NCBI RefSeq assembly: GCF_014651675.1
Contig: NZ_BMXI01000024.1
Span: 1-48,159 of the forward strand
Length of the DNA stretch: 48,159 nucleotides
Direction: 5' to 3'
Source of the DNA: Roseibacillus persicicus
Lineage (GTDB): Bacteria > Verrucomicrobiota > Verrucomicrobiia > Verrucomicrobiales > Akkermansiaceae
A program made the translations under genes and the position numbers. Position 1 is the stretch's first letter. Every line of letters starts with the position of its first letter. A model generated the notes under the pieces. It did not search any database, was not told where the DNA came from, and saw nothing but the letters and a program-made list of their open reading frames with translations. Of this stretch, positions 1 through 48,159 are shown one piece after another.

Positions 1-504
1 AAAGCCAACTTCATCTCCGAAAAACACGACCGTTTGAGGGTCTTCCATCAACGTGATAAGTTCCTCGGCAAAGGCCTCACGCTGCTCTTCCCAGCGCTGC
101 GGGTCGGAAGGTTCAGGAACGGGGCGGGGTAACCGTCGAACGAAACCTTTCTCATGAAGGTAGCGCACCAAGGTTGAATAACTGAGGTCTAATTTCTTTT
201 CTCTCCGCAACCAGCCACAGAGCTTCGTCGCAGTCCAGTGAGTTTGCCCAGCTTTGGAAGGCTCATTCACGTAAGGAGTAATTTGGGAGTCGATTTCAGT
301 GCTTGTTAGCTTACGTGGAGGTCTTCCGCCTGGTCGGTAAGTGAGCCCATCAATCCCGGCCTCGTTAAACCGACTAATCCAAAGGCGAAGCGTCCTTTCG
401 CTCATATGAAAATGAGCAATGGTATGCTCAAAAGTCACTCCAACAAGTAAGAGATGAATGGCGGAAAGTCTTCGCTCTGAACGCTTGTCCCGACAACAAC
501 TCAT
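1..504 (-). CDS. IS630-family transposase, N-terminal part (runs off the window)
   Basis: The frame is open from the ATG at 504 to position 1, giving 168 residues. It reads as an IS630-type DDE transposase: a basic start (SCCRDKRSERRLSAIHLLL), a helix-turn-helix (HMSERTLRLWISRFNEAGI), the RPGGRPPRKL linker, a second winged-helix segment (WTATKLCGWLRREKK), and the start of the catalytic fold at VVFFGDEVGF, where the first catalytic Asp lies. The rest is outside the window. The reading frame stays open upstream of the ATG back to about 580, and that stretch (NASLEEIQVAM) looks like genuine family sequence, so translation may begin at a non-ATG codon such as CTG. The family call is from motif reading; intactness cannot be judged. 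Confidence 0.82.
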   Translation of the reverse strand, partial: MSCCRDKRSERRLSAIHLLLVGVTFEHTIAHFHMSERTLRLWISRFNEAGIDGLTYRPGGRPPRKLTSTEIDSQITPYVNEPSKAGQTHWTATKLCGWLRREKKLDLSYSTLVRYLHEKGFVRRLPRPVPEPSDPQRWEEQREAFAEELITLMEDPQTVVFFGDEVGF

Positions 505-647
505 CGCAACTTGGATTTCCTCCAGTGAAGCGTTCTGATGATTTGGAAACTGACGTTGACGGCCGATCTGCGATTCTCAGAAAGACACCCTAAAAGTACA
601 GTTTGTTTTGCGTCTTTTTCGGCAACTTCATCTGGAAAACGGTCTAA

Positions 648-696
648 CCCCTTTTGTTTTCCCCTGGACTGACCCCTTTTGTCTGCCCCCTTTTGT
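648..696. repeat. Three copies of CCCCTTTTGT
   Basis: The 10-mer CCCCTTTTGT occurs at 648-657, 673-682 and 687-696. On the minus strand it appears as ACAAAAGGGG, one copy followed by TCAGTCC. It lies between the transposase start and the tRNA. Short GGGGTCAG-type repeats are known near some REP-associated transposases, but no such gene is visible here, so its role is unknown. Confidence 0.5.
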
Positions 697-764
697 TCCT
701 GAGGCACGATTGGTCGAAGATACTCCTAGAATTTCTTCAAGCAGATAGATGAGCTTGGAAAAAA

Positions 765-841
765 TGGAGGCGGCGGGCGGATTCGAACCGCCGAATACAG
801 GTTTTGCAAACCCGCGCCTTAGACCACTTGGCCACGCCGCC
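765..841 (-). tRNA. tRNA-Cys (anticodon GCA)
   Basis: The minus strand folds as a full cloverleaf. The acceptor arm GGCGGCG (841-835) pairs with CGCCGCC (775-769). The anticodon stem CGGGU/ACCUG encloses UUGCAAA with anticodon GCA, and the T arm is GGCGG-UUCGAAU-CCGCC. A U discriminator and an encoded CCA follow at 767-765. It is read away from ppx and towards the transposase. A possible promoter sits 20 nt upstream of its 5' end. Confidence 0.95.
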
Positions 842-1149
842 TTTTCCCTTGCGGGGCGGAATGCTTAGGCTGTTTCAGATGGGCTGTCAATGCTCCTGTT
901 GCGTGAATCTGTCTTTAAGGGGCCGACCCCAAGGTTCACGCCACTTGCAACTGCTCGCGAACGGTGGCTTTTGCGCTCGGAGCGGCTTTCTCTCCGGTTT
1001 TTCCAAGTTTTTAGCCCACTAGGATCCTCTCCAGCGACGAAGCCCCAAAAGACATGGAGGCCCCCCTTCCCTACCCGCGGGAAATCCCCGCATTCCGTCA
1101 CAGAAAATCGTGTGTTCTTTCCGCGTGTTCAGGTTAAGATTTTTTCCGC
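842..1149. other. Intergenic region between tRNA-Cys and ppx
   Basis: About 308 bases without a convincing gene. Apart from the candidate tRNA promoter, nothing is recognisable. Overlapping short frames here have no coding character. The ppx promoter presumably lies near the right end, but no clear boxes are seen. Confidence 0.5.
862..890 (-). promoter_or_regulatory. Candidate sigma70-type promoter of tRNA-Cys
   Basis: On the minus strand, a perfect TTGACA (890-885) is followed by a 17-nt spacer and TAAGCA (867-862), a weak -10 match. The stretch after it is GC-rich (CCGCCCCGCAAGGG), as in stringently controlled stable-RNA promoters. The tRNA begins 20 nt beyond the -10. This is pattern matching only. 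Confidence 0.5.
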
Positions 1150-2709
1150 ATGGAATCATATGCCCGAGAATCCGAAAATCGCAGTGAAGCACCGGCAATC
1201 CGCGCCTCCATTCACGTGGGGGCCTCGGCGGTTTCGATGTTGATCTTGGACTGTGCCGATTCGGAAAACCCGGTGCCCTTGGAGTTCTTGGAGCAACCTC
1301 TTCCCCTCGCGCGTGATATATTTTCCAAGGGCTTGGTCACCCGCTCCACTGCAGAGCGGGTGGTCGAGATTCTGGCGGGTTACATGGTCTCATTGCGTGA
1401 GCTAGGCGCTGGGCTGGCGGAAGTCTCGCGAGTGGTCGCCTCCAATATTCTTTCCGAAGCAACCAACCGGGAGTTGATTGCCAATCGTTTGGCGGTGGCC
1501 ACCGGATTGCCGATCGAGATTCTGGATGACGGCGAGATGACCCGATTGGTCTATCTGAAGACCCTTCGCCGACTGCACGAGATCGAGTCCATGCGCAAGC
1601 GGGTGACGCTGGTGGTGCACGTAGGGCCCGGGAATACCCGCGCACTTCTTTTCTCCAAGGGGCATATTGAAGAATACGAGTCCTATCGGATGGGAACCCA
1701 CCGGACGGCGGAGATTATTGAGGCTTCCTTTGCCGAGGGCGAATCGCAGCTGCGCCTGATTCGCGACAACGCCTCGGGCCCGATTTCGCGCATTCTCTTC
1801 GACCTGCGGGACCAAGAGGTTCAGGAATTGGTCTTGATTGGTTATGAGATCCAGCTTCTGGCTCCCTATCTTCTCAAGAGCTCCAATTCGACCCGCTGCT
1901 CGGTAAAGGCCTTGCGGACCTTGACTTTGGAAGCGGCCCGCCTGCCGGAGGACCAGCGCGCGGCGGCTTATCAGTTGGACTACCATACCGCGGATGCCCT
2001 GTTGCCAGCTTTGCAAATCAACCTCGCCATTGCGGAGGCCTTCGGTGTCAAGCAAGTGCATATCCCGACTTCTGATTATGAGCGCGGATTGCTGCACGAT
2101 CTTCCCTTCTCAGCCGGACTCACGCGGGAGTTCGAGACCGAGGTGATTCGCTCGGCAAAGAATCTGGCCGAGAAATACGAGACCCACAGCAATCACGGTG
2201 AGCAGGTGGCCTTTCTTTGCAAAAGGCTCTTCGAAGAAACTCAGGAACTGCACAACCTCTCGGATCAGGATGCGCTCTTGCTGCATGTCGCTGCAATCGT
2301 TCACGAGGTGGGGGGCTTTGTGAGTCCCCATGCCCACCACAAACATTCCGAGTATATCATTCTCAACTCGGAGATTTTCGGTCTCTCTGCACGCGAACGC
2401 ACCTTGGTAGCTCTTGTGGCGCGCTATCACCGCATGTCGCCACCCAAGCTGACGCACGATCTCTATCGTTCCCTTCCCCACCCCGAACGAATCCGGGTCA
2501 GCAAGCTGGCCTCTCTTCTCCGCGTAGCGGATGCTCTCGAGAGAACACACTCTAACAGGGTGCGGGATTTGACGGTTCGCGTCATCAAGGACAAACTCCT
2601 GTTAGAGCTCAAGGACATCCCGGATGCCACTACCGAGCGGTTGGCTCTCGAGAGCAAGGCGGATCTGTTCCGCGACATCTTCGGCCTGGAAGTCATCATC
2701 GCCGAATAG
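1150..2709 (+). CDS. Ppx/GppA-like exopolyphosphatase with C-terminal HD domain, active-site loops degenerate
   Basis: 519 residues with the architecture of a Ppx/GppA phosphatase: an ASKHA-type N-terminal half (about 20-310) and an HD-type helical C-terminal half (about 325-500). It lies 29 nt ahead of ppk1, which makes a role in polyphosphate turnover or (p)ppGpp sensing likely. In this family the phosphate loops usually read like DIGSNS and DIGGGS. Here they read HVGASA (22-27) and HVGPGN (157-162), so both Asp residues are His. A Glu in GEMTR (129) may be the usual catalytic Glu. In the HD half the usual HD is HE (385-386), next to a His-rich PHAHHKHSEY. It may therefore be a weak or regulatory enzyme. 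The start at 1150 is needed to keep the first loop; a ribosome binding site is not evident. Confidence 0.8.
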   Translation: MESYARESENRSEAPAIRASIHVGASAVSMLILDCADSENPVPLEFLEQPLPLARDIFSKGLVTRSTAERVVEILAGYMVSLRELGAGLAEVSRVVASNILSEATNRELIANRLAVATGLPIEILDDGEMTRLVYLKTLRRLHEIESMRKRVTLVVHVGPGNTRALLFSKGHIEEYESYRMGTHRTAEIIEASFAEGESQLRLIRDNASGPISRILFDLRDQEVQELVLIGYEIQLLAPYLLKSSNSTRCSVKALRTLTLEAARLPEDQRAAAYQLDYHTADALLPALQINLAIAEAFGVKQVHIPTSDYERGLLHDLPFSAGLTREFETEVIRSAKNLAEKYETHSNHGEQVAFLCKRLFEETQELHNLSDQDALLLHVAAIVHEVGGFVSPHAHHKHSEYIILNSEIFGLSARERTLVALVARYHRMSPPKLTHDLYRSLPHPERIRVSKLASLLRVADALERTHSNRVRDLTVRVIKDKLLLELKDIPDATTERLALESKADLFRDIFGLEVIIAE

Positions 2710-2738
2710 GCCCTCACCTTTCCACCATTTTCAAAATC

Positions 2739-4826
2739 ATGCCCGACCAATTCATCAACCGCGAACTCTCTTGGCTGGAGTTCAACCAGCGTGTTCTGCA
2801 ACAGGCAACCCGCTCCGATGTCCCGATTCTAGAAAGGGTCAAATTCCTGGCGATCACCGCTTCCAACTTGGATGAATTCTTCCAAGTTCGCGTCGGAGGA
2901 CTGACCATGATGCGGCGCTCGGGCTCGACGATCCGGGATCTCACCGGGATGACTCCTTCGCAGCAATTGACGCAGATTCGCAAGCGCTGTCAGGAAATGT
3001 CGAGCGAGCAGTACCGTATCCTGGTCGATGAAATTGGACCGGAACTTTCCAAGAAAGGCCTCACCCATCTGCAACCACAGGACCTCACCCCGGAAGAACG
3101 GGTTGGGGTGGACGACTACTTCTCGTCCTTCATTTTTCCCATGCTCACCCCCTTGGCGCTGGAATCCTCCCAACACGCCATTGCGCTGCCCTCCCTGCAG
3201 ATTGTCATCGCAGCGCGGCTAGAGTCCTCCGAAGAGACCCGCTACGCCTTCGTTCCCATCCCGGTCAACATCCCGCGTTTCATCTCCGTTCCGCGTGAGG
3301 AAGGGGAAGGATTCGTGATGTTGGAAGATCTGGTTCGCTTCCATATGGGCGACCTTTTCCCCCGCGAGACCGTGACTGGCACCGCTCTCTTTCGCCTGAC
3401 GCGCAATACGGACATTGCGGTGGATGAGGAAGACGCCTCCGACTTGATTGACGAGATGGAGGAAGTGCTTTCCGCCCGCCGGTTCTCGGCCACGGTGCGT
3501 CTGCAACTGCGAACCGGGGCACCACGGGATATTACGAAGCTGATTCAGAAACTCACCGGGACGGGTCCAGCCCAACTTTATCGCGTGCCTGGTCCGCTGG
3601 CACTGGCCGAGTTCATGCAACTCGCCTTCCGCCCCGGCTACGACCATTTGCGGGAAACGCAGTGGCCGCCGCAACCCGCCCCGGCCCCTGACCCGTCTAC
3701 CTCGATCTTCGAGGCCATCGCCACCCGCGACATCCTTCTTTCCCACCCCTTCGAATCCTTCGAACCCATTGTGAGATTGTTGAAGGAATCAGCGAGCGAC
3801 CCCGGGGTCCTCTCCATCAAGCAAGTGCTCTATCGCACCGCCGAAGACTCGGCCATCATCGACGCCTTGATCCGAGCGGCGCAAAACGGGAAGCAAGTCA
3901 CCGTCCTCATCGAATTGAAAGCGCGCTTCGATGAAGCCAATAACTTGCATCGCGCGGAGGAGCTGCAACGAGCCGGCGTGCAAGTGGTCTATGGGGTCAA
4001 AGGCCTGAAAACCCACGCCAAAATCACCTTGGTCTCGCGCAACGAGGGCGGACGACTCCGCCGCTACGTCCACCTCGGCACCGGCAACTACAATGAGTCC
4101 ACCGCCCGACTTTACACCGATATTTCCTATCTAACCTGCCGTCCTGAATACGGCGCGGATGCCTCCCTCTTTTTCAATGCGGTGACAGGACGCTCCAAGT
4201 TGGTTCGCCTGCAAAAGCTCGCTCCAGCTCCCACCATGCTCAAACAGCGGGTCTTGGAGCTCATCGAGGGCGAAATCACCCGCGCCCAACAAGGCGACAA
4301 GGCTCTCATCATGGCGAAGATGAACTCGCTGCAACACCCGGAGATCATCTCCGCACTCTACCGGGCTTCACGGGCCGGGGTAGAGATCAAACTCAATGTG
4401 CGTGGCATTTGCTGCCTCAAAACCGGAACCCGAAAGGACGCCAAGAACATCACCGTGGTCTCCATCATCGACCGCTTCCTTGAACACTCCCGCATTTTTT
4501 ACTTTCATCGCGGCGGTGACCCGGAGGTCTACATTTCCTCGGCTGACTGGATGGTGCGCAACCTCGACTCCAGGGTTGAACTCATGACCCCGATCGAAGA
4601 TCGGTCCTGCAAGCGCCAACTCATCCGGATTCTGGAAGCCTGCTTCAAGGACAATACCAACGCCTTCATCATCGAGTCCGATGGCAAAGGCAGACCTGTG
4701 GTGCCGGAGAAAGGCGAACGCCCCTATCGGCTGCAGGAACATCTCTACAAGCAAGCGGCCAAGGCTGCGCGCAATCACGCGAGGCGAAAGGCCACCACCT
4801 TCGAGCCCTATCTACCCAACGAGTAG
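2739..4826 (+). CDS. ppk1: Polyphosphate kinase 1
   Basis: 695 residues, the normal length for Ppk1, which reversibly moves the gamma phosphate of ATP onto polyphosphate. The N-terminal domain begins FINRELSWLEFNQRVL, a family hallmark. The middle domain follows, then the two phospholipase-D-like C-terminal domains. The autophosphorylated His is in KTHAK (H426), followed by YVHLGTGNYNESTARLYTD. The second conserved His is in HSRIFYFHRGG (H583), followed by SADWMVRNLDSRVE. All key residues are present, so it should be active. It follows the ppx-like gene by 29 nt and is probably cotranscribed with it. It converges on the repeat-protein gene downstream. Confidence 0.97.
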   Translation: MPDQFINRELSWLEFNQRVLQQATRSDVPILERVKFLAITASNLDEFFQVRVGGLTMMRRSGSTIRDLTGMTPSQQLTQIRKRCQEMSSEQYRILVDEIGPELSKKGLTHLQPQDLTPEERVGVDDYFSSFIFPMLTPLALESSQHAIALPSLQIVIAARLESSEETRYAFVPIPVNIPRFISVPREEGEGFVMLEDLVRFHMGDLFPRETVTGTALFRLTRNTDIAVDEEDASDLIDEMEEVLSARRFSATVRLQLRTGAPRDITKLIQKLTGTGPAQLYRVPGPLALAEFMQLAFRPGYDHLRETQWPPQPAPAPDPSTSIFEAIATRDILLSHPFESFEPIVRLLKESASDPGVLSIKQVLYRTAEDSAIIDALIRAAQNGKQVTVLIELKARFDEANNLHRAEELQRAGVQVVYGVKGLKTHAKITLVSRNEGGRLRRYVHLGTGNYNESTARLYTDISYLTCRPEYGADASLFFNAVTGRSKLVRLQKLAPAPTMLKQRVLELIEGEITRAQQGDKALIMAKMNSLQHPEIISALYRASRAGVEIKLNVRGICCLKTGTRKDAKNITVVSIIDRFLEHSRIFYFHRGGDPEVYISSADWMVRNLDSRVELMTPIEDRSCKRQLIRILEACFKDNTNAFIIESDGKGRPVVPEKGERPYRLQEHLYKQAAKAARNHARRKATTFEPYLPNE

Positions 4827-4878
4827 CGCCAAACTGACATCGGTGATCTGGCGAGAATTCAAACAGAATGATCCAGGC

Positions 4879-4907
4879 AAAAAAAATTGCCCGACCAGCG
4901 GGCAATT
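4879..4907 (-). terminator. Rho-independent terminator of the beta-strand repeat protein gene
   Basis: A perfect 9-bp stem, AATTGCCCG (4885-4893) and CGGGCAATT (4899-4907), with a 5-nt loop. On the minus strand it is followed by a run of T (A8 at 4879-4886 on the plus strand). It lies 64 nt after the stop of the minus-strand gene. It may also stop ppk1 transcripts, though it lacks a T run in that direction. Confidence 0.85.
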
Positions 4908-4971
4908 GGAAGAAAAGTTCGAAACAAGGTCTTCCACCCACTCCTAACAAGAAGCGGGTGGAAAACAGGAA

Positions 4972-7488
4972 TTAATTTCGCACGCGATAGAAGTCGGCGT
5001 TGTCTTCATCGGGGTCTACCAGACCCGCATCGATCGTGAGGGTATTGGTTCCCGGAGTCGAAGGAATATCGGCGAAGGAGTCTTCGCTCAAGTCGTTGGA
5101 CTGTTGAACCGTGAGACCGAATTCCGAACCGTCGAGGGTCAGGACCACATTGCCACTCTCATCGAAGGCCACATCAATGATGTTGGGAACGGTCAAGGCA
5201 GGCCCGTTTGTCACGGTCAGACTTCCGCTTCCAGTAATGGCACCATCCAGGTCGGCTTCCGTATAAACTCCCGCATCGACCTGCACTCCATCAACGACCA
5301 AACGACCAATGGTGTCCGTTCCTGAGAAATTGAGATCGATGACTCCCGGGAACTGAACGTAGACCGTGCTATCGTCGGCGATTCCACTCTCGTCGGAACC
5401 GTCGCCCACCGACAGGACTCCGCTGTTAACGTAGGTATCGCCGGTGTAGGTATTGGTTCCAGTCAGAGCCAGAACTCCGTCGCCATTTACGATCAAATCA
5501 CCCGCTCCTCCGATACCGCCTTCGAGAGTAGTCGTCCCATTGGATGTGAAGGTTCCGCCGCCTTCCGCGAGAGTGAAGCTGCGGGTGTCAGGGAAAGTCA
5601 CATCGCTCAGACTCGGATAAAAGGTTCCACCATCCATCGTCACCACCCCACTCAAATCTCCCAGCGAACCGTTCTCCAGAGGACGAACAATGCCGTTCAC
5701 CAAAAGTCCACCGGTGAAGTCATTGGCGGTATGATCGAGGTAAACGAAACCGCTGTCAGCACCGATAGTGAGTTGTCCGGGCCCTGTAATCAACCCGGCA
5801 GCCGCTAACAGCTTCGCCCAGCCAGCAGTCAGAGTTCCACCGTTTTCGGTTAGAGTAATCACCCGGGTTGCCGCTAGGTTGAGCTCGGAGTCCAAATTAG
5901 TCAGAGTCCCTCCATCAAGGGTGACTCCCAAGATATCTGAACCCAGGGAGCCATCACCCACAGCTTGAATCTTACCAGCGCCCTCAATGACAGTTCCTCC
6001 TGCATAAGTATTGGCAACACCTTGCAGCCAGAGAGCACCGGTATCATTTCCGACGGTCAGTTGGCCTTCCCCCTGAATCACCCCGCTGGAAACAATCCGT
6101 CTATTGCCATTTCCCCAGCCAACGATGATGGTCGCCCCATCGGCCCCGATATTGATATCACGAGCACCAAGTTCAATTGAGGCATTGTTGTTCTTCAAGG
6201 TTCCTCCATTGAAGGTGATCGGACTGGTTTCGAGCCCAAAGGTTCCTCCGGCCTTCGCCTGCAGAAACCCGTTGATGACGGTTCCTCCCTCGTAGGTGTT
6301 GGCGGTTCCATCCATGTAAACGATGCCAGAATCAGCCGCGATTGTCAGTTGGCCGGGACCGCTAACAAGGCCCTGAATTGCAATCCATTTTCCCCAACCT
6401 GCTTGGAAAGTTCCATTTCCGTCCCCCAAGATAATCTCGTGGCTAGGTGCCACCACAGTATTCGAATCGCGGTTCTGTAACTTGCCGCTGTCCAAAGTAA
6501 TGGTATTGGATTCGGCGCCCAAGGCGGCATTGCTTCTCAACCAGACGACACCGTCGTTATTAACCACGATTCCGCCGGAGAAGTCTCCAGAGCCCCACAT
6601 TTCGAAGCGACCACTCCCACTATTCTGAACCAAGAGCGAGGTAACATGCGAACCATTGTTCAACTCACCGGCAAAGACACCGGTCCTTGTTCCAATCCGG
6701 ACGTCACCGGTTCCCGTGTTGGTCACAATCCCGCTGCCGGACAAACCTCCAAAATTCCAGTTGGAGCCGACGGTCCCGTCCCCTTTCAAATCCAGAGTTC
6801 CATTCACCGTTGCAGTTCCCGCGATCTGCCCGATTAAACCACGGTTGGTGCGGTTCTCACCAAACTCAAGCGCCGCTTCCGCGTTCACCGTAACGTTGAA
6901 GAAGGCGCTGCCATTATCAGCGGTTCCACCGGGCGTTCCTTTGTTCACCACGGTGGTTCCCGAGGCAATGGTTGCCGTTAGATACGGGTTGTCGTTCACC
7001 CCCTCCATATAGATCGTGCCTTCTCCTCCGATGGTGAGATTGCCACGATTCGCATTGTCCGCAGAGATATCATTGAGAACCAGAGATGTCCCTGCTGCAG
7101 CGGAAATGGTCTTCAGCTCTGCATTGGCAACATTCAATCGCACCGCAATTTCATTGTCGCCGGCACTGGTGATATCTCCTCCCAAGAAGAGAGTCGAACT
7201 TCCGCCCAAGGTCCATCCCCCGGACTGAAAGTCGAGACCAAACACACTCCGGTCGCCCAAAGACAATTCGGGTTGATTCGCGGTCACCGGACCAGAAAAC
7301 ACAGCAGTATCGGTGAGAAGGTCATCACTGGGGGCCAAGTTTCCGACCCAGTTGGCATCGGATGCAAAGTCCGTGCTCGTGTCACCGTCCCACGAGATCG
7401 ATGCGGCAGATAGAGATCCAGCAAAAGTCGCCACGACCAAGAGAGGCCGGGTAACTGCTGACAACAACATGGGGTATTTAAATTTCAT
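4972..7488 (-). CDS. Secreted autotransporter-associated beta-strand repeat protein
   Basis: 838 residues from the ATG at 7488. A longer frame from a GTG at 7518 is possible but adds ten polar residues before the signal peptide. The N-terminus KFKYPMLLSAVTRPLLVVA is a signal sequence, followed by SISWDGDTSTDFASDANW, typical of these proteins. The body has repeated units of the pattern NTY-x-GGT-x-V-x(n)-GxLG-x(n)-TLDGGTL, for example NTYEGGTVINGFLQ, NTYAGGTVIEGAGK, NDFTGGLLVNGIVR and NTYTGDTYVNSGVL. This pattern predicts a right-handed beta-helix. No C-terminal autotransporter barrel is present. The end, DPDEDNADFYRVRN, resembles a C-terminal tail common on secreted verrucomicrobial proteins. 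A surface or matrix protein is inferred; its ligand is unknown. It ends at a strong terminator. Confidence 0.85.
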   Translation of the reverse strand: MKFKYPMLLSAVTRPLLVVATFAGSLSAASISWDGDTSTDFASDANWVGNLAPSDDLLTDTAVFSGPVTANQPELSLGDRSVFGLDFQSGGWTLGGSSTLFLGGDITSAGDNEIAVRLNVANAELKTISAAAGTSLVLNDISADNANRGNLTIGGEGTIYMEGVNDNPYLTATIASGTTVVNKGTPGGTADNGSAFFNVTVNAEAALEFGENRTNRGLIGQIAGTATVNGTLDLKGDGTVGSNWNFGGLSGSGIVTNTGTGDVRIGTRTGVFAGELNNGSHVTSLLVQNSGSGRFEMWGSGDFSGGIVVNNDGVVWLRSNAALGAESNTITLDSGKLQNRDSNTVVAPSHEIILGDGNGTFQAGWGKWIAIQGLVSGPGQLTIAADSGIVYMDGTANTYEGGTVINGFLQAKAGGTFGLETSPITFNGGTLKNNNASIELGARDINIGADGATIIVGWGNGNRRIVSSGVIQGEGQLTVGNDTGALWLQGVANTYAGGTVIEGAGKIQAVGDGSLGSDILGVTLDGGTLTNLDSELNLAATRVITLTENGGTLTAGWAKLLAAAGLITGPGQLTIGADSGFVYLDHTANDFTGGLLVNGIVRPLENGSLGDLSGVVTMDGGTFYPSLSDVTFPDTRSFTLAEGGGTFTSNGTTTLEGGIGGAGDLIVNGDGVLALTGTNTYTGDTYVNSGVLSVGDGSDESGIADDSTVYVQFPGVIDLNFSGTDTIGRLVVDGVQVDAGVYTEADLDGAITGSGSLTVTNGPALTVPNIIDVAFDESGNVVLTLDGSEFGLTVQQSNDLSEDSFADIPSTPGTNTLTIDAGLVDPDEDNADFYRVRN

Positions 7489-7639
7489 ATGGTTTGCGCT
7501 TGAATGACGAAAACTCACAAAATTTCAAAATTCCGGCGTCTAAGATACTCCACTGGCATGCAACTTGCTCGCAAACCATCGAGTTTTGGGTTTTTCTCCG
7601 ACGCGAAATAATGCGGATTTTTTTTCGTCAAGGGGTGAA

Positions 7640-7678
7640 CTAACAGCTAGTTGAGGCCGCCAGTCAACTAACTGTTAG
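7640..7678. repeat. Long near-perfect inverted repeat in the divergent intergenic region
   Basis: Arms CTAACAGCTAGTTGA (7640-7654) and TCAACTAACTGTTAG (7664-7678) match at 14 of 15 positions around a 9-nt loop. No T run follows on either strand, so it is unlikely to be a simple terminator. It lies about 150 nt upstream of the repeat-protein gene (minus) and 184 nt upstream of rsmB (plus). The rest of the gap between these genes (7489-7861) holds nothing else recognisable. Confidence 0.7.
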
Positions 7679-7861
7679 AAAATGCACAGAACTTGCGGAG
7701 GAACGACAAACCCAGTCTTTTCCCTAAAATACTGGGCTTCACCATCCCCTCACCGCGGACCTTACGGAAGGAATTCAAGGAGAGTCTGTTTGGCAAGAAT
7801 ACGGAGCCTTTTCTCCATCAGTCTCGACTCCTGACAAAAAATTGCACAATGTTCGCCAGCA

Positions 7862-9121
7862 ATGCCCAAGCAGGATAAAAATATTCGTCGCGCCGCCGTT
7901 TCCATCCTTCGCGCGTGGTCCAAAGGTCATGTTTACGCCGAGAACCTCATCGACAAGCACGCCCGCAGAAACCACCTCTCCAGCGCTGATCGGGGGCTCC
8001 TGAATGCCATCATCCTCGCCGTGCTCCGCAACCGTCGCCTGCTGGACTTCTACATCGCCCGTTGTCGCCATGGCAAACTGGATCACGAAACAAGGGATAT
8101 TCTGCGAGTGGGGCTCGCTCAAATTCTCATTCTGGGCATCCCCGAACACGCCGCCGTGAACGAGACCGTCAATTGTGGGCGAGCGCCCGTGCGCGGTCTC
8201 ATCAACGCCGTTTTGCGTCGGGGAATTGAGAAGCGCAAGAGCTTGATGCAACGCGCGGCCGAACTCCCCCCCGCCGAACTCTATTCCCACCCCGACTGGC
8301 TCACCAAACGCTGGCGCACCCAATATGGCAAAAATGCCGCCACCGCGCTAATGCAGTGGAACAATGAGCCGGCCGACACCACCCTGCGCCTCAATCCCCT
8401 CCGCAGTGAATCGGAAGCGTTAAAGGGAGATCCCCGCTTGGAGGCGATGCCAGACTTGGAAGGTTTTTACTATCTCGACGGCCCCGTTCCCTCGGAATGG
8501 ACCGAGGCCGGCCTGGTCTACATGACCGACCCTGCTACTAGACTCTCCGTAGAACTGTTAGATCCCAAGCCGGGTGAAACGGTTCTCGATGCCTGTGCCG
8601 CTCCGGGCGGAAAGGCTGCTCTCATCGCGGCGAGCATGAAAAACGAAGGTTCGCTCGTGTGCACCGACTCCAACGAACTGCGGATTCCCCGTTTGGAGGA
8701 GAACCTGTCCAATCTCGGAGTCACCATCGCCGAGAGCCAGGTCTTTGACTGGACCCAGGCCCCGCCCGAGGACTGGCACAAGCGTTTCGACGCCATCCTA
8801 CTGGATGTCCCCTGCTCCAATACCGGAGTCCTGCGCCGCCGTGTCGATGCCCGTTGGCGACTCTCACCAGAGCAAATTACGGAACTGAGTGAGATCCAAA
8901 AGACCATTCTCTCCAACGCCAAGAAGTGCCTGAAAGCCGACGGACGCATCGTCTACTCCACCTGCTCTATCGAACGGGAGGAGAACGAGGACCTGGTGGT
9001 TCCCTTTGCCAAGGGCCATAATCTCCAGGTAGTCGAAACCCGACAGTCCCTCCCCCATCGCGACAAGCAGGATGGCGCCTTTGCCGCCTTGCTCAAGTAT
9101 CGTGAGGGAGCCGATGTCTGA
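7862..9121 (+). CDS. rsmB: 16S rRNA (cytosine-967-C5)-methyltransferase
   Basis: 419 residues. An N-terminal NusB-like RNA-binding domain (about 5-135; SSADRGLLNAIILAVLRNRR, HAAVNETVN, GLINAVLRR) precedes a SAM-dependent RNA m5C methyltransferase domain. The SAM loop is DACAAPGGK (from 243). The PC motif is DVPCSNTGVLRRR with Cys318, and the catalytic Cys is in YSTCSIEREEN (Cys368). All are intact, so it should methylate 16S rRNA. The C-terminus is a little shorter than in E. coli. No Shine-Dalgarno sequence is obvious before the ATG. Confidence 0.95.
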   Translation: MPKQDKNIRRAAVSILRAWSKGHVYAENLIDKHARRNHLSSADRGLLNAIILAVLRNRRLLDFYIARCRHGKLDHETRDILRVGLAQILILGIPEHAAVNETVNCGRAPVRGLINAVLRRGIEKRKSLMQRAAELPPAELYSHPDWLTKRWRTQYGKNAATALMQWNNEPADTTLRLNPLRSESEALKGDPRLEAMPDLEGFYYLDGPVPSEWTEAGLVYMTDPATRLSVELLDPKPGETVLDACAAPGGKAALIAASMKNEGSLVCTDSNELRIPRLEENLSNLGVTIAESQVFDWTQAPPEDWHKRFDAILLDVPCSNTGVLRRRVDARWRLSPEQITELSEIQKTILSNAKKCLKADGRIVYSTCSIEREENEDLVVPFAKGHNLQVVETRQSLPHRDKQDGAFAALLKYREGADV

Positions 9122-9242
9122 TTCGAAAGGCGATCTCATCCGTAGAAGACCTCGCGCGAGTTCGGAGCTCTGGATAACTGCGTATCGGGCCTTGCGGAGA
9201 CTAGCCTTGCACTCCACGGAAGGGCCGAATTAAGATAGCGGC

Positions 9243-9407
9243 ATGAGAACGTTCCTGAACTTCACCATCGCGATTTTGCTCCTGATTGCTTTCGTCGGCT
9301 CAGGGGCCTTCTTTGTGATCGTGTCCAAGGACCTCAAACTCGAGCGAGCTTCGACCTCAACCTCGAGCAATGCCAGCCCAACGACGGAATCGACTTCGGA
9401 CGAATAA
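9243..9407 (+). CDS. Small single-span membrane protein
   Basis: A 54-residue frame beginning ATGAGAACGTTC and ending at TAA 9405-9407. It has a short N-terminus, one strong hydrophobic helix (about 6-27; FTIAILLLIAFVGSGAFF), a charged juxtamembrane stretch (SKDLKLERA) and a Ser/Thr-rich tail. It lies 9 nt before the next gene, whose ribosome binding site GGGAGG overlaps the end of this gene, which suggests coexpression. I do not recognise a family. The membrane character and the neat spacing support it as a real gene. Confidence 0.6.
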   Translation: MRTFLNFTIAILLLIAFVGSGAFFVIVSKDLKLERASTSTSSNASPTTESTSDE

Positions 9408-9416
9408 GGGAGGTCG

Positions 9417-9707
9417 ATGACATTCGAGGACTACCAGGAATTGATGCAAGCGGTTGTGGCCCGGCAAGGCTACGCGGGCTTTCACCCCTCACTCTATCTT
9501 GTCGGGGACGAGGACCCGTTTCGAATTCATGACTGTCCATTGAGCGAAGATGGCGAGGAACAAATCTCCAAAGACTTTGCCGCAGGCCTGCTAGAGGATG
9601 GTCAAACCGCCTATCTGGCCTATCGGGCTGGTGAGCGAACGGTGGAAGTCTGCCTCATTGAAGACTTTCAGCTTACTGATAAAATGCGAATCCGCGTGGC
9701 GAGCTAG
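9417..9707 (+). CDS. Conserved-looking hypothetical protein, 96 residues
   Basis: An acidic cytoplasmic protein without signal peptide or membrane span. It begins MTFEDYQELMQAVVARQGY and ends in beta-rich segments (TAYLAYRAGERTVEVCLIED). It is preceded by a good ribosome binding site (GGGAGG, 7 nt before the ATG), one of the few in the window. It follows the small membrane protein by 9 nt and converges on rsmE. No family is recognised. Confidence 0.65.
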   Translation: MTFEDYQELMQAVVARQGYAGFHPSLYLVGDEDPFRIHDCPLSEDGEEQISKDFAAGLLEDGQTAYLAYRAGERTVEVCLIEDFQLTDKMRIRVAS

Positions 9708-9762
9708 CGCCTCGACCTCGATTGAGCCACTCCGAAAGCGGCTGGGAAGAGGCATGAACCTG

Positions 9763-10491
9763 TTAGGAAAAGCGATAGCGCGCGGCAGAGACGAGGAACA
9801 TGCAAGCGGTCTCAACGCGGAGAACAATGTCCCCCAGCGTCACCGGACGAAATCCCCGATCGGTGGCGGCTGCGATCTCGTCGCTGGTGAAGTCTCCCTC
9901 CGGGCCAACGAGAAAGCTGACCTGCGAACAGGTCACAGGGAGGGACTCCAGATGATCCCGCACGGGAACGGCACCGGGAGCTAGCGAGGCAATGACTCTG
10001 GCTCCATCCCCGGAGTTCTGTAGAAAGGTTTCCAGCGAGGCCACCGGAGCAACCGAGGGCAAATCATTCTGCCCGCATTGCTTGCAGGCCTCCAAGGCCA
10101 CCCGCTGCCACTTCTGCGACTTTTCAGCCCCTTCTTTGGGCGAAATCTTAACTACGGTATTTCTAGTAGCAAGTGGTTGGATCCCGTTGACCCCGAGCTC
10201 AACCGCCTTCTGCACAATTAAGTCCATCGTCTTGCCTTTCGGGATAGCCACCGCCAAGTTGACTTGGGGGGAAACCGCTGCGGAAGAACCTTCTTCCTCG
10301 CAGGTCAGGCTCAGCTCGGAGCGCTCGCAAGCGGAAACCACCCCGCGCGCCCAGCGTCCCTTTCCATCGAAGACCTCGATGCGGTCGCCCGGCTTCTTGC
10401 GCATCACCCGCACGGCATGGTGCCCCTCTTCCCCCGTCAATCGCAGGTCGTCCGGCGACCAGCAATCGGGGGAAATATAGAAGCGGTCCAT
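9763..10491 (-). CDS. rsmE: 16S rRNA (uracil-1498-N3)-methyltransferase
   Basis: 242 residues with the RsmE layout. An N-terminal PUA-like domain begins MDRFYISPD and contains GEEGHHAVRVMRKKPGD. The C-terminal SPOUT methyltransferase domain has the knot motifs GPEGDFTSDE and LGDIVLRVETA. It also has the family segment VQKAVELGVNGIQPL. It is the last gene of grpE-dnaJ-rsmE, starting 9 nt after dnaJ ends. The linkage of dnaJ with this methyltransferase is known from other bacteria. Confidence 0.95.
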   Translation of the reverse strand: MDRFYISPDCWSPDDLRLTGEEGHHAVRVMRKKPGDRIEVFDGKGRWARGVVSACERSELSLTCEEEGSSAAVSPQVNLAVAIPKGKTMDLIVQKAVELGVNGIQPLATRNTVVKISPKEGAEKSQKWQRVALEACKQCGQNDLPSVAPVASLETFLQNSGDGARVIASLAPGAVPVRDHLESLPVTCSQVSFLVGPEGDFTSDEIAAATDRGFRPVTLGDIVLRVETACMFLVSAARYRFS

Positions 10492-10500
10492 CGTTGGGGT

Positions 10501-11658
10501 CTACTTGCCAAAGAACTTCTTGGCGCGCTCGAGGAAGCCTTCCTGCATGGGTGAATTCTTCTGGCCGATGGACTCGGCGAATTCACGCAGCTTCTCTTTC
10601 TGGCCGGAGTCCAGGTTGGTGGGAACTTCCACGCTGGCCTGAATGTGGAGATCGCCCTTTCGGCCGCCTCCCACTTCCGGCATACCACGTCCTCGCAGGC
10701 GGAAAGTAGTGCCTCCCTGGGTCCCGGCTGGAACCTTGATGGAAGCTTTCCCCTCCAAGGTCGGCACATCGATTTCGCCACCGAGGGCCGCCGTAGCAAA
10801 AGGAACCGGAACCTCGCAGAAGAGGTCATTGTCCTCGCGCTGGAAAACATTGTGAGCACGCACATGAAGGAAGACATAGAGGTCGCCCGAAGGCCCTCCA
10901 CGCATTCCCGCATCGCCATTCCCTGAAGAGCGCAGACGGATGCCATCGTCCACTCCGGCTGGAATCTTGATCTTGATTCGGTCCGACTTCTCGACCCGGC
11001 CGTCGCCGTGACAATCGTTGCAGGGATCAGCAATCACTTGGCCGGCTCCGCGACACTCGGGACAGGTCGTTTGCTGGACGAAGATACCGGCCTGACGCGT
11101 CACCGCCCCCCGACCGCCACAAGTCGTGCAGGGACGGGAGCCGCCTCCCTTGGACCCCGTTGACTTGCAGGTCGAACACGGCATTGCACGTTCCAGTTCC
11201 AGCTCCTTGTCCGCTCCGGTTGCCGCTTCCTCGAGGGTGATCTCGAGGTCATAGCGCAGGTCGCTACCGCGCTGTTTGCCAGAGGGATCGCGACGACGTC
11301 CTCCGCCTCCGAAGAGGTCTTCGAAGCCTCCGCCACCACCTCCAAAGGCACCGCCGAAGACCTGCGAAAAGATATCCATCGGGTCGCCGAAGCCACCGCC
11401 GAATCCTCCGCCACCACCACCCATGCCGCCTTGCTTGAAGGCTGCATGTCCGTAGCGGTCATAGGCCGCGCGCTTGTCCTCGTCGCTGAGCACCTGATAG
11501 GCCTCGCCCAACTCCTTGAACTTTTCCTCGGCCTTGGGATCATCCGGATTCTGGTCCGGATGAAACTTCATCGCCATCTTGCGATAGGCCTTCTTGATCT
11601 CGGATGCGGTTGCGCCCTTGGAAACGCCCAACACCTCGTAAAAGTCGCGGTCAGCCAT
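10501..11658 (-). CDS. dnaJ: Chaperone protein DnaJ (Hsp40)
   Basis: 385 residues, full type I DnaJ. The J domain (about 4-70) has the HPD motif at 33-35. A Gly/Phe-rich linker with long Gly runs follows (about 76-122). The zinc domain has four CxxCxGxG-type repeats: [24 protein letters not shown] and CNDCHGDG. The C-terminal substrate-binding domains complete the protein. It stimulates DnaK ATPase and delivers unfolded clients. The ATG follows the grpE stop directly (TAAATG), so translation is probably coupled. DnaK itself is not in the window. Confidence 0.97.
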
Positions 11659-12264
11659 TTAGTTGCCACCCTCCTCTCCAGCCTCCGCAGCCTTCGCCAC
11701 GATGACATTTGCAGGACGCAAGAGACGGTCCCCCAGGAAATAGCCACGGCGTACCACGCGCAAGACCTTGCCAGCCTCCACCTCGTCGGACGCCTCCTGG
11801 CTCACCGCTTCATGGAAGTTCGGGTCGAAGTCTCCCCCCGCTTCCAATTCCACGGGCTTGACTCCCTGACTGGAGAAAAATTCGTCCAACTGGCCCTGAA
11901 CCATCGCCATGCCTTGATAAAGCATCGAGCCCTGTTCCTTCTCGGCCATTTGCATTCCCATTCCGAAATTATCCAGCACGGGAAGCAACTCCATCAAGAG
12001 GCGCTGATTGGAGAACTTCCGGCTCTCCTCCAGCTCTTTCGCCATGCGCTTGCGGTAGTTGTCCATCTCGGCGGCACGACGGAGGGACTCATCCTTATAC
12101 TTCTGAACTTCCTGCTCCAAAGCCACAACGGGGTCGACTTCCTCCACCGCAGCTTCGGGCGCAGCCTCAGCCTCGCCGGTCGGTTCTACGTTGGTTTCTT
12201 CCGCCGCAGCGGCTTCCTCCTCGGTTACAACTTCTTCCAATTCTTCGTTCACGCCCGTTTCCAT
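11659..12264 (-). CDS. grpE: Nucleotide exchange factor GrpE
   Basis: 201 residues. An acidic, Ala/Glu-rich N-terminal tail (1-50) and a long coiled coil (EVQKYKDESLRRAAEMDNYR) precede the C-terminal beta domain with GVKPVELEAGGDFDPNFHEA and VLRVVRRGYFLGDRLLRPA, which are GrpE hallmarks. It releases ADP from DnaK. It is the first gene of the operon. No CIRCE element is seen upstream, so HrcA control is not supported by the sequence. Confidence 0.96.
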   Translation of the reverse strand: METGVNEELEEVVTEEEAAAAEETNVEPTGEAEAAPEAAVEEVDPVVALEQEVQKYKDESLRRAAEMDNYRKRMAKELEESRKFSNQRLLMELLPVLDNFGMGMQMAEKEQGSMLYQGMAMVQGQLDEFFSSQGVKPVELEAGGDFDPNFHEAVSQEASDEVEAGKVLRVVRRGYFLGDRLLRPANVIVAKAAEAGEEGGN

Positions 12265-12392
12265 ACCCCATCACCCCTTTCCGTCAACCCCGCGTTCGGT
12301 TTCCATGGCGGGAAAATCGCTCAAAATGCATTTCGCGTGGACTGGAAACCTGGTTGCTTTGCGCGAAGGATGAGCTGAAACTGTCACTTGGA

Positions 12393-13091
12393 ATGGGATC
12401 CTCATCTTTTGTCTACAATTGCCTCTGCGGTTCACGCCTGGCAGTAGATGAGTTCTTTTCACGAAAAATGCTGCAATGCCCCTCGTGCCGCAAATTTGTG
12501 ATTTTGCCCTCCGAACGTGATGGGGTGGCCTCTTACCCCCAATTTGAGTTCGAAACTTCCCGCCTGGCCCTCCGTCTCGCCAGGCGAAAGGATTGGAGAG
12601 CTCTGCACCAGGTCTACAATGCTCCGCAGAACTTCGCCTACGAATTGTCTCAACCAGACACCGAACGGGGCACCCGCGACAAGATTCGACGCTCACTCTT
12701 TCCATCCAAATTCGCCAAGTCGAACATCCTCCTTTTTACTCTCTGCAAGAGAGAGGAGAACGAGATTTTGGGCGCCATCTCGGTCACCTTCAAACTGCCC
12801 TACTATGCTGCCGATCTAGGCTTTATGCTGCGAACGGACTGCCAAAACCAAGGTCTTGGGACTGAATCCGTTGCGGGCATCTGTCAGTTCCTATTCCAGC
12901 GAATCGGAGTGGAAAAAATCTCGGCAATGACCGATGCCAAAAACAAGGCCTGCCGGACCGTTCTGGAGAAGACGGGATTCACCCGGGAAGGCTACCTGAA
13001 CAAGTTTTTCCACCACCCTGAGCGCGGCTGGCTGGATGCCCCTCTTTACTCCCTATTTGCCTCCCCTCCCGATGCAACTTCCGAGGCCTAA
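12393..13091 (+). CDS. GNAT acetyltransferase with N-terminal zinc ribbon
   Basis: 232 residues from the ATG at 12393. A longer frame from a TTG at 12354 is less likely. The N-terminus carries four cysteines (C10, C12, C29, C32) in a ribbon-like layout (NCLCGSRLAVDE, LQCPSCRKFVILPS), as seen in many PVC proteins. From about residue 50 it is a RimJ-like GNAT domain (ETSRLALRLARRKDW), with the acetyl-CoA loop NQGLGTES and the end motif NKACRTVLEKTGFTREG. Ribosomal-protein or small-molecule acetylation is plausible; the substrate is unknown. It diverges from grpE. Confidence 0.85.
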   Translation: MGSSSFVYNCLCGSRLAVDEFFSRKMLQCPSCRKFVILPSERDGVASYPQFEFETSRLALRLARRKDWRALHQVYNAPQNFAYELSQPDTERGTRDKIRRSLFPSKFAKSNILLFTLCKREENEILGAISVTFKLPYYAADLGFMLRTDCQNQGLGTESVAGICQFLFQRIGVEKISAMTDAKNKACRTVLEKTGFTREGYLNKFFHHPERGWLDAPLYSLFASPPDATSEA

Positions 13092-13183
13092 ACGCCGAAA
13101 TCACCTGAAAGCTCGCTAAAACCGTGACACGGTTTGCTGACACTCTGCCAGAGATCGCACTTCCGTTTCGAGCTCTCAGGGCT

Positions 13184-13197
13184 TTACCTAGTGGTAA
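13184..13197. promoter_or_regulatory. Short hyphenated palindrome before the LDH2-type gene
   Basis: TTACC-TAGT-GGTAA, centred 13 nt before the ATG at 13204. It could be a regulator site or a small RNA hairpin over the translation start. It could also be chance. Confidence 0.3.
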
Positions 13198-13203
13198 GTA
13201 ACC

Positions 13204-14280
13204 ATGTCTGACTTTCTAGCAGTCCCCCGCAAAGACCACGACGCGCTGGTCGCCACCGCCTTTTTGAAGCGCGGCTTCAAGGCTGATGAAGTCGCCCCCG
13301 GTGTTTACCTGTGCGCCGAAGCCGCTCGCCATGGGGTGCGACCCCATATCGCCTTGCGGGCGCTCTACAACGATCACTACTTTGGCTCGAAGACCGGCGG
13401 CTGCGTCCCGGGGGCGGAAGTCACCGTCGTCCCTTCCCGCTTTCCCGCCTCCGAGACATGGAACGCGAACAAGAAGTTCGGCCCTGCGGTTGCCTATCGC
13501 GCAATCGACCGGGCGATTGAATTGGCCAACGAGTATGGCATCGCCCAAATCGCGGTCGACAACGCCTCCCCCTATCTCTGGGGCGCCGGCTACGTGATGG
13601 CTGCTGCCGAACGTGGCTTCATCGCCTACACCCATGCGACCTCTCCCCTGGCCGAGGTCGCTCCCCTGGGAGGCAATCGGCCCACCTTGGGCACCAACCC
13701 GCATTCTTGGGCTTTCCCCACTTCTCCAGCCTTGGGCTTTCCTCTGCTAGTCGATTGGATCACCTCGAACATCGATATGTATCGGGTGGAGGCCTGCCGC
13801 AGCTCGGGCAAAGAACTTCCCGCCGATTCCGCCATCGATGCGAGCGGCGAAGTCACCACCGACCCTCACCGGGTTCACGCCCTTCTCCCATTCGGCACGC
13901 ACAAGGGCTACGGGCTTTCTCTCATCAATGAGATTCTGGCGGCCTTCATCGGAGGCTCACTGCCCAGCCTGCGGGGGCGCTTGACTGAGAACGCCCGCGA
14001 GAAAAACACCGCGACGTTCTACTTCCAAGTGATTCATCCCGAAGCCCTCTCCTCAGACAACTTCGGGATGGGTCGCAACCAGCTGGACAACCTCAAGCAC
14101 GTGCTCGCCGACATCCTCCGGGGAAATCCGGATGCCAACATTCCCGGTCAGATGGAGGCCGAATTCCGCCATCGTTCCGACGAGGCAGACGCCCTGCTTT
14201 TCACCCAGGACGAAGTCGACGGCTTCAATCAGCTCGCCTCCGAATTGGGCCGCGACCCGTTGCAGGCAAAGCCTCTCTAA
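13204..14280 (+). CDS. Malate/L-lactate dehydrogenase family (LDH2) oxidoreductase
   Basis: 358 residues of the LDH2/MDH2 family, NAD(P)H-dependent 2-hydroxyacid, ureidoglycolate or delta-1-piperideine oxidoreductases that are unrelated to classical LDH. Visible family landmarks are HGVRPHIALRAL near the start, AYRAIDRAIELANEYGIAQI, APLGGNRPTLGTNPHSWAFP, the glycine-rich LLPFGTHKGYGLSLINEIL, and FGMGRNQLD in the last third. The exact substrate cannot be read from sequence. It stands alone between the acetyltransferase and a converging sulfatase. Confidence 0.88.
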   Translation: MSDFLAVPRKDHDALVATAFLKRGFKADEVAPGVYLCAEAARHGVRPHIALRALYNDHYFGSKTGGCVPGAEVTVVPSRFPASETWNANKKFGPAVAYRAIDRAIELANEYGIAQIAVDNASPYLWGAGYVMAAAERGFIAYTHATSPLAEVAPLGGNRPTLGTNPHSWAFPTSPALGFPLLVDWITSNIDMYRVEACRSSGKELPADSAIDASGEVTTDPHRVHALLPFGTHKGYGLSLINEILAAFIGGSLPSLRGRLTENAREKNTATFYFQVIHPEALSSDNFGMGRNQLDNLKHVLADILRGNPDANIPGQMEAEFRHRSDEADALLFTQDEVDGFNQLASELGRDPLQAKPL

Positions 14281-14362
14281 GGTCGGCCTGACCTCGACCT
14301 TTTCCGTTCAGGGAATCCGACCGAGCAGGCTTCTTCGCGCTGATTGGTCTCAGGCCTTTGGC

Positions 14363-14438
14363 AAAAAAAAATCACCTGACCAACCCAGATTCCCGACTCG
14401 GAATTCCTTTCCAAGCCAGCATCCAAGTCGAGTCAGGT
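14363..14438 (-). terminator. Probable terminator of the fused sulfatase gene
   Basis: On the minus strand, ACCTGAC (14438-14432) and GTCAGGT (14380-14374) form the base of a long hairpin, with further internal GACTCG/CGAGTC pairing. It is followed almost at once by nine T (A9 at 14363-14371 on the plus strand). The large loop is unusual, but the arms and T run fit intrinsic termination. Confidence 0.5.
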
Positions 14439-14479
14439 AATTACGGTAAGAGCTCGTTGATTCCAGGGAGAATCCGCCA

Positions 14480-16579
14480 CTATTCGGCCAAGCCGCTCTG
14501 TCGATATTTCTTCAGCAGCGCCCGAAGCTCGGCTGCTTTTTCCGATTCGGCTTCGGTCAGATCATTTTGCTCCATCAGGTCTTTCTCAACGTTGAAGAGC
14601 TGACCTTCATCGGTCTTTTCCTTCGGGTTGGCCTTTTGGCCCTTGGGACGAAACTGAACGGCTTCTCCGGTGAAAAATTTCCAGGGCCCCTGGCGAATCG
14701 CAACCGACTTGGCTTGCTCCAGGATCACCTCCGCCCCCTGCTCATCCTTGCCGAGGAAAGCGTCCAGATAATCACGGCTATCGCGCGCTGCATCAGCGGG
14801 AACCTCCACCTCCAGATGGTTGGCAAAGGACTTGAGGAAATCAACCTGGGTCACGAGCGCATCGGAAACCCCCGGCTCAATTCCCTGCGGCCAGCGAATG
14901 ATGAGAGGAACCCGGGTGCCGCCCTCGTAGATCTGATACTTGCCCCCTCGATAGGGCCCTGAACCATCGTGACCGCGATCCACTTCTTCGGAAGAAGTCT
15001 TCACCGTGGTGCCGTCCTGATAGCCGTCGTCATAAACGGGACCATTGTCGCTACTGAAAATCACGATGGTATTGTCGGCGATTCCGTTCTCTTCCAAAGC
15101 CTCCATGATCGCTCCGGTCGTCCAGTCCAACTGCACCATGGCATCACCCCGATAGCTCAGATCGCTTTTGCCACGGAAGCGCGGGTGGGGAGTGCGGGGC
15201 ACGTGGATATCCTGCGAGCAGAAGAAGAGGAAGAAGGGCTTCTCCTTATTGCGGGCAATGAACTCGCCAGTCTTTTCCACCAAGACATCCGCCATCGTTT
15301 CATCATCCCAGAGCGCGGACTTTCCACCCTTCATCATCCCGATCCGTCCAATGCCGTTGATCACAGTCTGGTTGTGACCGTGACTGTTCATGTAGTAGGT
15401 CATCGCCTCGGGATTGTCGCGTCCGTCAGGATACTTTGTCCCAGGCACATCATCGGGAATCCTCTTTCCATATGACACCGTGATGGGGTCCTCGGGGTCC
15501 AGATTGACGATGTGATGATTCTCCAAATAGACACACGGAACACGATCATTGGTCGAGGGCAACATGAAGCAGTAGTCGAAACCGATCTCCAATGGACCAG
15601 GCTTCACCTCTCCATTGAAATCAATCGGAGTCTTTCCATCGCCCAGGCCGAGGTGCCACTTTCCAATCACTCCCGTGTGATATCCACCGGCTTGAAAGGT
15701 GTCCGCCAGAGTGAACTGCTCGGGAGCGATCGCCATCTTGGCATTTCCTGCGAGAATACCGGTTCCTTCTTTGCGAAAGGCCATCTCACCAGTCAGGAGA
15801 GAATACCGAGACGGGGTGCAGGTCGCGGCCGCACAGTGCGCGTCGGTGAAACGAACGCCTTCCGCAGCCAGCTTGTCCAGATTGGGTGTCGGGATCTTTT
15901 CGGCGCCATAACATCCCAGGTCCGCGTAGCCCACGTCGTCCCCGTAGATGATGACCACGTTCGGCTTACTCGCTTCCGCCGGTTTGGCCGCGACCAACTC
16001 GGTGATCTCCAGATTGCGAAAGACCATCTTCTGATGCACGCCCGCGTGGACTTGCAGTCCGATGGGACCTTTTTCTGGAATGGTCTCGCCGACATAGTCG
16101 ACGAAGGACTCACCGTTGAGGAAGGTCTGGATACGTTTTCCCTCCACCACGATGCGAAGGTGGTTCCACTCCCCCAGTTTGTGCACCTTGGCAACCTTGT
16201 CGGACTTGGCCGGATAGCTTCCTTTGCCATCCTTGGGCGCGTAGATACAGCCGGTCAGGTCGACTTTGAGTGAGCGGGAGATTCCAATCTGAACTTGATG
16301 GGACTCGCCACGCACAAAGATTCCCGAATCGTAGTCAGGAGAAGAGGTTCGATAGTCGAGGTTGAGCTCAAAGTTGCCGAACTCACGGTCGGTCCACAGG
16401 ATGGAACCCTTTTTATCCTGATTGTCGCCGACTATTCCCTCATCACTCACTGACCAGTGGCTTTGAGAAAGCTCCTTGGGCTGGCAGGTCCACCCCGCCA
16501 GATCCTTGCCATTCCAAAGTGCTTCCCCCGAAAGAGAACAGGTCGACAGCGCCACGATCGCGCAGAAATTAAACTTCAT
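14480..16579 (-). CDS. Secreted sulfatase fused to an N-terminal 3-keto-disaccharide hydrolase/LamG-like domain
   Basis: 699 residues from the ATG at 16579, where a signal peptide begins (MKFNFCAIVALSTCSLSGEA). The frame extends to 16630 but would put polar residues first. The first domain (about 20-200; LWNGKDLAGWTC, EWNHLRIVVEGKRIQTFLNG) matches the DUF1080 fold. The second is an arylsulfatase (about 205-699), with VVIIYGDDVGYADLGCYG for metal binding and CTPSRYSLLTG. Cys254 would be converted to formylglycine. Later motifs are IGKWHLG, SQDIHVP and SSDNGP. It probably acts on a sulfated saccharide outside the cytoplasm. No glycan partner is adjacent. Confidence 0.88.
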   Translation of the reverse strand: MKFNFCAIVALSTCSLSGEALWNGKDLAGWTCQPKELSQSHWSVSDEGIVGDNQDKKGSILWTDREFGNFELNLDYRTSSPDYDSGIFVRGESHQVQIGISRSLKVDLTGCIYAPKDGKGSYPAKSDKVAKVHKLGEWNHLRIVVEGKRIQTFLNGESFVDYVGETIPEKGPIGLQVHAGVHQKMVFRNLEITELVAAKPAEASKPNVVIIYGDDVGYADLGCYGAEKIPTPNLDKLAAEGVRFTDAHCAAATCTPSRYSLLTGEMAFRKEGTGILAGNAKMAIAPEQFTLADTFQAGGYHTGVIGKWHLGLGDGKTPIDFNGEVKPGPLEIGFDYCFMLPSTNDRVPCVYLENHHIVNLDPEDPITVSYGKRIPDDVPGTKYPDGRDNPEAMTYYMNSHGHNQTVINGIGRIGMMKGGKSALWDDETMADVLVEKTGEFIARNKEKPFFLFFCSQDIHVPRTPHPRFRGKSDLSYRGDAMVQLDWTTGAIMEALEENGIADNTIVIFSSDNGPVYDDGYQDGTTVKTSSEEVDRGHDGSGPYRGGKYQIYEGGTRVPLIIRWPQGIEPGVSDALVTQVDFLKSFANHLEVEVPADAARDSRDYLDAFLGKDEQGAEVILEQAKSVAIRQGPWKFFTGEAVQFRPKGQKANPKEKTDEGQLFNVEKDLMEQNDLTEAESEKAAELRALLKKYRQSGLAE

Positions 16580-16685
16580 GGTCTGACAAAACGAACAGAT
16601 GGAAGCCCATCTAGCAAGAGAGTCTTCCAAATTGGTCAGTCTGAGCTCTTTCCGTCAGTTGCCGAGCCCTGCCCGGGAACTCTGT

Positions 16686-17537
16686 CTAGCGGAAGAGTAA
16701 AACCGGAATATGACAGTCACGCACGAGGGCAGTCGTGGTGCTACCAATGAAAAGACGACGAATCTTGGAGTGCCCGTAGGACCCCATCACCAGCAGATCC
16801 ACCCCACGTGCTTCGACCTCGCGGGTGATCACCTCTTCGGGGTCGCCTTGCAGAAGCTCAGCGGAGACATCGTAACCCGCGCCAGCCAAACCAGTGGCAG
16901 CGCCATCCAATTCGCGGGCCAAATCGCTGTCAGGCTTTCCGACCGCGACGAGGTGACACTTCAGCCCTTTCAGTAGCGGATTGGAGGCGGCGTAGTGCAC
17001 CGCCTTCAGCGCGCTCGCTCCCCCGTCGAAGGCGATGAGAAAGGACTCGATGGGTTGAAAGGCACGAGCAGCTACCAGAACGGGAACCTTCGCCGATCGC
17101 ACCACCCGCTCCAGATTGCTCCCGAGATGACCCTTGGCAAAATCAGCATGTTCTCCGCGCTTCCCGAGGATGACCAACTCAGCATCGTCTTCGAACTCTT
17201 CCACCGTGTCCACGAGTGATCCGTGGCGCTGGAGAGCTTCCACCGAACTGACTCCCAGCTCGGTCAACTGCTTGCGAGCGTCCTCCAACACCGCTTTCCC
17301 CCGCAGACGGGCAACCCGCGCATGGGCCTCATCGAGCTGCACCAATTCCTCCATCAGTTCCGCCCCGGCATCAAAGCCCAAGCTCCCGGTCAAGTCGCGC
17401 CCTCGGGTCGACTCATCGCGCTCGAGAACGTGCAGGACACGGACCAGGGAATCATCGCGTTTCGCAGCCCACGCGGCGTGCTGATAGAGACTGGGGGCGT
17501 AGAGAGAGCCGTCGGTGCAGGCGAGGATCGGTTTCAT
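16686..17537 (-). CDS. Tandem universal stress protein (UspA family)
   Basis: 283 residues with two Usp domains (about 1-141 and 145-283). The first begins MKPILACTDGSLYAPSLY and ends GHLGSNLERVVRSAKVPVLV. The second has FLIAFDGGASALKAVHYA and VMGSYGHSKIRRLFIGSTT, the G-x2-G-x9-G(S/T) type ATP-binding signature. It starts 37 nt after the SulP gene and is probably cotranscribed. SulP-Usp pairing is common in bacteria and suggests a link between anion or bicarbonate transport and stress. Confidence 0.92.
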   Translation of the reverse strand: MKPILACTDGSLYAPSLYQHAAWAAKRDDSLVRVLHVLERDESTRGRDLTGSLGFDAGAELMEELVQLDEAHARVARLRGKAVLEDARKQLTELGVSSVEALQRHGSLVDTVEEFEDDAELVILGKRGEHADFAKGHLGSNLERVVRSAKVPVLVAARAFQPIESFLIAFDGGASALKAVHYAASNPLLKGLKCHLVAVGKPDSDLARELDGAATGLAGAGYDVSAELLQGDPEEVITREVEARGVDLLVMGSYGHSKIRRLFIGSTTTALVRDCHIPVLLFR

Positions 17538-17574
17538 AATCGGAAAGCTTAACGTGTTTTTTGGGAAAAGGGAA

Positions 17575-19071
17575 TCAATGACCTCCGGGTTCGCCGGTAG
17601 CTCCTTCTTTATCGTGGGTGCCGAGCTTGCCTACGATGGTTGCACTGGCCTCATTGAGCCCCAGCACCTCCACCTCGGCTCCTTCGCGACGGAACTTGAA
17701 GACCACTTTGTCCAGCGCGCCCACCGAAGTGAGGTCCCAGAAGTGGGAGTCAGACACGTCGATCACAACCTTGGAAAGAACCTCCTTGAAGTCGAAAAAC
17801 TCCACAAAACTATCTGCCGAGGCAAAGAAGAGCTGCCCCGAGACCCGATAGGTCCGACACTCTCCACTCTCATCCAGCTCACTGCTGACCGCGATGAGCT
17901 GGGCGACTTTGCGCGCAAAGAAAATCGCACTGAGCAAGACCCCGACTCCCACTCCAAGGGCGAGGTTGTGCTTCCAAATTACAACCGCAACCGTCGCCAA
18001 CATCACGATGCTCGTAGTCGGCGGGTGCACCAGGAGGTTCTTGAAGGACCCCCAGTTGAAAGTTCCAATAGAGACCATAATCATCACTGCCACCAGAGCT
18101 GGCATGGGAATCAGCGCCACCCATTTTCCGAGAACAATACACAAAATAATCAAGACGAACCCTGCCAGGAAAGTCGAGAGACGGGTTCGCCCGCCGGATT
18201 TCACGTTGATCACCGATTGTCCAATCATCGCACAACCGGCCATCCCTCCAAAGAAGCCAGTCACGAAGTTGGCGATGCCCTGCCCCCGGGCCTCACGGTC
18301 CTTGTCGGAAGGCGTGTCGGTCAGGTCATCGACGATCTGCGCGGTCATGAAGGACTCGAGCAAACCGACCGCCACCAGACTCAGCGCTACCGGCAAAATG
18401 ATCTTCAGAGTCGCCAAGGCAAAGGGAACTTCCGGCAACGCAAAGATTGGGAGCGCATCGGGAAGCTTGCCGAGGTCACCCACGGTGCGGACATCAAGCT
18501 TCATCAGCTGGGCAATGATGGTCACCACAATGATGCAGATCAGGGGTGATGGCACCGCCTTGGTCAGGAGAGGCAGGAGATAGATAATCGCCAGCCCGAC
18601 AAACAGAAGCACCCAGGTCACTCCCGTCACACTGAAACCTCCTCCAATCCCGAGCTCGGGCAGCTGCGCGAGGAAAATCACAATGGCCAGCGCGTTGACG
18701 AACCCCGTCATTACCGCCTTGGAGACGAAGCGCATCAGGCCTCCAATCTTGAAGTAACTCAGCGCGAATTGAATCACCCCGGTCAGAATCGTAGCCGCGA
18801 AGAGATACTGCACCCCATGGTCCTCAACCAAATGCTTCATCAGCAAAGCCATCGCTCCAGTGGCAGCGGAAATCATGGCTGGCCGGCCACCGACAAAGGA
18901 AATGATGACCGCAATGATGAAGGATGCGTAGAGACCAACCTTGGGATCGACTCCTGCCAAAATGGAAAACGCAATCGCCTCGGGAATCAGCGCGAGAGCG
19001 ACGACCAGACCTGCCAGGATATCGGCCCGCACATTGGAGAACCACTCTTCTTTAATCGACTTTTTGTTCAC
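17575..19071 (-). CDS. SulP-family anion transporter with STAS domain
   Basis: 498 residues from a GTG at 19071. The frame extends to a TTG at 19239, but the extra N-terminus is basic, lacks family character and would cover the divergent promoter region. About 10-14 membrane spans begin with [21 protein letters not shown], the SulP signature. Others include [21 protein letters not shown] and [11 protein letters not shown] cytoplasmic STAS domain closes the protein ([20 protein letters not shown]). The family carries sulfate, bicarbonate or other anions; the substrate is not determined. With sulfatases nearby, sulfate is possible, but bicarbonate fits as well. Confidence 0.9.
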
Positions 19072-19238
19072 AACAGCATCTATCCGCCCCCTGCGGAAAG
19101 TCCGCCATGCCAAGGGATGCCGCCAGATGCAAGGTCTTTCCCGAATCGACCGCTTTCCAGATGACGACAGAATCAAGTGCTCAAACTGCGCTTTCAGTTC
19201 TTGGCATTGCCAACTCTCTCGCGGATAATCGGCAAACA

Positions 19239-19508
19239 ATGAGCAGCGACAACCTCCAGCAGGAAATCACCCAACTCCGTACCGACCTCCAGAACCTCGG
19301 CGAAATCGATGACGCCACCCGGGAGGAGCTCAGCCTCTTGGAAAAGCGGATCGAGGATCTGCTCGATGAAGGAAATGAGGAGGAGACTGTTCCCGAAAAG
19401 GTAATTTCCCAAATCGAGGAAACCGCCACCAACTTCGCGGTGCAACATCCCAAGGCAGAAGGCCTCCTCCGCCGAATCGCCTACGCCCTCGGGCGGATGG
19501 GCATTTGA
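19239..19508 (+). CDS. DUF4404 family protein
   Basis: 89 residues from the ATG at 19239. Upstream extension of the frame has no family character. It has two acidic amphipathic helices ([36 protein letters not shown]) and the C-terminal motif [20 protein letters not shown], which fits the DUF4404 pattern. The function of the family is unknown. It diverges from SulP, leaving 167 bp between them. Confidence 0.75.
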
Positions 19509-19529
19509 GGCCAAAGACCATATTTCAGT

Positions 19530-19555
19530 CTATTTCGGGCAGCTTTGTGAAATAG
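19530..19555. promoter_or_regulatory. Inverted repeat upstream of the DUF6797 gene
   Basis: CTATTTC (19530-19536) and GAAATAG (19549-19555) flank a 12-nt spacer, 40 nt before the ATG at 19595. It could be an operator or a leader hairpin; the evidence is only the symmetry. Confidence 0.3.
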
Positions 19556-19594
19556 TGCTACTCCGCGACGAGTTAGTGAACTACTTGTCGCACC

Positions 19595-22342
19595 ATGTTT
19601 ACCTCGAAGCCGCTTTCAACCACCCTCTCGCTCAGCGTTCTTTGCGCCATTGCCCCGCTATCCGCCGAGCCCAATTTGGCGAACCCCGACCTACACCCCT
19701 ACGCGGCCACCTCCGGAGGTCGGGAAGGCTACGCTTTGGCTTCGCAGCCGGTGAACAAATTTCGACTCTATGACTTCTACCAAAGGCAGGCCGACTACTA
19801 CATGGCCCACCCCGATGAAATGCCGGAGGTGCTGCCCGCCTATCCCGGTCTCGATGGAGGAAACTTTGGTCACTGGGGAAAGTTCAACCAGAACCAGTAT
19901 CGCGACCTGCGTTGGAATGAAGGCGAGTTGGGGGAAACCTTCACCCACGTCTTTCGCGCGGGGGACTTTTCGCTCCTCAAGCCCGTTTTGCTGCAACTCG
20001 GAGAGCAGCGCGAGCTCTCGGCAGCCTTCGATCCACTTACCCTCCGCTATCGCGCGATTTGGAAAGACGGTTTCGTCCACTTCGACGGTTTCCGCTGGGG
20101 CACCTCGCGCAATGCCGCGCTGCAAGGGACCTCGCTCTTTCTCGAAGAGAAAGCTCCTTCCCCCGCCGATTCGCGTTATCTTGGCTTCCGTCGCTACGGT
20201 AAGCGGGTGGTCTTTCTCTACGAAAAAAACGGAACCACAGTCGGCGACGAGCCCTGGGCCGTTGGCAACACGTTCTACCGTCGAATCGAGATCACGGAGG
20301 CCGATGCCACCGTTTCGATCGGTTTGCCCAAGGGAGAAAACCTCACCAATCGCATCGTGAGCCAGCAAGGGCTCTCGGCGACGCTGCAGGATGGCGGCAA
20401 ACTCGAGCTGGTCACCGCCCATGCGCAGGCCAGCGTCATCGTGGGCACCACCTTCGGGAAAAGCGAACCCAGCGACGAGGCCGCCCTGGAGCACTTTGCC
20501 CAAGAGCGGGAGCAAACAAAGCGCTGGACCGAAATCCTCACCACCTCGGGCACGAAGGGCGAGGCACCCGCGACCTCTCCCTATGCAGTCGACACCATCG
20601 GCATCCCTTTCGACAATCCCTACCGAACAGTGATGCAGCTCACCAGCATCGGCTTTTTACCCAATGGCGAAGCCCTCATCGCGACTTTGCCAGGCGATAT
20701 TTGGAAGGTCTCGGGACTGGACAAGAACTTGGAAAAAGTCACCTGGTCCCGCTTCGCCACCGGCTTCAACCAACCCATCGGTATCCACATCGATGACGAT
20801 GGAATCTTCGTGCTCGATCGCGGACAGATCTATCGCCTCCATGACGAGAACCAAGACGGCGAGGTCGACTTCTATGAGAACTATGCCAACGACTTCGGTG
20901 GCTATCAGAACAGTCACTCGCACACCTTCGGACTGCATCGCACCGCGGATGGCAGCTTCCACTTTACCCAACGGGAAAGCATCTTGCGCACCGGCCCCGA
21001 TCGCAAGACGGTGGTGCAAGGCAGCGGGGTCCGCAATTGCATGGGCATCGGTGGTTCCGACGACTACTTCTGGGTCGCTCCTCAGGAAGGAACGTGGACC
21101 CCGGCATCCTCCATCATCGAAGTGCGTGACAAGGAGTTCTACGGCCTCCCCTCCAGGACAGACGCGACCTCCAAAATCTCTCCCCCGCTCTGCTACATCC
21201 CACGTGGAATCGAAAACTCGACCGGCGGAATGGTGGAAATCACCAGTGACAAGTGGGGCCCCTACCAAGGTGCACACCTCGGGCTGAGCTACGGCTCAGG
21301 CCTACACTACCTCATCCTCCGCGACCCGACGGGTAGCCGTCCACAAGGCGCAGTCGTTCCTCTGGAAGGCGAGTTTCTCGCAGGCTCCATGCGTGGCCAA
21401 TTTCATCCCCAGGACGGACAACTTTACCTCGTCGGTCTCGATGGATGGGGCGACTACTCCACCCAGGATGGCTGCTTCCACCGGGTCCGCTACACAGGAG
21501 GAGAATCCCACAAGCCCAATGGCTTTCGCGTTCATCGCAACGGAATCCGAGTCGACTTCCCCATCGCACTGGACCCTGCCACTGCCTCCCAACCCGAGAA
21601 CTTCTTTGCCCAAGGTTGGAACTACGAATACGCCAAGCGCTATGGCTCTCCGGAGTTCTCGGCAAAGGTTCCCGACTCGCTCGGCCATGACCCAGTCGCG
21701 ATTCGAAGTGTCAAACTACTCGACGGTGGCAAGTCCCTCTTCATCGAAATGCCGGAGCTTCTCCCCGTGATGCAGCTTCACATTCGCATGCACCTCGCTA
21801 CCGCTGCAGGTAAGAGCTTTCGGACCGACCTCTTTCCCTCCCCCCTCTTTCCCTCGGAGCCCTTCGAGGCCAGCGGTTTGGCCAAGGTCGAAAGCCCTGC
21901 GACCCCCGCGGTGCTCCGCATCGCACGCGCCAAGAAACAGGGCAACCAAAGCGGCAAATTGGTCGAGGGCGAGCGCAAATTGGTCGTGAATGCAATCGGA
22001 GGCTTGGTCTATGAGCGAACTGTGCTGGAAGCCAAAGCTGGCGAACCCCTGGCGCTGCACCTGCGCAATACCGACGTGATGGAACACAACCTTGTGATCG
22101 TGAAACCCGGGGCCACCAAGCTGGTTGGCGAAGCATCCTTCAAAATGCTGAACGATCCCAAAGCCGGCGAAAAACACTACGTCCCCGACCTCCCCGAGGT
22201 GGTGGCCTACGTCCCCATCGTAGACCCCGGCAAGCAGCACGTGCTGCACTTCCGCGCACCCAAGGAACCCGGCGACTATCCCTACATCTGCACCTACCCC
22301 GGTCACTGGCAGGTCATGCAAGGGGTCCTGAAGGTCCGCTAG
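19595..22342 (+). CDS. Secreted DUF6797 protein with C-terminal cupredoxin domain
   Basis: 915 residues with an N-terminal signal peptide (PLSTTLSLSVLCAIAPLSA). The first third (about 45-330) resembles the DUF6797 region found in large PVC secreted proteins. The middle (about 335-690) resembles the beta-propeller of PVC glucose-dehydrogenase-like proteins (TSIGFLPNGEALIATLPGDIW, FNQPIGIHIDDDGIFVLDRG, NSHSHTFGLHRTADG). The last 130 residues form a plastocyanin/azurin-like domain with type 1 copper ligands: H831 (MEHNL), C899, H904 and M908 (CTYPGHWQVM). It therefore probably carries one copper and moves electrons in the periplasm. Many relatives carry a cytochrome c; none is seen here. The sugar or other substrate is unknown. 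Confidence 0.8.
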   Translation: MFTSKPLSTTLSLSVLCAIAPLSAEPNLANPDLHPYAATSGGREGYALASQPVNKFRLYDFYQRQADYYMAHPDEMPEVLPAYPGLDGGNFGHWGKFNQNQYRDLRWNEGELGETFTHVFRAGDFSLLKPVLLQLGEQRELSAAFDPLTLRYRAIWKDGFVHFDGFRWGTSRNAALQGTSLFLEEKAPSPADSRYLGFRRYGKRVVFLYEKNGTTVGDEPWAVGNTFYRRIEITEADATVSIGLPKGENLTNRIVSQQGLSATLQDGGKLELVTAHAQASVIVGTTFGKSEPSDEAALEHFAQEREQTKRWTEILTTSGTKGEAPATSPYAVDTIGIPFDNPYRTVMQLTSIGFLPNGEALIATLPGDIWKVSGLDKNLEKVTWSRFATGFNQPIGIHIDDDGIFVLDRGQIYRLHDENQDGEVDFYENYANDFGGYQNSHSHTFGLHRTADGSFHFTQRESILRTGPDRKTVVQGSGVRNCMGIGGSDDYFWVAPQEGTWTPASSIIEVRDKEFYGLPSRTDATSKISPPLCYIPRGIENSTGGMVEITSDKWGPYQGAHLGLSYGSGLHYLILRDPTGSRPQGAVVPLEGEFLAGSMRGQFHPQDGQLYLVGLDGWGDYSTQDGCFHRVRYTGGESHKPNGFRVHRNGIRVDFPIALDPATASQPENFFAQGWNYEYAKRYGSPEFSAKVPDSLGHDPVAIRSVKLLDGGKSLFIEMPELLPVMQLHIRMHLATAAGKSFRTDLFPSPLFPSEPFEASGLAKVESPATPAVLRIARAKKQGNQSGKLVEGERKLVVNAIGGLVYERTVLEAKAGEPLALHLRNTDVMEHNLVIVKPGATKLVGEASFKMLNDPKAGEKHYVPDLPEVVAYVPIVDPGKQHVLHFRAPKEPGDYPYICTYPGHWQVMQGVLKVR

Positions 22343-22387
22343 TACGATGCTCGAGCAAACAACCCCGGGCCTTTTCAAACTTTCTGA

Positions 22388-22401
22388 AAGAAACGTTTCT
22401 T
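22388..22401. promoter_or_regulatory. Perfect 14-bp palindrome, LacI-type operator candidate
   Basis: AAGAAACGTTTCTT is fully symmetric and centred on AAACGTTT, like many LacI/GalR-family operators. It lies 21 nt before the sulfatase start at 22423, where it could block transcription. No regulator gene is seen in the window. Confidence 0.5.
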
Positions 22402-22422
22402 CTCGACAGAATATGTTGCTGA

Positions 22423-24267
22423 ATGAACGCTCCGAATCTTTTAAAATCCCTGTTGGTCAGCCTGGCCGGCATCAGTCTCGCATCGGGTGCACCTCGTCCA
22501 AACATCGTCTTTATCGTCGCAGATGACTTGGGCTGGATGGACACAGCAGTTTATGGCTCGAAGTATTACGAGACCCCGGCCATTGACGCTTTGGCACAAA
22601 AAGGGATTCGGTTTACCGAGGCTTACTCGGCCAGCCCCCTCTGCTCTCCCACGCGCGCCTCGTTACTGACGGGTCAGTATCCTGGCCGAATTCGGCTCAC
22701 CACTCCCGCCTGCCACCTCCCCAAGGTCGTGCTCGATCCTCAGGTTCCGAAGAGCGCCGCCCCTCACCAAAAGGCCGCTACCCCCGCAACCCGAACACGC
22801 TTCCCCAATGACTATCTCACCTACGCGGAAATTCTTCGGGACCAAGCAGGATACGCCACCGCCTTCATGGGCAAATGGCATCTTGGACACAAGCCCTACC
22901 TGCCGGAGGAACAAGGCTTCGACCTGGTCGTGGGCGGCCGTCATCATCCCGGCCCTCCGCCTCCGGGGGGATTCTTCGCACCGTGGAATATCGACACCAT
23001 TCCCGCGCACCCCAAAGGAACCCCTATCGCCACCGCCATTACCGATAGCGCGCTAGACTTTATCGATAACCACAAGGACGGCCCTTTCCTCCTGAACATG
23101 TGGTACTACGATGTCCACGCCCCCTTCCAAACCACCCAGACCTTTCTCGACAAATACAAGGCGAAGGTCGATCCCCGCGAGAAACAGGACTGCCCCACGA
23201 TGGGCGGAATGATCGAGATCATGGACACCAACATCGCTCGCCTGGTTGCCAAGCTGGAAGAACTCGACCTCCGGGAAAACACTCTAATCATCTTCACCTC
23301 CGACAATGGTGGCAACATGTACAACAGCGTCGAAGGCACGCCTCCGACCAACAATGCCCCCCTGCGGAGCGGCAAGGGGAATGCCTACGAAGGGGGTTGC
23401 CGGGTGCCTTTGATCGTCTCTTGGCCGGGCAAATTCAAGCCCGCGATCGATGAGCAGTCCCTGGTCTCCACCATCGACTGGTACCCCACCCTTCTCGACT
23501 TGTTAGACATCCCGGCACCGGCCGAACAGGCGATCGATGGCGTCAGCATTCTCCCAGTCCTCCAAGGAGAAGCACTCGAACGCGAAACCCTCTTTTGTCA
23601 CTTCCCTCACTACGTGAAGGCCACATTCAACCTTCCCAACACTTGGGTGCGCCGGGGCGACTGGAAACTCTTCCGCTTCTATGCCGACAATGAAGACCAG
23701 AGCGATCGCTTCGAGCTCTACAACCTTCGCGACGACATTGGCGAGACGAACAACCTGGCGGAGCAAAAACCGGAATTGGCACGAGAACTCAATCAGCTCA
23801 TCACCGAACATCTTGCTGAGACCGAAGCTCTCGTCCCGATTCCAAATCCGAACTACCGCGGTGACTCGCATTGGCAACTGTCCAAAGACACCCGAATGGT
23901 CCATGGGAAGGATTCCATTGAAATCACTTCCACCGGAAAGGATCCTTTCCTTTCGACCAACCGCCTCCCGAAAGGACTGAAGGGCGACCTAATCCTGAAA
24001 GGTGAAATACGCTCCAACGCGGGCCCCGGTAGCATCCACTGGGCCACCGCCAAAAATCCTCGCTTCGGTCCCGAGCACAAGGTGGAGTATGCCTTTCCCC
24101 AAGGAGAAGTTTTCATCCCCTTCGAAATTCCCTTCTCCAGCGACAACCCCCTCACCTCTTTGCGGATTGATCCAGGCAGCCGCAAAGGTCAGGTAACCCT
24201 TCGCAAACTCAGCCTGCAGACCTCTGATGGAGCGGTCATCAAGCAATGGCTTCCCACCACAAAATAG
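22423..24267 (+). CDS. Secreted arylsulfatase
   Basis: 614 residues with a signal peptide (LLKSLLVSLAGISLASGA). Sulfatase motifs in order are PNIVFIVADDLGWMDTAVYG for metal binding; CSPTRASLLTGQYPGR with Cys74 as the formylglycine precursor; MGKWHLGH; DVHAPFQ; and FTSDNGGN. LYNLRDDIGETNNLAE marks the end of the core. A further 120-residue beta-rich C-terminal extension (about 490-614) follows, unlike the shorter standard enzyme. It should remove sulfate esters outside the cytoplasm; the substrate is unknown. It lies 80 nt after the DUF6797 gene, with its own possible operator between. Confidence 0.93.
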   Translation: MNAPNLLKSLLVSLAGISLASGAPRPNIVFIVADDLGWMDTAVYGSKYYETPAIDALAQKGIRFTEAYSASPLCSPTRASLLTGQYPGRIRLTTPACHLPKVVLDPQVPKSAAPHQKAATPATRTRFPNDYLTYAEILRDQAGYATAFMGKWHLGHKPYLPEEQGFDLVVGGRHHPGPPPPGGFFAPWNIDTIPAHPKGTPIATAITDSALDFIDNHKDGPFLLNMWYYDVHAPFQTTQTFLDKYKAKVDPREKQDCPTMGGMIEIMDTNIARLVAKLEELDLRENTLIIFTSDNGGNMYNSVEGTPPTNNAPLRSGKGNAYEGGCRVPLIVSWPGKFKPAIDEQSLVSTIDWYPTLLDLLDIPAPAEQAIDGVSILPVLQGEALERETLFCHFPHYVKATFNLPNTWVRRGDWKLFRFYADNEDQSDRFELYNLRDDIGETNNLAEQKPELARELNQLITEHLAETEALVPIPNPNYRGDSHWQLSKDTRMVHGKDSIEITSTGKDPFLSTNRLPKGLKGDLILKGEIRSNAGPGSIHWATAKNPRFGPEHKVEYAFPQGEVFIPFEIPFSSDNPLTSLRIDPGSRKGQVTLRKLSLQTSDGAVIKQWLPTTK

Positions 24268-24312
24268 GAGCGCGCGCAAGGCCCCGCGGTCCATCCCTGA
24301 GACCCGGAAGCT

Positions 24313-24747
24313 CTATGCGGTCAACTTCGCCCAAATTCGCTCCTGCTCTTTCGCCATCACCGCCGCATCTTCCTCGGTCCGGTCATCCAGACCGGCGAGA
24401 TGAAGCATGCCGTGGATGAGATAGAGAAAGGTCTCCCCGCGCTCGCCTTTGCCGAATTCCTCAGCCCGGCGAGCCGCAATCTCGACACTGACGAGAATCT
24501 CCCCATGCGGAAAAGTAATCACATCGGTGACAGTAGGGTCGTCGAGAAAGTCGCCATGGATTTCGGCCAAGGTGGCATCGTCCACCAGCGACAACTCCAG
24601 CTCGTCAAGCTGCTCCAACTCGCTGCCGGGATAGCTGGCGAGCACCTCTAACAGCGCGGGCTCAACCTGGTGTTCAAGCCACTCCAGATCTTCTCCGCTC
24701 AGTCCGCCCTGACAGTGGACGAAGAGTTCTACCGTAGGCCTCGCCAT
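24313..24747 (-). CDS. ybeY: Endoribonuclease YbeY
   Basis: 144 residues. YbeY is a zinc endoribonuclease for 16S rRNA 3' maturation and ribosome quality control. Landmarks are LVDDATLAEIHGDFLDD, TDVITFPHGEI and the metal motif HGMLHLAGLDD (112-122). The usual motif is HGxLHLxGYDH, so the third metal ligand is Asp122 instead of His. Its ATG overlaps the stop of the upstream HD phosphohydrolase gene by 1 nt (TAATG), so translation is probably coupled. The PgpH-YbeY pairing is widely conserved. Confidence 0.93.
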   Translation of the reverse strand: MARPTVELFVHCQGGLSGEDLEWLEHQVEPALLEVLASYPGSELEQLDELELSLVDDATLAEIHGDFLDDPTVTDVITFPHGEILVSVEIAARRAEEFGKGERGETFLYLIHGMLHLAGLDDRTEEDAAVMAKEQERIWAKLTA

Positions 24748-26405
24748 TACTTTCCTCCCGCTTTGCGCTGACGTTCCAGCTCCTCCACCGGAACGACGTT
24801 CTTCGCCTCGTCCTTGCTCTTTTGGGCTGATTTCTTGGCCTTCTTCTTTTCCTCGGGATAGGCAATGCGAGTGTGGAGCATGCTGCGCAGGGTCTTGGAG
24901 AAGACCTCCCGAATGACCTTCACGTCGTTGAGAGTCAGGCCGCAGTCATCCAACTGACCATCCTTGATTCGGCTCAAGACAATCTCATCCACCAAAGTCC
25001 GAATCTTAGTCGGATTGGGTTTTTCCAAGCTTCGGGAAGCACTTTCCACCGCATCAGCCAACGAGATGATCGCGCTTTCACGGGTCTGGGGAACTGGGCC
25101 GGGATAACTGAAATTCTTGCGGTCCACCTCCACAACATCCTCGTCGCTGGGGTGGCCCTCCTTGTTCTTGTTCTGCTGCTCACTCGCCTGCTCCTGCGCC
25201 TTGCGATAGAAGTAATAGACTAGCGAATCACCATGATGCTCCTGAATCACATCGATGATCTCGGGAGCGAGCTTTTCTTTGATGGCCATGTCGACGCCGT
25301 CCTTCACGTGGGCAATAATGACCAGCGCGCTCATGGTGGGTGTGAGGTCATCATGAGGATTTCCCTCCACCTGGTTTTCGACAAAGTATTGGGGCTTTTT
25401 GAGCTTACCGATGTCGTGGAAGTAGGCGCAGACCCGACACATGGAGGAGTTCGCCCCCACTGCATCAGCCGCAGCTTCCGCCAACTGGGCCACCATCAGA
25501 CTGTGATGGAAAGTCCCGGGAGCCTCGAGCTGCATTCGCTTGAGCAACTTGTGATTCAGGTCGCTCATCTCCAGCCAACTGATCTCAGTAGTGAGCAGAA
25601 AGACGCCTTCCAGAATCGGAAGCACCGCACTGACCGCCATCCCGGTGAGCAATCCAGTGCCGAAAGCGACCCCCAACTGAACGAGACAAGCCCGGCATTG
25701 CTCGGGTCCCCCCCACAAACCGGAGGCATTGATTTCGCCGAAGAGAATGCCCAGCAACATGCTGACGATACCCACATAGAAACCCGCTCGCAGGAGACGA
25801 CCACGCTTCTTTACGCGCCGCGTCACCAGCACCCCAGTGTAACTCGCTACCAAGGCATAGGCCAGAAAGCGCATTGCCTCCCCGGGCTCCATCAAAAGCG
25901 CACCCAGAATGGCCGTGAAGATCGCGGAGAAGGTTCCCACCCGCTGCCCCACCAGGACCGAATGAAAAATCGGGATGAGCGCCACGGGCATGATCAGAAT
26001 GCCATTCTCAGGGCTCATCGCCATCACTCCACGGAGGAGAAACAGCTCACCCAAGAGCCCTCCGATCACGAGAAAGGTCTTACTCGCCCGGCTGGAGGTC
26101 TGGGGATAGTTGAAGTGAAAGATGAGAATCGCAGCGGCCAGAATCACTAGCGTCACCGTCCATCCCGCGACGATGTGACCCTCGAACGAACCACCGGGCA
26201 CAGTAGTCACCAGCCAGCCGGCAAAAATGGCCAACAATGCATAGAGACCCAAACGCACTCCCAGACTACTCTCGAGCGACTCGGTCACATGGCGGTCTTC
26301 TTGCGTGCGCCGCTTCTTGCCCGAGGACAAACCGCGACGAGCGAGACGCTCTCTTTTGATTTTATCGAAGAATTCCAAAATCGTTCCTGTTTCGCCAAAA
26401 GCCAT
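24747..26405 (-). CDS. PgpH-like membrane HD phosphohydrolase (probable c-di-AMP phosphodiesterase), short form
   Basis: 552 residues from the ATG at 26405. A GTG at 26519 would add 38 residues without family features. A basic N-terminus is followed by about seven membrane spans (about 55-260), then a cytoplasmic HD domain. That domain has TFHHSLMVAQLAEAAADAVG, FHDIGKLKKPQYF (HD at 330-331) and IDVIQEHHGDSLVYYFY. These match the 7TM-HD family (PgpH), which degrades c-di-AMP. The large extracellular HDED domain usually found before the first spans is missing. The Lys-rich C-terminal tail (KKKAKKSAQKSKDEAK) is unusual. It is coupled to ybeY. Confidence 0.88.
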   Translation of the reverse strand: MAFGETGTILEFFDKIKRERLARRGLSSGKKRRTQEDRHVTESLESSLGVRLGLYALLAIFAGWLVTTVPGGSFEGHIVAGWTVTLVILAAAILIFHFNYPQTSSRASKTFLVIGGLLGELFLLRGVMAMSPENGILIMPVALIPIFHSVLVGQRVGTFSAIFTAILGALLMEPGEAMRFLAYALVASYTGVLVTRRVKKRGRLLRAGFYVGIVSMLLGILFGEINASGLWGGPEQCRACLVQLGVAFGTGLLTGMAVSAVLPILEGVFLLTTEISWLEMSDLNHKLLKRMQLEAPGTFHHSLMVAQLAEAAADAVGANSSMCRVCAYFHDIGKLKKPQYFVENQVEGNPHDDLTPTMSALVIIAHVKDGVDMAIKEKLAPEIIDVIQEHHGDSLVYYFYRKAQEQASEQQNKNKEGHPSDEDVVEVDRKNFSYPGPVPQTRESAIISLADAVESASRSLEKPNPTKIRTLVDEIVLSRIKDGQLDDCGLTLNDVKVIREVFSKTLRSMLHTRIAYPEEKKKAKKSAQKSKDEAKNVVPVEELERQRKAGGK

Positions 26406-26670
26406 CCAAAGAAGCCTTTCGACAGCTCCAAGGCTACACCGCCAGCTCGGCTCTGCCAACTTCTCGCTTCGATTTTCACCGCAAATCACATTCCTCAAAA
26501 CCCACTTAAAAATAGACACTTACCTCGAAATCAAGAGCCTTTTTTGACAATCAAAACCTCCAAAACAGGGTCAGCGTCCCCTTTTTCCGCCCGAAAACCC
26601 CGCTTCATCAGTCCAGCCAATCCCGCCGAGAATTCTGGACTCGGAAGCTCTTCTCGCAAAGATTTCTTCC

Positions 26671-27918
26671 ATGCGTTTCCACTCTCTCGTCGCCTCTCTT
26701 CTGCTGAGCCTATCGCTCTTCGGACAAGATGAAGTCTCTCCTCTCCCCGACCAGGATGACGGCTATCAGCACGTGGAACGATTCATCAAGATTCTGGAGG
26801 AAGTCCGAGCCAATCACCCCGATGCCGACAAGGTGACGTATGAGCGCCTCATCAATCGCGCCTTGGAGGGCATGGTGGGATCGCTCGACACCTTCTCCGC
26901 CTTCTACCATCCCGAGACCGTTCAACACATGGATTTCGAAGGCCCCGCGATTGAAGAACAGTTCGCTATCCCCAGCCTGGGACTCACCTTGGCCCAACGC
27001 GACGGACAAGTCTACCTCGCCAATGTTCGCGAACATTCCACTGCCCAGCGAGCCGGACTGCGGGAAGGCGATGTCTTGCTGAAAAGCCAAGCGAAAGACC
27101 TGAGCGCCCTCGATCTGCCTGCAGCCAAAGCCGCACTCGCGGGCCAACCCGGAGCCAGCCTCACTCTCACCGTCTACCGCAAGACGGCTCGCCGCGAGAT
27201 TACCGCCGAACTCCTGCACGCCGTAGTCAAGCAGGCGGCTCTGCCAGACGCCTTCCTACTCGAACAATACGGAGCCCCTAAAGTTGGTTATGCCCGGCTG
27301 ACTGAATTCAGTGCTACTGCCGCCCGCGAGCTGGAAGCGGCCTTGGACGACCTGGAGGACAAGGGAATGACCGCTCTCATTCTGGATTTACGCGGAAACG
27401 GAGGCGGTCTTCTCAACGTCGCGGTCGATCTGCTGGGACTTTTTCTCCCCCCCAATACCGAGGTCGTCACCACGCAAGGTCGTTCGCCCAAGGCCCAAAT
27501 CCCACCGCTCAAAACCGCCGAACGGCAAAGGGTAAAGCGTGAGTATCCCCTCGTCGTATTGCTGGACCGGAATTCTGCCAGCGCTTCCGAGCTGGTAGGC
27601 GGAGCCCTGCAAGATCTCCAGCGAGCCACCCTCATCGGCGAGACCTCCTTCGGAAAGGGCTCGGTCCAGAATATCGAGGCCCGCGAGGGAGGAACAGCTC
27701 TTCGCCTGACCTTCGCGACCTATCACACTCCCTCCGGCCGCACTCCTCACGAGGTGGGGGTCGAACCCGATATTGCGGTGGAGATCTCCGATGAAGACCT
27801 GAGCAACTTCGAACGCTTCAAGACCCGCAAGTCAGCTACACCGGAAACCCTGGAAGAGCTCGAAAAGTGGACCGATCCCGTTCTAAAGGCTGCAATCGAT
27901 AAGCTCCAGGCTCGCTGA
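26671..27918 (+). CDS. Carboxyl-terminal processing protease (S41 family) with PDZ domain
   Basis: 415 residues with a signal peptide (FHSLVASLLLSLSLFG). A PDZ domain (about 105-180; LANVREHSTAQRAGLREGDV) precedes the S41 protease domain. The catalytic Ser304 is in NSASASELVGGAL and Lys329 in TSFGKGSVQ. The spacing of 25 residues is standard for Ctp enzymes. LDLRGNGGGLLNVAVDL is also a family motif. It cleaves the C-termini of periplasmic proteins. It has its own promoter region, divergent from the HD phosphohydrolase. Confidence 0.94.
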   Translation: MRFHSLVASLLLSLSLFGQDEVSPLPDQDDGYQHVERFIKILEEVRANHPDADKVTYERLINRALEGMVGSLDTFSAFYHPETVQHMDFEGPAIEEQFAIPSLGLTLAQRDGQVYLANVREHSTAQRAGLREGDVLLKSQAKDLSALDLPAAKAALAGQPGASLTLTVYRKTARREITAELLHAVVKQAALPDAFLLEQYGAPKVGYARLTEFSATAARELEAALDDLEDKGMTALILDLRGNGGGLLNVAVDLLGLFLPPNTEVVTTQGRSPKAQIPPLKTAERQRVKREYPLVVLLDRNSASASELVGGALQDLQRATLIGETSFGKGSVQNIEAREGGTALRLTFATYHTPSGRTPHEVGVEPDIAVEISDEDLSNFERFKTRKSATPETLEELEKWTDPVLKAAIDKLQAR

Positions 27919-27984
27919 GCGCCCTTTCTGGCAGCCCGGAACCTTCTCCTTGATTCTCGCCAGAATCTCTTCAACTGTTATGGC

Positions 27985-28254
27985 ATGACCAAGACGGAAA
28001 TACAGGATCTCTACTTTATGGACTCCCGCGCGAAGCTCATCGACATCGCTTCCTTCCTGGATCGACTGGACCGGATGGAGGGCGACCCCGACTTCCGCCA
28101 CCCGGCATTCATGGCTGCACTGGAAGCCATGCAAAATCCGCCCAAGGGCCGCACCCGGGTCCAGGCCGTTCTCGAGTCGCTCTCCGATCATTCCACCGAG
28201 CCCCTGGAGACCGCCACCATCGGTTTCGCCTATGGCGCGCAAAAGCCAGCTTAG
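27985..28254 (+). CDS. Small helical hypothetical protein
   Basis: 89 residues, cytoplasmic, mostly helical. It begins TKTEIQDLYFMDSRAKLIDI and has ASFLDRLDRMEG and FMAALEAMQNP; the C-terminus is less structured. No signal peptide or membrane span is seen. It has coding-like composition and follows the protease by 66 nt. I do not recognise a family with certainty. The acidic motif LDRLDRMEGDPDFRHPAF may be conserved. Confidence 0.65.
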   Translation: MTKTEIQDLYFMDSRAKLIDIASFLDRLDRMEGDPDFRHPAFMAALEAMQNPPKGRTRVQAVLESLSDHSTEPLETATIGFAYGAQKPA

Positions 28255-28442
28255 CCTCAAGGCCTCCCGGTCTTATTGGCAACCAGACTGATTCAGATCG
28301 CCAGTTTCAACGGCAGCTCATGCCACCAGTCGTTCGGACCTTGGTTCGGGGCGGCATCATCCATTTTCAACCAGCATAAACTCTCCAGCCAGAGTCACAC
28401 TTGCCGCTTGGTTAGAAGACTAGACTTGGCTAAGATCTCCTC

Positions 28443-29129
28443 ATGAAGACTCTCCTCTCGATTTTCCTACTTTCTCTCCTCACGCAGCTGAGTGTGACCG
28501 CCCAACAGGTCCACGTCATTCTCTGTGGCGGGCCGGCCCTCCGCAGTTGGGAGGACCTCCGCGTCCCTCCCGACCAGCATGACCGTTGGTGGGCCAACTT
28601 TGTGCGGGCATCGACCATGCGCATGGACGAGTTGCAAAAGGCCTATGGCACCACGACCCAGATTGTCTGGATGGTATACAAGCCAGGCTACGTCACCCGG
28701 GGACGGGAAGATGGCGACCCCTATACAACCTGGATTGCCGAACAAGCCTCCAAGCGAAAAGCCAAATTGGTTTGGCTCCAGAACAGCAACGATTTTTTCC
28801 GCACCATGAATTCCTTCCCCAAGGGCTCGGTGACCAATTTCGATTTCTTTGGCCACTCGAACAAACACTGCTTCCTCCTGGACTACAGCAACGAGATCAT
28901 GGCCTCCTGCAAGTCGTGGATCCACGAAACGGAGTTGGGCCGCCTGCGAGCGACCATTTTTAGCCGCAACGCCCTCTGCCAATCCTATGGCTGCCACACG
29001 GGCGAGTCGATGTCCGCCTATTGGAAGAACGCCACTGGCGTGACCCTGATCGGAGCCAAGGGCAAGACCGACTACACCTCCCTCACCGAGGGTAAGCTGC
29101 CCAAGGTCAACGGCTCTTGGGTCCGCTAA
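28443..29129 (+). CDS. Secreted protein with a possible clan CD cysteine-peptidase-like His/Cys pair
   Basis: 228 residues with a signal peptide (KTLLSIFLLSLLTQLSVTAQ). The mature protein begins QVHVILCGGPALRSWEDLR. Two short motifs stand out: FDFFGHSNKHCFLLDYS with His138, and CQSYGCHTGESMSAYW with Cys184. In caspase/gingipain/CHAT-type peptidases a His after a hydrophobic strand (GH-x) and a Cys after a second one (xGC/SC) form the catalytic dyad about 40-50 residues apart. This protein matches that layout. The family is not recognised, and activity is inference only. No ribosome binding site is evident. Confidence 0.6.
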   Translation: MKTLLSIFLLSLLTQLSVTAQQVHVILCGGPALRSWEDLRVPPDQHDRWWANFVRASTMRMDELQKAYGTTTQIVWMVYKPGYVTRGREDGDPYTTWIAEQASKRKAKLVWLQNSNDFFRTMNSFPKGSVTNFDFFGHSNKHCFLLDYSNEIMASCKSWIHETELGRLRATIFSRNALCQSYGCHTGESMSAYWKNATGVTLIGAKGKTDYTSLTEGKLPKVNGSWVR

Positions 29130-29186
29130 TGGCCCTCGCAATCTATTGCCTTTTCCCTCAAAACACCCTAACGCACCCTCAACAAC

Positions 29187-30704
29187 ATGGCTGACAAAAC
29201 TGCAATCACGCCCACCCGAAGCGAAGATTTTCCCGAATGGTATCAACAAGTAATCAAGGCCGCCGACATGGCCGAGAACTCTGAAACCCGTGGTTGCATG
29301 GTCATCAAGCCATGGGGCTACGGAATCTGGGAGCTCATCCAAAAGGACCTCGATGCCCGCTTCAAGGCCACCGGCCACGAGAACGCCTATTTCCCCCTTC
29401 TCATCCCTCTCGCCTACCTCGAAAAGGAAGCGGAGCACGCCGAGGGCTTTGCGACCGAATGCGCCGTGGTCACCCACCATCGTCTGGAGGCCCAAAAGGA
29501 TCCCGAGACTGGCAAAACCAAGATGATTCCCTCTGGAAAATTGGCGGAACCCTACGTCATCCGCCCCACCTCGGAGACCATCATCGGAGCCGCCTTTGCC
29601 CGTTGGGTCGAAAGCTACCGCGATCTCCCTCTCCTCATCAACCAGTGGGCCAACGTGATGCGTTGGGAAATGCGCCCACGCCTCTTCCTACGCACTGCTG
29701 AATTCCTCTGGCAGGAAGGCCACACCGCCCACGAAACCGCCACCGAGGCCGTTGCGGAGACCACCACCATCCACCAACTCTATTCCGACTTCCTGCGCGA
29801 CGTTCTCGCCATCCCCGTGGTGATGGGAGAAAAGACCGAGGCAGAACGCTTCCCTGGTGCGGAGATGACGCTGACTGTCGAGGCCATGGTCCAGGACAAG
29901 AAAGCAATCCAAGCCGGCACCTCCCACTACATGGGCCAGAACTTCTCTTCTGCGCAAGACATCAGCTTCGTTGATCGCGAGAACAAAAAGCAGTTCGCGC
30001 ACACCACCTCCTGGGGAGTTTCCACCCGTCTGATCGGCACCTTGATCATGGCTCACTCCGACGATGACGGGCTCGTCCTGCCTCCTCAGGTTGCCCCCAA
30101 GCAAATCGTCATCATCCCAGTCACTCCCAAAGAAGAATCACGTCAGGCCATCATCGATGCCTGCCACGCTTTGGCCCAAACCCTCACCTCCCAGACCTTC
30201 CACGGTCAAAATTTGCGCGTCCACGTCGACGATCGCGAAATCGGAGGCGGCCAGAAAAAATGGGAATGGGTCAAGAAGGGCGTCCCCCTTCGCATCGAGA
30301 TCGGCCCCCGCGACCTCGAGTCCCACAAAGTCTGTCTCCAGCGCCGCGACCAGGGAATTCGCGACAAGTCTTTCCTCGACCGGGAAGAGTTTCTTCGCGA
30401 AGTCCAGAGCCACCTCGACGCCGTCCACCAGAGCCTGCTCCAGCGAGCCAGGACTCTCCGCGAGGAAGGCACCAGCGAGTGCACCGATTTGGCGAGTTTC
30501 GAAAGCCACTGGTCCAGCTCCGATTTTCCCGGTTGGCTGCTCACCCCTTGGGATGGATCCCGCGAACAGGAGGAGGAGCTGTCCAAGAAGCACAAAATTG
30601 CCATCCGTTGCATCCCCATCAGCGAGGAAGTAGCCTCCGAAGCTCCCTGTATCCTGACAGGCAATCCCACCACCAGACGAGCACTCTGGGGACGGAGTTA
30701 CTAA
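29187..30704 (+). CDS. proS: Prolyl-tRNA synthetase, short archaeal/eukaryotic-type
   Basis: 505 residues, the type without the bacterial editing insertion. Class II motifs are present: FPLLIPLAYL, the motif 2 region WEMRPRLFLRTAEFLWQEGH, and motif 3 STRLIGTLIMAHSDDDGLVL. The anticodon-binding domain (PKQIVIIPVTPKEE) follows, then the zinc-domain-like C-terminus ending in the conserved RSY. It charges tRNA-Pro. It starts without an obvious Shine-Dalgarno sequence and ends at a hairpin terminator. Confidence 0.97.
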   Translation: MADKTAITPTRSEDFPEWYQQVIKAADMAENSETRGCMVIKPWGYGIWELIQKDLDARFKATGHENAYFPLLIPLAYLEKEAEHAEGFATECAVVTHHRLEAQKDPETGKTKMIPSGKLAEPYVIRPTSETIIGAAFARWVESYRDLPLLINQWANVMRWEMRPRLFLRTAEFLWQEGHTAHETATEAVAETTTIHQLYSDFLRDVLAIPVVMGEKTEAERFPGAEMTLTVEAMVQDKKAIQAGTSHYMGQNFSSAQDISFVDRENKKQFAHTTSWGVSTRLIGTLIMAHSDDDGLVLPPQVAPKQIVIIPVTPKEESRQAIIDACHALAQTLTSQTFHGQNLRVHVDDREIGGGQKKWEWVKKGVPLRIEIGPRDLESHKVCLQRRDQGIRDKSFLDREEFLREVQSHLDAVHQSLLQRARTLREEGTSECTDLASFESHWSSSDFPGWLLTPWDGSREQEEELSKKHKIAIRCIPISEEVASEAPCILTGNPTTRRALWGRSY

Positions 30705-30721
30705 GGGAAAGAAATCAGGAG

Positions 30722-30745
30722 GAGGGCACTTCGGGTGCCCTCTTT
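30722..30745 (+). terminator. Terminator of proS
   Basis: GAGGGCAC (30722-30729) and GTGCCCTC (30735-30742) form a perfect 8-bp stem around a TTCGG loop, followed by a short T run. It lies just before the chaperone gene. Confidence 0.75.
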
Positions 30746-30797
30746 GACAAAGCACATGCTGGACACTGGCCAACGGCCACCACAGCCTAGCACCCTT

Positions 30798-31397
30798 GTG
30801 AAAGCTCTCGCCATCCTCCTTCTTTTCCTAGGCACTTTGGCAGCTACGGCCAAGCCCAAGATCGCCTATGTCAACATGGACGTCATCCTCACCAACTACT
30901 ACCGCAAGGCGATGGTGGAGAAAGATGTGCAAGACCGAATCGAAGCGCTGAAGTCATCTCCAAGAGTCCTCGCAGTGCAAGAGATGGACGCCAAACTGAA
31001 GGAGCTGGCCGACACCGTTCGAGACAAAACCCAAAAGGAGGCCACCCGCGAAACGGCCGCTGAAGAATTCAATTCCATCTCCATCGAATACCCTGCCCTG
31101 ATGGAAGAAATGGAACAGTTTCTCACCGAAGAGAAAAGAAAAGCGACCACCGAACTGGTCGAAACCATCGAGGATATCCAAGCCGAAGTCCGCGCCGAAA
31201 TTAGCGCCATCGGCAAGTCTGAAGGCTACGACCTGATTCTCGAGCGCGGCGGCAAGACCTCCAGCCAAGTCTCCCCCATTATCTATCTGCGCGACGGCAC
31301 GGACCTTACCGAAATCGTCCTTAGCAAGCTCAATGCAAACGCTCCCGCCGAAAAGAAAGAGGAGGAGTCCGGGGAAGCAACTGCCACCTCCGAATAG
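30798..31397 (+). CDS. OmpH/Skp-like periplasmic chaperone
   Basis: 199 residues from a GTG at 30798, which starts the signal peptide directly (KALAILLLFLGTLAATA). An ATG at 30756 is an alternative. The mature part begins KPKIAYVNMDVIL, the Skp/OmpH opening, followed by long charged helices (about 40-140; coiled-coil tentacles) and a C-terminal strand motif (GYDLILERGG). Skp holds outer membrane proteins during transit. The C-terminal Glu-rich tail (EKKEEESGEATATSE) is unusual. It converges on the lipoprotein gene, 3 nt apart. Confidence 0.85.
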   Translation: MKALAILLLFLGTLAATAKPKIAYVNMDVILTNYYRKAMVEKDVQDRIEALKSSPRVLAVQEMDAKLKELADTVRDKTQKEATRETAAEEFNSISIEYPALMEEMEQFLTEEKRKATTELVETIEDIQAEVRAEISAIGKSEGYDLILERGGKTSSQVSPIIYLRDGTDLTEIVLSKLNANAPAEKKEEESGEATATSE

Positions 31398-31400
31398 CCA

Positions 31401-31850
31401 TTAGAACGGAATGCTCTTGAAGCGCTTCCAATCCACATTGTTCATTTCGCCAGGCGCGATGTAGCCAGTGTAAACCACCACATTCTGCCCTTCCACGATG
31501 GCGTAGGCCTTGCTGCCACTCTCTTCTTCCGCGTTCTCGTCCCAGTAAAGAGCAGCAAGAACCGCATCGGCAGGCACCCCGAGTCCGGCAAACTCGGTCT
31601 TGGCCTGGGGTTCAAAGCTCTCCCCTTGCTTCAGGAAATAATCCCGACCATTGACCGCAATATTGATCTGCTGCCCCCCGCCCGCCAGGTTGACCGGAGC
31701 CCACTCGACGGTCGGGGCAATGTTCGGAACAGGCGGAAGTGAATTGTCACTTGGCGGCGGAAGCGGACTGCTTCTTCCCGGCATTGGTTCGACGACGCAG
31801 GAGGTGAGAGCCAGTCCCGCCGCCAGCGGGTATAGGAGAGCTTTGTTCAT
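31401..31850 (-). CDS. Lipoprotein, 149 residues
   Basis: It has a signal peptide with a lipobox (ALLYPLAAGLALTSC, Cys18), then a Pro/Ser-rich linker (about 25-45) and a compact beta-rich domain. That domain contains QQINIAVNGRDYFLKQGES and AIVEGQNVVVYTGYIAPGE. It is probably anchored to a membrane. I do not recognise the family. Confidence 0.75.
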   Translation of the reverse strand: MNKALLYPLAAGLALTSCVVEPMPGRSSPLPPPSDNSLPPVPNIAPTVEWAPVNLAGGGQQINIAVNGRDYFLKQGESFEPQAKTEFAGLGVPADAVLAALYWDENAEEESGSKAYAIVEGQNVVVYTGYIAPGEMNNVDWKRFKSIPF

Positions 31851-31966
31851 TCCTCCTGAACCCTGTCGAATCTCATCCGAAAGTCAATCCAATCAGAAAT
31901 CCACACTCGCCTCCCCGCCGCGCCGGGAACTACTAGAAATCTCGTAGCGCCCCTTCTCGCGTCGGC

Positions 31967-32707
31967 CTATTTTTGCAAGGCCTCGATGAAAAGCTCGCCG
32001 GTCTTCTTCGCCGACGCCGGATTCTGTCCCGTCACCAGCAAGCCATCCCGCACCGCATTTTCAGAAAAATTCTCCCCAACCTTGGCCTTGGCACCTGCTT
32101 CTTCCAACGTGCTTTGCAAAAGGAAGGGAACGACCTCGGTGAGACCGACCGCTTCTTCTTCTGCATCGGTGAAGACCGCCACGGTCTTTCCATCCACCAA
32201 TTTTTTCCCATTGCTTAGGGTCACGTTCACCAGCGCCGCCGGCCCATGGCATACTGCGCCAACAGGCTTGTCCGACTCATAGGTCTCGCGAATCACGTTC
32301 TGCACTTGCTTGGAATCAGGAAGGTCCCACATCGTGCCATGGCCACCTGCGAAGAATACTCCGTCGAACTCCCCCACCTCGATCTTTTCCAAGGGAACGG
32401 TGTCCGACACCGCCGGAGAATCCTTGTCCGCGTTACCAAACTTCTCCCAGAAGACCTTGTTCTCCTCATCCTCGAGTTTCAGGCTCTTCGGGTCCACAGG
32501 AGCCACTCCACCCTTGGGACTCGCCAGAACAACTTCATGCCCCGCTTCAACGAAAACCGCATAGGGATGCGCTGCTTCAGAGAGAAAGAAGCCCGTCTTT
32601 TTCCCCGTGTCTCCCAACTCCTCATGATTGGTCAGAACCATCAGGATTTCCCCTGCGTAAACAGAGCTTGCCGCCGTCAATCCGAGTAAAATGAGCTTGG
32701 TCGTCAT
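31967..32707 (-). CDS. Exported DJ-1/PfpI (class I glutamine amidotransferase-like) protein
   Basis: 246 residues from the ATG at 32707, where a signal peptide begins (TTKLILLGLTAASSVYAG). The frame can be extended to 32803 without gain. The DJ-1/PfpI fold has GVFFAGGHGTMWDLP and the nucleophile elbow GAVCHGPAAL with Cys153. The layout with a lid segment (SEAAHPYAVFVEAGHEVVLA) resembles Hsp31-like glyoxalase III enzymes, which detoxify methylglyoxal or act as a chaperone. Export of this family is less common. Confidence 0.88.
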   Translation of the reverse strand: MTTKLILLGLTAASSVYAGEILMVLTNHEELGDTGKKTGFFLSEAAHPYAVFVEAGHEVVLASPKGGVAPVDPKSLKLEDEENKVFWEKFGNADKDSPAVSDTVPLEKIEVGEFDGVFFAGGHGTMWDLPDSKQVQNVIRETYESDKPVGAVCHGPAALVNVTLSNGKKLVDGKTVAVFTDAEEEAVGLTEVVPFLLQSTLEEAGAKAKVGENFSENAVRDGLLVTGQNPASAKKTGELFIEALQK

Positions 32708-32954
32708 GCCAAGGAAGTAAGCTCGTTCAATCGGAGAGCAAGGGAAAATTCCTAGCATCATGACCCAATGTTCCGCATCTGCCTCGCTCTCAACTTTTTG
32801 CATGAGACCTCTTTCTCACTTCGTGCAAACCGCATGATTTCCAGCAGGAAAATCCAGACTCCCTCCAACTCCGAAAGCCAAAAATCACCGTCAAATAAGG
32901 AACCAGGCCAGAGTTGGCTCAACTGGCCTGTCGCCTGCAAAAGCTCGGAGCTGT

Positions 32955-33476
32955 ATGGCTAAAAAGAAAACAACCCAAAAAAAGAAATCCACTTCACCCT
33001 CTATTGGTCTCTCGGCCGACACGCGGAAAAAGGCTTGCTCGATTCTCAACGGCATCCTTTCCGACCAGCACGTGCTCTACATCAAGACGCGCAACTTCCA
33101 CTGGAACCTCATCGGAGGCCGCTTCCACACCCTGCATGAGCATTTCGAGGAAATGTATAACGAACTGGCAGTAGCCATTGACGAGACCGCCGAACGAATT
33201 CGGATGCTGGGCGGAGTTTCCCCCGGATCCATGAAAGAGTTTTTGGCGAACGCCACTTTGAAAGAAGAGAAAGGCGCTATCATTGATGGAGACGCAGCAA
33301 TCGAGTCCCTTCTCTCCGACCACGAATCCGTCGCGCAGTCTCTGCGAAAAGACATCGAGAAGCTTGAGGAGGATCTCGGCGACGTTGGCTCTGCCGATTT
33401 CCTCACCGCCCTCCTCCAGAAGCACGAGCAAACCTCATGGATGCTCCGCAGCTACCTCGACGTCAGCGGCTCATAA
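32955..33476 (+). CDS. dps: Dps family ferritin-like DNA-protecting protein
   Basis: 173 residues. A Lys-rich N-terminal tail (AKKKTTQKKKS), of the type that binds DNA in many Dps proteins, precedes a four-helix bundle. The ferroxidase ligands are visible in NFHWNLIGGRFHTLHEHFEE, where His and Glu residues form the shared dinuclear site. ELAVAIDETAERIRMLGG follows. It oxidises Fe(II) with H2O2 and protects DNA under stress. It is followed by a strong terminator that separates the core region from the accessory island. Confidence 0.95.
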   Translation: MAKKKTTQKKKSTSPSIGLSADTRKKACSILNGILSDQHVLYIKTRNFHWNLIGGRFHTLHEHFEEMYNELAVAIDETAERIRMLGGVSPGSMKEFLANATLKEEKGAIIDGDAAIESLLSDHESVAQSLRKDIEKLEEDLGDVGSADFLTALLQKHEQTSWMLRSYLDVSGS

Positions 33477-33511
33477 TCACTTTCCCCCATCCCCACATCC
33501 CCCCAAAGACC

Positions 33512-33544
33512 AAAGCGACCCTGTCAACACAGGGTCGCTTTTTT
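33512..33544 (+). terminator. Strong terminator of dps
   Basis: AAAGCGACCCTGT (33512-33524) and ACAGGGTCGCTTT (33529-33541) pair perfectly over 13 bp around a 4-nt loop and are followed by T. It also works as a textbook element on the minus strand, where the A run becomes T. Confidence 0.92.
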
Positions 33545-33790
33545 GTCAGCATCCTCCACCCCCGACCACATCCCGCGACCAAACGTCGGGTATTGATAAG
33601 TTGCACACCCAAGCTTCCCATTGACGAGTCTTTCACAGCCTCTTCAGATCACGACAAGAAGATCCGATCCTTCGAACCCTGAGCCGTGTGGACGAATTGG
33701 TTATTTAAGGCAATCCATCGAAGACGCGAAATCCACCTTTCAGAATCGCGAGGCTGAAAATGAAGTTGTTCCGCTGTGATTGAGCTCGTT
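33545..33790. other. Gap between dps terminator and the pseudogene
   Basis: About 246 bases. I see no gene, repeat or signal. It may be the remainder of sequence downstream of the decayed minus-strand gene. Confidence 0.5.
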
Positions 33791-34089
33791 CTACACGCTG
33801 CGAATCAGATCTTCTTCGCAGTAGAAGTCGTTGCGGTCCTCGCTCCACATCACCCCATCGGTGCCATTCCTCCGAAAAGTCAGATCCTTAAACGGAGTCG
33901 AAAGACGCGACCTGAAACCACTTCCCGTTCTGATAGTTCTCCAAGCGATACCAGGCGATGAGCTTCTTCCACGTCTCTCTAACATTCCAACCATTCACAA
34001 TCTGGCTCGCTCCCAATTCCACCTCACGGCCATAATCCAGCTCCATCCACCAGCGACAACAAGACCAGCACAATCAATCGACTGTTCAT
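33791..34089 (-). pseudogene. Remnant of a secreted discoidin (F5/8C)-like protein, middle lost
   Basis: An ATG at 34089 opens a clear signal peptide (MNSRLIVLVLLSLV), but the frame stops at TGA within 22 codons. In another frame the sequence continues as WMELDYGREVELGASQIV and ENYQNGKWFQVASF, which looks like the end of an F5/8 type C carbohydrate-binding domain. It stops at TAA near 33887 and is continued in the third frame (FRRNGTDGVMWSEDRNDFY) to a stop at 33791. So the two ends of one gene are joined with the body missing, plus a frameshift. It is divergent from the symporter gene. Confidence 0.65.
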
Positions 34090-34237
34090 TTTCCCAAATT
34101 CACATTTTTCTGAAAGATCCTTCCATTCGCCTGCGCATTCATTAAAAATTCTTTCACCATTACTTTGATCCTCGGCATTTTTTCTCTATCAAAGGAGCCC
34201 AACTCAACGATTCCCTAGGAACTTAAACAGCCACCAC

Positions 34238-35938
34238 ATGCATACTATCGATTGGATTGTCCTTGTCGCTTACCTTGTCGGAACCGTCTTTGTTGGCGTC
34301 TTCCTCGGACGTCTCGTCAAAAACTCCTCCGACATGTTCGCCGCTGGCGGGCAGTCCCCGTGGTGGATGAGCGGGCTCAGTGCCTTCATGACCATGTTCT
34401 CCGCCAATACCTTCGTGGTCTGGGGGGGCATTGCCTACGAGCAAGGCGCGGTCGCAGTCATCATCAACCTTTGTTACGGCATCGCGGCTCTTCTCGCGGG
34501 CTACACCGTGGCCGGCAAGTGGCGAGAAATGGGCATCGCGACCCCCGCCGAATACGTCGACAAGCGCTTCGGCCGCTCCGCGCTCCACTTCTACACCTGG
34601 TTCATGATGATCTTCCGCATCGTCGGAACCGGCGGCGCGCTCTACGCCATCGCCCGCCTCATCCTCGCCGTGGTCGCAGGAGAAGACAGTGCCGCCAACG
34701 CCGCTCTCTCCAGTCCCCAGCTCAACTTCGCCATCCTCATCTTCGCCCTCGTCGTCGTGGGCTACACCATGATTGGCGGTCTCTGGGCCGTCCTGATGAC
34801 CGATACCCTCCAGTTCATCATTCTCAATCTCGCCATCATCTTCGTGATCCCGCTCTCCCTTGCGGAAGTCGGCGGCATCAACGCCCTCGTCACCCAGACT
34901 CCGGAAGGCTTCATGAACGTGACCTCGGAGAAATACACCCTCCTCTTCCTCATCGGCTGGGTCGCCATTCACTACTTCATGATCGGCGCCGAGTGGGCCT
35001 TCGTGCAACGCAATCTCTCCGTCCCAACTCCCAAGGATGCCCGCAAAAGCAACGTCCTCTTCGGACTCCTCTACCTCTTCAGCCCCTTCCTCTGGCTCCT
35101 TCCGCCCCTCCTCTGGCGCATCCAGCAACCCATCCCCGAAGGCGCTTCCCCCGAAGCCATTACCCAAATGTCCGAGACCGCCTACATCATGTCCTGCAAG
35201 GCCGTCCTCCCCGTCGGCATGCTCGGTCTCATGATCGCCGCCCTTTTTTCCGCCACCGCCAGCATGATCAGCTCGCAGCTCAACGTCTTCTCCGGCGTCC
35301 TCACCAAAAACATCTACGAACCCCTCGCCGGCAATCCCACCGAGAAACAACTCGTCCGCATGGGCCGCATCTTTACCCTCATCCTCGGTCTCGTAATTGC
35401 CGGTATCGCCATCGCCACGCCCTACCTTGGCGGCGCGGCCAAGCTCATCATCTCGGTGACCCAAATCATGGTCACCCCTCTCCTCGCCCCCACCCTTTTC
35501 GCTCTCTTCTTCCGCAACCTCGGCATGTCCGCCATCTGGATCACCGTCGGGCTTTGCTTCCCTCTCGGCCTCCTCACCAAATTCACCAGCGTGGGAGAAG
35601 GAACCATCATCGCCGACGGCACCTTCACCGGAGTTATTCTGCCCCTCCTCGTCATCGCCGCCCTTCTTCTGCTTCAGAAAAAAGAAGCTCCCGGCTGGAA
35701 GAAAATCCAGGACCTTTCCAAACAAGCCGAGGATTCCGACGAAGCTCCCAGCTCGAGCGCCCTCCCTGCTCGCATCGTCGCCATCAGCCTCGCGGTCTGC
35801 TCCGCAACCTTCCTCATTCTCATTCCTTTCAACTCTGAAAACCAAGGCATGCTCGCTGGCTTCGGACTCACCCTCGCCGCACTTGCCGCCTTTCTCTTTT
35901 TTATTCTTCGCAAAACGACACCCACCTCATCCGAATGA
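34238..35938 (+). CDS. Sodium:solute symporter (SSS family)
   Basis: 566 residues with about 13-14 membrane spans. It begins IDWIVLVAYLVGTVFVGVFL, then SSDMFAAGGQSPWWMSGLSAF, the family signature around spans 1-2. It has TPAEYVDKRFGR and FRIVGTGGALYAIARLIL. It would take up a small organic solute with Na+, probably a sugar, sugar acid or related glycan product given the neighbours. Its TGA overlaps the ATG of the next gene (ATGA), so they are coupled. Codons are strongly C-ending (mostly CTC, CCC, GCC). Confidence 0.92.
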   Translation: MHTIDWIVLVAYLVGTVFVGVFLGRLVKNSSDMFAAGGQSPWWMSGLSAFMTMFSANTFVVWGGIAYEQGAVAVIINLCYGIAALLAGYTVAGKWREMGIATPAEYVDKRFGRSALHFYTWFMMIFRIVGTGGALYAIARLILAVVAGEDSAANAALSSPQLNFAILIFALVVVGYTMIGGLWAVLMTDTLQFIILNLAIIFVIPLSLAEVGGINALVTQTPEGFMNVTSEKYTLLFLIGWVAIHYFMIGAEWAFVQRNLSVPTPKDARKSNVLFGLLYLFSPFLWLLPPLLWRIQQPIPEGASPEAITQMSETAYIMSCKAVLPVGMLGLMIAALFSATASMISSQLNVFSGVLTKNIYEPLAGNPTEKQLVRMGRIFTLILGLVIAGIAIATPYLGGAAKLIISVTQIMVTPLLAPTLFALFFRNLGMSAIWITVGLCFPLGLLTKFTSVGEGTIIADGTFTGVILPLLVIAALLLLQKKEAPGWKKIQDLSKQAEDSDEAPSSSALPARIVAISLAVCSATFLILIPFNSENQGMLAGFGLTLAALAAFLFFILRKTTPTSSE

Positions 35939-38214
35939 TCCACCAAGACGCCTCTTCTGAAGTTCGCGAAACCAAACTCGAAACCATCTCCTGCGACTTC
36001 GTCGTCATCGGCGGCGGCCTCGCCGGAACTTGCGCTGCCATCTCTGCCGCCCGCCAAGGCATTCAAGTCACCCTCGTGCAAGACCGCCCCGTCCTCGGTG
36101 GCAACGCCTCCTCCGAAGTCCGCCTCTGGTCCCTCGGAGCCACTTCCCACATGGGCAACAACAACCGCTTCTCCCGCGAAGGCGGACTCGTCGACGAAAT
36201 CCTCGTCGAAAACACTTTCCGCAACAAAGAAGGCAACGTCCTCATCTTTGACACCATTCTGTTAGAAAAGGTTAAAAACGAACCCAACATCCGCCTTCTC
36301 CTCAACACCGCCGCCCACACCGTCGAGAAGTCCGACCCGAACACCATCTCACGCGTCCACGCTTTCTGCAGCCAGAATTCCACCCGCTACACCCTCGAAG
36401 CTCCCCTCTTCTGCGACGCTTCCGGTGATGGCATCGCCGCTTTCCAGGCCGGTGCCGCCTTCCGCATGGGAGCCGAAGATGGCAGCGAGTTCGACGAAGG
36501 CTTCGCTCCCGACGATTCCTACGGTGAGCTCCTCGGCCACACAATTTACTTCTACAGCAAGGACCTCGGCAAACCCGTCTCCTACACCGCCCCCGAATTC
36601 GCTCTCAAGGACATCACCCAGCTTCCCCGCTTCCGAAACATCGACGTCCACGACCACGGCTGCAAATTCTGGTGGCTCGAATACGGTGGCCGCCGTGACA
36701 CTGTCCACGAAACCGAGGAAATCAAATGGGAGCTCTGGAAAGTGGTCTACGGCGTCTGGGACTACATCAAAAACTCCGGCAAATTCCCCGAAGCCGAAAC
36801 CATGACTCTCGAGTGGGTCGGCACCATCCCCGGCAAACGCGAAAGCCGTCGCTTCGAAGGCGATTACATGATCAGCCAGAAAGACGTCATCGACCAAATC
36901 GAACACCACGACGCCATCTCCGCCGGTGGATGGTCCCTCGACCTTCACCCCGCCGACGCCGTCTACTCCGAACAACCCGGCTGCAACCAATGGCACTCCA
37001 AGGGTGTCTACGGCCTCCCCTACCGCTGTCACTACAGCCGCAACGTTTCCAACCTCTTCCTCGCGGGTCGCATCATCAGCTCGTCCCACGTGGCCTTCGG
37101 TTCTACGAGAGTGATCCTCACCTGCGGACACGGAGGAGTCGCCGTCGGAGCCGCTGCCGCCCAGTGCATCCACGAAAACAAAAAGCCCGCCGACCTCCTC
37201 GAACCGTCTTCTCTCAAGACTCTCCAAAACACCCTGAACATCACCGGTCAAAGCATCCCCGGCATTCCCATCGAGGACTCTTCCGACTTGGTCCTAACGG
37301 CTCAGCTCTCCGCCTCGTCCACCCTCGCCCTCACGGAAATCCCCGCCAACGACCAGTGGCTCCCACTCGAATATCCCGTCGCTCAACTCCTTCCCTTTCA
37401 GGCTGACACCAAGGTCAAAGTCACCGCCACCATCCGTGCAAAAAAGAACGCCACCATCAAAGTCGCCCTCCGCACCGCTGAGAAGCCCTACAACTACACC
37501 CCCGACCTGACTCTCGAAGAATTCGAACACGCCGTCACCGCCGGAACCCAGACCATCACCACCGAGTTCACCCAAACTCTCGGCGAAGCGAAATACGCCT
37601 TCCTCTGCTACTACGGAGACCCTGACATCGAAATCCAAACCAGTGCCGTCCTCGCCACCGGGCTCGTCTCCGTCCAAAAGAAATTTAACAAAGCGGTCTC
37701 CAACGACGGCGAACAAATTCCGCCCGAAGGCATCGGCATCGACCGCTTCGAATTCTGGGTCCCCAACCGCCGCCCCGCCGGCCAAAACCTCGCCCTCCGA
37801 CTCGACCCTGCCCTCCCGGCCTACAGTTTGGAGCACCTGAAAAACGGTTACACTAAACCTTGGATCGCATCCAACGCCTGGGCTGCCGACCTTTCCGACG
37901 AAAAACCGCGAATCGACCTCGCTTGGGAATCACCGCAGACCATTTCAAAAATCACCCTCTACTTCGACACCGACTACGACCACGCCATGGAAACCTCCCA
38001 GTGGGGTCACCCCGAGAACCTCATGCCTCACTGCGTTCGCAGCTACCGCATCCTCGATGAACACGGCACCGTCCTCCATTCCTGCGAAGCGAACCACCAG
38101 ACTATTAACCGCATCGCTCTCGACTCCCCCGTCACCACTTCGAAGCTCACCCTCGAAATCGACCACCCCTCCGCAACCGTCCCCGCCGCCCTCTTCAAAA
38201 TCTCATGCCACTAA
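35935..38214 (+). CDS. FAD-dependent oxidoreductase with C-terminal beta-sandwich
   Basis: 759 residues. The N-terminal FAD-binding Rossmann motif is VVIGGGLAGTCAAISAARQG (glycines at 26-31). RPVLGGNASSEVR and DASGDGIAAFQAGA follow, as in the FAD_oxidored family. The second half (about 435-759) lacks FAD motifs. It contains a beta-rich part and a discoidin-like end (RIDLAWESPQTISKITLYFD). No signal peptide is seen. It could oxidise a sugar or sugar derivative; the reaction is unknown. It is coupled to the symporter and followed by the GH2 gene with 10 nt overlap if the first ATG is used. Confidence 0.87.
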   Translation: MIHQDASSEVRETKLETISCDFVVIGGGLAGTCAAISAARQGIQVTLVQDRPVLGGNASSEVRLWSLGATSHMGNNNRFSREGGLVDEILVENTFRNKEGNVLIFDTILLEKVKNEPNIRLLLNTAAHTVEKSDPNTISRVHAFCSQNSTRYTLEAPLFCDASGDGIAAFQAGAAFRMGAEDGSEFDEGFAPDDSYGELLGHTIYFYSKDLGKPVSYTAPEFALKDITQLPRFRNIDVHDHGCKFWWLEYGGRRDTVHETEEIKWELWKVVYGVWDYIKNSGKFPEAETMTLEWVGTIPGKRESRRFEGDYMISQKDVIDQIEHHDAISAGGWSLDLHPADAVYSEQPGCNQWHSKGVYGLPYRCHYSRNVSNLFLAGRIISSSHVAFGSTRVILTCGHGGVAVGAAAAQCIHENKKPADLLEPSSLKTLQNTLNITGQSIPGIPIEDSSDLVLTAQLSASSTLALTEIPANDQWLPLEYPVAQLLPFQADTKVKVTATIRAKKNATIKVALRTAEKPYNYTPDLTLEEFEHAVTAGTQTITTEFTQTLGEAKYAFLCYYGDPDIEIQTSAVLATGLVSVQKKFNKAVSNDGEQIPPEGIGIDRFEFWVPNRRPAGQNLALRLDPALPAYSLEHLKNGYTKPWIASNAWAADLSDEKPRIDLAWESPQTISKITLYFDTDYDHAMETSQWGHPENLMPHCVRSYRILDEHGTVLHSCEANHQTINRIALDSPVTTSKLTLEIDHPSATVPAALFKISCH

Positions 38215-41200
38215 ATTTCATGCGCTCACTCCTCATCCTCCTCATCCTCCTCGCCACCCTCTCCCTCGTCTCAACTGCTTGGGGAACTGAGCAAACTGAG
38301 GAAAAACTGCCTCTGAATGGCGACTGGAAGTTCTACGCCATCTACGGCGAAGGCTCGAACTACATGCAGATTCAGGAATCGGAGACGGACCTTGTCATCG
38401 ACAACAAGAATCCGAATGTCGAAGCGAAGGGATCCTGGCGAAGCTTGCAACAGGGAGAGCGAAATTCGAAATTCTATGGCGAGGACTACCAGCAGCACTC
38501 CTTCACGCTAACAAGCCTGAAGGGAGGGAACAAAGAAGACGATTCCTACTTCCGGTTTTATCCCAAGTTCGAAAAGTCGGGCTACTACGAAGCCTTCAAC
38601 TTCTATCCTTTCGCCTCCCACCTAACTACCCAATACAACGTAAAGCACGCCGGAGGAATCACGACCCAATACCTGAGCCAACGCGTCTTCTGCAACGAAT
38701 GGAACAGCCTGGGCATTTACCGCTTCGACAAGGATGAGGAAAACTATGTCGAGCTCACCGCGATTGTCAGCGGAGCGGTGGCCGCAGACGCGGTGATGTT
38801 CCGCGAGATTTCCGAAGAGAAATATCTCCAGGCCAAGCAGGAGCCGGATCAGGTCTATCGTCGCGACTTTGATGATGCAGACTGGCACGATTTGGAAGTC
38901 CCCGGGCACTGGGGCATGCTCAATGAGTTTTCAAACTACACCGGAAAAGCCTGGTATCGAAGGACGATCGAGCTTCCTGATGATTGGAAGAAGCAACCCG
39001 ACGAGAGATATTATTTGAAGTTCGGCGGGGTCTATCACCTGTCCACCGTTTATCTGAATGGAAAGCTTATCGGCAAGCAACGAGGCGGTTTCACTCCCTT
39101 CGAGTTTGATGTCACCGATGCCTTGGACTTTGACGGAAAAAACGTGCTCGCGGTTCAAGTTGATAACAGTGCGGTCGTAGGTGCGACCTGGAACTGGGGC
39201 GGCATCATTCGTGATGTCAGTCTCACGAAGAATCACGACGTCCGCATCGACTACCAATACATTTACGCCGAGCCCGACCTCACAACTGGAGCCGCAAAAC
39301 TGACGCTCAAGGTGCGGATTGAGAACAATTCTTCCGAAACAAGGACCATCAAGGTCGACTCCCGAATTAAGGACGGCGAGGAAATTGCTGCTTTGAAAGG
39401 CTCCATCCAAATCGAACCGAACTCGCAGGAGGATGTGGTGTTAGAGACTGTGCTCGATCCTTCCTTGGTTAAACTCTGGCACTTTGATCACCCCAAGCTG
39501 TATCAAATCGAAACCACGATTTCCGAAAGCGAAAAACTCCTGCACCGCAAAGACGATCACTTCGGTATTCGAAAAGTCGAGCTCACCGATTCCCAGCTGC
39601 TCCTGAACGGCGAACCGGTGCGTCTGGCTGGATACAACCGGGTGAGTGAGCACCGCTACTGGGGCTCATCCGAGCCGCTGCATGTGTTGGAAGAAGACGT
39701 CGACCTCATGAAAGAAGCCGGCGCCAACTTCATGCGAATCATGCACGGGACCCAAGACAAAAAGCTCTTCGACGTCTGCGACCGAAAAGGAATTCTGATC
39801 TTCGAGGAAGCGAATGTGCGGGACTTGGACAACGACGAGTTTCGAGCCAACTACTATCCCGTTGCTCAGCTGGAGAAAGAGAAAGGAATCACTCTCAACC
39901 CGGAGGAAGAGGAGATCCTCATCCTCGACGAACCCTACGTGAAGCTTCGGGATGAGCATGGCGCTGAGGTCACCGAGAAGAACTATTTCCTTTCGAAATA
40001 TTGGCTCAAGGGAATGATCGAGCGCGATCTCAACCACCCCTGCATCATCGGCTGGAGTGTCGGCAACGAGCTGAACAACCATTTCGAATACGGGAAGGCA
40101 GCCATGGCCTACGTCAAGGAAGAGCTCGACCCCTATCGCCTCGTTACCTGCGTGAGCAACTCCGGGCAAAAGGAGGAATACACCCCCGAGACGGACCCCA
40201 ACACCTTCGTCGATCTCATCATGCACAACATGTATCGCTGGCAGGGTGAACCGCAGGAGATCTTGAACACACTCCGGACGAAGTGGCCGGACAAGCCCGT
40301 CTTTATCTCCGAGTTTGGATTCGACCCCTTTCCTTCGACTGCGCTCGACGGCGATAAGGAGATTTTCTCCGAGTGGACGAACAACTTCCGCGACAAAAAC
40401 GAGTTCGTGATCGGAACTTCGATGTGGACCTTCAATGACTACCGCAGCGCCTATGCCGGAACCACCGCCGAGGAAAATCGCGTCTGGGGCGTCATCAATT
40501 CTTGGCGCCAGAAGCGACGCTTGTTCGACCGCATCAAGAAGGAGCACGCCTCGGTTAAAGGAATTGAAGTGAGCAATCTCAATCTCGAAACAGGAACTGC
40601 CGATGTCAGCATGCCAATTCGTGGCGAGCGGGATTACCCAAGCCATGCCATGCGTGGCTACAAGTTGCGCTACCAGTTTACGGACACGAAAGGAAAGGTG
40701 ACTTTTAGCGATGCCATTGCCCTTCCGGACATCCAGCCGACGGACGGCGAGTGGAATGGCTCCATCAAATGGGAGGGCGACCAGTCCGACGCCTTGGACC
40801 TCACGCTGAGCCTCATCGCTCCCACCCAATACTCGCGACTCGACCAGACGATCTCATTTCAAAACGCACTCACTCCAGAGATTTCCGAGGTCCTTCCTGG
40901 CAAAAATTCCGTCAGAGTTCTCTTCGATGCCGTGCCCAATGCGACCGAATACTTTGTGACCTACGAAGGCTCAGATGGCGAAGTTCACGAATCCTACAAG
41001 ACCATCGAGAATCGCATCGACGTGGAAGGTTTAGAAGAAGGGAAAAGTTACTCCTTCCGCTTGCTCGCCCTCAACGACAAGGGAAACAGCGAGCCCTCGA
41101 CGGCGGTCAAGGCAACGGTCGGAAAAAACGAACTTCCTCCCATCATCTGGGACTCCTTCATCACAGGCGACAAGCTCGTGATTGGTTATTCCAGTGACTT

Positions 41201-41390
41201 TGACGATGGCGACTACACCGTGAAATATGGCGCATCTCAAGATAACCTGAATCAGGAGTTTGTCTCCAATGTGAGAGGCATGATGTCCATCGACTTGCAA
41301 GGCCAAGACGAGGTTTTCTTCAAAATGAAGCGCGGTGTTGAGTCTGGCGAAAGCCACTGGTCGGAGACCGTCAAAGCAACCCGACGCTAA
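38205..41390 (+). CDS. Secreted glycoside hydrolase family 2 enzyme with additional N- and C-terminal domains
   Basis: 1061 residues. The ATG at 38205 overlaps the previous gene by 10 nt. A second ATG at 38220 starts the signal peptide directly (RSLLILLILLATLSLVS). The first 230 residues form an extra beta-rich domain that interrupts a sugar-binding-like start (LPLNGDWKFYAIYG). GH2 proper follows: FGGVYHLSTVYLNGKLIG, ATWNWGGIIRDVSL, HPCIIGWSVGNELNNHF with acid/base E622, and VFISEFGFDPF with nucleophile E703. C-terminal domains are FN3-like (VRVLFDAVPNATEYFVTYEG). It probably acts as an exo-beta-glycosidase (galactosidase or glucuronidase type). Codon use is more mixed than in the neighbours, so it may have a different history. 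Confidence 0.92.
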   Translation: MPLNFMRSLLILLILLATLSLVSTAWGTEQTEEKLPLNGDWKFYAIYGEGSNYMQIQESETDLVIDNKNPNVEAKGSWRSLQQGERNSKFYGEDYQQHSFTLTSLKGGNKEDDSYFRFYPKFEKSGYYEAFNFYPFASHLTTQYNVKHAGGITTQYLSQRVFCNEWNSLGIYRFDKDEENYVELTAIVSGAVAADAVMFREISEEKYLQAKQEPDQVYRRDFDDADWHDLEVPGHWGMLNEFSNYTGKAWYRRTIELPDDWKKQPDERYYLKFGGVYHLSTVYLNGKLIGKQRGGFTPFEFDVTDALDFDGKNVLAVQVDNSAVVGATWNWGGIIRDVSLTKNHDVRIDYQYIYAEPDLTTGAAKLTLKVRIENNSSETRTIKVDSRIKDGEEIAALKGSIQIEPNSQEDVVLETVLDPSLVKLWHFDHPKLYQIETTISESEKLLHRKDDHFGIRKVELTDSQLLLNGEPVRLAGYNRVSEHRYWGSSEPLHVLEEDVDLMKEAGANFMRIMHGTQDKKLFDVCDRKGILIFEEANVRDLDNDEFRANYYPVAQLEKEKGITLNPEEEEILILDEPYVKLRDEHGAEVTEKNYFLSKYWLKGMIERDLNHPCIIGWSVGNELNNHFEYGKAAMAYVKEELDPYRLVTCVSNSGQKEEYTPETDPNTFVDLIMHNMYRWQGEPQEILNTLRTKWPDKPVFISEFGFDPFPSTALDGDKEIFSEWTNNFRDKNEFVIGTSMWTFNDYRSAYAGTTAEENRVWGVINSWRQKRRLFDRIKKEHASVKGIEVSNLNLETGTADVSMPIRGERDYPSHAMRGYKLRYQFTDTKGKVTFSDAIALPDIQPTDGEWNGSIKWEGDQSDALDLTLSLIAPTQYSRLDQTISFQNALTPEISEVLPGKNSVRVLFDAVPNATEYFVTYEGSDGEVHESYKTIENRIDVEGLEEGKSYSFRLLALNDKGNSEPSTAVKATVGKNELPPIIWDSFITGDKLVIGYSSDFDDGDYTVKYGASQDNLNQEFVSNVRGMMSIDLQGQDEVFFKMKRGVESGESHWSETVKATRR

Positions 41391-41432
41391 CAAGGTGTCC
41401 TCGCAAATCACTCTTCTCTCAAATCAAGAATC

Positions 41433-43325
41433 ATGAAAACACTCGCACTCCTGCTTCTCACCACCCTCTCCCTCTTCGCCTCCCAAACAGGTCAATGGAC
41501 CCAGTCCCTCGACGGCGAGTGGCGTTTCACCAAAGTCTTCAACCCTAGCGAAGACGACTGGTCCCCGATCACCGTCCCAGGCAACTGGGACTCCACCGAG
41601 GAACACAAGGACCACCGTGGCATCGGCTGGTATCAGCGCGAGTTTACCCCCGACTCATCCCTCCAAAACAAACCCCTCCGCCTCCGCTTCGAAGCCGTCT
41701 ACCACGAGGCCGAAGTCTTCCTGAACGGCGAGCGCCTCGGCTCCCACATCGGCGGCTACACCCCCTTCGAATTCGAAGTCACCGAGAAAGTCATCTTCAA
41801 CCAGCCCAACATCCTCACCGTCCGCGCCGATAACACCTACCAACGCGGTGCTTGGTGGCCATGGGGTGGCATTAGCCGAAGCGTCAACCTCATCGCCAAC
41901 AATCCTCTCCGCCTCGTCTGGCAACACATCCGCACCGAACCCGATCTCGAAGCGGGCACCGCCGAAGTCTTCGTCAAATACCGCATCGAAAACAAAACCG
42001 ACGCCGAAACCATCACCCTTCTGAACTCCACTCTCCCCGGCGATTCTGTTCCTCGCCTCAAGACATGGGTGAAAGTCGCACCCAACAGCACCAAGGACCG
42101 CGAAGTCTCATTCACTCTTTCCAAAGACGAAGTCCGCCTCTGGCACTTCGACTTCCCCGAGCTCTACACCCTCAACACCGAACTCCTTTTCGGAGGCAAA
42201 CTCCAACACGCCATCAGCGACCGCTTCGGTATCCGCAAAATCGAAGTTACCCCTACGTCCTTCCTTCTCAATGGCGAATCGGTCCGCCTCGTCGGCTTCA
42301 ACCGCGTCTCCGACGACCACGGCCCCTCGGGCAACACCGAACCCATCGAACTTCTCCGCAAGGACATCGACCTCATGAAACAAGCGGGCTGCAACATGAC
42401 CCGCATCATGCACTACCCCCAGCACCCTGACCTCCTCCGTCTCTGCGACGAAAAAGGCATCCTCCTCATCTGCGAAATTCCCGTCTGGCAACACGACCCA
42501 CAAATCATTCGCGACAACCCCCTCACCAAGCAGTGGCTCACCGAGATGATCCACCGCGACTACAACCACCCTTCCATCATCGGCTGGAGCGTCGGCAATG
42601 AAATGTATGACTTCTACCCCTACGCCATCAGCATGATGAGTTTCATTCGCAAGGAGCTCGACCCTCACCGCCTCGTCTCCTACGTCAGCCACCTCGCCTT
42701 CCAAAAACAAGGTGCCGACGAGCCCATCAACGAAACCGACATCGCCCTCATCAACTTCTATAACAACTGGGCCGGCTTCACCGAAATCGTCTCCGAACGC
42801 TGGCCGGACAAAGCCATCTTTGTCTCCGAATTCGGGCACAAACAGGAAAAGCCCAACGGCCACTTCATGGATGGCTTCGAAGAGATGTGGCACAAGCTCA
42901 CCACCGACCGACCCCGCCTCGTCGGCGTCTCCCTCTGGACCTTCAACGACTATCGCAGCGACTATAAAGGCACCCCCGAGCACGGCTACCGCACCTGGGG
43001 CGTCGTTGATGAAAAACGCAACCTCAAGCCCTGCTACTACACCATTCGTAAACTCTACAGCCCCCTCCAAGTCCTCAAGGTCGACAACGGCACCCTCACC
43101 GTCCAAACCCGCCAACCCACCCAGACCCCATCGTACCCGTTGCGCGGCTACAAAATCCTCTGGGAAAACGGCGAACTAGCCGGAGAACTCAAACTCCCCA
43201 CCCTCCACCCCGGCGACCCCGCCCACACCCAACAACTCCCTTCTGAAGCCGGTCCCACCCCTACTCTCCACCTCATTACCCCCCTCGGTTACAAAATCGA
43301 CGACACCAAGTTCAACCAGTCTTGA
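41433..43325 (+). CDS. Secreted glycoside hydrolase family 2 enzyme, compact form
   Basis: 630 residues with a signal peptide (KTLALLLLTTLSLFA). It has the standard GH2 order: sugar-binding domain (SLDGEWRFTKVFNPSEDDW, FEAVYHEAEVFLNGERLG), Ig-like domain, and TIM barrel. The barrel has IIGWSVGNEMYDFYP (acid/base E390) and IFVSEFGHKQE (nucleophile E466). It lacks the extra domains of the preceding GH2. It follows that gene by 42 nt and is probably in the same transcript. Codons are strongly C-ending, like the symporter and the oxidoreductase. Confidence 0.93.
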   Translation: MKTLALLLLTTLSLFASQTGQWTQSLDGEWRFTKVFNPSEDDWSPITVPGNWDSTEEHKDHRGIGWYQREFTPDSSLQNKPLRLRFEAVYHEAEVFLNGERLGSHIGGYTPFEFEVTEKVIFNQPNILTVRADNTYQRGAWWPWGGISRSVNLIANNPLRLVWQHIRTEPDLEAGTAEVFVKYRIENKTDAETITLLNSTLPGDSVPRLKTWVKVAPNSTKDREVSFTLSKDEVRLWHFDFPELYTLNTELLFGGKLQHAISDRFGIRKIEVTPTSFLLNGESVRLVGFNRVSDDHGPSGNTEPIELLRKDIDLMKQAGCNMTRIMHYPQHPDLLRLCDEKGILLICEIPVWQHDPQIIRDNPLTKQWLTEMIHRDYNHPSIIGWSVGNEMYDFYPYAISMMSFIRKELDPHRLVSYVSHLAFQKQGADEPINETDIALINFYNNWAGFTEIVSERWPDKAIFVSEFGHKQEKPNGHFMDGFEEMWHKLTTDRPRLVGVSLWTFNDYRSDYKGTPEHGYRTWGVVDEKRNLKPCYYTIRKLYSPLQVLKVDNGTLTVQTRQPTQTPSYPLRGYKILWENGELAGELKLPTLHPGDPAHTQQLPSEAGPTPTLHLITPLGYKIDDTKFNQS

Positions 43326-43379
43326 GAGAGAGTCCCATGAGTCCACAAAACAGGCTCCCTTGGGGTTCCAAAACTCAAC

Positions 43380-43734
43380 TCACGGCATCGACGGCACCAG
43401 CGGCGGCTCATACCCTGAATCCAAGGCTTTCTTCGGCACCGCCTCCTTGAAGAACCCGTCCCTCGCTTTGTGATACTTTTTATAAGGCATCAAACGGCAC
43501 GGGACATTGTGCTCATTCCACGCCTCCCACAGGCCGCGCAGACGCTTCGCCTCTCCCGCCTTTTTTTCTAACAAATCATCTGTCTCCGCGACATCATCCG
43601 GCAGATGATATAAGCATGGCCCCTTCCATGGCAGGTCCATAGCCCATATCATCGGCCATAAACACAATCACGTTGAGCCTCTCTCCAAAGGCCACCATAC
43701 CAGAAGTCGCCAAGCACATCAAAAGTCGTCTCAT
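43380..43734 (-). pseudogene. Gutted sulfatase: N-terminus joined out of frame to C-terminus
   Basis: From the ATG at 43734 the sequence reads MRRLLMCLATSGMVAFGER, then LNVIVFMADDMGYG, a sulfatase signal peptide and first metal motif. Right after it the sequence becomes the sulfatase C-terminus in another frame: PWKGPCLYHLPDDVAETDDL, then GLWEAWNEHNVPCRLM and a normal end at 43380. The whole catalytic core, including the Cys motif, is missing. It is a deletion derivative, not a functional gene. The minus-strand 43649-43960 frame in the same area is a shadow. Confidence 0.8.
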
Positions 43735-43755
43735 TACAAAAAAGTATGTCTCTGG

Positions 43756-43788
43756 AGGTCTTTGATTTGCATCCTAAAAGCCCATTCG
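43756..43788 (+). repeat. Duplicated leader sequence, copy 1
   Basis: AGGTCTTT (43756-43763) is followed by ATTTGCATCCTAAAAGCCCA and TTCG (43765-43788). This matches 22 of 24 positions of 46202-46225 before the sulfatase at 46246. Beyond the match, both copies continue with a C-rich stretch and then CTCCAT near the start position. Confidence 0.55.
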
Positions 43789-43825
43789 GCCCCAGCACTC
43801 CTCCATCAACGAGAAGGGGTGAGTG

Positions 43826-43879
43826 GAGTGGCCGTCTCGTCCACTCATCTTGATTAAAGGGTGGACGAGACGTCCACCC
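43826..43879. repeat. REP-like pair of palindromes
   Basis: Unit A (43826-43846) has arms GAGTGG and CCACTC around a GTCTC core. Unit B (43859-43879) has arms GGGTGGAC and GTCCACCC around GAGAC. The cores are inverted copies of each other, so the two units look like a head-to-head REP/BIME pair. No REP transposase is nearby. Confidence 0.6.
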
Positions 43880-44101
43880 CATTCGCGCGATCGCTTCAGC
43901 GAAAAGGTCTTTGCCGATTCTCTTCTCCTGTTTCAGACGACTTCTCCGTCGAAAAGACACGCTCTAGGCTAGGCTCTACAATAACTGACCGTGGTTCAGT
44001 GCCCACACCTCGGGGCACCAACTTCACCCCGCCCCCACCAACAGAAAACCAAAACCATTGGTGTTGCGCGACATGAATTTCCCCCTCTCAGACCTCTCAA
44101 C

Positions 44102-45964
44102 TCAGGGAAGGCTCAACTTTCCATCATTGGCCCCTTCGGCAAATTTTTCAGCACGGAAGACTTCGGTGCCCAGCGCTTTGTTATCCCCCCAATCGACCTC
44201 GATGCGACCGTCGCCGATAACAATGTCGATTAGCTTCTTCTTCATCTTCATAGCCACCTCTTGGTGCTCTTCGTCGAAGGCGAGGTTCTTGACCTCCTTC
44301 GGGTCACTTGGGAAATGATATAAGCCAGGATCCAAATCAGCGTAATCAGCTTTCACGGCCCAATGCATCTTTTCGCCGCGCTTGATGTTGGGCCGGGTTT
44401 TCATCGAGAAGCAATAGTCCTTGGTCCGAATAAAGGCGCGGGGACCAGTCGCAGCATGGCTTTCTCCAACAACATATTCGCGAGGTGGCAACTCACCGGA
44501 AGCGACTTCTTCCAAGTTCCGCCCGTCGAGATAGGAGTAGGTTTCGGTCGCAAGATCCGCTCCCCCAGCCGCCAGCATGGTGGGAGCCAGGTCGACGAAC
44601 TCGGTGAAACTCTTCACCACTTTCCCCGCCGGGAAAGCTTCCTTATCCGAGGAGACGACGACCACGGGGTTTAGCGTATCGATGCGCCACGGGGTGGTCT
44701 TGGAGACCGAACCGTGGTCATTCAACTTCCACCCATGGTCGCCACAAACGTAAACCACCATCCATTCCTGCTCCTTCTTCTCACTGTAATCGACGAAGGC
44801 CTTCACCGCACTTCCCACCAAGGAATCTCCATAGGCGCAGTAGGCATAGTAGTCCTGAATCATGGCCAACTTCTCCGAATCCGGAAAGTGATCAGTAAAC
44901 CCATTCTCGACCGCGTTGCGCATTTGCCTAGGCATCGTTTCCAGCTCGTCGCCGATCACTTCTGGAATTTTATACTCCTTTTTCTGGAAGCGCTTGCGGT
45001 AGCTCGGTGGCGGTAGGACAGGGGTATGCGGGAAGTCGAACCCGAGATGCGCAAAAATAGGTTTGGAGGAATCCACTCCCTGAAAAGTACGCGAGCCAGC
45101 GGTGAATTCTTTGCCTTCGCTTGCCAAGAAGTCTCCGAGAATTTGCTCGTAGTAGGCATCCTGAGTTTCTCCTGCCGGTCGGGGACTGACTCCAGCCAGA
45201 ATCATGCCTTTGTCGAGATGAGTGCCCTTGCGTTTATTATAGTGCCGCAAGATATCATACCTTTCGTTCGCAGCCTTGGTCTTGCCCGCGTTCTCGGGAA
45301 ACATTTCTTCGTATCTGAGGGAAAGATAGGTAAAGCCATCTTCCGGGGTGTAAAAGTACTCCACGTTCTGGAGTGGCTCCGCCAATTTTTTCCCTTCGAT
45401 TTCATAGAACCAGCTCTTTCCCCAAGCGGTTAATCCGTCGAGGTGCAATTGCTTGAAGCCAACACTTTGCTCGTAGGGAATCGACCCTTTCGACCACTTG
45501 CCTCCTTCCTGAATTTCCTTCAGCCGAAAGCCCATCTTTCCTACATGGAAGGTTTGATAACCCAGGTCGGCCATCCGCTCTGGCAAGGTCGATTGCCAAT
45601 GCGCGGCACTACGGTTGTGATACTCGAACTGATACACGCCCGAGTGCCATGGATAGCGCCCAAAGTGCATCGCAGCGCGCGAGGGCGCGCAAACTGCCGA
45701 ATGGCAATAGGTGTTGATGAAGGTGGTTCCCTGCTCAACCAGCTTATCGACCTCCGGTGACTCAACGTAGCCGAGCTCACTCATCTCCCGCCCATCGATT
45801 ATACGATTGAAAGCTCGAATGGAATCGTAGCGCTGATCATCAGTTACAATCCACAATACATTGGACTGGGGCTTCTCTCCGCCTTCCAAGCTCAAGGCCG
45901 TAGATAGACCAACCCCACCCATCATGGCGAGGACCGCCATCAAACTCCGATTCTTCTCTCTCAT
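44102..45964 (-). CDS. Secreted sulfatase (iduronate-sulfatase-like)
   Basis: 620 residues from the ATG at 45964; the frame extends to 46012 without gain. Signal sequence (SLMAVLAMMGGVGLSTALS). Motifs are VLWIVTDDQRYDSIRAFN (metal), CAPSRAAMHFGRYPWHSG with Cys92, HVGKMGF, FAHLGFDFPHTPVLPP and CGDHGWKLNDHG. The HFGRYP layout fits iduronate-2-sulfatase-like or choline-sulfatase-like families rather than arylsulfatase A. It is divergent from the next sulfatase and faces the gutted sulfatase. It should act outside the cytoplasm on a sulfated glycan. Confidence 0.92.
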   Translation of the reverse strand: MREKNRSLMAVLAMMGGVGLSTALSLEGGEKPQSNVLWIVTDDQRYDSIRAFNRIIDGREMSELGYVESPEVDKLVEQGTTFINTYCHSAVCAPSRAAMHFGRYPWHSGVYQFEYHNRSAAHWQSTLPERMADLGYQTFHVGKMGFRLKEIQEGGKWSKGSIPYEQSVGFKQLHLDGLTAWGKSWFYEIEGKKLAEPLQNVEYFYTPEDGFTYLSLRYEEMFPENAGKTKAANERYDILRHYNKRKGTHLDKGMILAGVSPRPAGETQDAYYEQILGDFLASEGKEFTAGSRTFQGVDSSKPIFAHLGFDFPHTPVLPPPSYRKRFQKKEYKIPEVIGDELETMPRQMRNAVENGFTDHFPDSEKLAMIQDYYAYCAYGDSLVGSAVKAFVDYSEKKEQEWMVVYVCGDHGWKLNDHGSVSKTTPWRIDTLNPVVVVSSDKEAFPAGKVVKSFTEFVDLAPTMLAAGGADLATETYSYLDGRNLEEVASGELPPREYVVGESHAATGPRAFIRTKDYCFSMKTRPNIKRGEKMHWAVKADYADLDPGLYHFPSDPKEVKNLAFDEEHQEVAMKMKKKLIDIVIGDGRIEVDWGDNKALGTEVFRAEKFAEGANDGKLSLP

Positions 45965-46182
45965 CACAATTACTAGATTTCTCGTTATTCGGCCAAGCGC
46001 GTGGGGAACCAATCAACAGTCCCCTAAAACTCAGCCCACTCAGGTCACAACCGATACGTCATGGAACCCAGAAAATTGCGCTGTAATGAACTAAAATTTA
46101 ATTTTTCTGCAATAAAGCATCCTATTTTGGCTTAGCCCCGTCTTCTCTCAACAACGGAGATCACGGCATTGCTAAAAGAAGC

Positions 46183-46225
46183 AGGTCTTTAGCGCCCCTT
46201 AATTTGCATCCGAAAAGGCCATTCG
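46183..46225 (+). repeat. Duplicated leader sequence, copy 2
   Basis: AGGTCTTT (46183-46190), an 11-nt interval, then ATTTGCATCCGAAAAGGCCA and TTCG (46202-46225). It lies directly upstream of the sulfatase ATG at 46246 and matches copy 1 at 43765-43788 in 22 of 24 bases. Confidence 0.55.
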
Positions 46226-46245
46226 CACATCTCCCCCGATACTCC

Positions 46246-47895
46246 ATGAATCATCGCTCTTCTCTCTACGCCTTCCTGGCTACCATTGCAGCCCCATTCG
46301 GACTCCTCACCTCCTCCCAAGCCGAGCGCCCCAACATCATCTTCATCCTCACCGACGACCACCGCCAGACCGACCTCGGTTGCTATGGCAACGACATCGT
46401 CCGAACGCCGAACATCGACAAGATGGCCGAAGAAGGAGTCCTCTTCGAAAATGCCTCCATCACCTCCGCCATCTGCACCCCCAGCCGCATCAGCTACTTT
46501 CTTGGCCAATACGAGCGCAAGCACGGCGTCAACTTCAACTCCGGCACCGCCATCTCCCAATCCGCTTGGGCAAAAAGCTACCCCGTCATCCTCCGCGAAA
46601 ATGGCTACTTCACCGGTTATGTCGGCAAAAATCACGCCCCCATCGGCGCCCGCGGTTACGAGACCGGCATCATGGACGCCTCCTTCGACTACTTCTACGC
46701 CGGCCACGGCCACATTCGCTTCTACCCCAAACAAGTACATCAAATTTTCCAACACGCCAAAAACGACACCCAGGTTGAACTCATCCAAGAAGGCGTCACC
46801 GAGTTCCTCACACCCGAGCAACCCTCCTATCTCGGCGGAGCACAAAAGTTCCTCTCCGCCCGCCCCAAGGACCAGCCCTTTTGCCTCAGCATCTGCCTCA
46901 ACGTTCCCCACGGCGCCAGCACCGAATCCATGAAGCTTCTCCCCACCGACCCCGAGCTCTACCGCACCGCCTACCGCGACCAAATCGAAACCCTCCCCCT
47001 CCCCCCCAACTACCTCGCTAAAGCCGACATCGAGACCCCCAAACTCCCCGCCGACATTCTTCACACCGACTACCGACAGAATGGCTACGACTGGGCCGAC
47101 ACCCCCGCCACCACCCGCGAGCGCCGCGTCCGGCATTACCAAACCATCACTGGCATCGACCGCATGGTCGGCAAGATCCGCGAACAACTCGAGCAACTCA
47201 ATCTGACTGAAAACACCCTCATCGTCTTCTCATCCGACCACGGCCTCTTCGCCGGCGAACAAGGCCTCGGCGGCAAAGCTCTCAACTACGAGGTCTGCCT
47301 CGCCGTCCCCTTCATCGTCTACGACCCACGCCTCCCCAAGGAGAAACGCGGCCAGCGCCGCACGGAACTCGTCCAATCCATCGACCTCGCCCCCACCCTC
47401 CTCGACCTCGCCAACCTCGATCCCGAGCCCTCCATGCAAGGCGAAAGCATCCTCCCCCTCCTCACTGAGGAAGACCCCGCCTGGCGCACCCACGCCTTCG
47501 CCGAAAATCTCTGGTCCACCTACTTCGGCAATCCTCGCGTCGAATCCGTCCGCACCGAACGCTGGAAATACATCCGTTACTTCAAGAACGATCGCAACAA
47601 CTGGAAGGACCTCGAAGGAGCCAAAGGCGTCCGCCTCTACCAAGTTTCCTCCAAACAGCGCAAACTCTACAACCACTGGCGAGCCGCCTCCGTCAACGGA
47701 GAACAACCCGTCTACGAAGAACTCTACGACCTCGCCAACGACCCCCACGAAACAATCAACCTAGTAGACAACGAGAAACACTCGACCACCCTCGTCGAGC
47801 TTCGCGAAAGATGCCAGCAATCCGTCACCCAAGCCTATGACAACACCCCCACCGCCTCAGTTGTCCCCCTCACCCCTGGCACCGATTCAAAATAG
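46246..47895 (+). CDS. Secreted sulfatase
   Basis: 549 residues from the ATG at 46246, directly before the signal peptide (SSLYAFLATIAAPFGLLTSS). The frame could start at 46204, but that region is repeat sequence. Motifs are NIIFILTDDHRQTDLGCYG; ICTPSRISYFLGQYERKHG with Cys77 as the formylglycine precursor; YVGKNHAP; and FSSDHGLFAGEQGLGGKALN. The C-terminal YEELYDLANDPHETINL marks the usual end of the fold. It acts on a sulfated substrate in the periplasm or outside. Codons are strongly C-ending, like the symporter and compact GH2. Confidence 0.93.
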   Translation: MNHRSSLYAFLATIAAPFGLLTSSQAERPNIIFILTDDHRQTDLGCYGNDIVRTPNIDKMAEEGVLFENASITSAICTPSRISYFLGQYERKHGVNFNSGTAISQSAWAKSYPVILRENGYFTGYVGKNHAPIGARGYETGIMDASFDYFYAGHGHIRFYPKQVHQIFQHAKNDTQVELIQEGVTEFLTPEQPSYLGGAQKFLSARPKDQPFCLSICLNVPHGASTESMKLLPTDPELYRTAYRDQIETLPLPPNYLAKADIETPKLPADILHTDYRQNGYDWADTPATTRERRVRHYQTITGIDRMVGKIREQLEQLNLTENTLIVFSSDHGLFAGEQGLGGKALNYEVCLAVPFIVYDPRLPKEKRGQRRTELVQSIDLAPTLLDLANLDPEPSMQGESILPLLTEEDPAWRTHAFAENLWSTYFGNPRVESVRTERWKYIRYFKNDRNNWKDLEGAKGVRLYQVSSKQRKLYNHWRAASVNGEQPVYEELYDLANDPHETINLVDNEKHSTTLVELRERCQQSVTQAYDNTPTASVVPLTPGTDSK

Positions 47896-47930
47896 AAGAT
47901 CACAAGTCCCCTAAACCTTGGCACCCAACC

Positions 47931-48159
47931 GGCTCTTCATCAAAGATTGGGGACATGAGGCGATAAAGCCATTATGTCCCCGATGTTTAATCACCTAAAG
48001 ATAGGCCTGAAGGGTTACGACCCCCTTCAGGATTCCTACCATAACGGCCTGTATATTCATGTCGAGCTGAAGCCTGCTCTTGAGCCTAAGCGCTGTCCCT
48101 ATTGCCAATGCTCAAGGCTTCTGAGCAAAGGTCGATATCAACGCAAAGTTCGTCACTTG
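47931..48159 (+). mobile_element. Left end of an ISL3-family insertion sequence
   Basis: GGCTCTTCATCAAAGATTGG at 47931 matches the GGCTCTTC-type terminal repeat of ISL3 elements. GGGGACAT (47949-47956) and ATGTCCCC (47974-47981) also form an inverted pair at the transposase start. The 8 bp before it, ACCCAACC, would be the target duplication if the element is intact. The right end is outside the window. Confidence 0.7.
47974..48159 (+). CDS. ISL3-family transposase, N-terminal part (runs off the window)
   Basis: The frame is open from the ATG at 47974 to the end, 62 residues. It begins SPMFNHLKIGLKGYD and has the zinc-finger cysteines CPYCQC near residue 42, followed by the basic GRYQRKVRHL. 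This is the expected ISL3 N-terminus, which binds the terminal repeats. The catalytic DDE domain would follow outside the window. Confidence 0.78.
   Translation, partial: MSPMFNHLKIGLKGYDPLQDSYHNGLYIHVELKPALEPKRCPYCQCSRLLSKGRYQRKVRHL

Follow-up and report, generated by a model that had tools for sequence, protein, structure and literature searches.

Published Verrucomicrobiota MAGs contain gene clusters resembling polysaccharide utilisation loci (PUL-like clusters), in which glycoside hydrolases (GHs), sulfatases and symporters are co-located and from which SusC/SusD (SusCD) is absent (PMC8857213). In Zobellia galactanivorans, the carrageenan-induced PUL ZGAL_3629-3638 comprises S1_28 and S1_30 sulfatases, GH2, GH28, GH29 and SusCD (PMC5698469), and an agarose pathway using GH2, GH16 and GH117 has been described (PMC5849685). 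FAD enzymes that act on glycosides are represented by the GMC/AA3 oxidoreductases (PMC6950322, PMC10646112).

The locus described here lies in a 48,159-nucleotide stretch of the Roseibacillus persicicus genome (the window). Like the Verrucomicrobiota clusters it has co-located GHs, sulfatases and a symporter and no SusC/SusD, but those clusters are described around GH29 (and rhamnosidases), and the main text describing them does not contain the word oxidoreductase (PMC8857213). The Zobellia PUL likewise has two S1 sulfatases with GH2, GH28 and GH29, the families found around relatives of the two window sulfatases (S5 and S6) in other genomes, and S5 has an S1_30 structure among its PDB matches; it differs in carrying SusCD and in the lack of a named sodium symporter (SSF) or flavoenzyme in its description, and our S5 and S6 are placed in S1 only (PMC5698469). 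GH2, GH16 and GH117 genes, the families of the agarose pathway (PMC5849685), adjoin the SSF-FAD pair in marine relatives, and one window enzyme, GH2b, matches the GH2 structure 5t98, whereas the window's genome gave no GH117 match. The FAD enzyme of the locus, whose glycan role is putative, belongs to a flavin family other than that of the GMC/AA3 enzymes, namely PF12831, with a predicted GR2-type fold (PMC6950322, PMC10646112). We read the locus, with a probability of about 0.6, as a compact cluster for sulfated-glycan catabolism that has a conserved SSF and PF12831 core and combines galactan-type hydrolysis, import and sugar oxidation; the cluster probably digests sulfated algal-type sugars.

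Gene content and layout

Four genes are packed on the + strand at 34238-43325. The run opens with an SSF Na+:solute symporter (34238-35938; PF00474, E 3e-34), followed by a FAD-dependent oxidoreductase with a CBM32-like C-terminal domain (35935-38214; PF12831, E 7.9e-86) and two GH2 enzymes, GH2a (38205-41390, 1061 residues; GH2 barrel Pfam E 5.8e-30) and GH2b (41433-43325, 630 residues; E 6.9e-34). The FAD gene overlaps the SSF gene by 4 bases and the GH2a gene overlaps the FAD gene by 10 bases, with a gap of 42 bases between GH2a and GH2b. Outside the run, and divergently transcribed, are two S1-type sulfatases, S5 (44102-46012, − strand; PF00884, E 2.5e-29) and S6 (46204-47895, + strand, likely ATG at 46246; E 3.8e-44), while a decayed sulfatase (about 43360-43740, − strand) lies in between. 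S5 and S6 carry the motifs CAPSR and CTPSR, instances of C-x-P-S-R, which we take to be the S1 sulfatase motif, and with PF00884 these place both in S1. The original prediction of a coupled symporter, FAD oxidoreductase and two GH2 genes, two divergent sulfatases and a third, 'gutted' one was borne out throughout: each gene of the run was found in its place with Pfam scores well above cut-off, S5 and S6 are intact in sequence and motif, and the third is real, surviving as two pieces in separate frames.

Conservation of the SSF-FAD pair and its neighbours

Relatives of the FAD enzyme are encoded on at least 589 stretches in one scan, and we surveyed the loci of the best 80, mostly Bacteroidota, with counts taken from homology-supported gene calling and adjacency meaning the next kept gene. 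A same-strand SSF was present at 65 of the 80 loci and directly adjoined the FAD gene at 56 (40 upstream, 16 downstream). As a control within 1.5 kb flanks (shorter at contig ends), an SSF was found beside 7 of 14 orthologues as against 0 of 15 paralogues (36-45% identity); at one orthologue scored negative (G115) the SSF gene lies two genes further out. At fifteen loci no SSF was seen, and 10 of these reach more than 5 kb to either side. The Lentisphaerae locus has no SSF, and neither do two of the five loci identified as Verrucomicrobial from their titles. The cluster did not come together by chance: the SSF-FAD pairing recurs in distantly related bacteria. We found no description of this pair in the literature searched, and its recurrence with an unstudied flavin enzyme across distant bacteria makes it a good target in the search for a new sugar-breakdown step. 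The window SSF has its best PDB matches in the SSF 5nv9 and in sodium/glucose cotransporters. One homologue adjoining a FAD gene (L095) is 78% identical to it, but paired SSFs range from 31% to 78% identity, so the sugar imported may vary from locus to locus.

GH2-like genes occurred at 27 of the 80 loci and sulfatase-like genes at 20. Representatives of neighbour clusters matched GH117, GH16, GH97, a SusC-like receptor, SusD and LacI; the GH16-like protein had no PDB match at E 1e-10, and a Pfam scan of clusters 13, 23, 26, 29 and 41 returned no families. At four Chloroflexi loci the FAD gene is accompanied by sulfatases, a galactonate-dehydratase-like protein, an aldolase of the DHDPS family and an importer of ABC type; a Gfo/Idh/MocA gene is also found there.

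Linkage of sulfatases to the FAD gene recurs in fewer genomes than the SSF-FAD pairing. Among 14 FAD-positive genomes picked for marine or Verrucomicrobial clusters, best matches to S5 (55-61% identity) were found in seven and to S6 (52-61%) in 10. An S6 orthologue lies 9-17 kb from the FAD gene in five other genomes, one of which, Maribacter L124, has an incomplete or broken S6; in Flavicella the two are about 1.35 Mb apart. In a phylum sample of 287 genomes, three had both orthologues, 11 the FAD gene only, three S6 only (G087, G210, G023) and 270 neither (Fisher p 0.0017, with identity limits for 'orthologue' fixed after the hits were seen and kin genomes not independent). Around S5 and S6 in other genomes (about 10 kb) are also found GH28, GH29, GH3 and GH2.

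The original prediction had staked itself on conservation of the gene order in other genomes, and on that point it is supported, such conservation having been found: SSF-FAD, SSF-FAD-GH2a at five loci, and the S6 linkage all recur. Conservation of the whole order within the phylum sample, by contrast, we reject, the GH2a matches listed being weak and the sole congener sampled (G237) having no FAD match at E <= 1e-20. With sulfatases, GHs and a transporter co-located and recurring elsewhere, the locus has the layout of a PUL-like sulfated-glycan cluster without SusCD.

Absence of SusC/SusD

No SusD (PF07980) was found in the whole genome, and of 14 control genomes Bacteroides alone matched. SusC (TIGR04056) gave no match over cut-off in the genome, where a single match reached 20.7 bits against a cut-off of 368; four of the 14 controls matched, Bacteroides included, one of them over cut-off. 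The locus is thus not a PUL in the SusC/SusD-defined sense. The absence that had been singled out is real, and genome-wide, but it is not distinctive: SusC-like genes stand at 34 of the 80 FAD loci, and Verrucomicrobiota MAGs in print lack SusCD likewise (PMC8857213). We therefore reject it as a special trait, which corrects the idea that missing SusCD marks a special pathway. The proposal that a symporter takes the place of a TonB system is not supported either, since many relatives carry a SusC-like gene together with the SSF, and the SSF, as an inner-membrane carrier, is uninformative on the outer-membrane step.

The flavoenzyme and the GH2 enzymes

The FAD enzyme scores 289 bits against PF12831 (curated cut-off 27) and belongs to that family, for which the literature search led to flavoproteome work only. 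In its predicted model (mean pLDDT 85.3) the N-terminal part matches Thi4, GidA and flavocytochrome c, indicating a GR2-type fold, and the C-terminal part matches CBM32-like modules (Z about 17), which suggests contact with glycans. No GMC model was among seven Pfam matches at E <= 0.001, which places the enzyme outside AA3/GMC, and the 50 listed structural rows contain no GMC or other sugar-oxidase fold, although structure by itself would leave room for one; nearly all rows shown in a PDB sequence search span just the N-terminal dinucleotide-binding motif. Export was judged from crude hydropathy plus N-termini read by eye. On this basis the FAD enzyme has no evident signal peptide, although hydropathy alone does not separate it (1.79, due to the Rossmann motif) from S6 (2.0), and hydrophobic N-termini indicate that GH2a and GH2b are both probably exported.

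Both GH2 enzymes retain the glutamate motifs GWSVGNE and SEFG, presumably catalytic, and are members of GH2. In GH2a, Pfam places a Golvesin_C-type domain before the GH2 core and an fn3 domain near the C-terminus; GH2b is 43% identical to part of it. The best PDB match of GH2b is 6ed1 (E 4e-58), with a further match to 5t98 (E 4e-46), which we take to be the GH2 of the agarose pathway (GH2, GH16, GH117). For both enzymes the top NCBIfam model is beta-galactosidase GalA, at 229-230 bits and far under the equivalog cut-off of 900, and they are probably exo-beta-galactosidases or close kin. GH2a orthologues (48-66% identity over 96-99%) stand alongside SSF-FAD at five of the 80 loci, all in Flavobacteriaceae and all with GH117/GH43-like genes. 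In the phylum sample, setting aside the genome's own GH2b, no match listed exceeded 38% identity, and the best-scoring one outside the genome was 33% identical. In a GH2 tree, where some of the distant rows are flagged for long branches and for letter composition, GH2a nests inside a Flavobacteriaceae clade, and the gene has probably crossed between Flavobacteriaceae and Verrucomicrobiota.

Proposed pathway and alternatives

We infer the polymer type, the identity of the imported sugar, the place of each step and the site, substrate and reaction of the oxidation as follows. Outside the cytoplasm, exported S5 and S6 would remove sulfate from sulfated galactan-like oligosaccharides, which exported GH2a and GH2b would cut. 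The symporter would carry a small sugar product through the inner membrane, and the cytoplasmic flavoenzyme with its CBM32-like domain would oxidise it; the likeliest product is a lactone or an aldonate entering a dehydratase/aldolase route, a link that stands on the four loci of one phylum (Chloroflexi). The earlier suggestion that the FAD enzyme works on a sugar intermediate fits its CBM32-like part and these Chloroflexi neighbours; of the original prediction as a whole, conservation and a sugar-acting flavoenzyme are retained, and the special status of SusC/SusD absence and the replacement of TonB are not.

The alternatives overlap with one another and with this reading, so their odds do not sum to one. 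It is quite possible, at a little below even odds, that the same machinery serves a non-galactan polymer (fucan, ulvan-type or host glycan) and that other cluster genes give the relatives their red-algal look. An agar-type substrate is not established, nor is the agar pathway evident, because the genome has no GH117 match at E <= 1e-5 to a flavobacterial query that found matches in two of four other genomes; GH117 is present, too, in clusters predicted to act on fucose polysaccharides (PMC6298971). In the PDB, S6 matches best to 6hr5 (E 3e-61), deposited as an alpha-L-rhamnosidase/sulfatase (GH78), S6 neighbourhoods elsewhere include GH29, and many FAD relatives come from Pedobacter, Chitinophaga and similar bacteria, not known here as marine. 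A galactan is favoured by the beta-galactosidase models that both GH2s score best against, albeit far below cut-off, and by the GH117/GH43-like company of all five GH2a orthologues.

Separate transcripts for the sulfatases, with a decayed gene between, would suit a different arrangement, in which an SSF-FAD-GH2-GH2 operon needing no desulfation merely neighbours sulfatases for other glycans. Proximity is cheap in a genome with 84 sulfatase-domain matches, S6 occurs without FAD in three genomes of the phylum, and only a quarter of the FAD loci (20/80) hold a sulfatase-like gene; yet the 9-17 kb linkage in five other genomes, the FAD-S6 co-occurrence and the sulfatases of the Chloroflexi loci make it unlikely. 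We consider it more improbable still that the flavoenzyme acts on the uncleaved glycoside, where it would oxidise a ring hydroxyl (3-keto type) and so allow an elimination to break the bond. Flavin-dependent glycoside 3-oxidation is known in the GMC superfamily (PMC10646112), the CBM32-like domain suggests glycan contact, the Chloroflexi loci hold a Gfo/Idh/MocA gene, and a 3-keto-disaccharide hydrolase domain (PF06439) is encoded in the same window; the fold, however, is GR2-type with no GMC domain matched, the enzyme lacks an evident signal peptide whereas the GH2s look exported, and PF06439 was not among the families of 40 selected locus proteins scanned with Pfam.

If our reading of a sulfated-glycan cluster holds, a widespread flavoenzyme family gains its first functional frame, acting on what its partner transporter imports, and sulfated-glycan use gains an oxidation step that could serve in place of NAD(P)-linked sugar dehydrogenases; such units would also be seen moving between Flavobacteriaceae and Verrucomicrobiota. 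More tentatively, with odds somewhat below even, the SSF and CBM32-tailed PF12831 enzyme may form a mobile unit, so far undescribed, that takes up and oxidises one class of uncommon sugar. Bacteroidota and Verrucomicrobiota would share this unit, an ABC-type importer would replace the SSF in Chloroflexi, and the unit would be plugged into different glycan clusters, its flavoenzyme performing a flavin sugar oxidation of a kind new to glycan catabolism.

Sulfatase remnants and fusions

The N- and C-terminal pieces of the decayed sulfatase, whose middle is missing, were searched separately against the proteins of 102 stretches and the four window sulfatases. Both had the same best match, a 478-residue sulfatase from a Pelagicoccus mobilis genome, with the N-terminal piece aligning to its residues 16-34 (E 9e-6) and the C-terminal piece to residues 404-472 (E 1.6e-20). 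The second PDB match of S5 is 9ihk, the S1_30 structure. About 18 kb from the locus, the protein at 14480-16630 fuses its PF06439 domain (E 1.4e-35) to a sulfatase.

Gene organization and genomic context

The cluster is real, conserved and functionally coherent. It is of a known kind, a SusCD-free sulfated-glycan cluster, and its most interesting part is the core formed by the genes for a Na+ symporter (SSF, 34238-35938) and a PF12831 flavoenzyme (FAD, 35935-38214). These are followed, likewise on the plus strand, by two GH2 genes, GH2a (38205-41390) and GH2b (41433-43325). The first three genes overlap by 4 and then 10 bases and a 42-base gap precedes the fourth, a packing as tight as in an operon. 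The 3' side of this four-gene run holds a decayed sulfatase gene (~43360-43740, minus strand) and two genes for S1-type sulfatases, S5 (44102-46012, minus) and S6 (46204-47895, plus; likely ATG at 46246). The domains are intact, as are the motifs of the sulfatases and the glutamate motifs of the GH2 enzymes. By crude hydropathy and inspection, the hydrophobic N-terminal stretches of GH2a, GH2b, S5 and S6 read like export signals, and in the FAD protein the dinucleotide-binding region comes right at the N-terminus. Among the matches listed, SSF and FAD have their closest named relatives (78% and 74% identity respectively) in an uncultured Verrucomicrobiales MAG.

The window is the entire contig, from a genome of 5.28 Mb with 84 sulfatase-domain matches. 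Both contig ends seem to carry insertion-sequence transposase genes (1-504, minus, where HTH domains were found; ~47980-48159, plus, judged by inspection alone), so the cluster may extend past the right end. Elsewhere in the window, the gene at 19595-22342 (plus) lies directly 5' of a further sulfatase gene (22423-24267, plus); its product, of 915 residues, combines DUF6797, DUF7133-like and plastocyanin-type domains.

The decayed sulfatase survives as two pieces in different frames, both of which have as best match, within the set searched, the start and end of a 478-residue sulfatase from Pelagicoccus mobilis. This intact relative in another genome adjoins an S5 orthologue (59%), which makes the decayed gene a relic of the same type of neighbourhood. 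A 23-base direct repeat with two variable positions flanks S5 (43766-43788 and 46203-46225), its copies lying near where the decayed sulfatase and S6 begin. These are the only two copies genome-wide (at most one mismatch over 21 bases; 0 expected from window shuffling), and the repeat may have a regulatory role or be the scar of a recombination event.

Conservation of the symporter-flavoenzyme core

Conservation of the cluster in other genomes is borne out by a scan of GTDB genomes with an alignment of 13 FAD orthologues (51-65% identical to that of the window), from which we took the best 80 loci of a longer list. Gene calling and clustering placed an SSF homologue in 65 of the 80, on the FAD strand every time and directly adjoining FAD in 56 (40 upstream, 16 downstream). 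Record titles are mostly Bacteroidota, together with Verrucomicrobiota (5), Chloroflexi (4), Lentisphaerae (1), Thalassovita (1) and 'uncultured bacterium' (2). As a control within 1.5 kb flanks in the phylum sample, SSF lies beside 7 of 14 FAD orthologues versus 0 of 15 paralogues from the same Pfam family (36-45% identity). The 15 loci lacking SSF include three with less than 1.5 kb on one side (L110, L117, L151), the Lentisphaerae locus, two of the five Verrucomicrobial loci (L160, L172) and four Chloroflexi loci with an ABC-type importer (solute-binding protein and two permease genes) ~2-9 kb before FAD. Frequent neighbours, labelled by cluster representatives, are a LacI-type cluster (35 loci), a SusC-like TonB receptor (34), SusD (31) and the main GH2 cluster (24).

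The original prediction also had the cluster using a symporter rather than a TonB system, a contrast that does not hold up. SusD is absent from the window's genome, and no SusC match there exceeds the cut-off. PMC8857213 describes its Verrucomicrobiota MAGs as devoid of SusCD and presents PUL-like units lacking the pair; the contrast therefore does not set the cluster apart from its phylum peers. In addition, many relatives carry SSF together with a SusC-like gene. We found no description of the SSF-PF12831 flavoenzyme pair in the literature outside subscription papers and supplements; a legend in PMC5698469 includes 'fumarate reductase/succinate dehydrogenase' among gene abbreviations for carrageenan clusters.

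A second, shorter PF12831 flavoprotein (~600 residues) occurs in five of the 80 loci (L121, L134, L144, L148, L149; PF12831 E 3e-63 for the copy at 5306-8247 of L144) and adjoins a ~360-residue protein with no Pfam match in four of them. Three Pedobacter loci (L104, L113, L122) have three tandem copies of a ~530-residue protein, then a 1136-residue protein and FAD, neither of the first two proteins having a Pfam match.

Origin of GH2a

A full-length GH2a orthologue accompanies SSF and FAD in five of the 80 loci, from an uncultured Flavobacteriaceae (66% identity), Flavicella sediminum (54%), Lutibacter citreus (53%), an uncultured Aquimarina (50%) and Maribacter (48%), each of which additionally has a second GH2 as well as GH117/GH43-like genes. 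The alignment with these Flavobacteriaceae orthologues spans 96-99% of GH2a, in which a Golvesin_C-type domain (residues 64-200) precedes the GH2 core. The best-scoring match outside its own genome in the 288-genome phylum sample is 33% identical, with none above 38% among the matches listed. In a maximum-likelihood tree of 25 rows, the window's GH2a has L115 as its neighbour (100/100) inside the Flavobacteriaceae clade and is nested in sets of five (98/97) and six rows (100/100). This nesting supports a probable transfer of GH2a across phyla, with a closer unsampled source possible given that the rows came from FAD loci and the best phylum matches.

Sulfatases and substrate

Among 14 FAD-positive genomes of our own selection, S6 has a match (E <= 1e-60) in 10 and S5 (E <= 1e-40) in seven, the best matches being 52-61% and 55-61% identical respectively; the 61% S6 match is partial and one other has an internal stop. 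An S6 orthologue lies 9-17 kb from FAD in five other genomes (three Maribacter, Lutibacter citreus and G081), that of Maribacter L124 being incomplete or broken; the distance is ~1.35 Mb in Flavicella, and the remaining genomes with both have them on separate contigs. For these distances, contigs were taken as the same one when their lengths were equal. Of 287 genomes of the phylum, the FAD orthologue is present in 14, S6 in six and both in three (Fisher p 0.0017, with orthologue limits set post hoc and genomes that are non-independent). Cluster representatives in 22 stretches around S5 and S6 counterparts in 14 genomes include GH28, GH29, GH3, GH2 and more sulfatases, families that overlap with those of the carrageenan-induced PUL ZGAL_3629-3638 (GH2, GH29, two GH28, S1_28 and S1_30, as given in PMC5698469).

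Marine Flavobacteriia relatives have GH117 and GH16 genes within the same cluster, company that points to red-algal galactans; predicted fucose-polysaccharide clusters also hold GH117, according to PMC6298971. A flavobacterial GH117 query has no match in the window's genome and does match in Pelagicoccus and Maribacter. The four GH16 matches of the window's genome are all on other contigs. We thus infer that agar itself is a less likely substrate than a sulfated galactan that lacks anhydro-L-galactose or some other sulfated glycan rich in beta-galactosides.

Structure and possible reaction of the flavoenzyme

An AlphaFold2 model of the FAD enzyme (44 sequences; mean pLDDT 85.3, pTM 0.88) has two parts by structural search. 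Residues ~15-440 match GR2-type flavoproteins with almost equal scores: Thi4 (Z 17.4, rmsd 3.1, 201 aligned), GidA (Z 16.7, rmsd 4.4, 277 aligned) and flavocytochrome c (Z 16.4, rmsd 4.4, 231 aligned). Residues ~449-759 match CBM32-like modules, namely 2xqx, whose title names CBM32 (Z 16.4, rmsd 2.8, 135 aligned), and 4zxe, which we take to be CBM32-like (Z 17.1, rmsd 1.9, 123 aligned). Invariant in all 44 rows are, among others, GGN-SSEVRLW (55-65), NNNR (75-78), REGG (81-84) and PGKRESRRF-G (299-309).

The sole direct clue to the type of reaction comes from the Chloroflexi loci (L150, L168, L171, L173), whose gene order around FAD is near-identical: ABC-type importer, sulfatases, two PhyH genes, FAD, a galactonate-dehydratase-like gene, a DHDPS-family aldolase, a glycogen phosphorylase-like gene and an ArfA-like GH. 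The galactonate-dehydratase-like gene encodes an enolase-superfamily protein with galactonate dehydratase as best model (210 bits, under the cut-off of 311), and this company hints at an aldonate route. Oxidation of the 3-keto type is kept alive as an alternative by a gene ~18 kb upstream in the same window (14480-16630, minus), in which a 3-keto-disaccharide hydrolase domain (PF06439, E 1.4e-35, residues 37-210) is fused N-terminally to a sulfatase (PF00884, E 2.3e-52).
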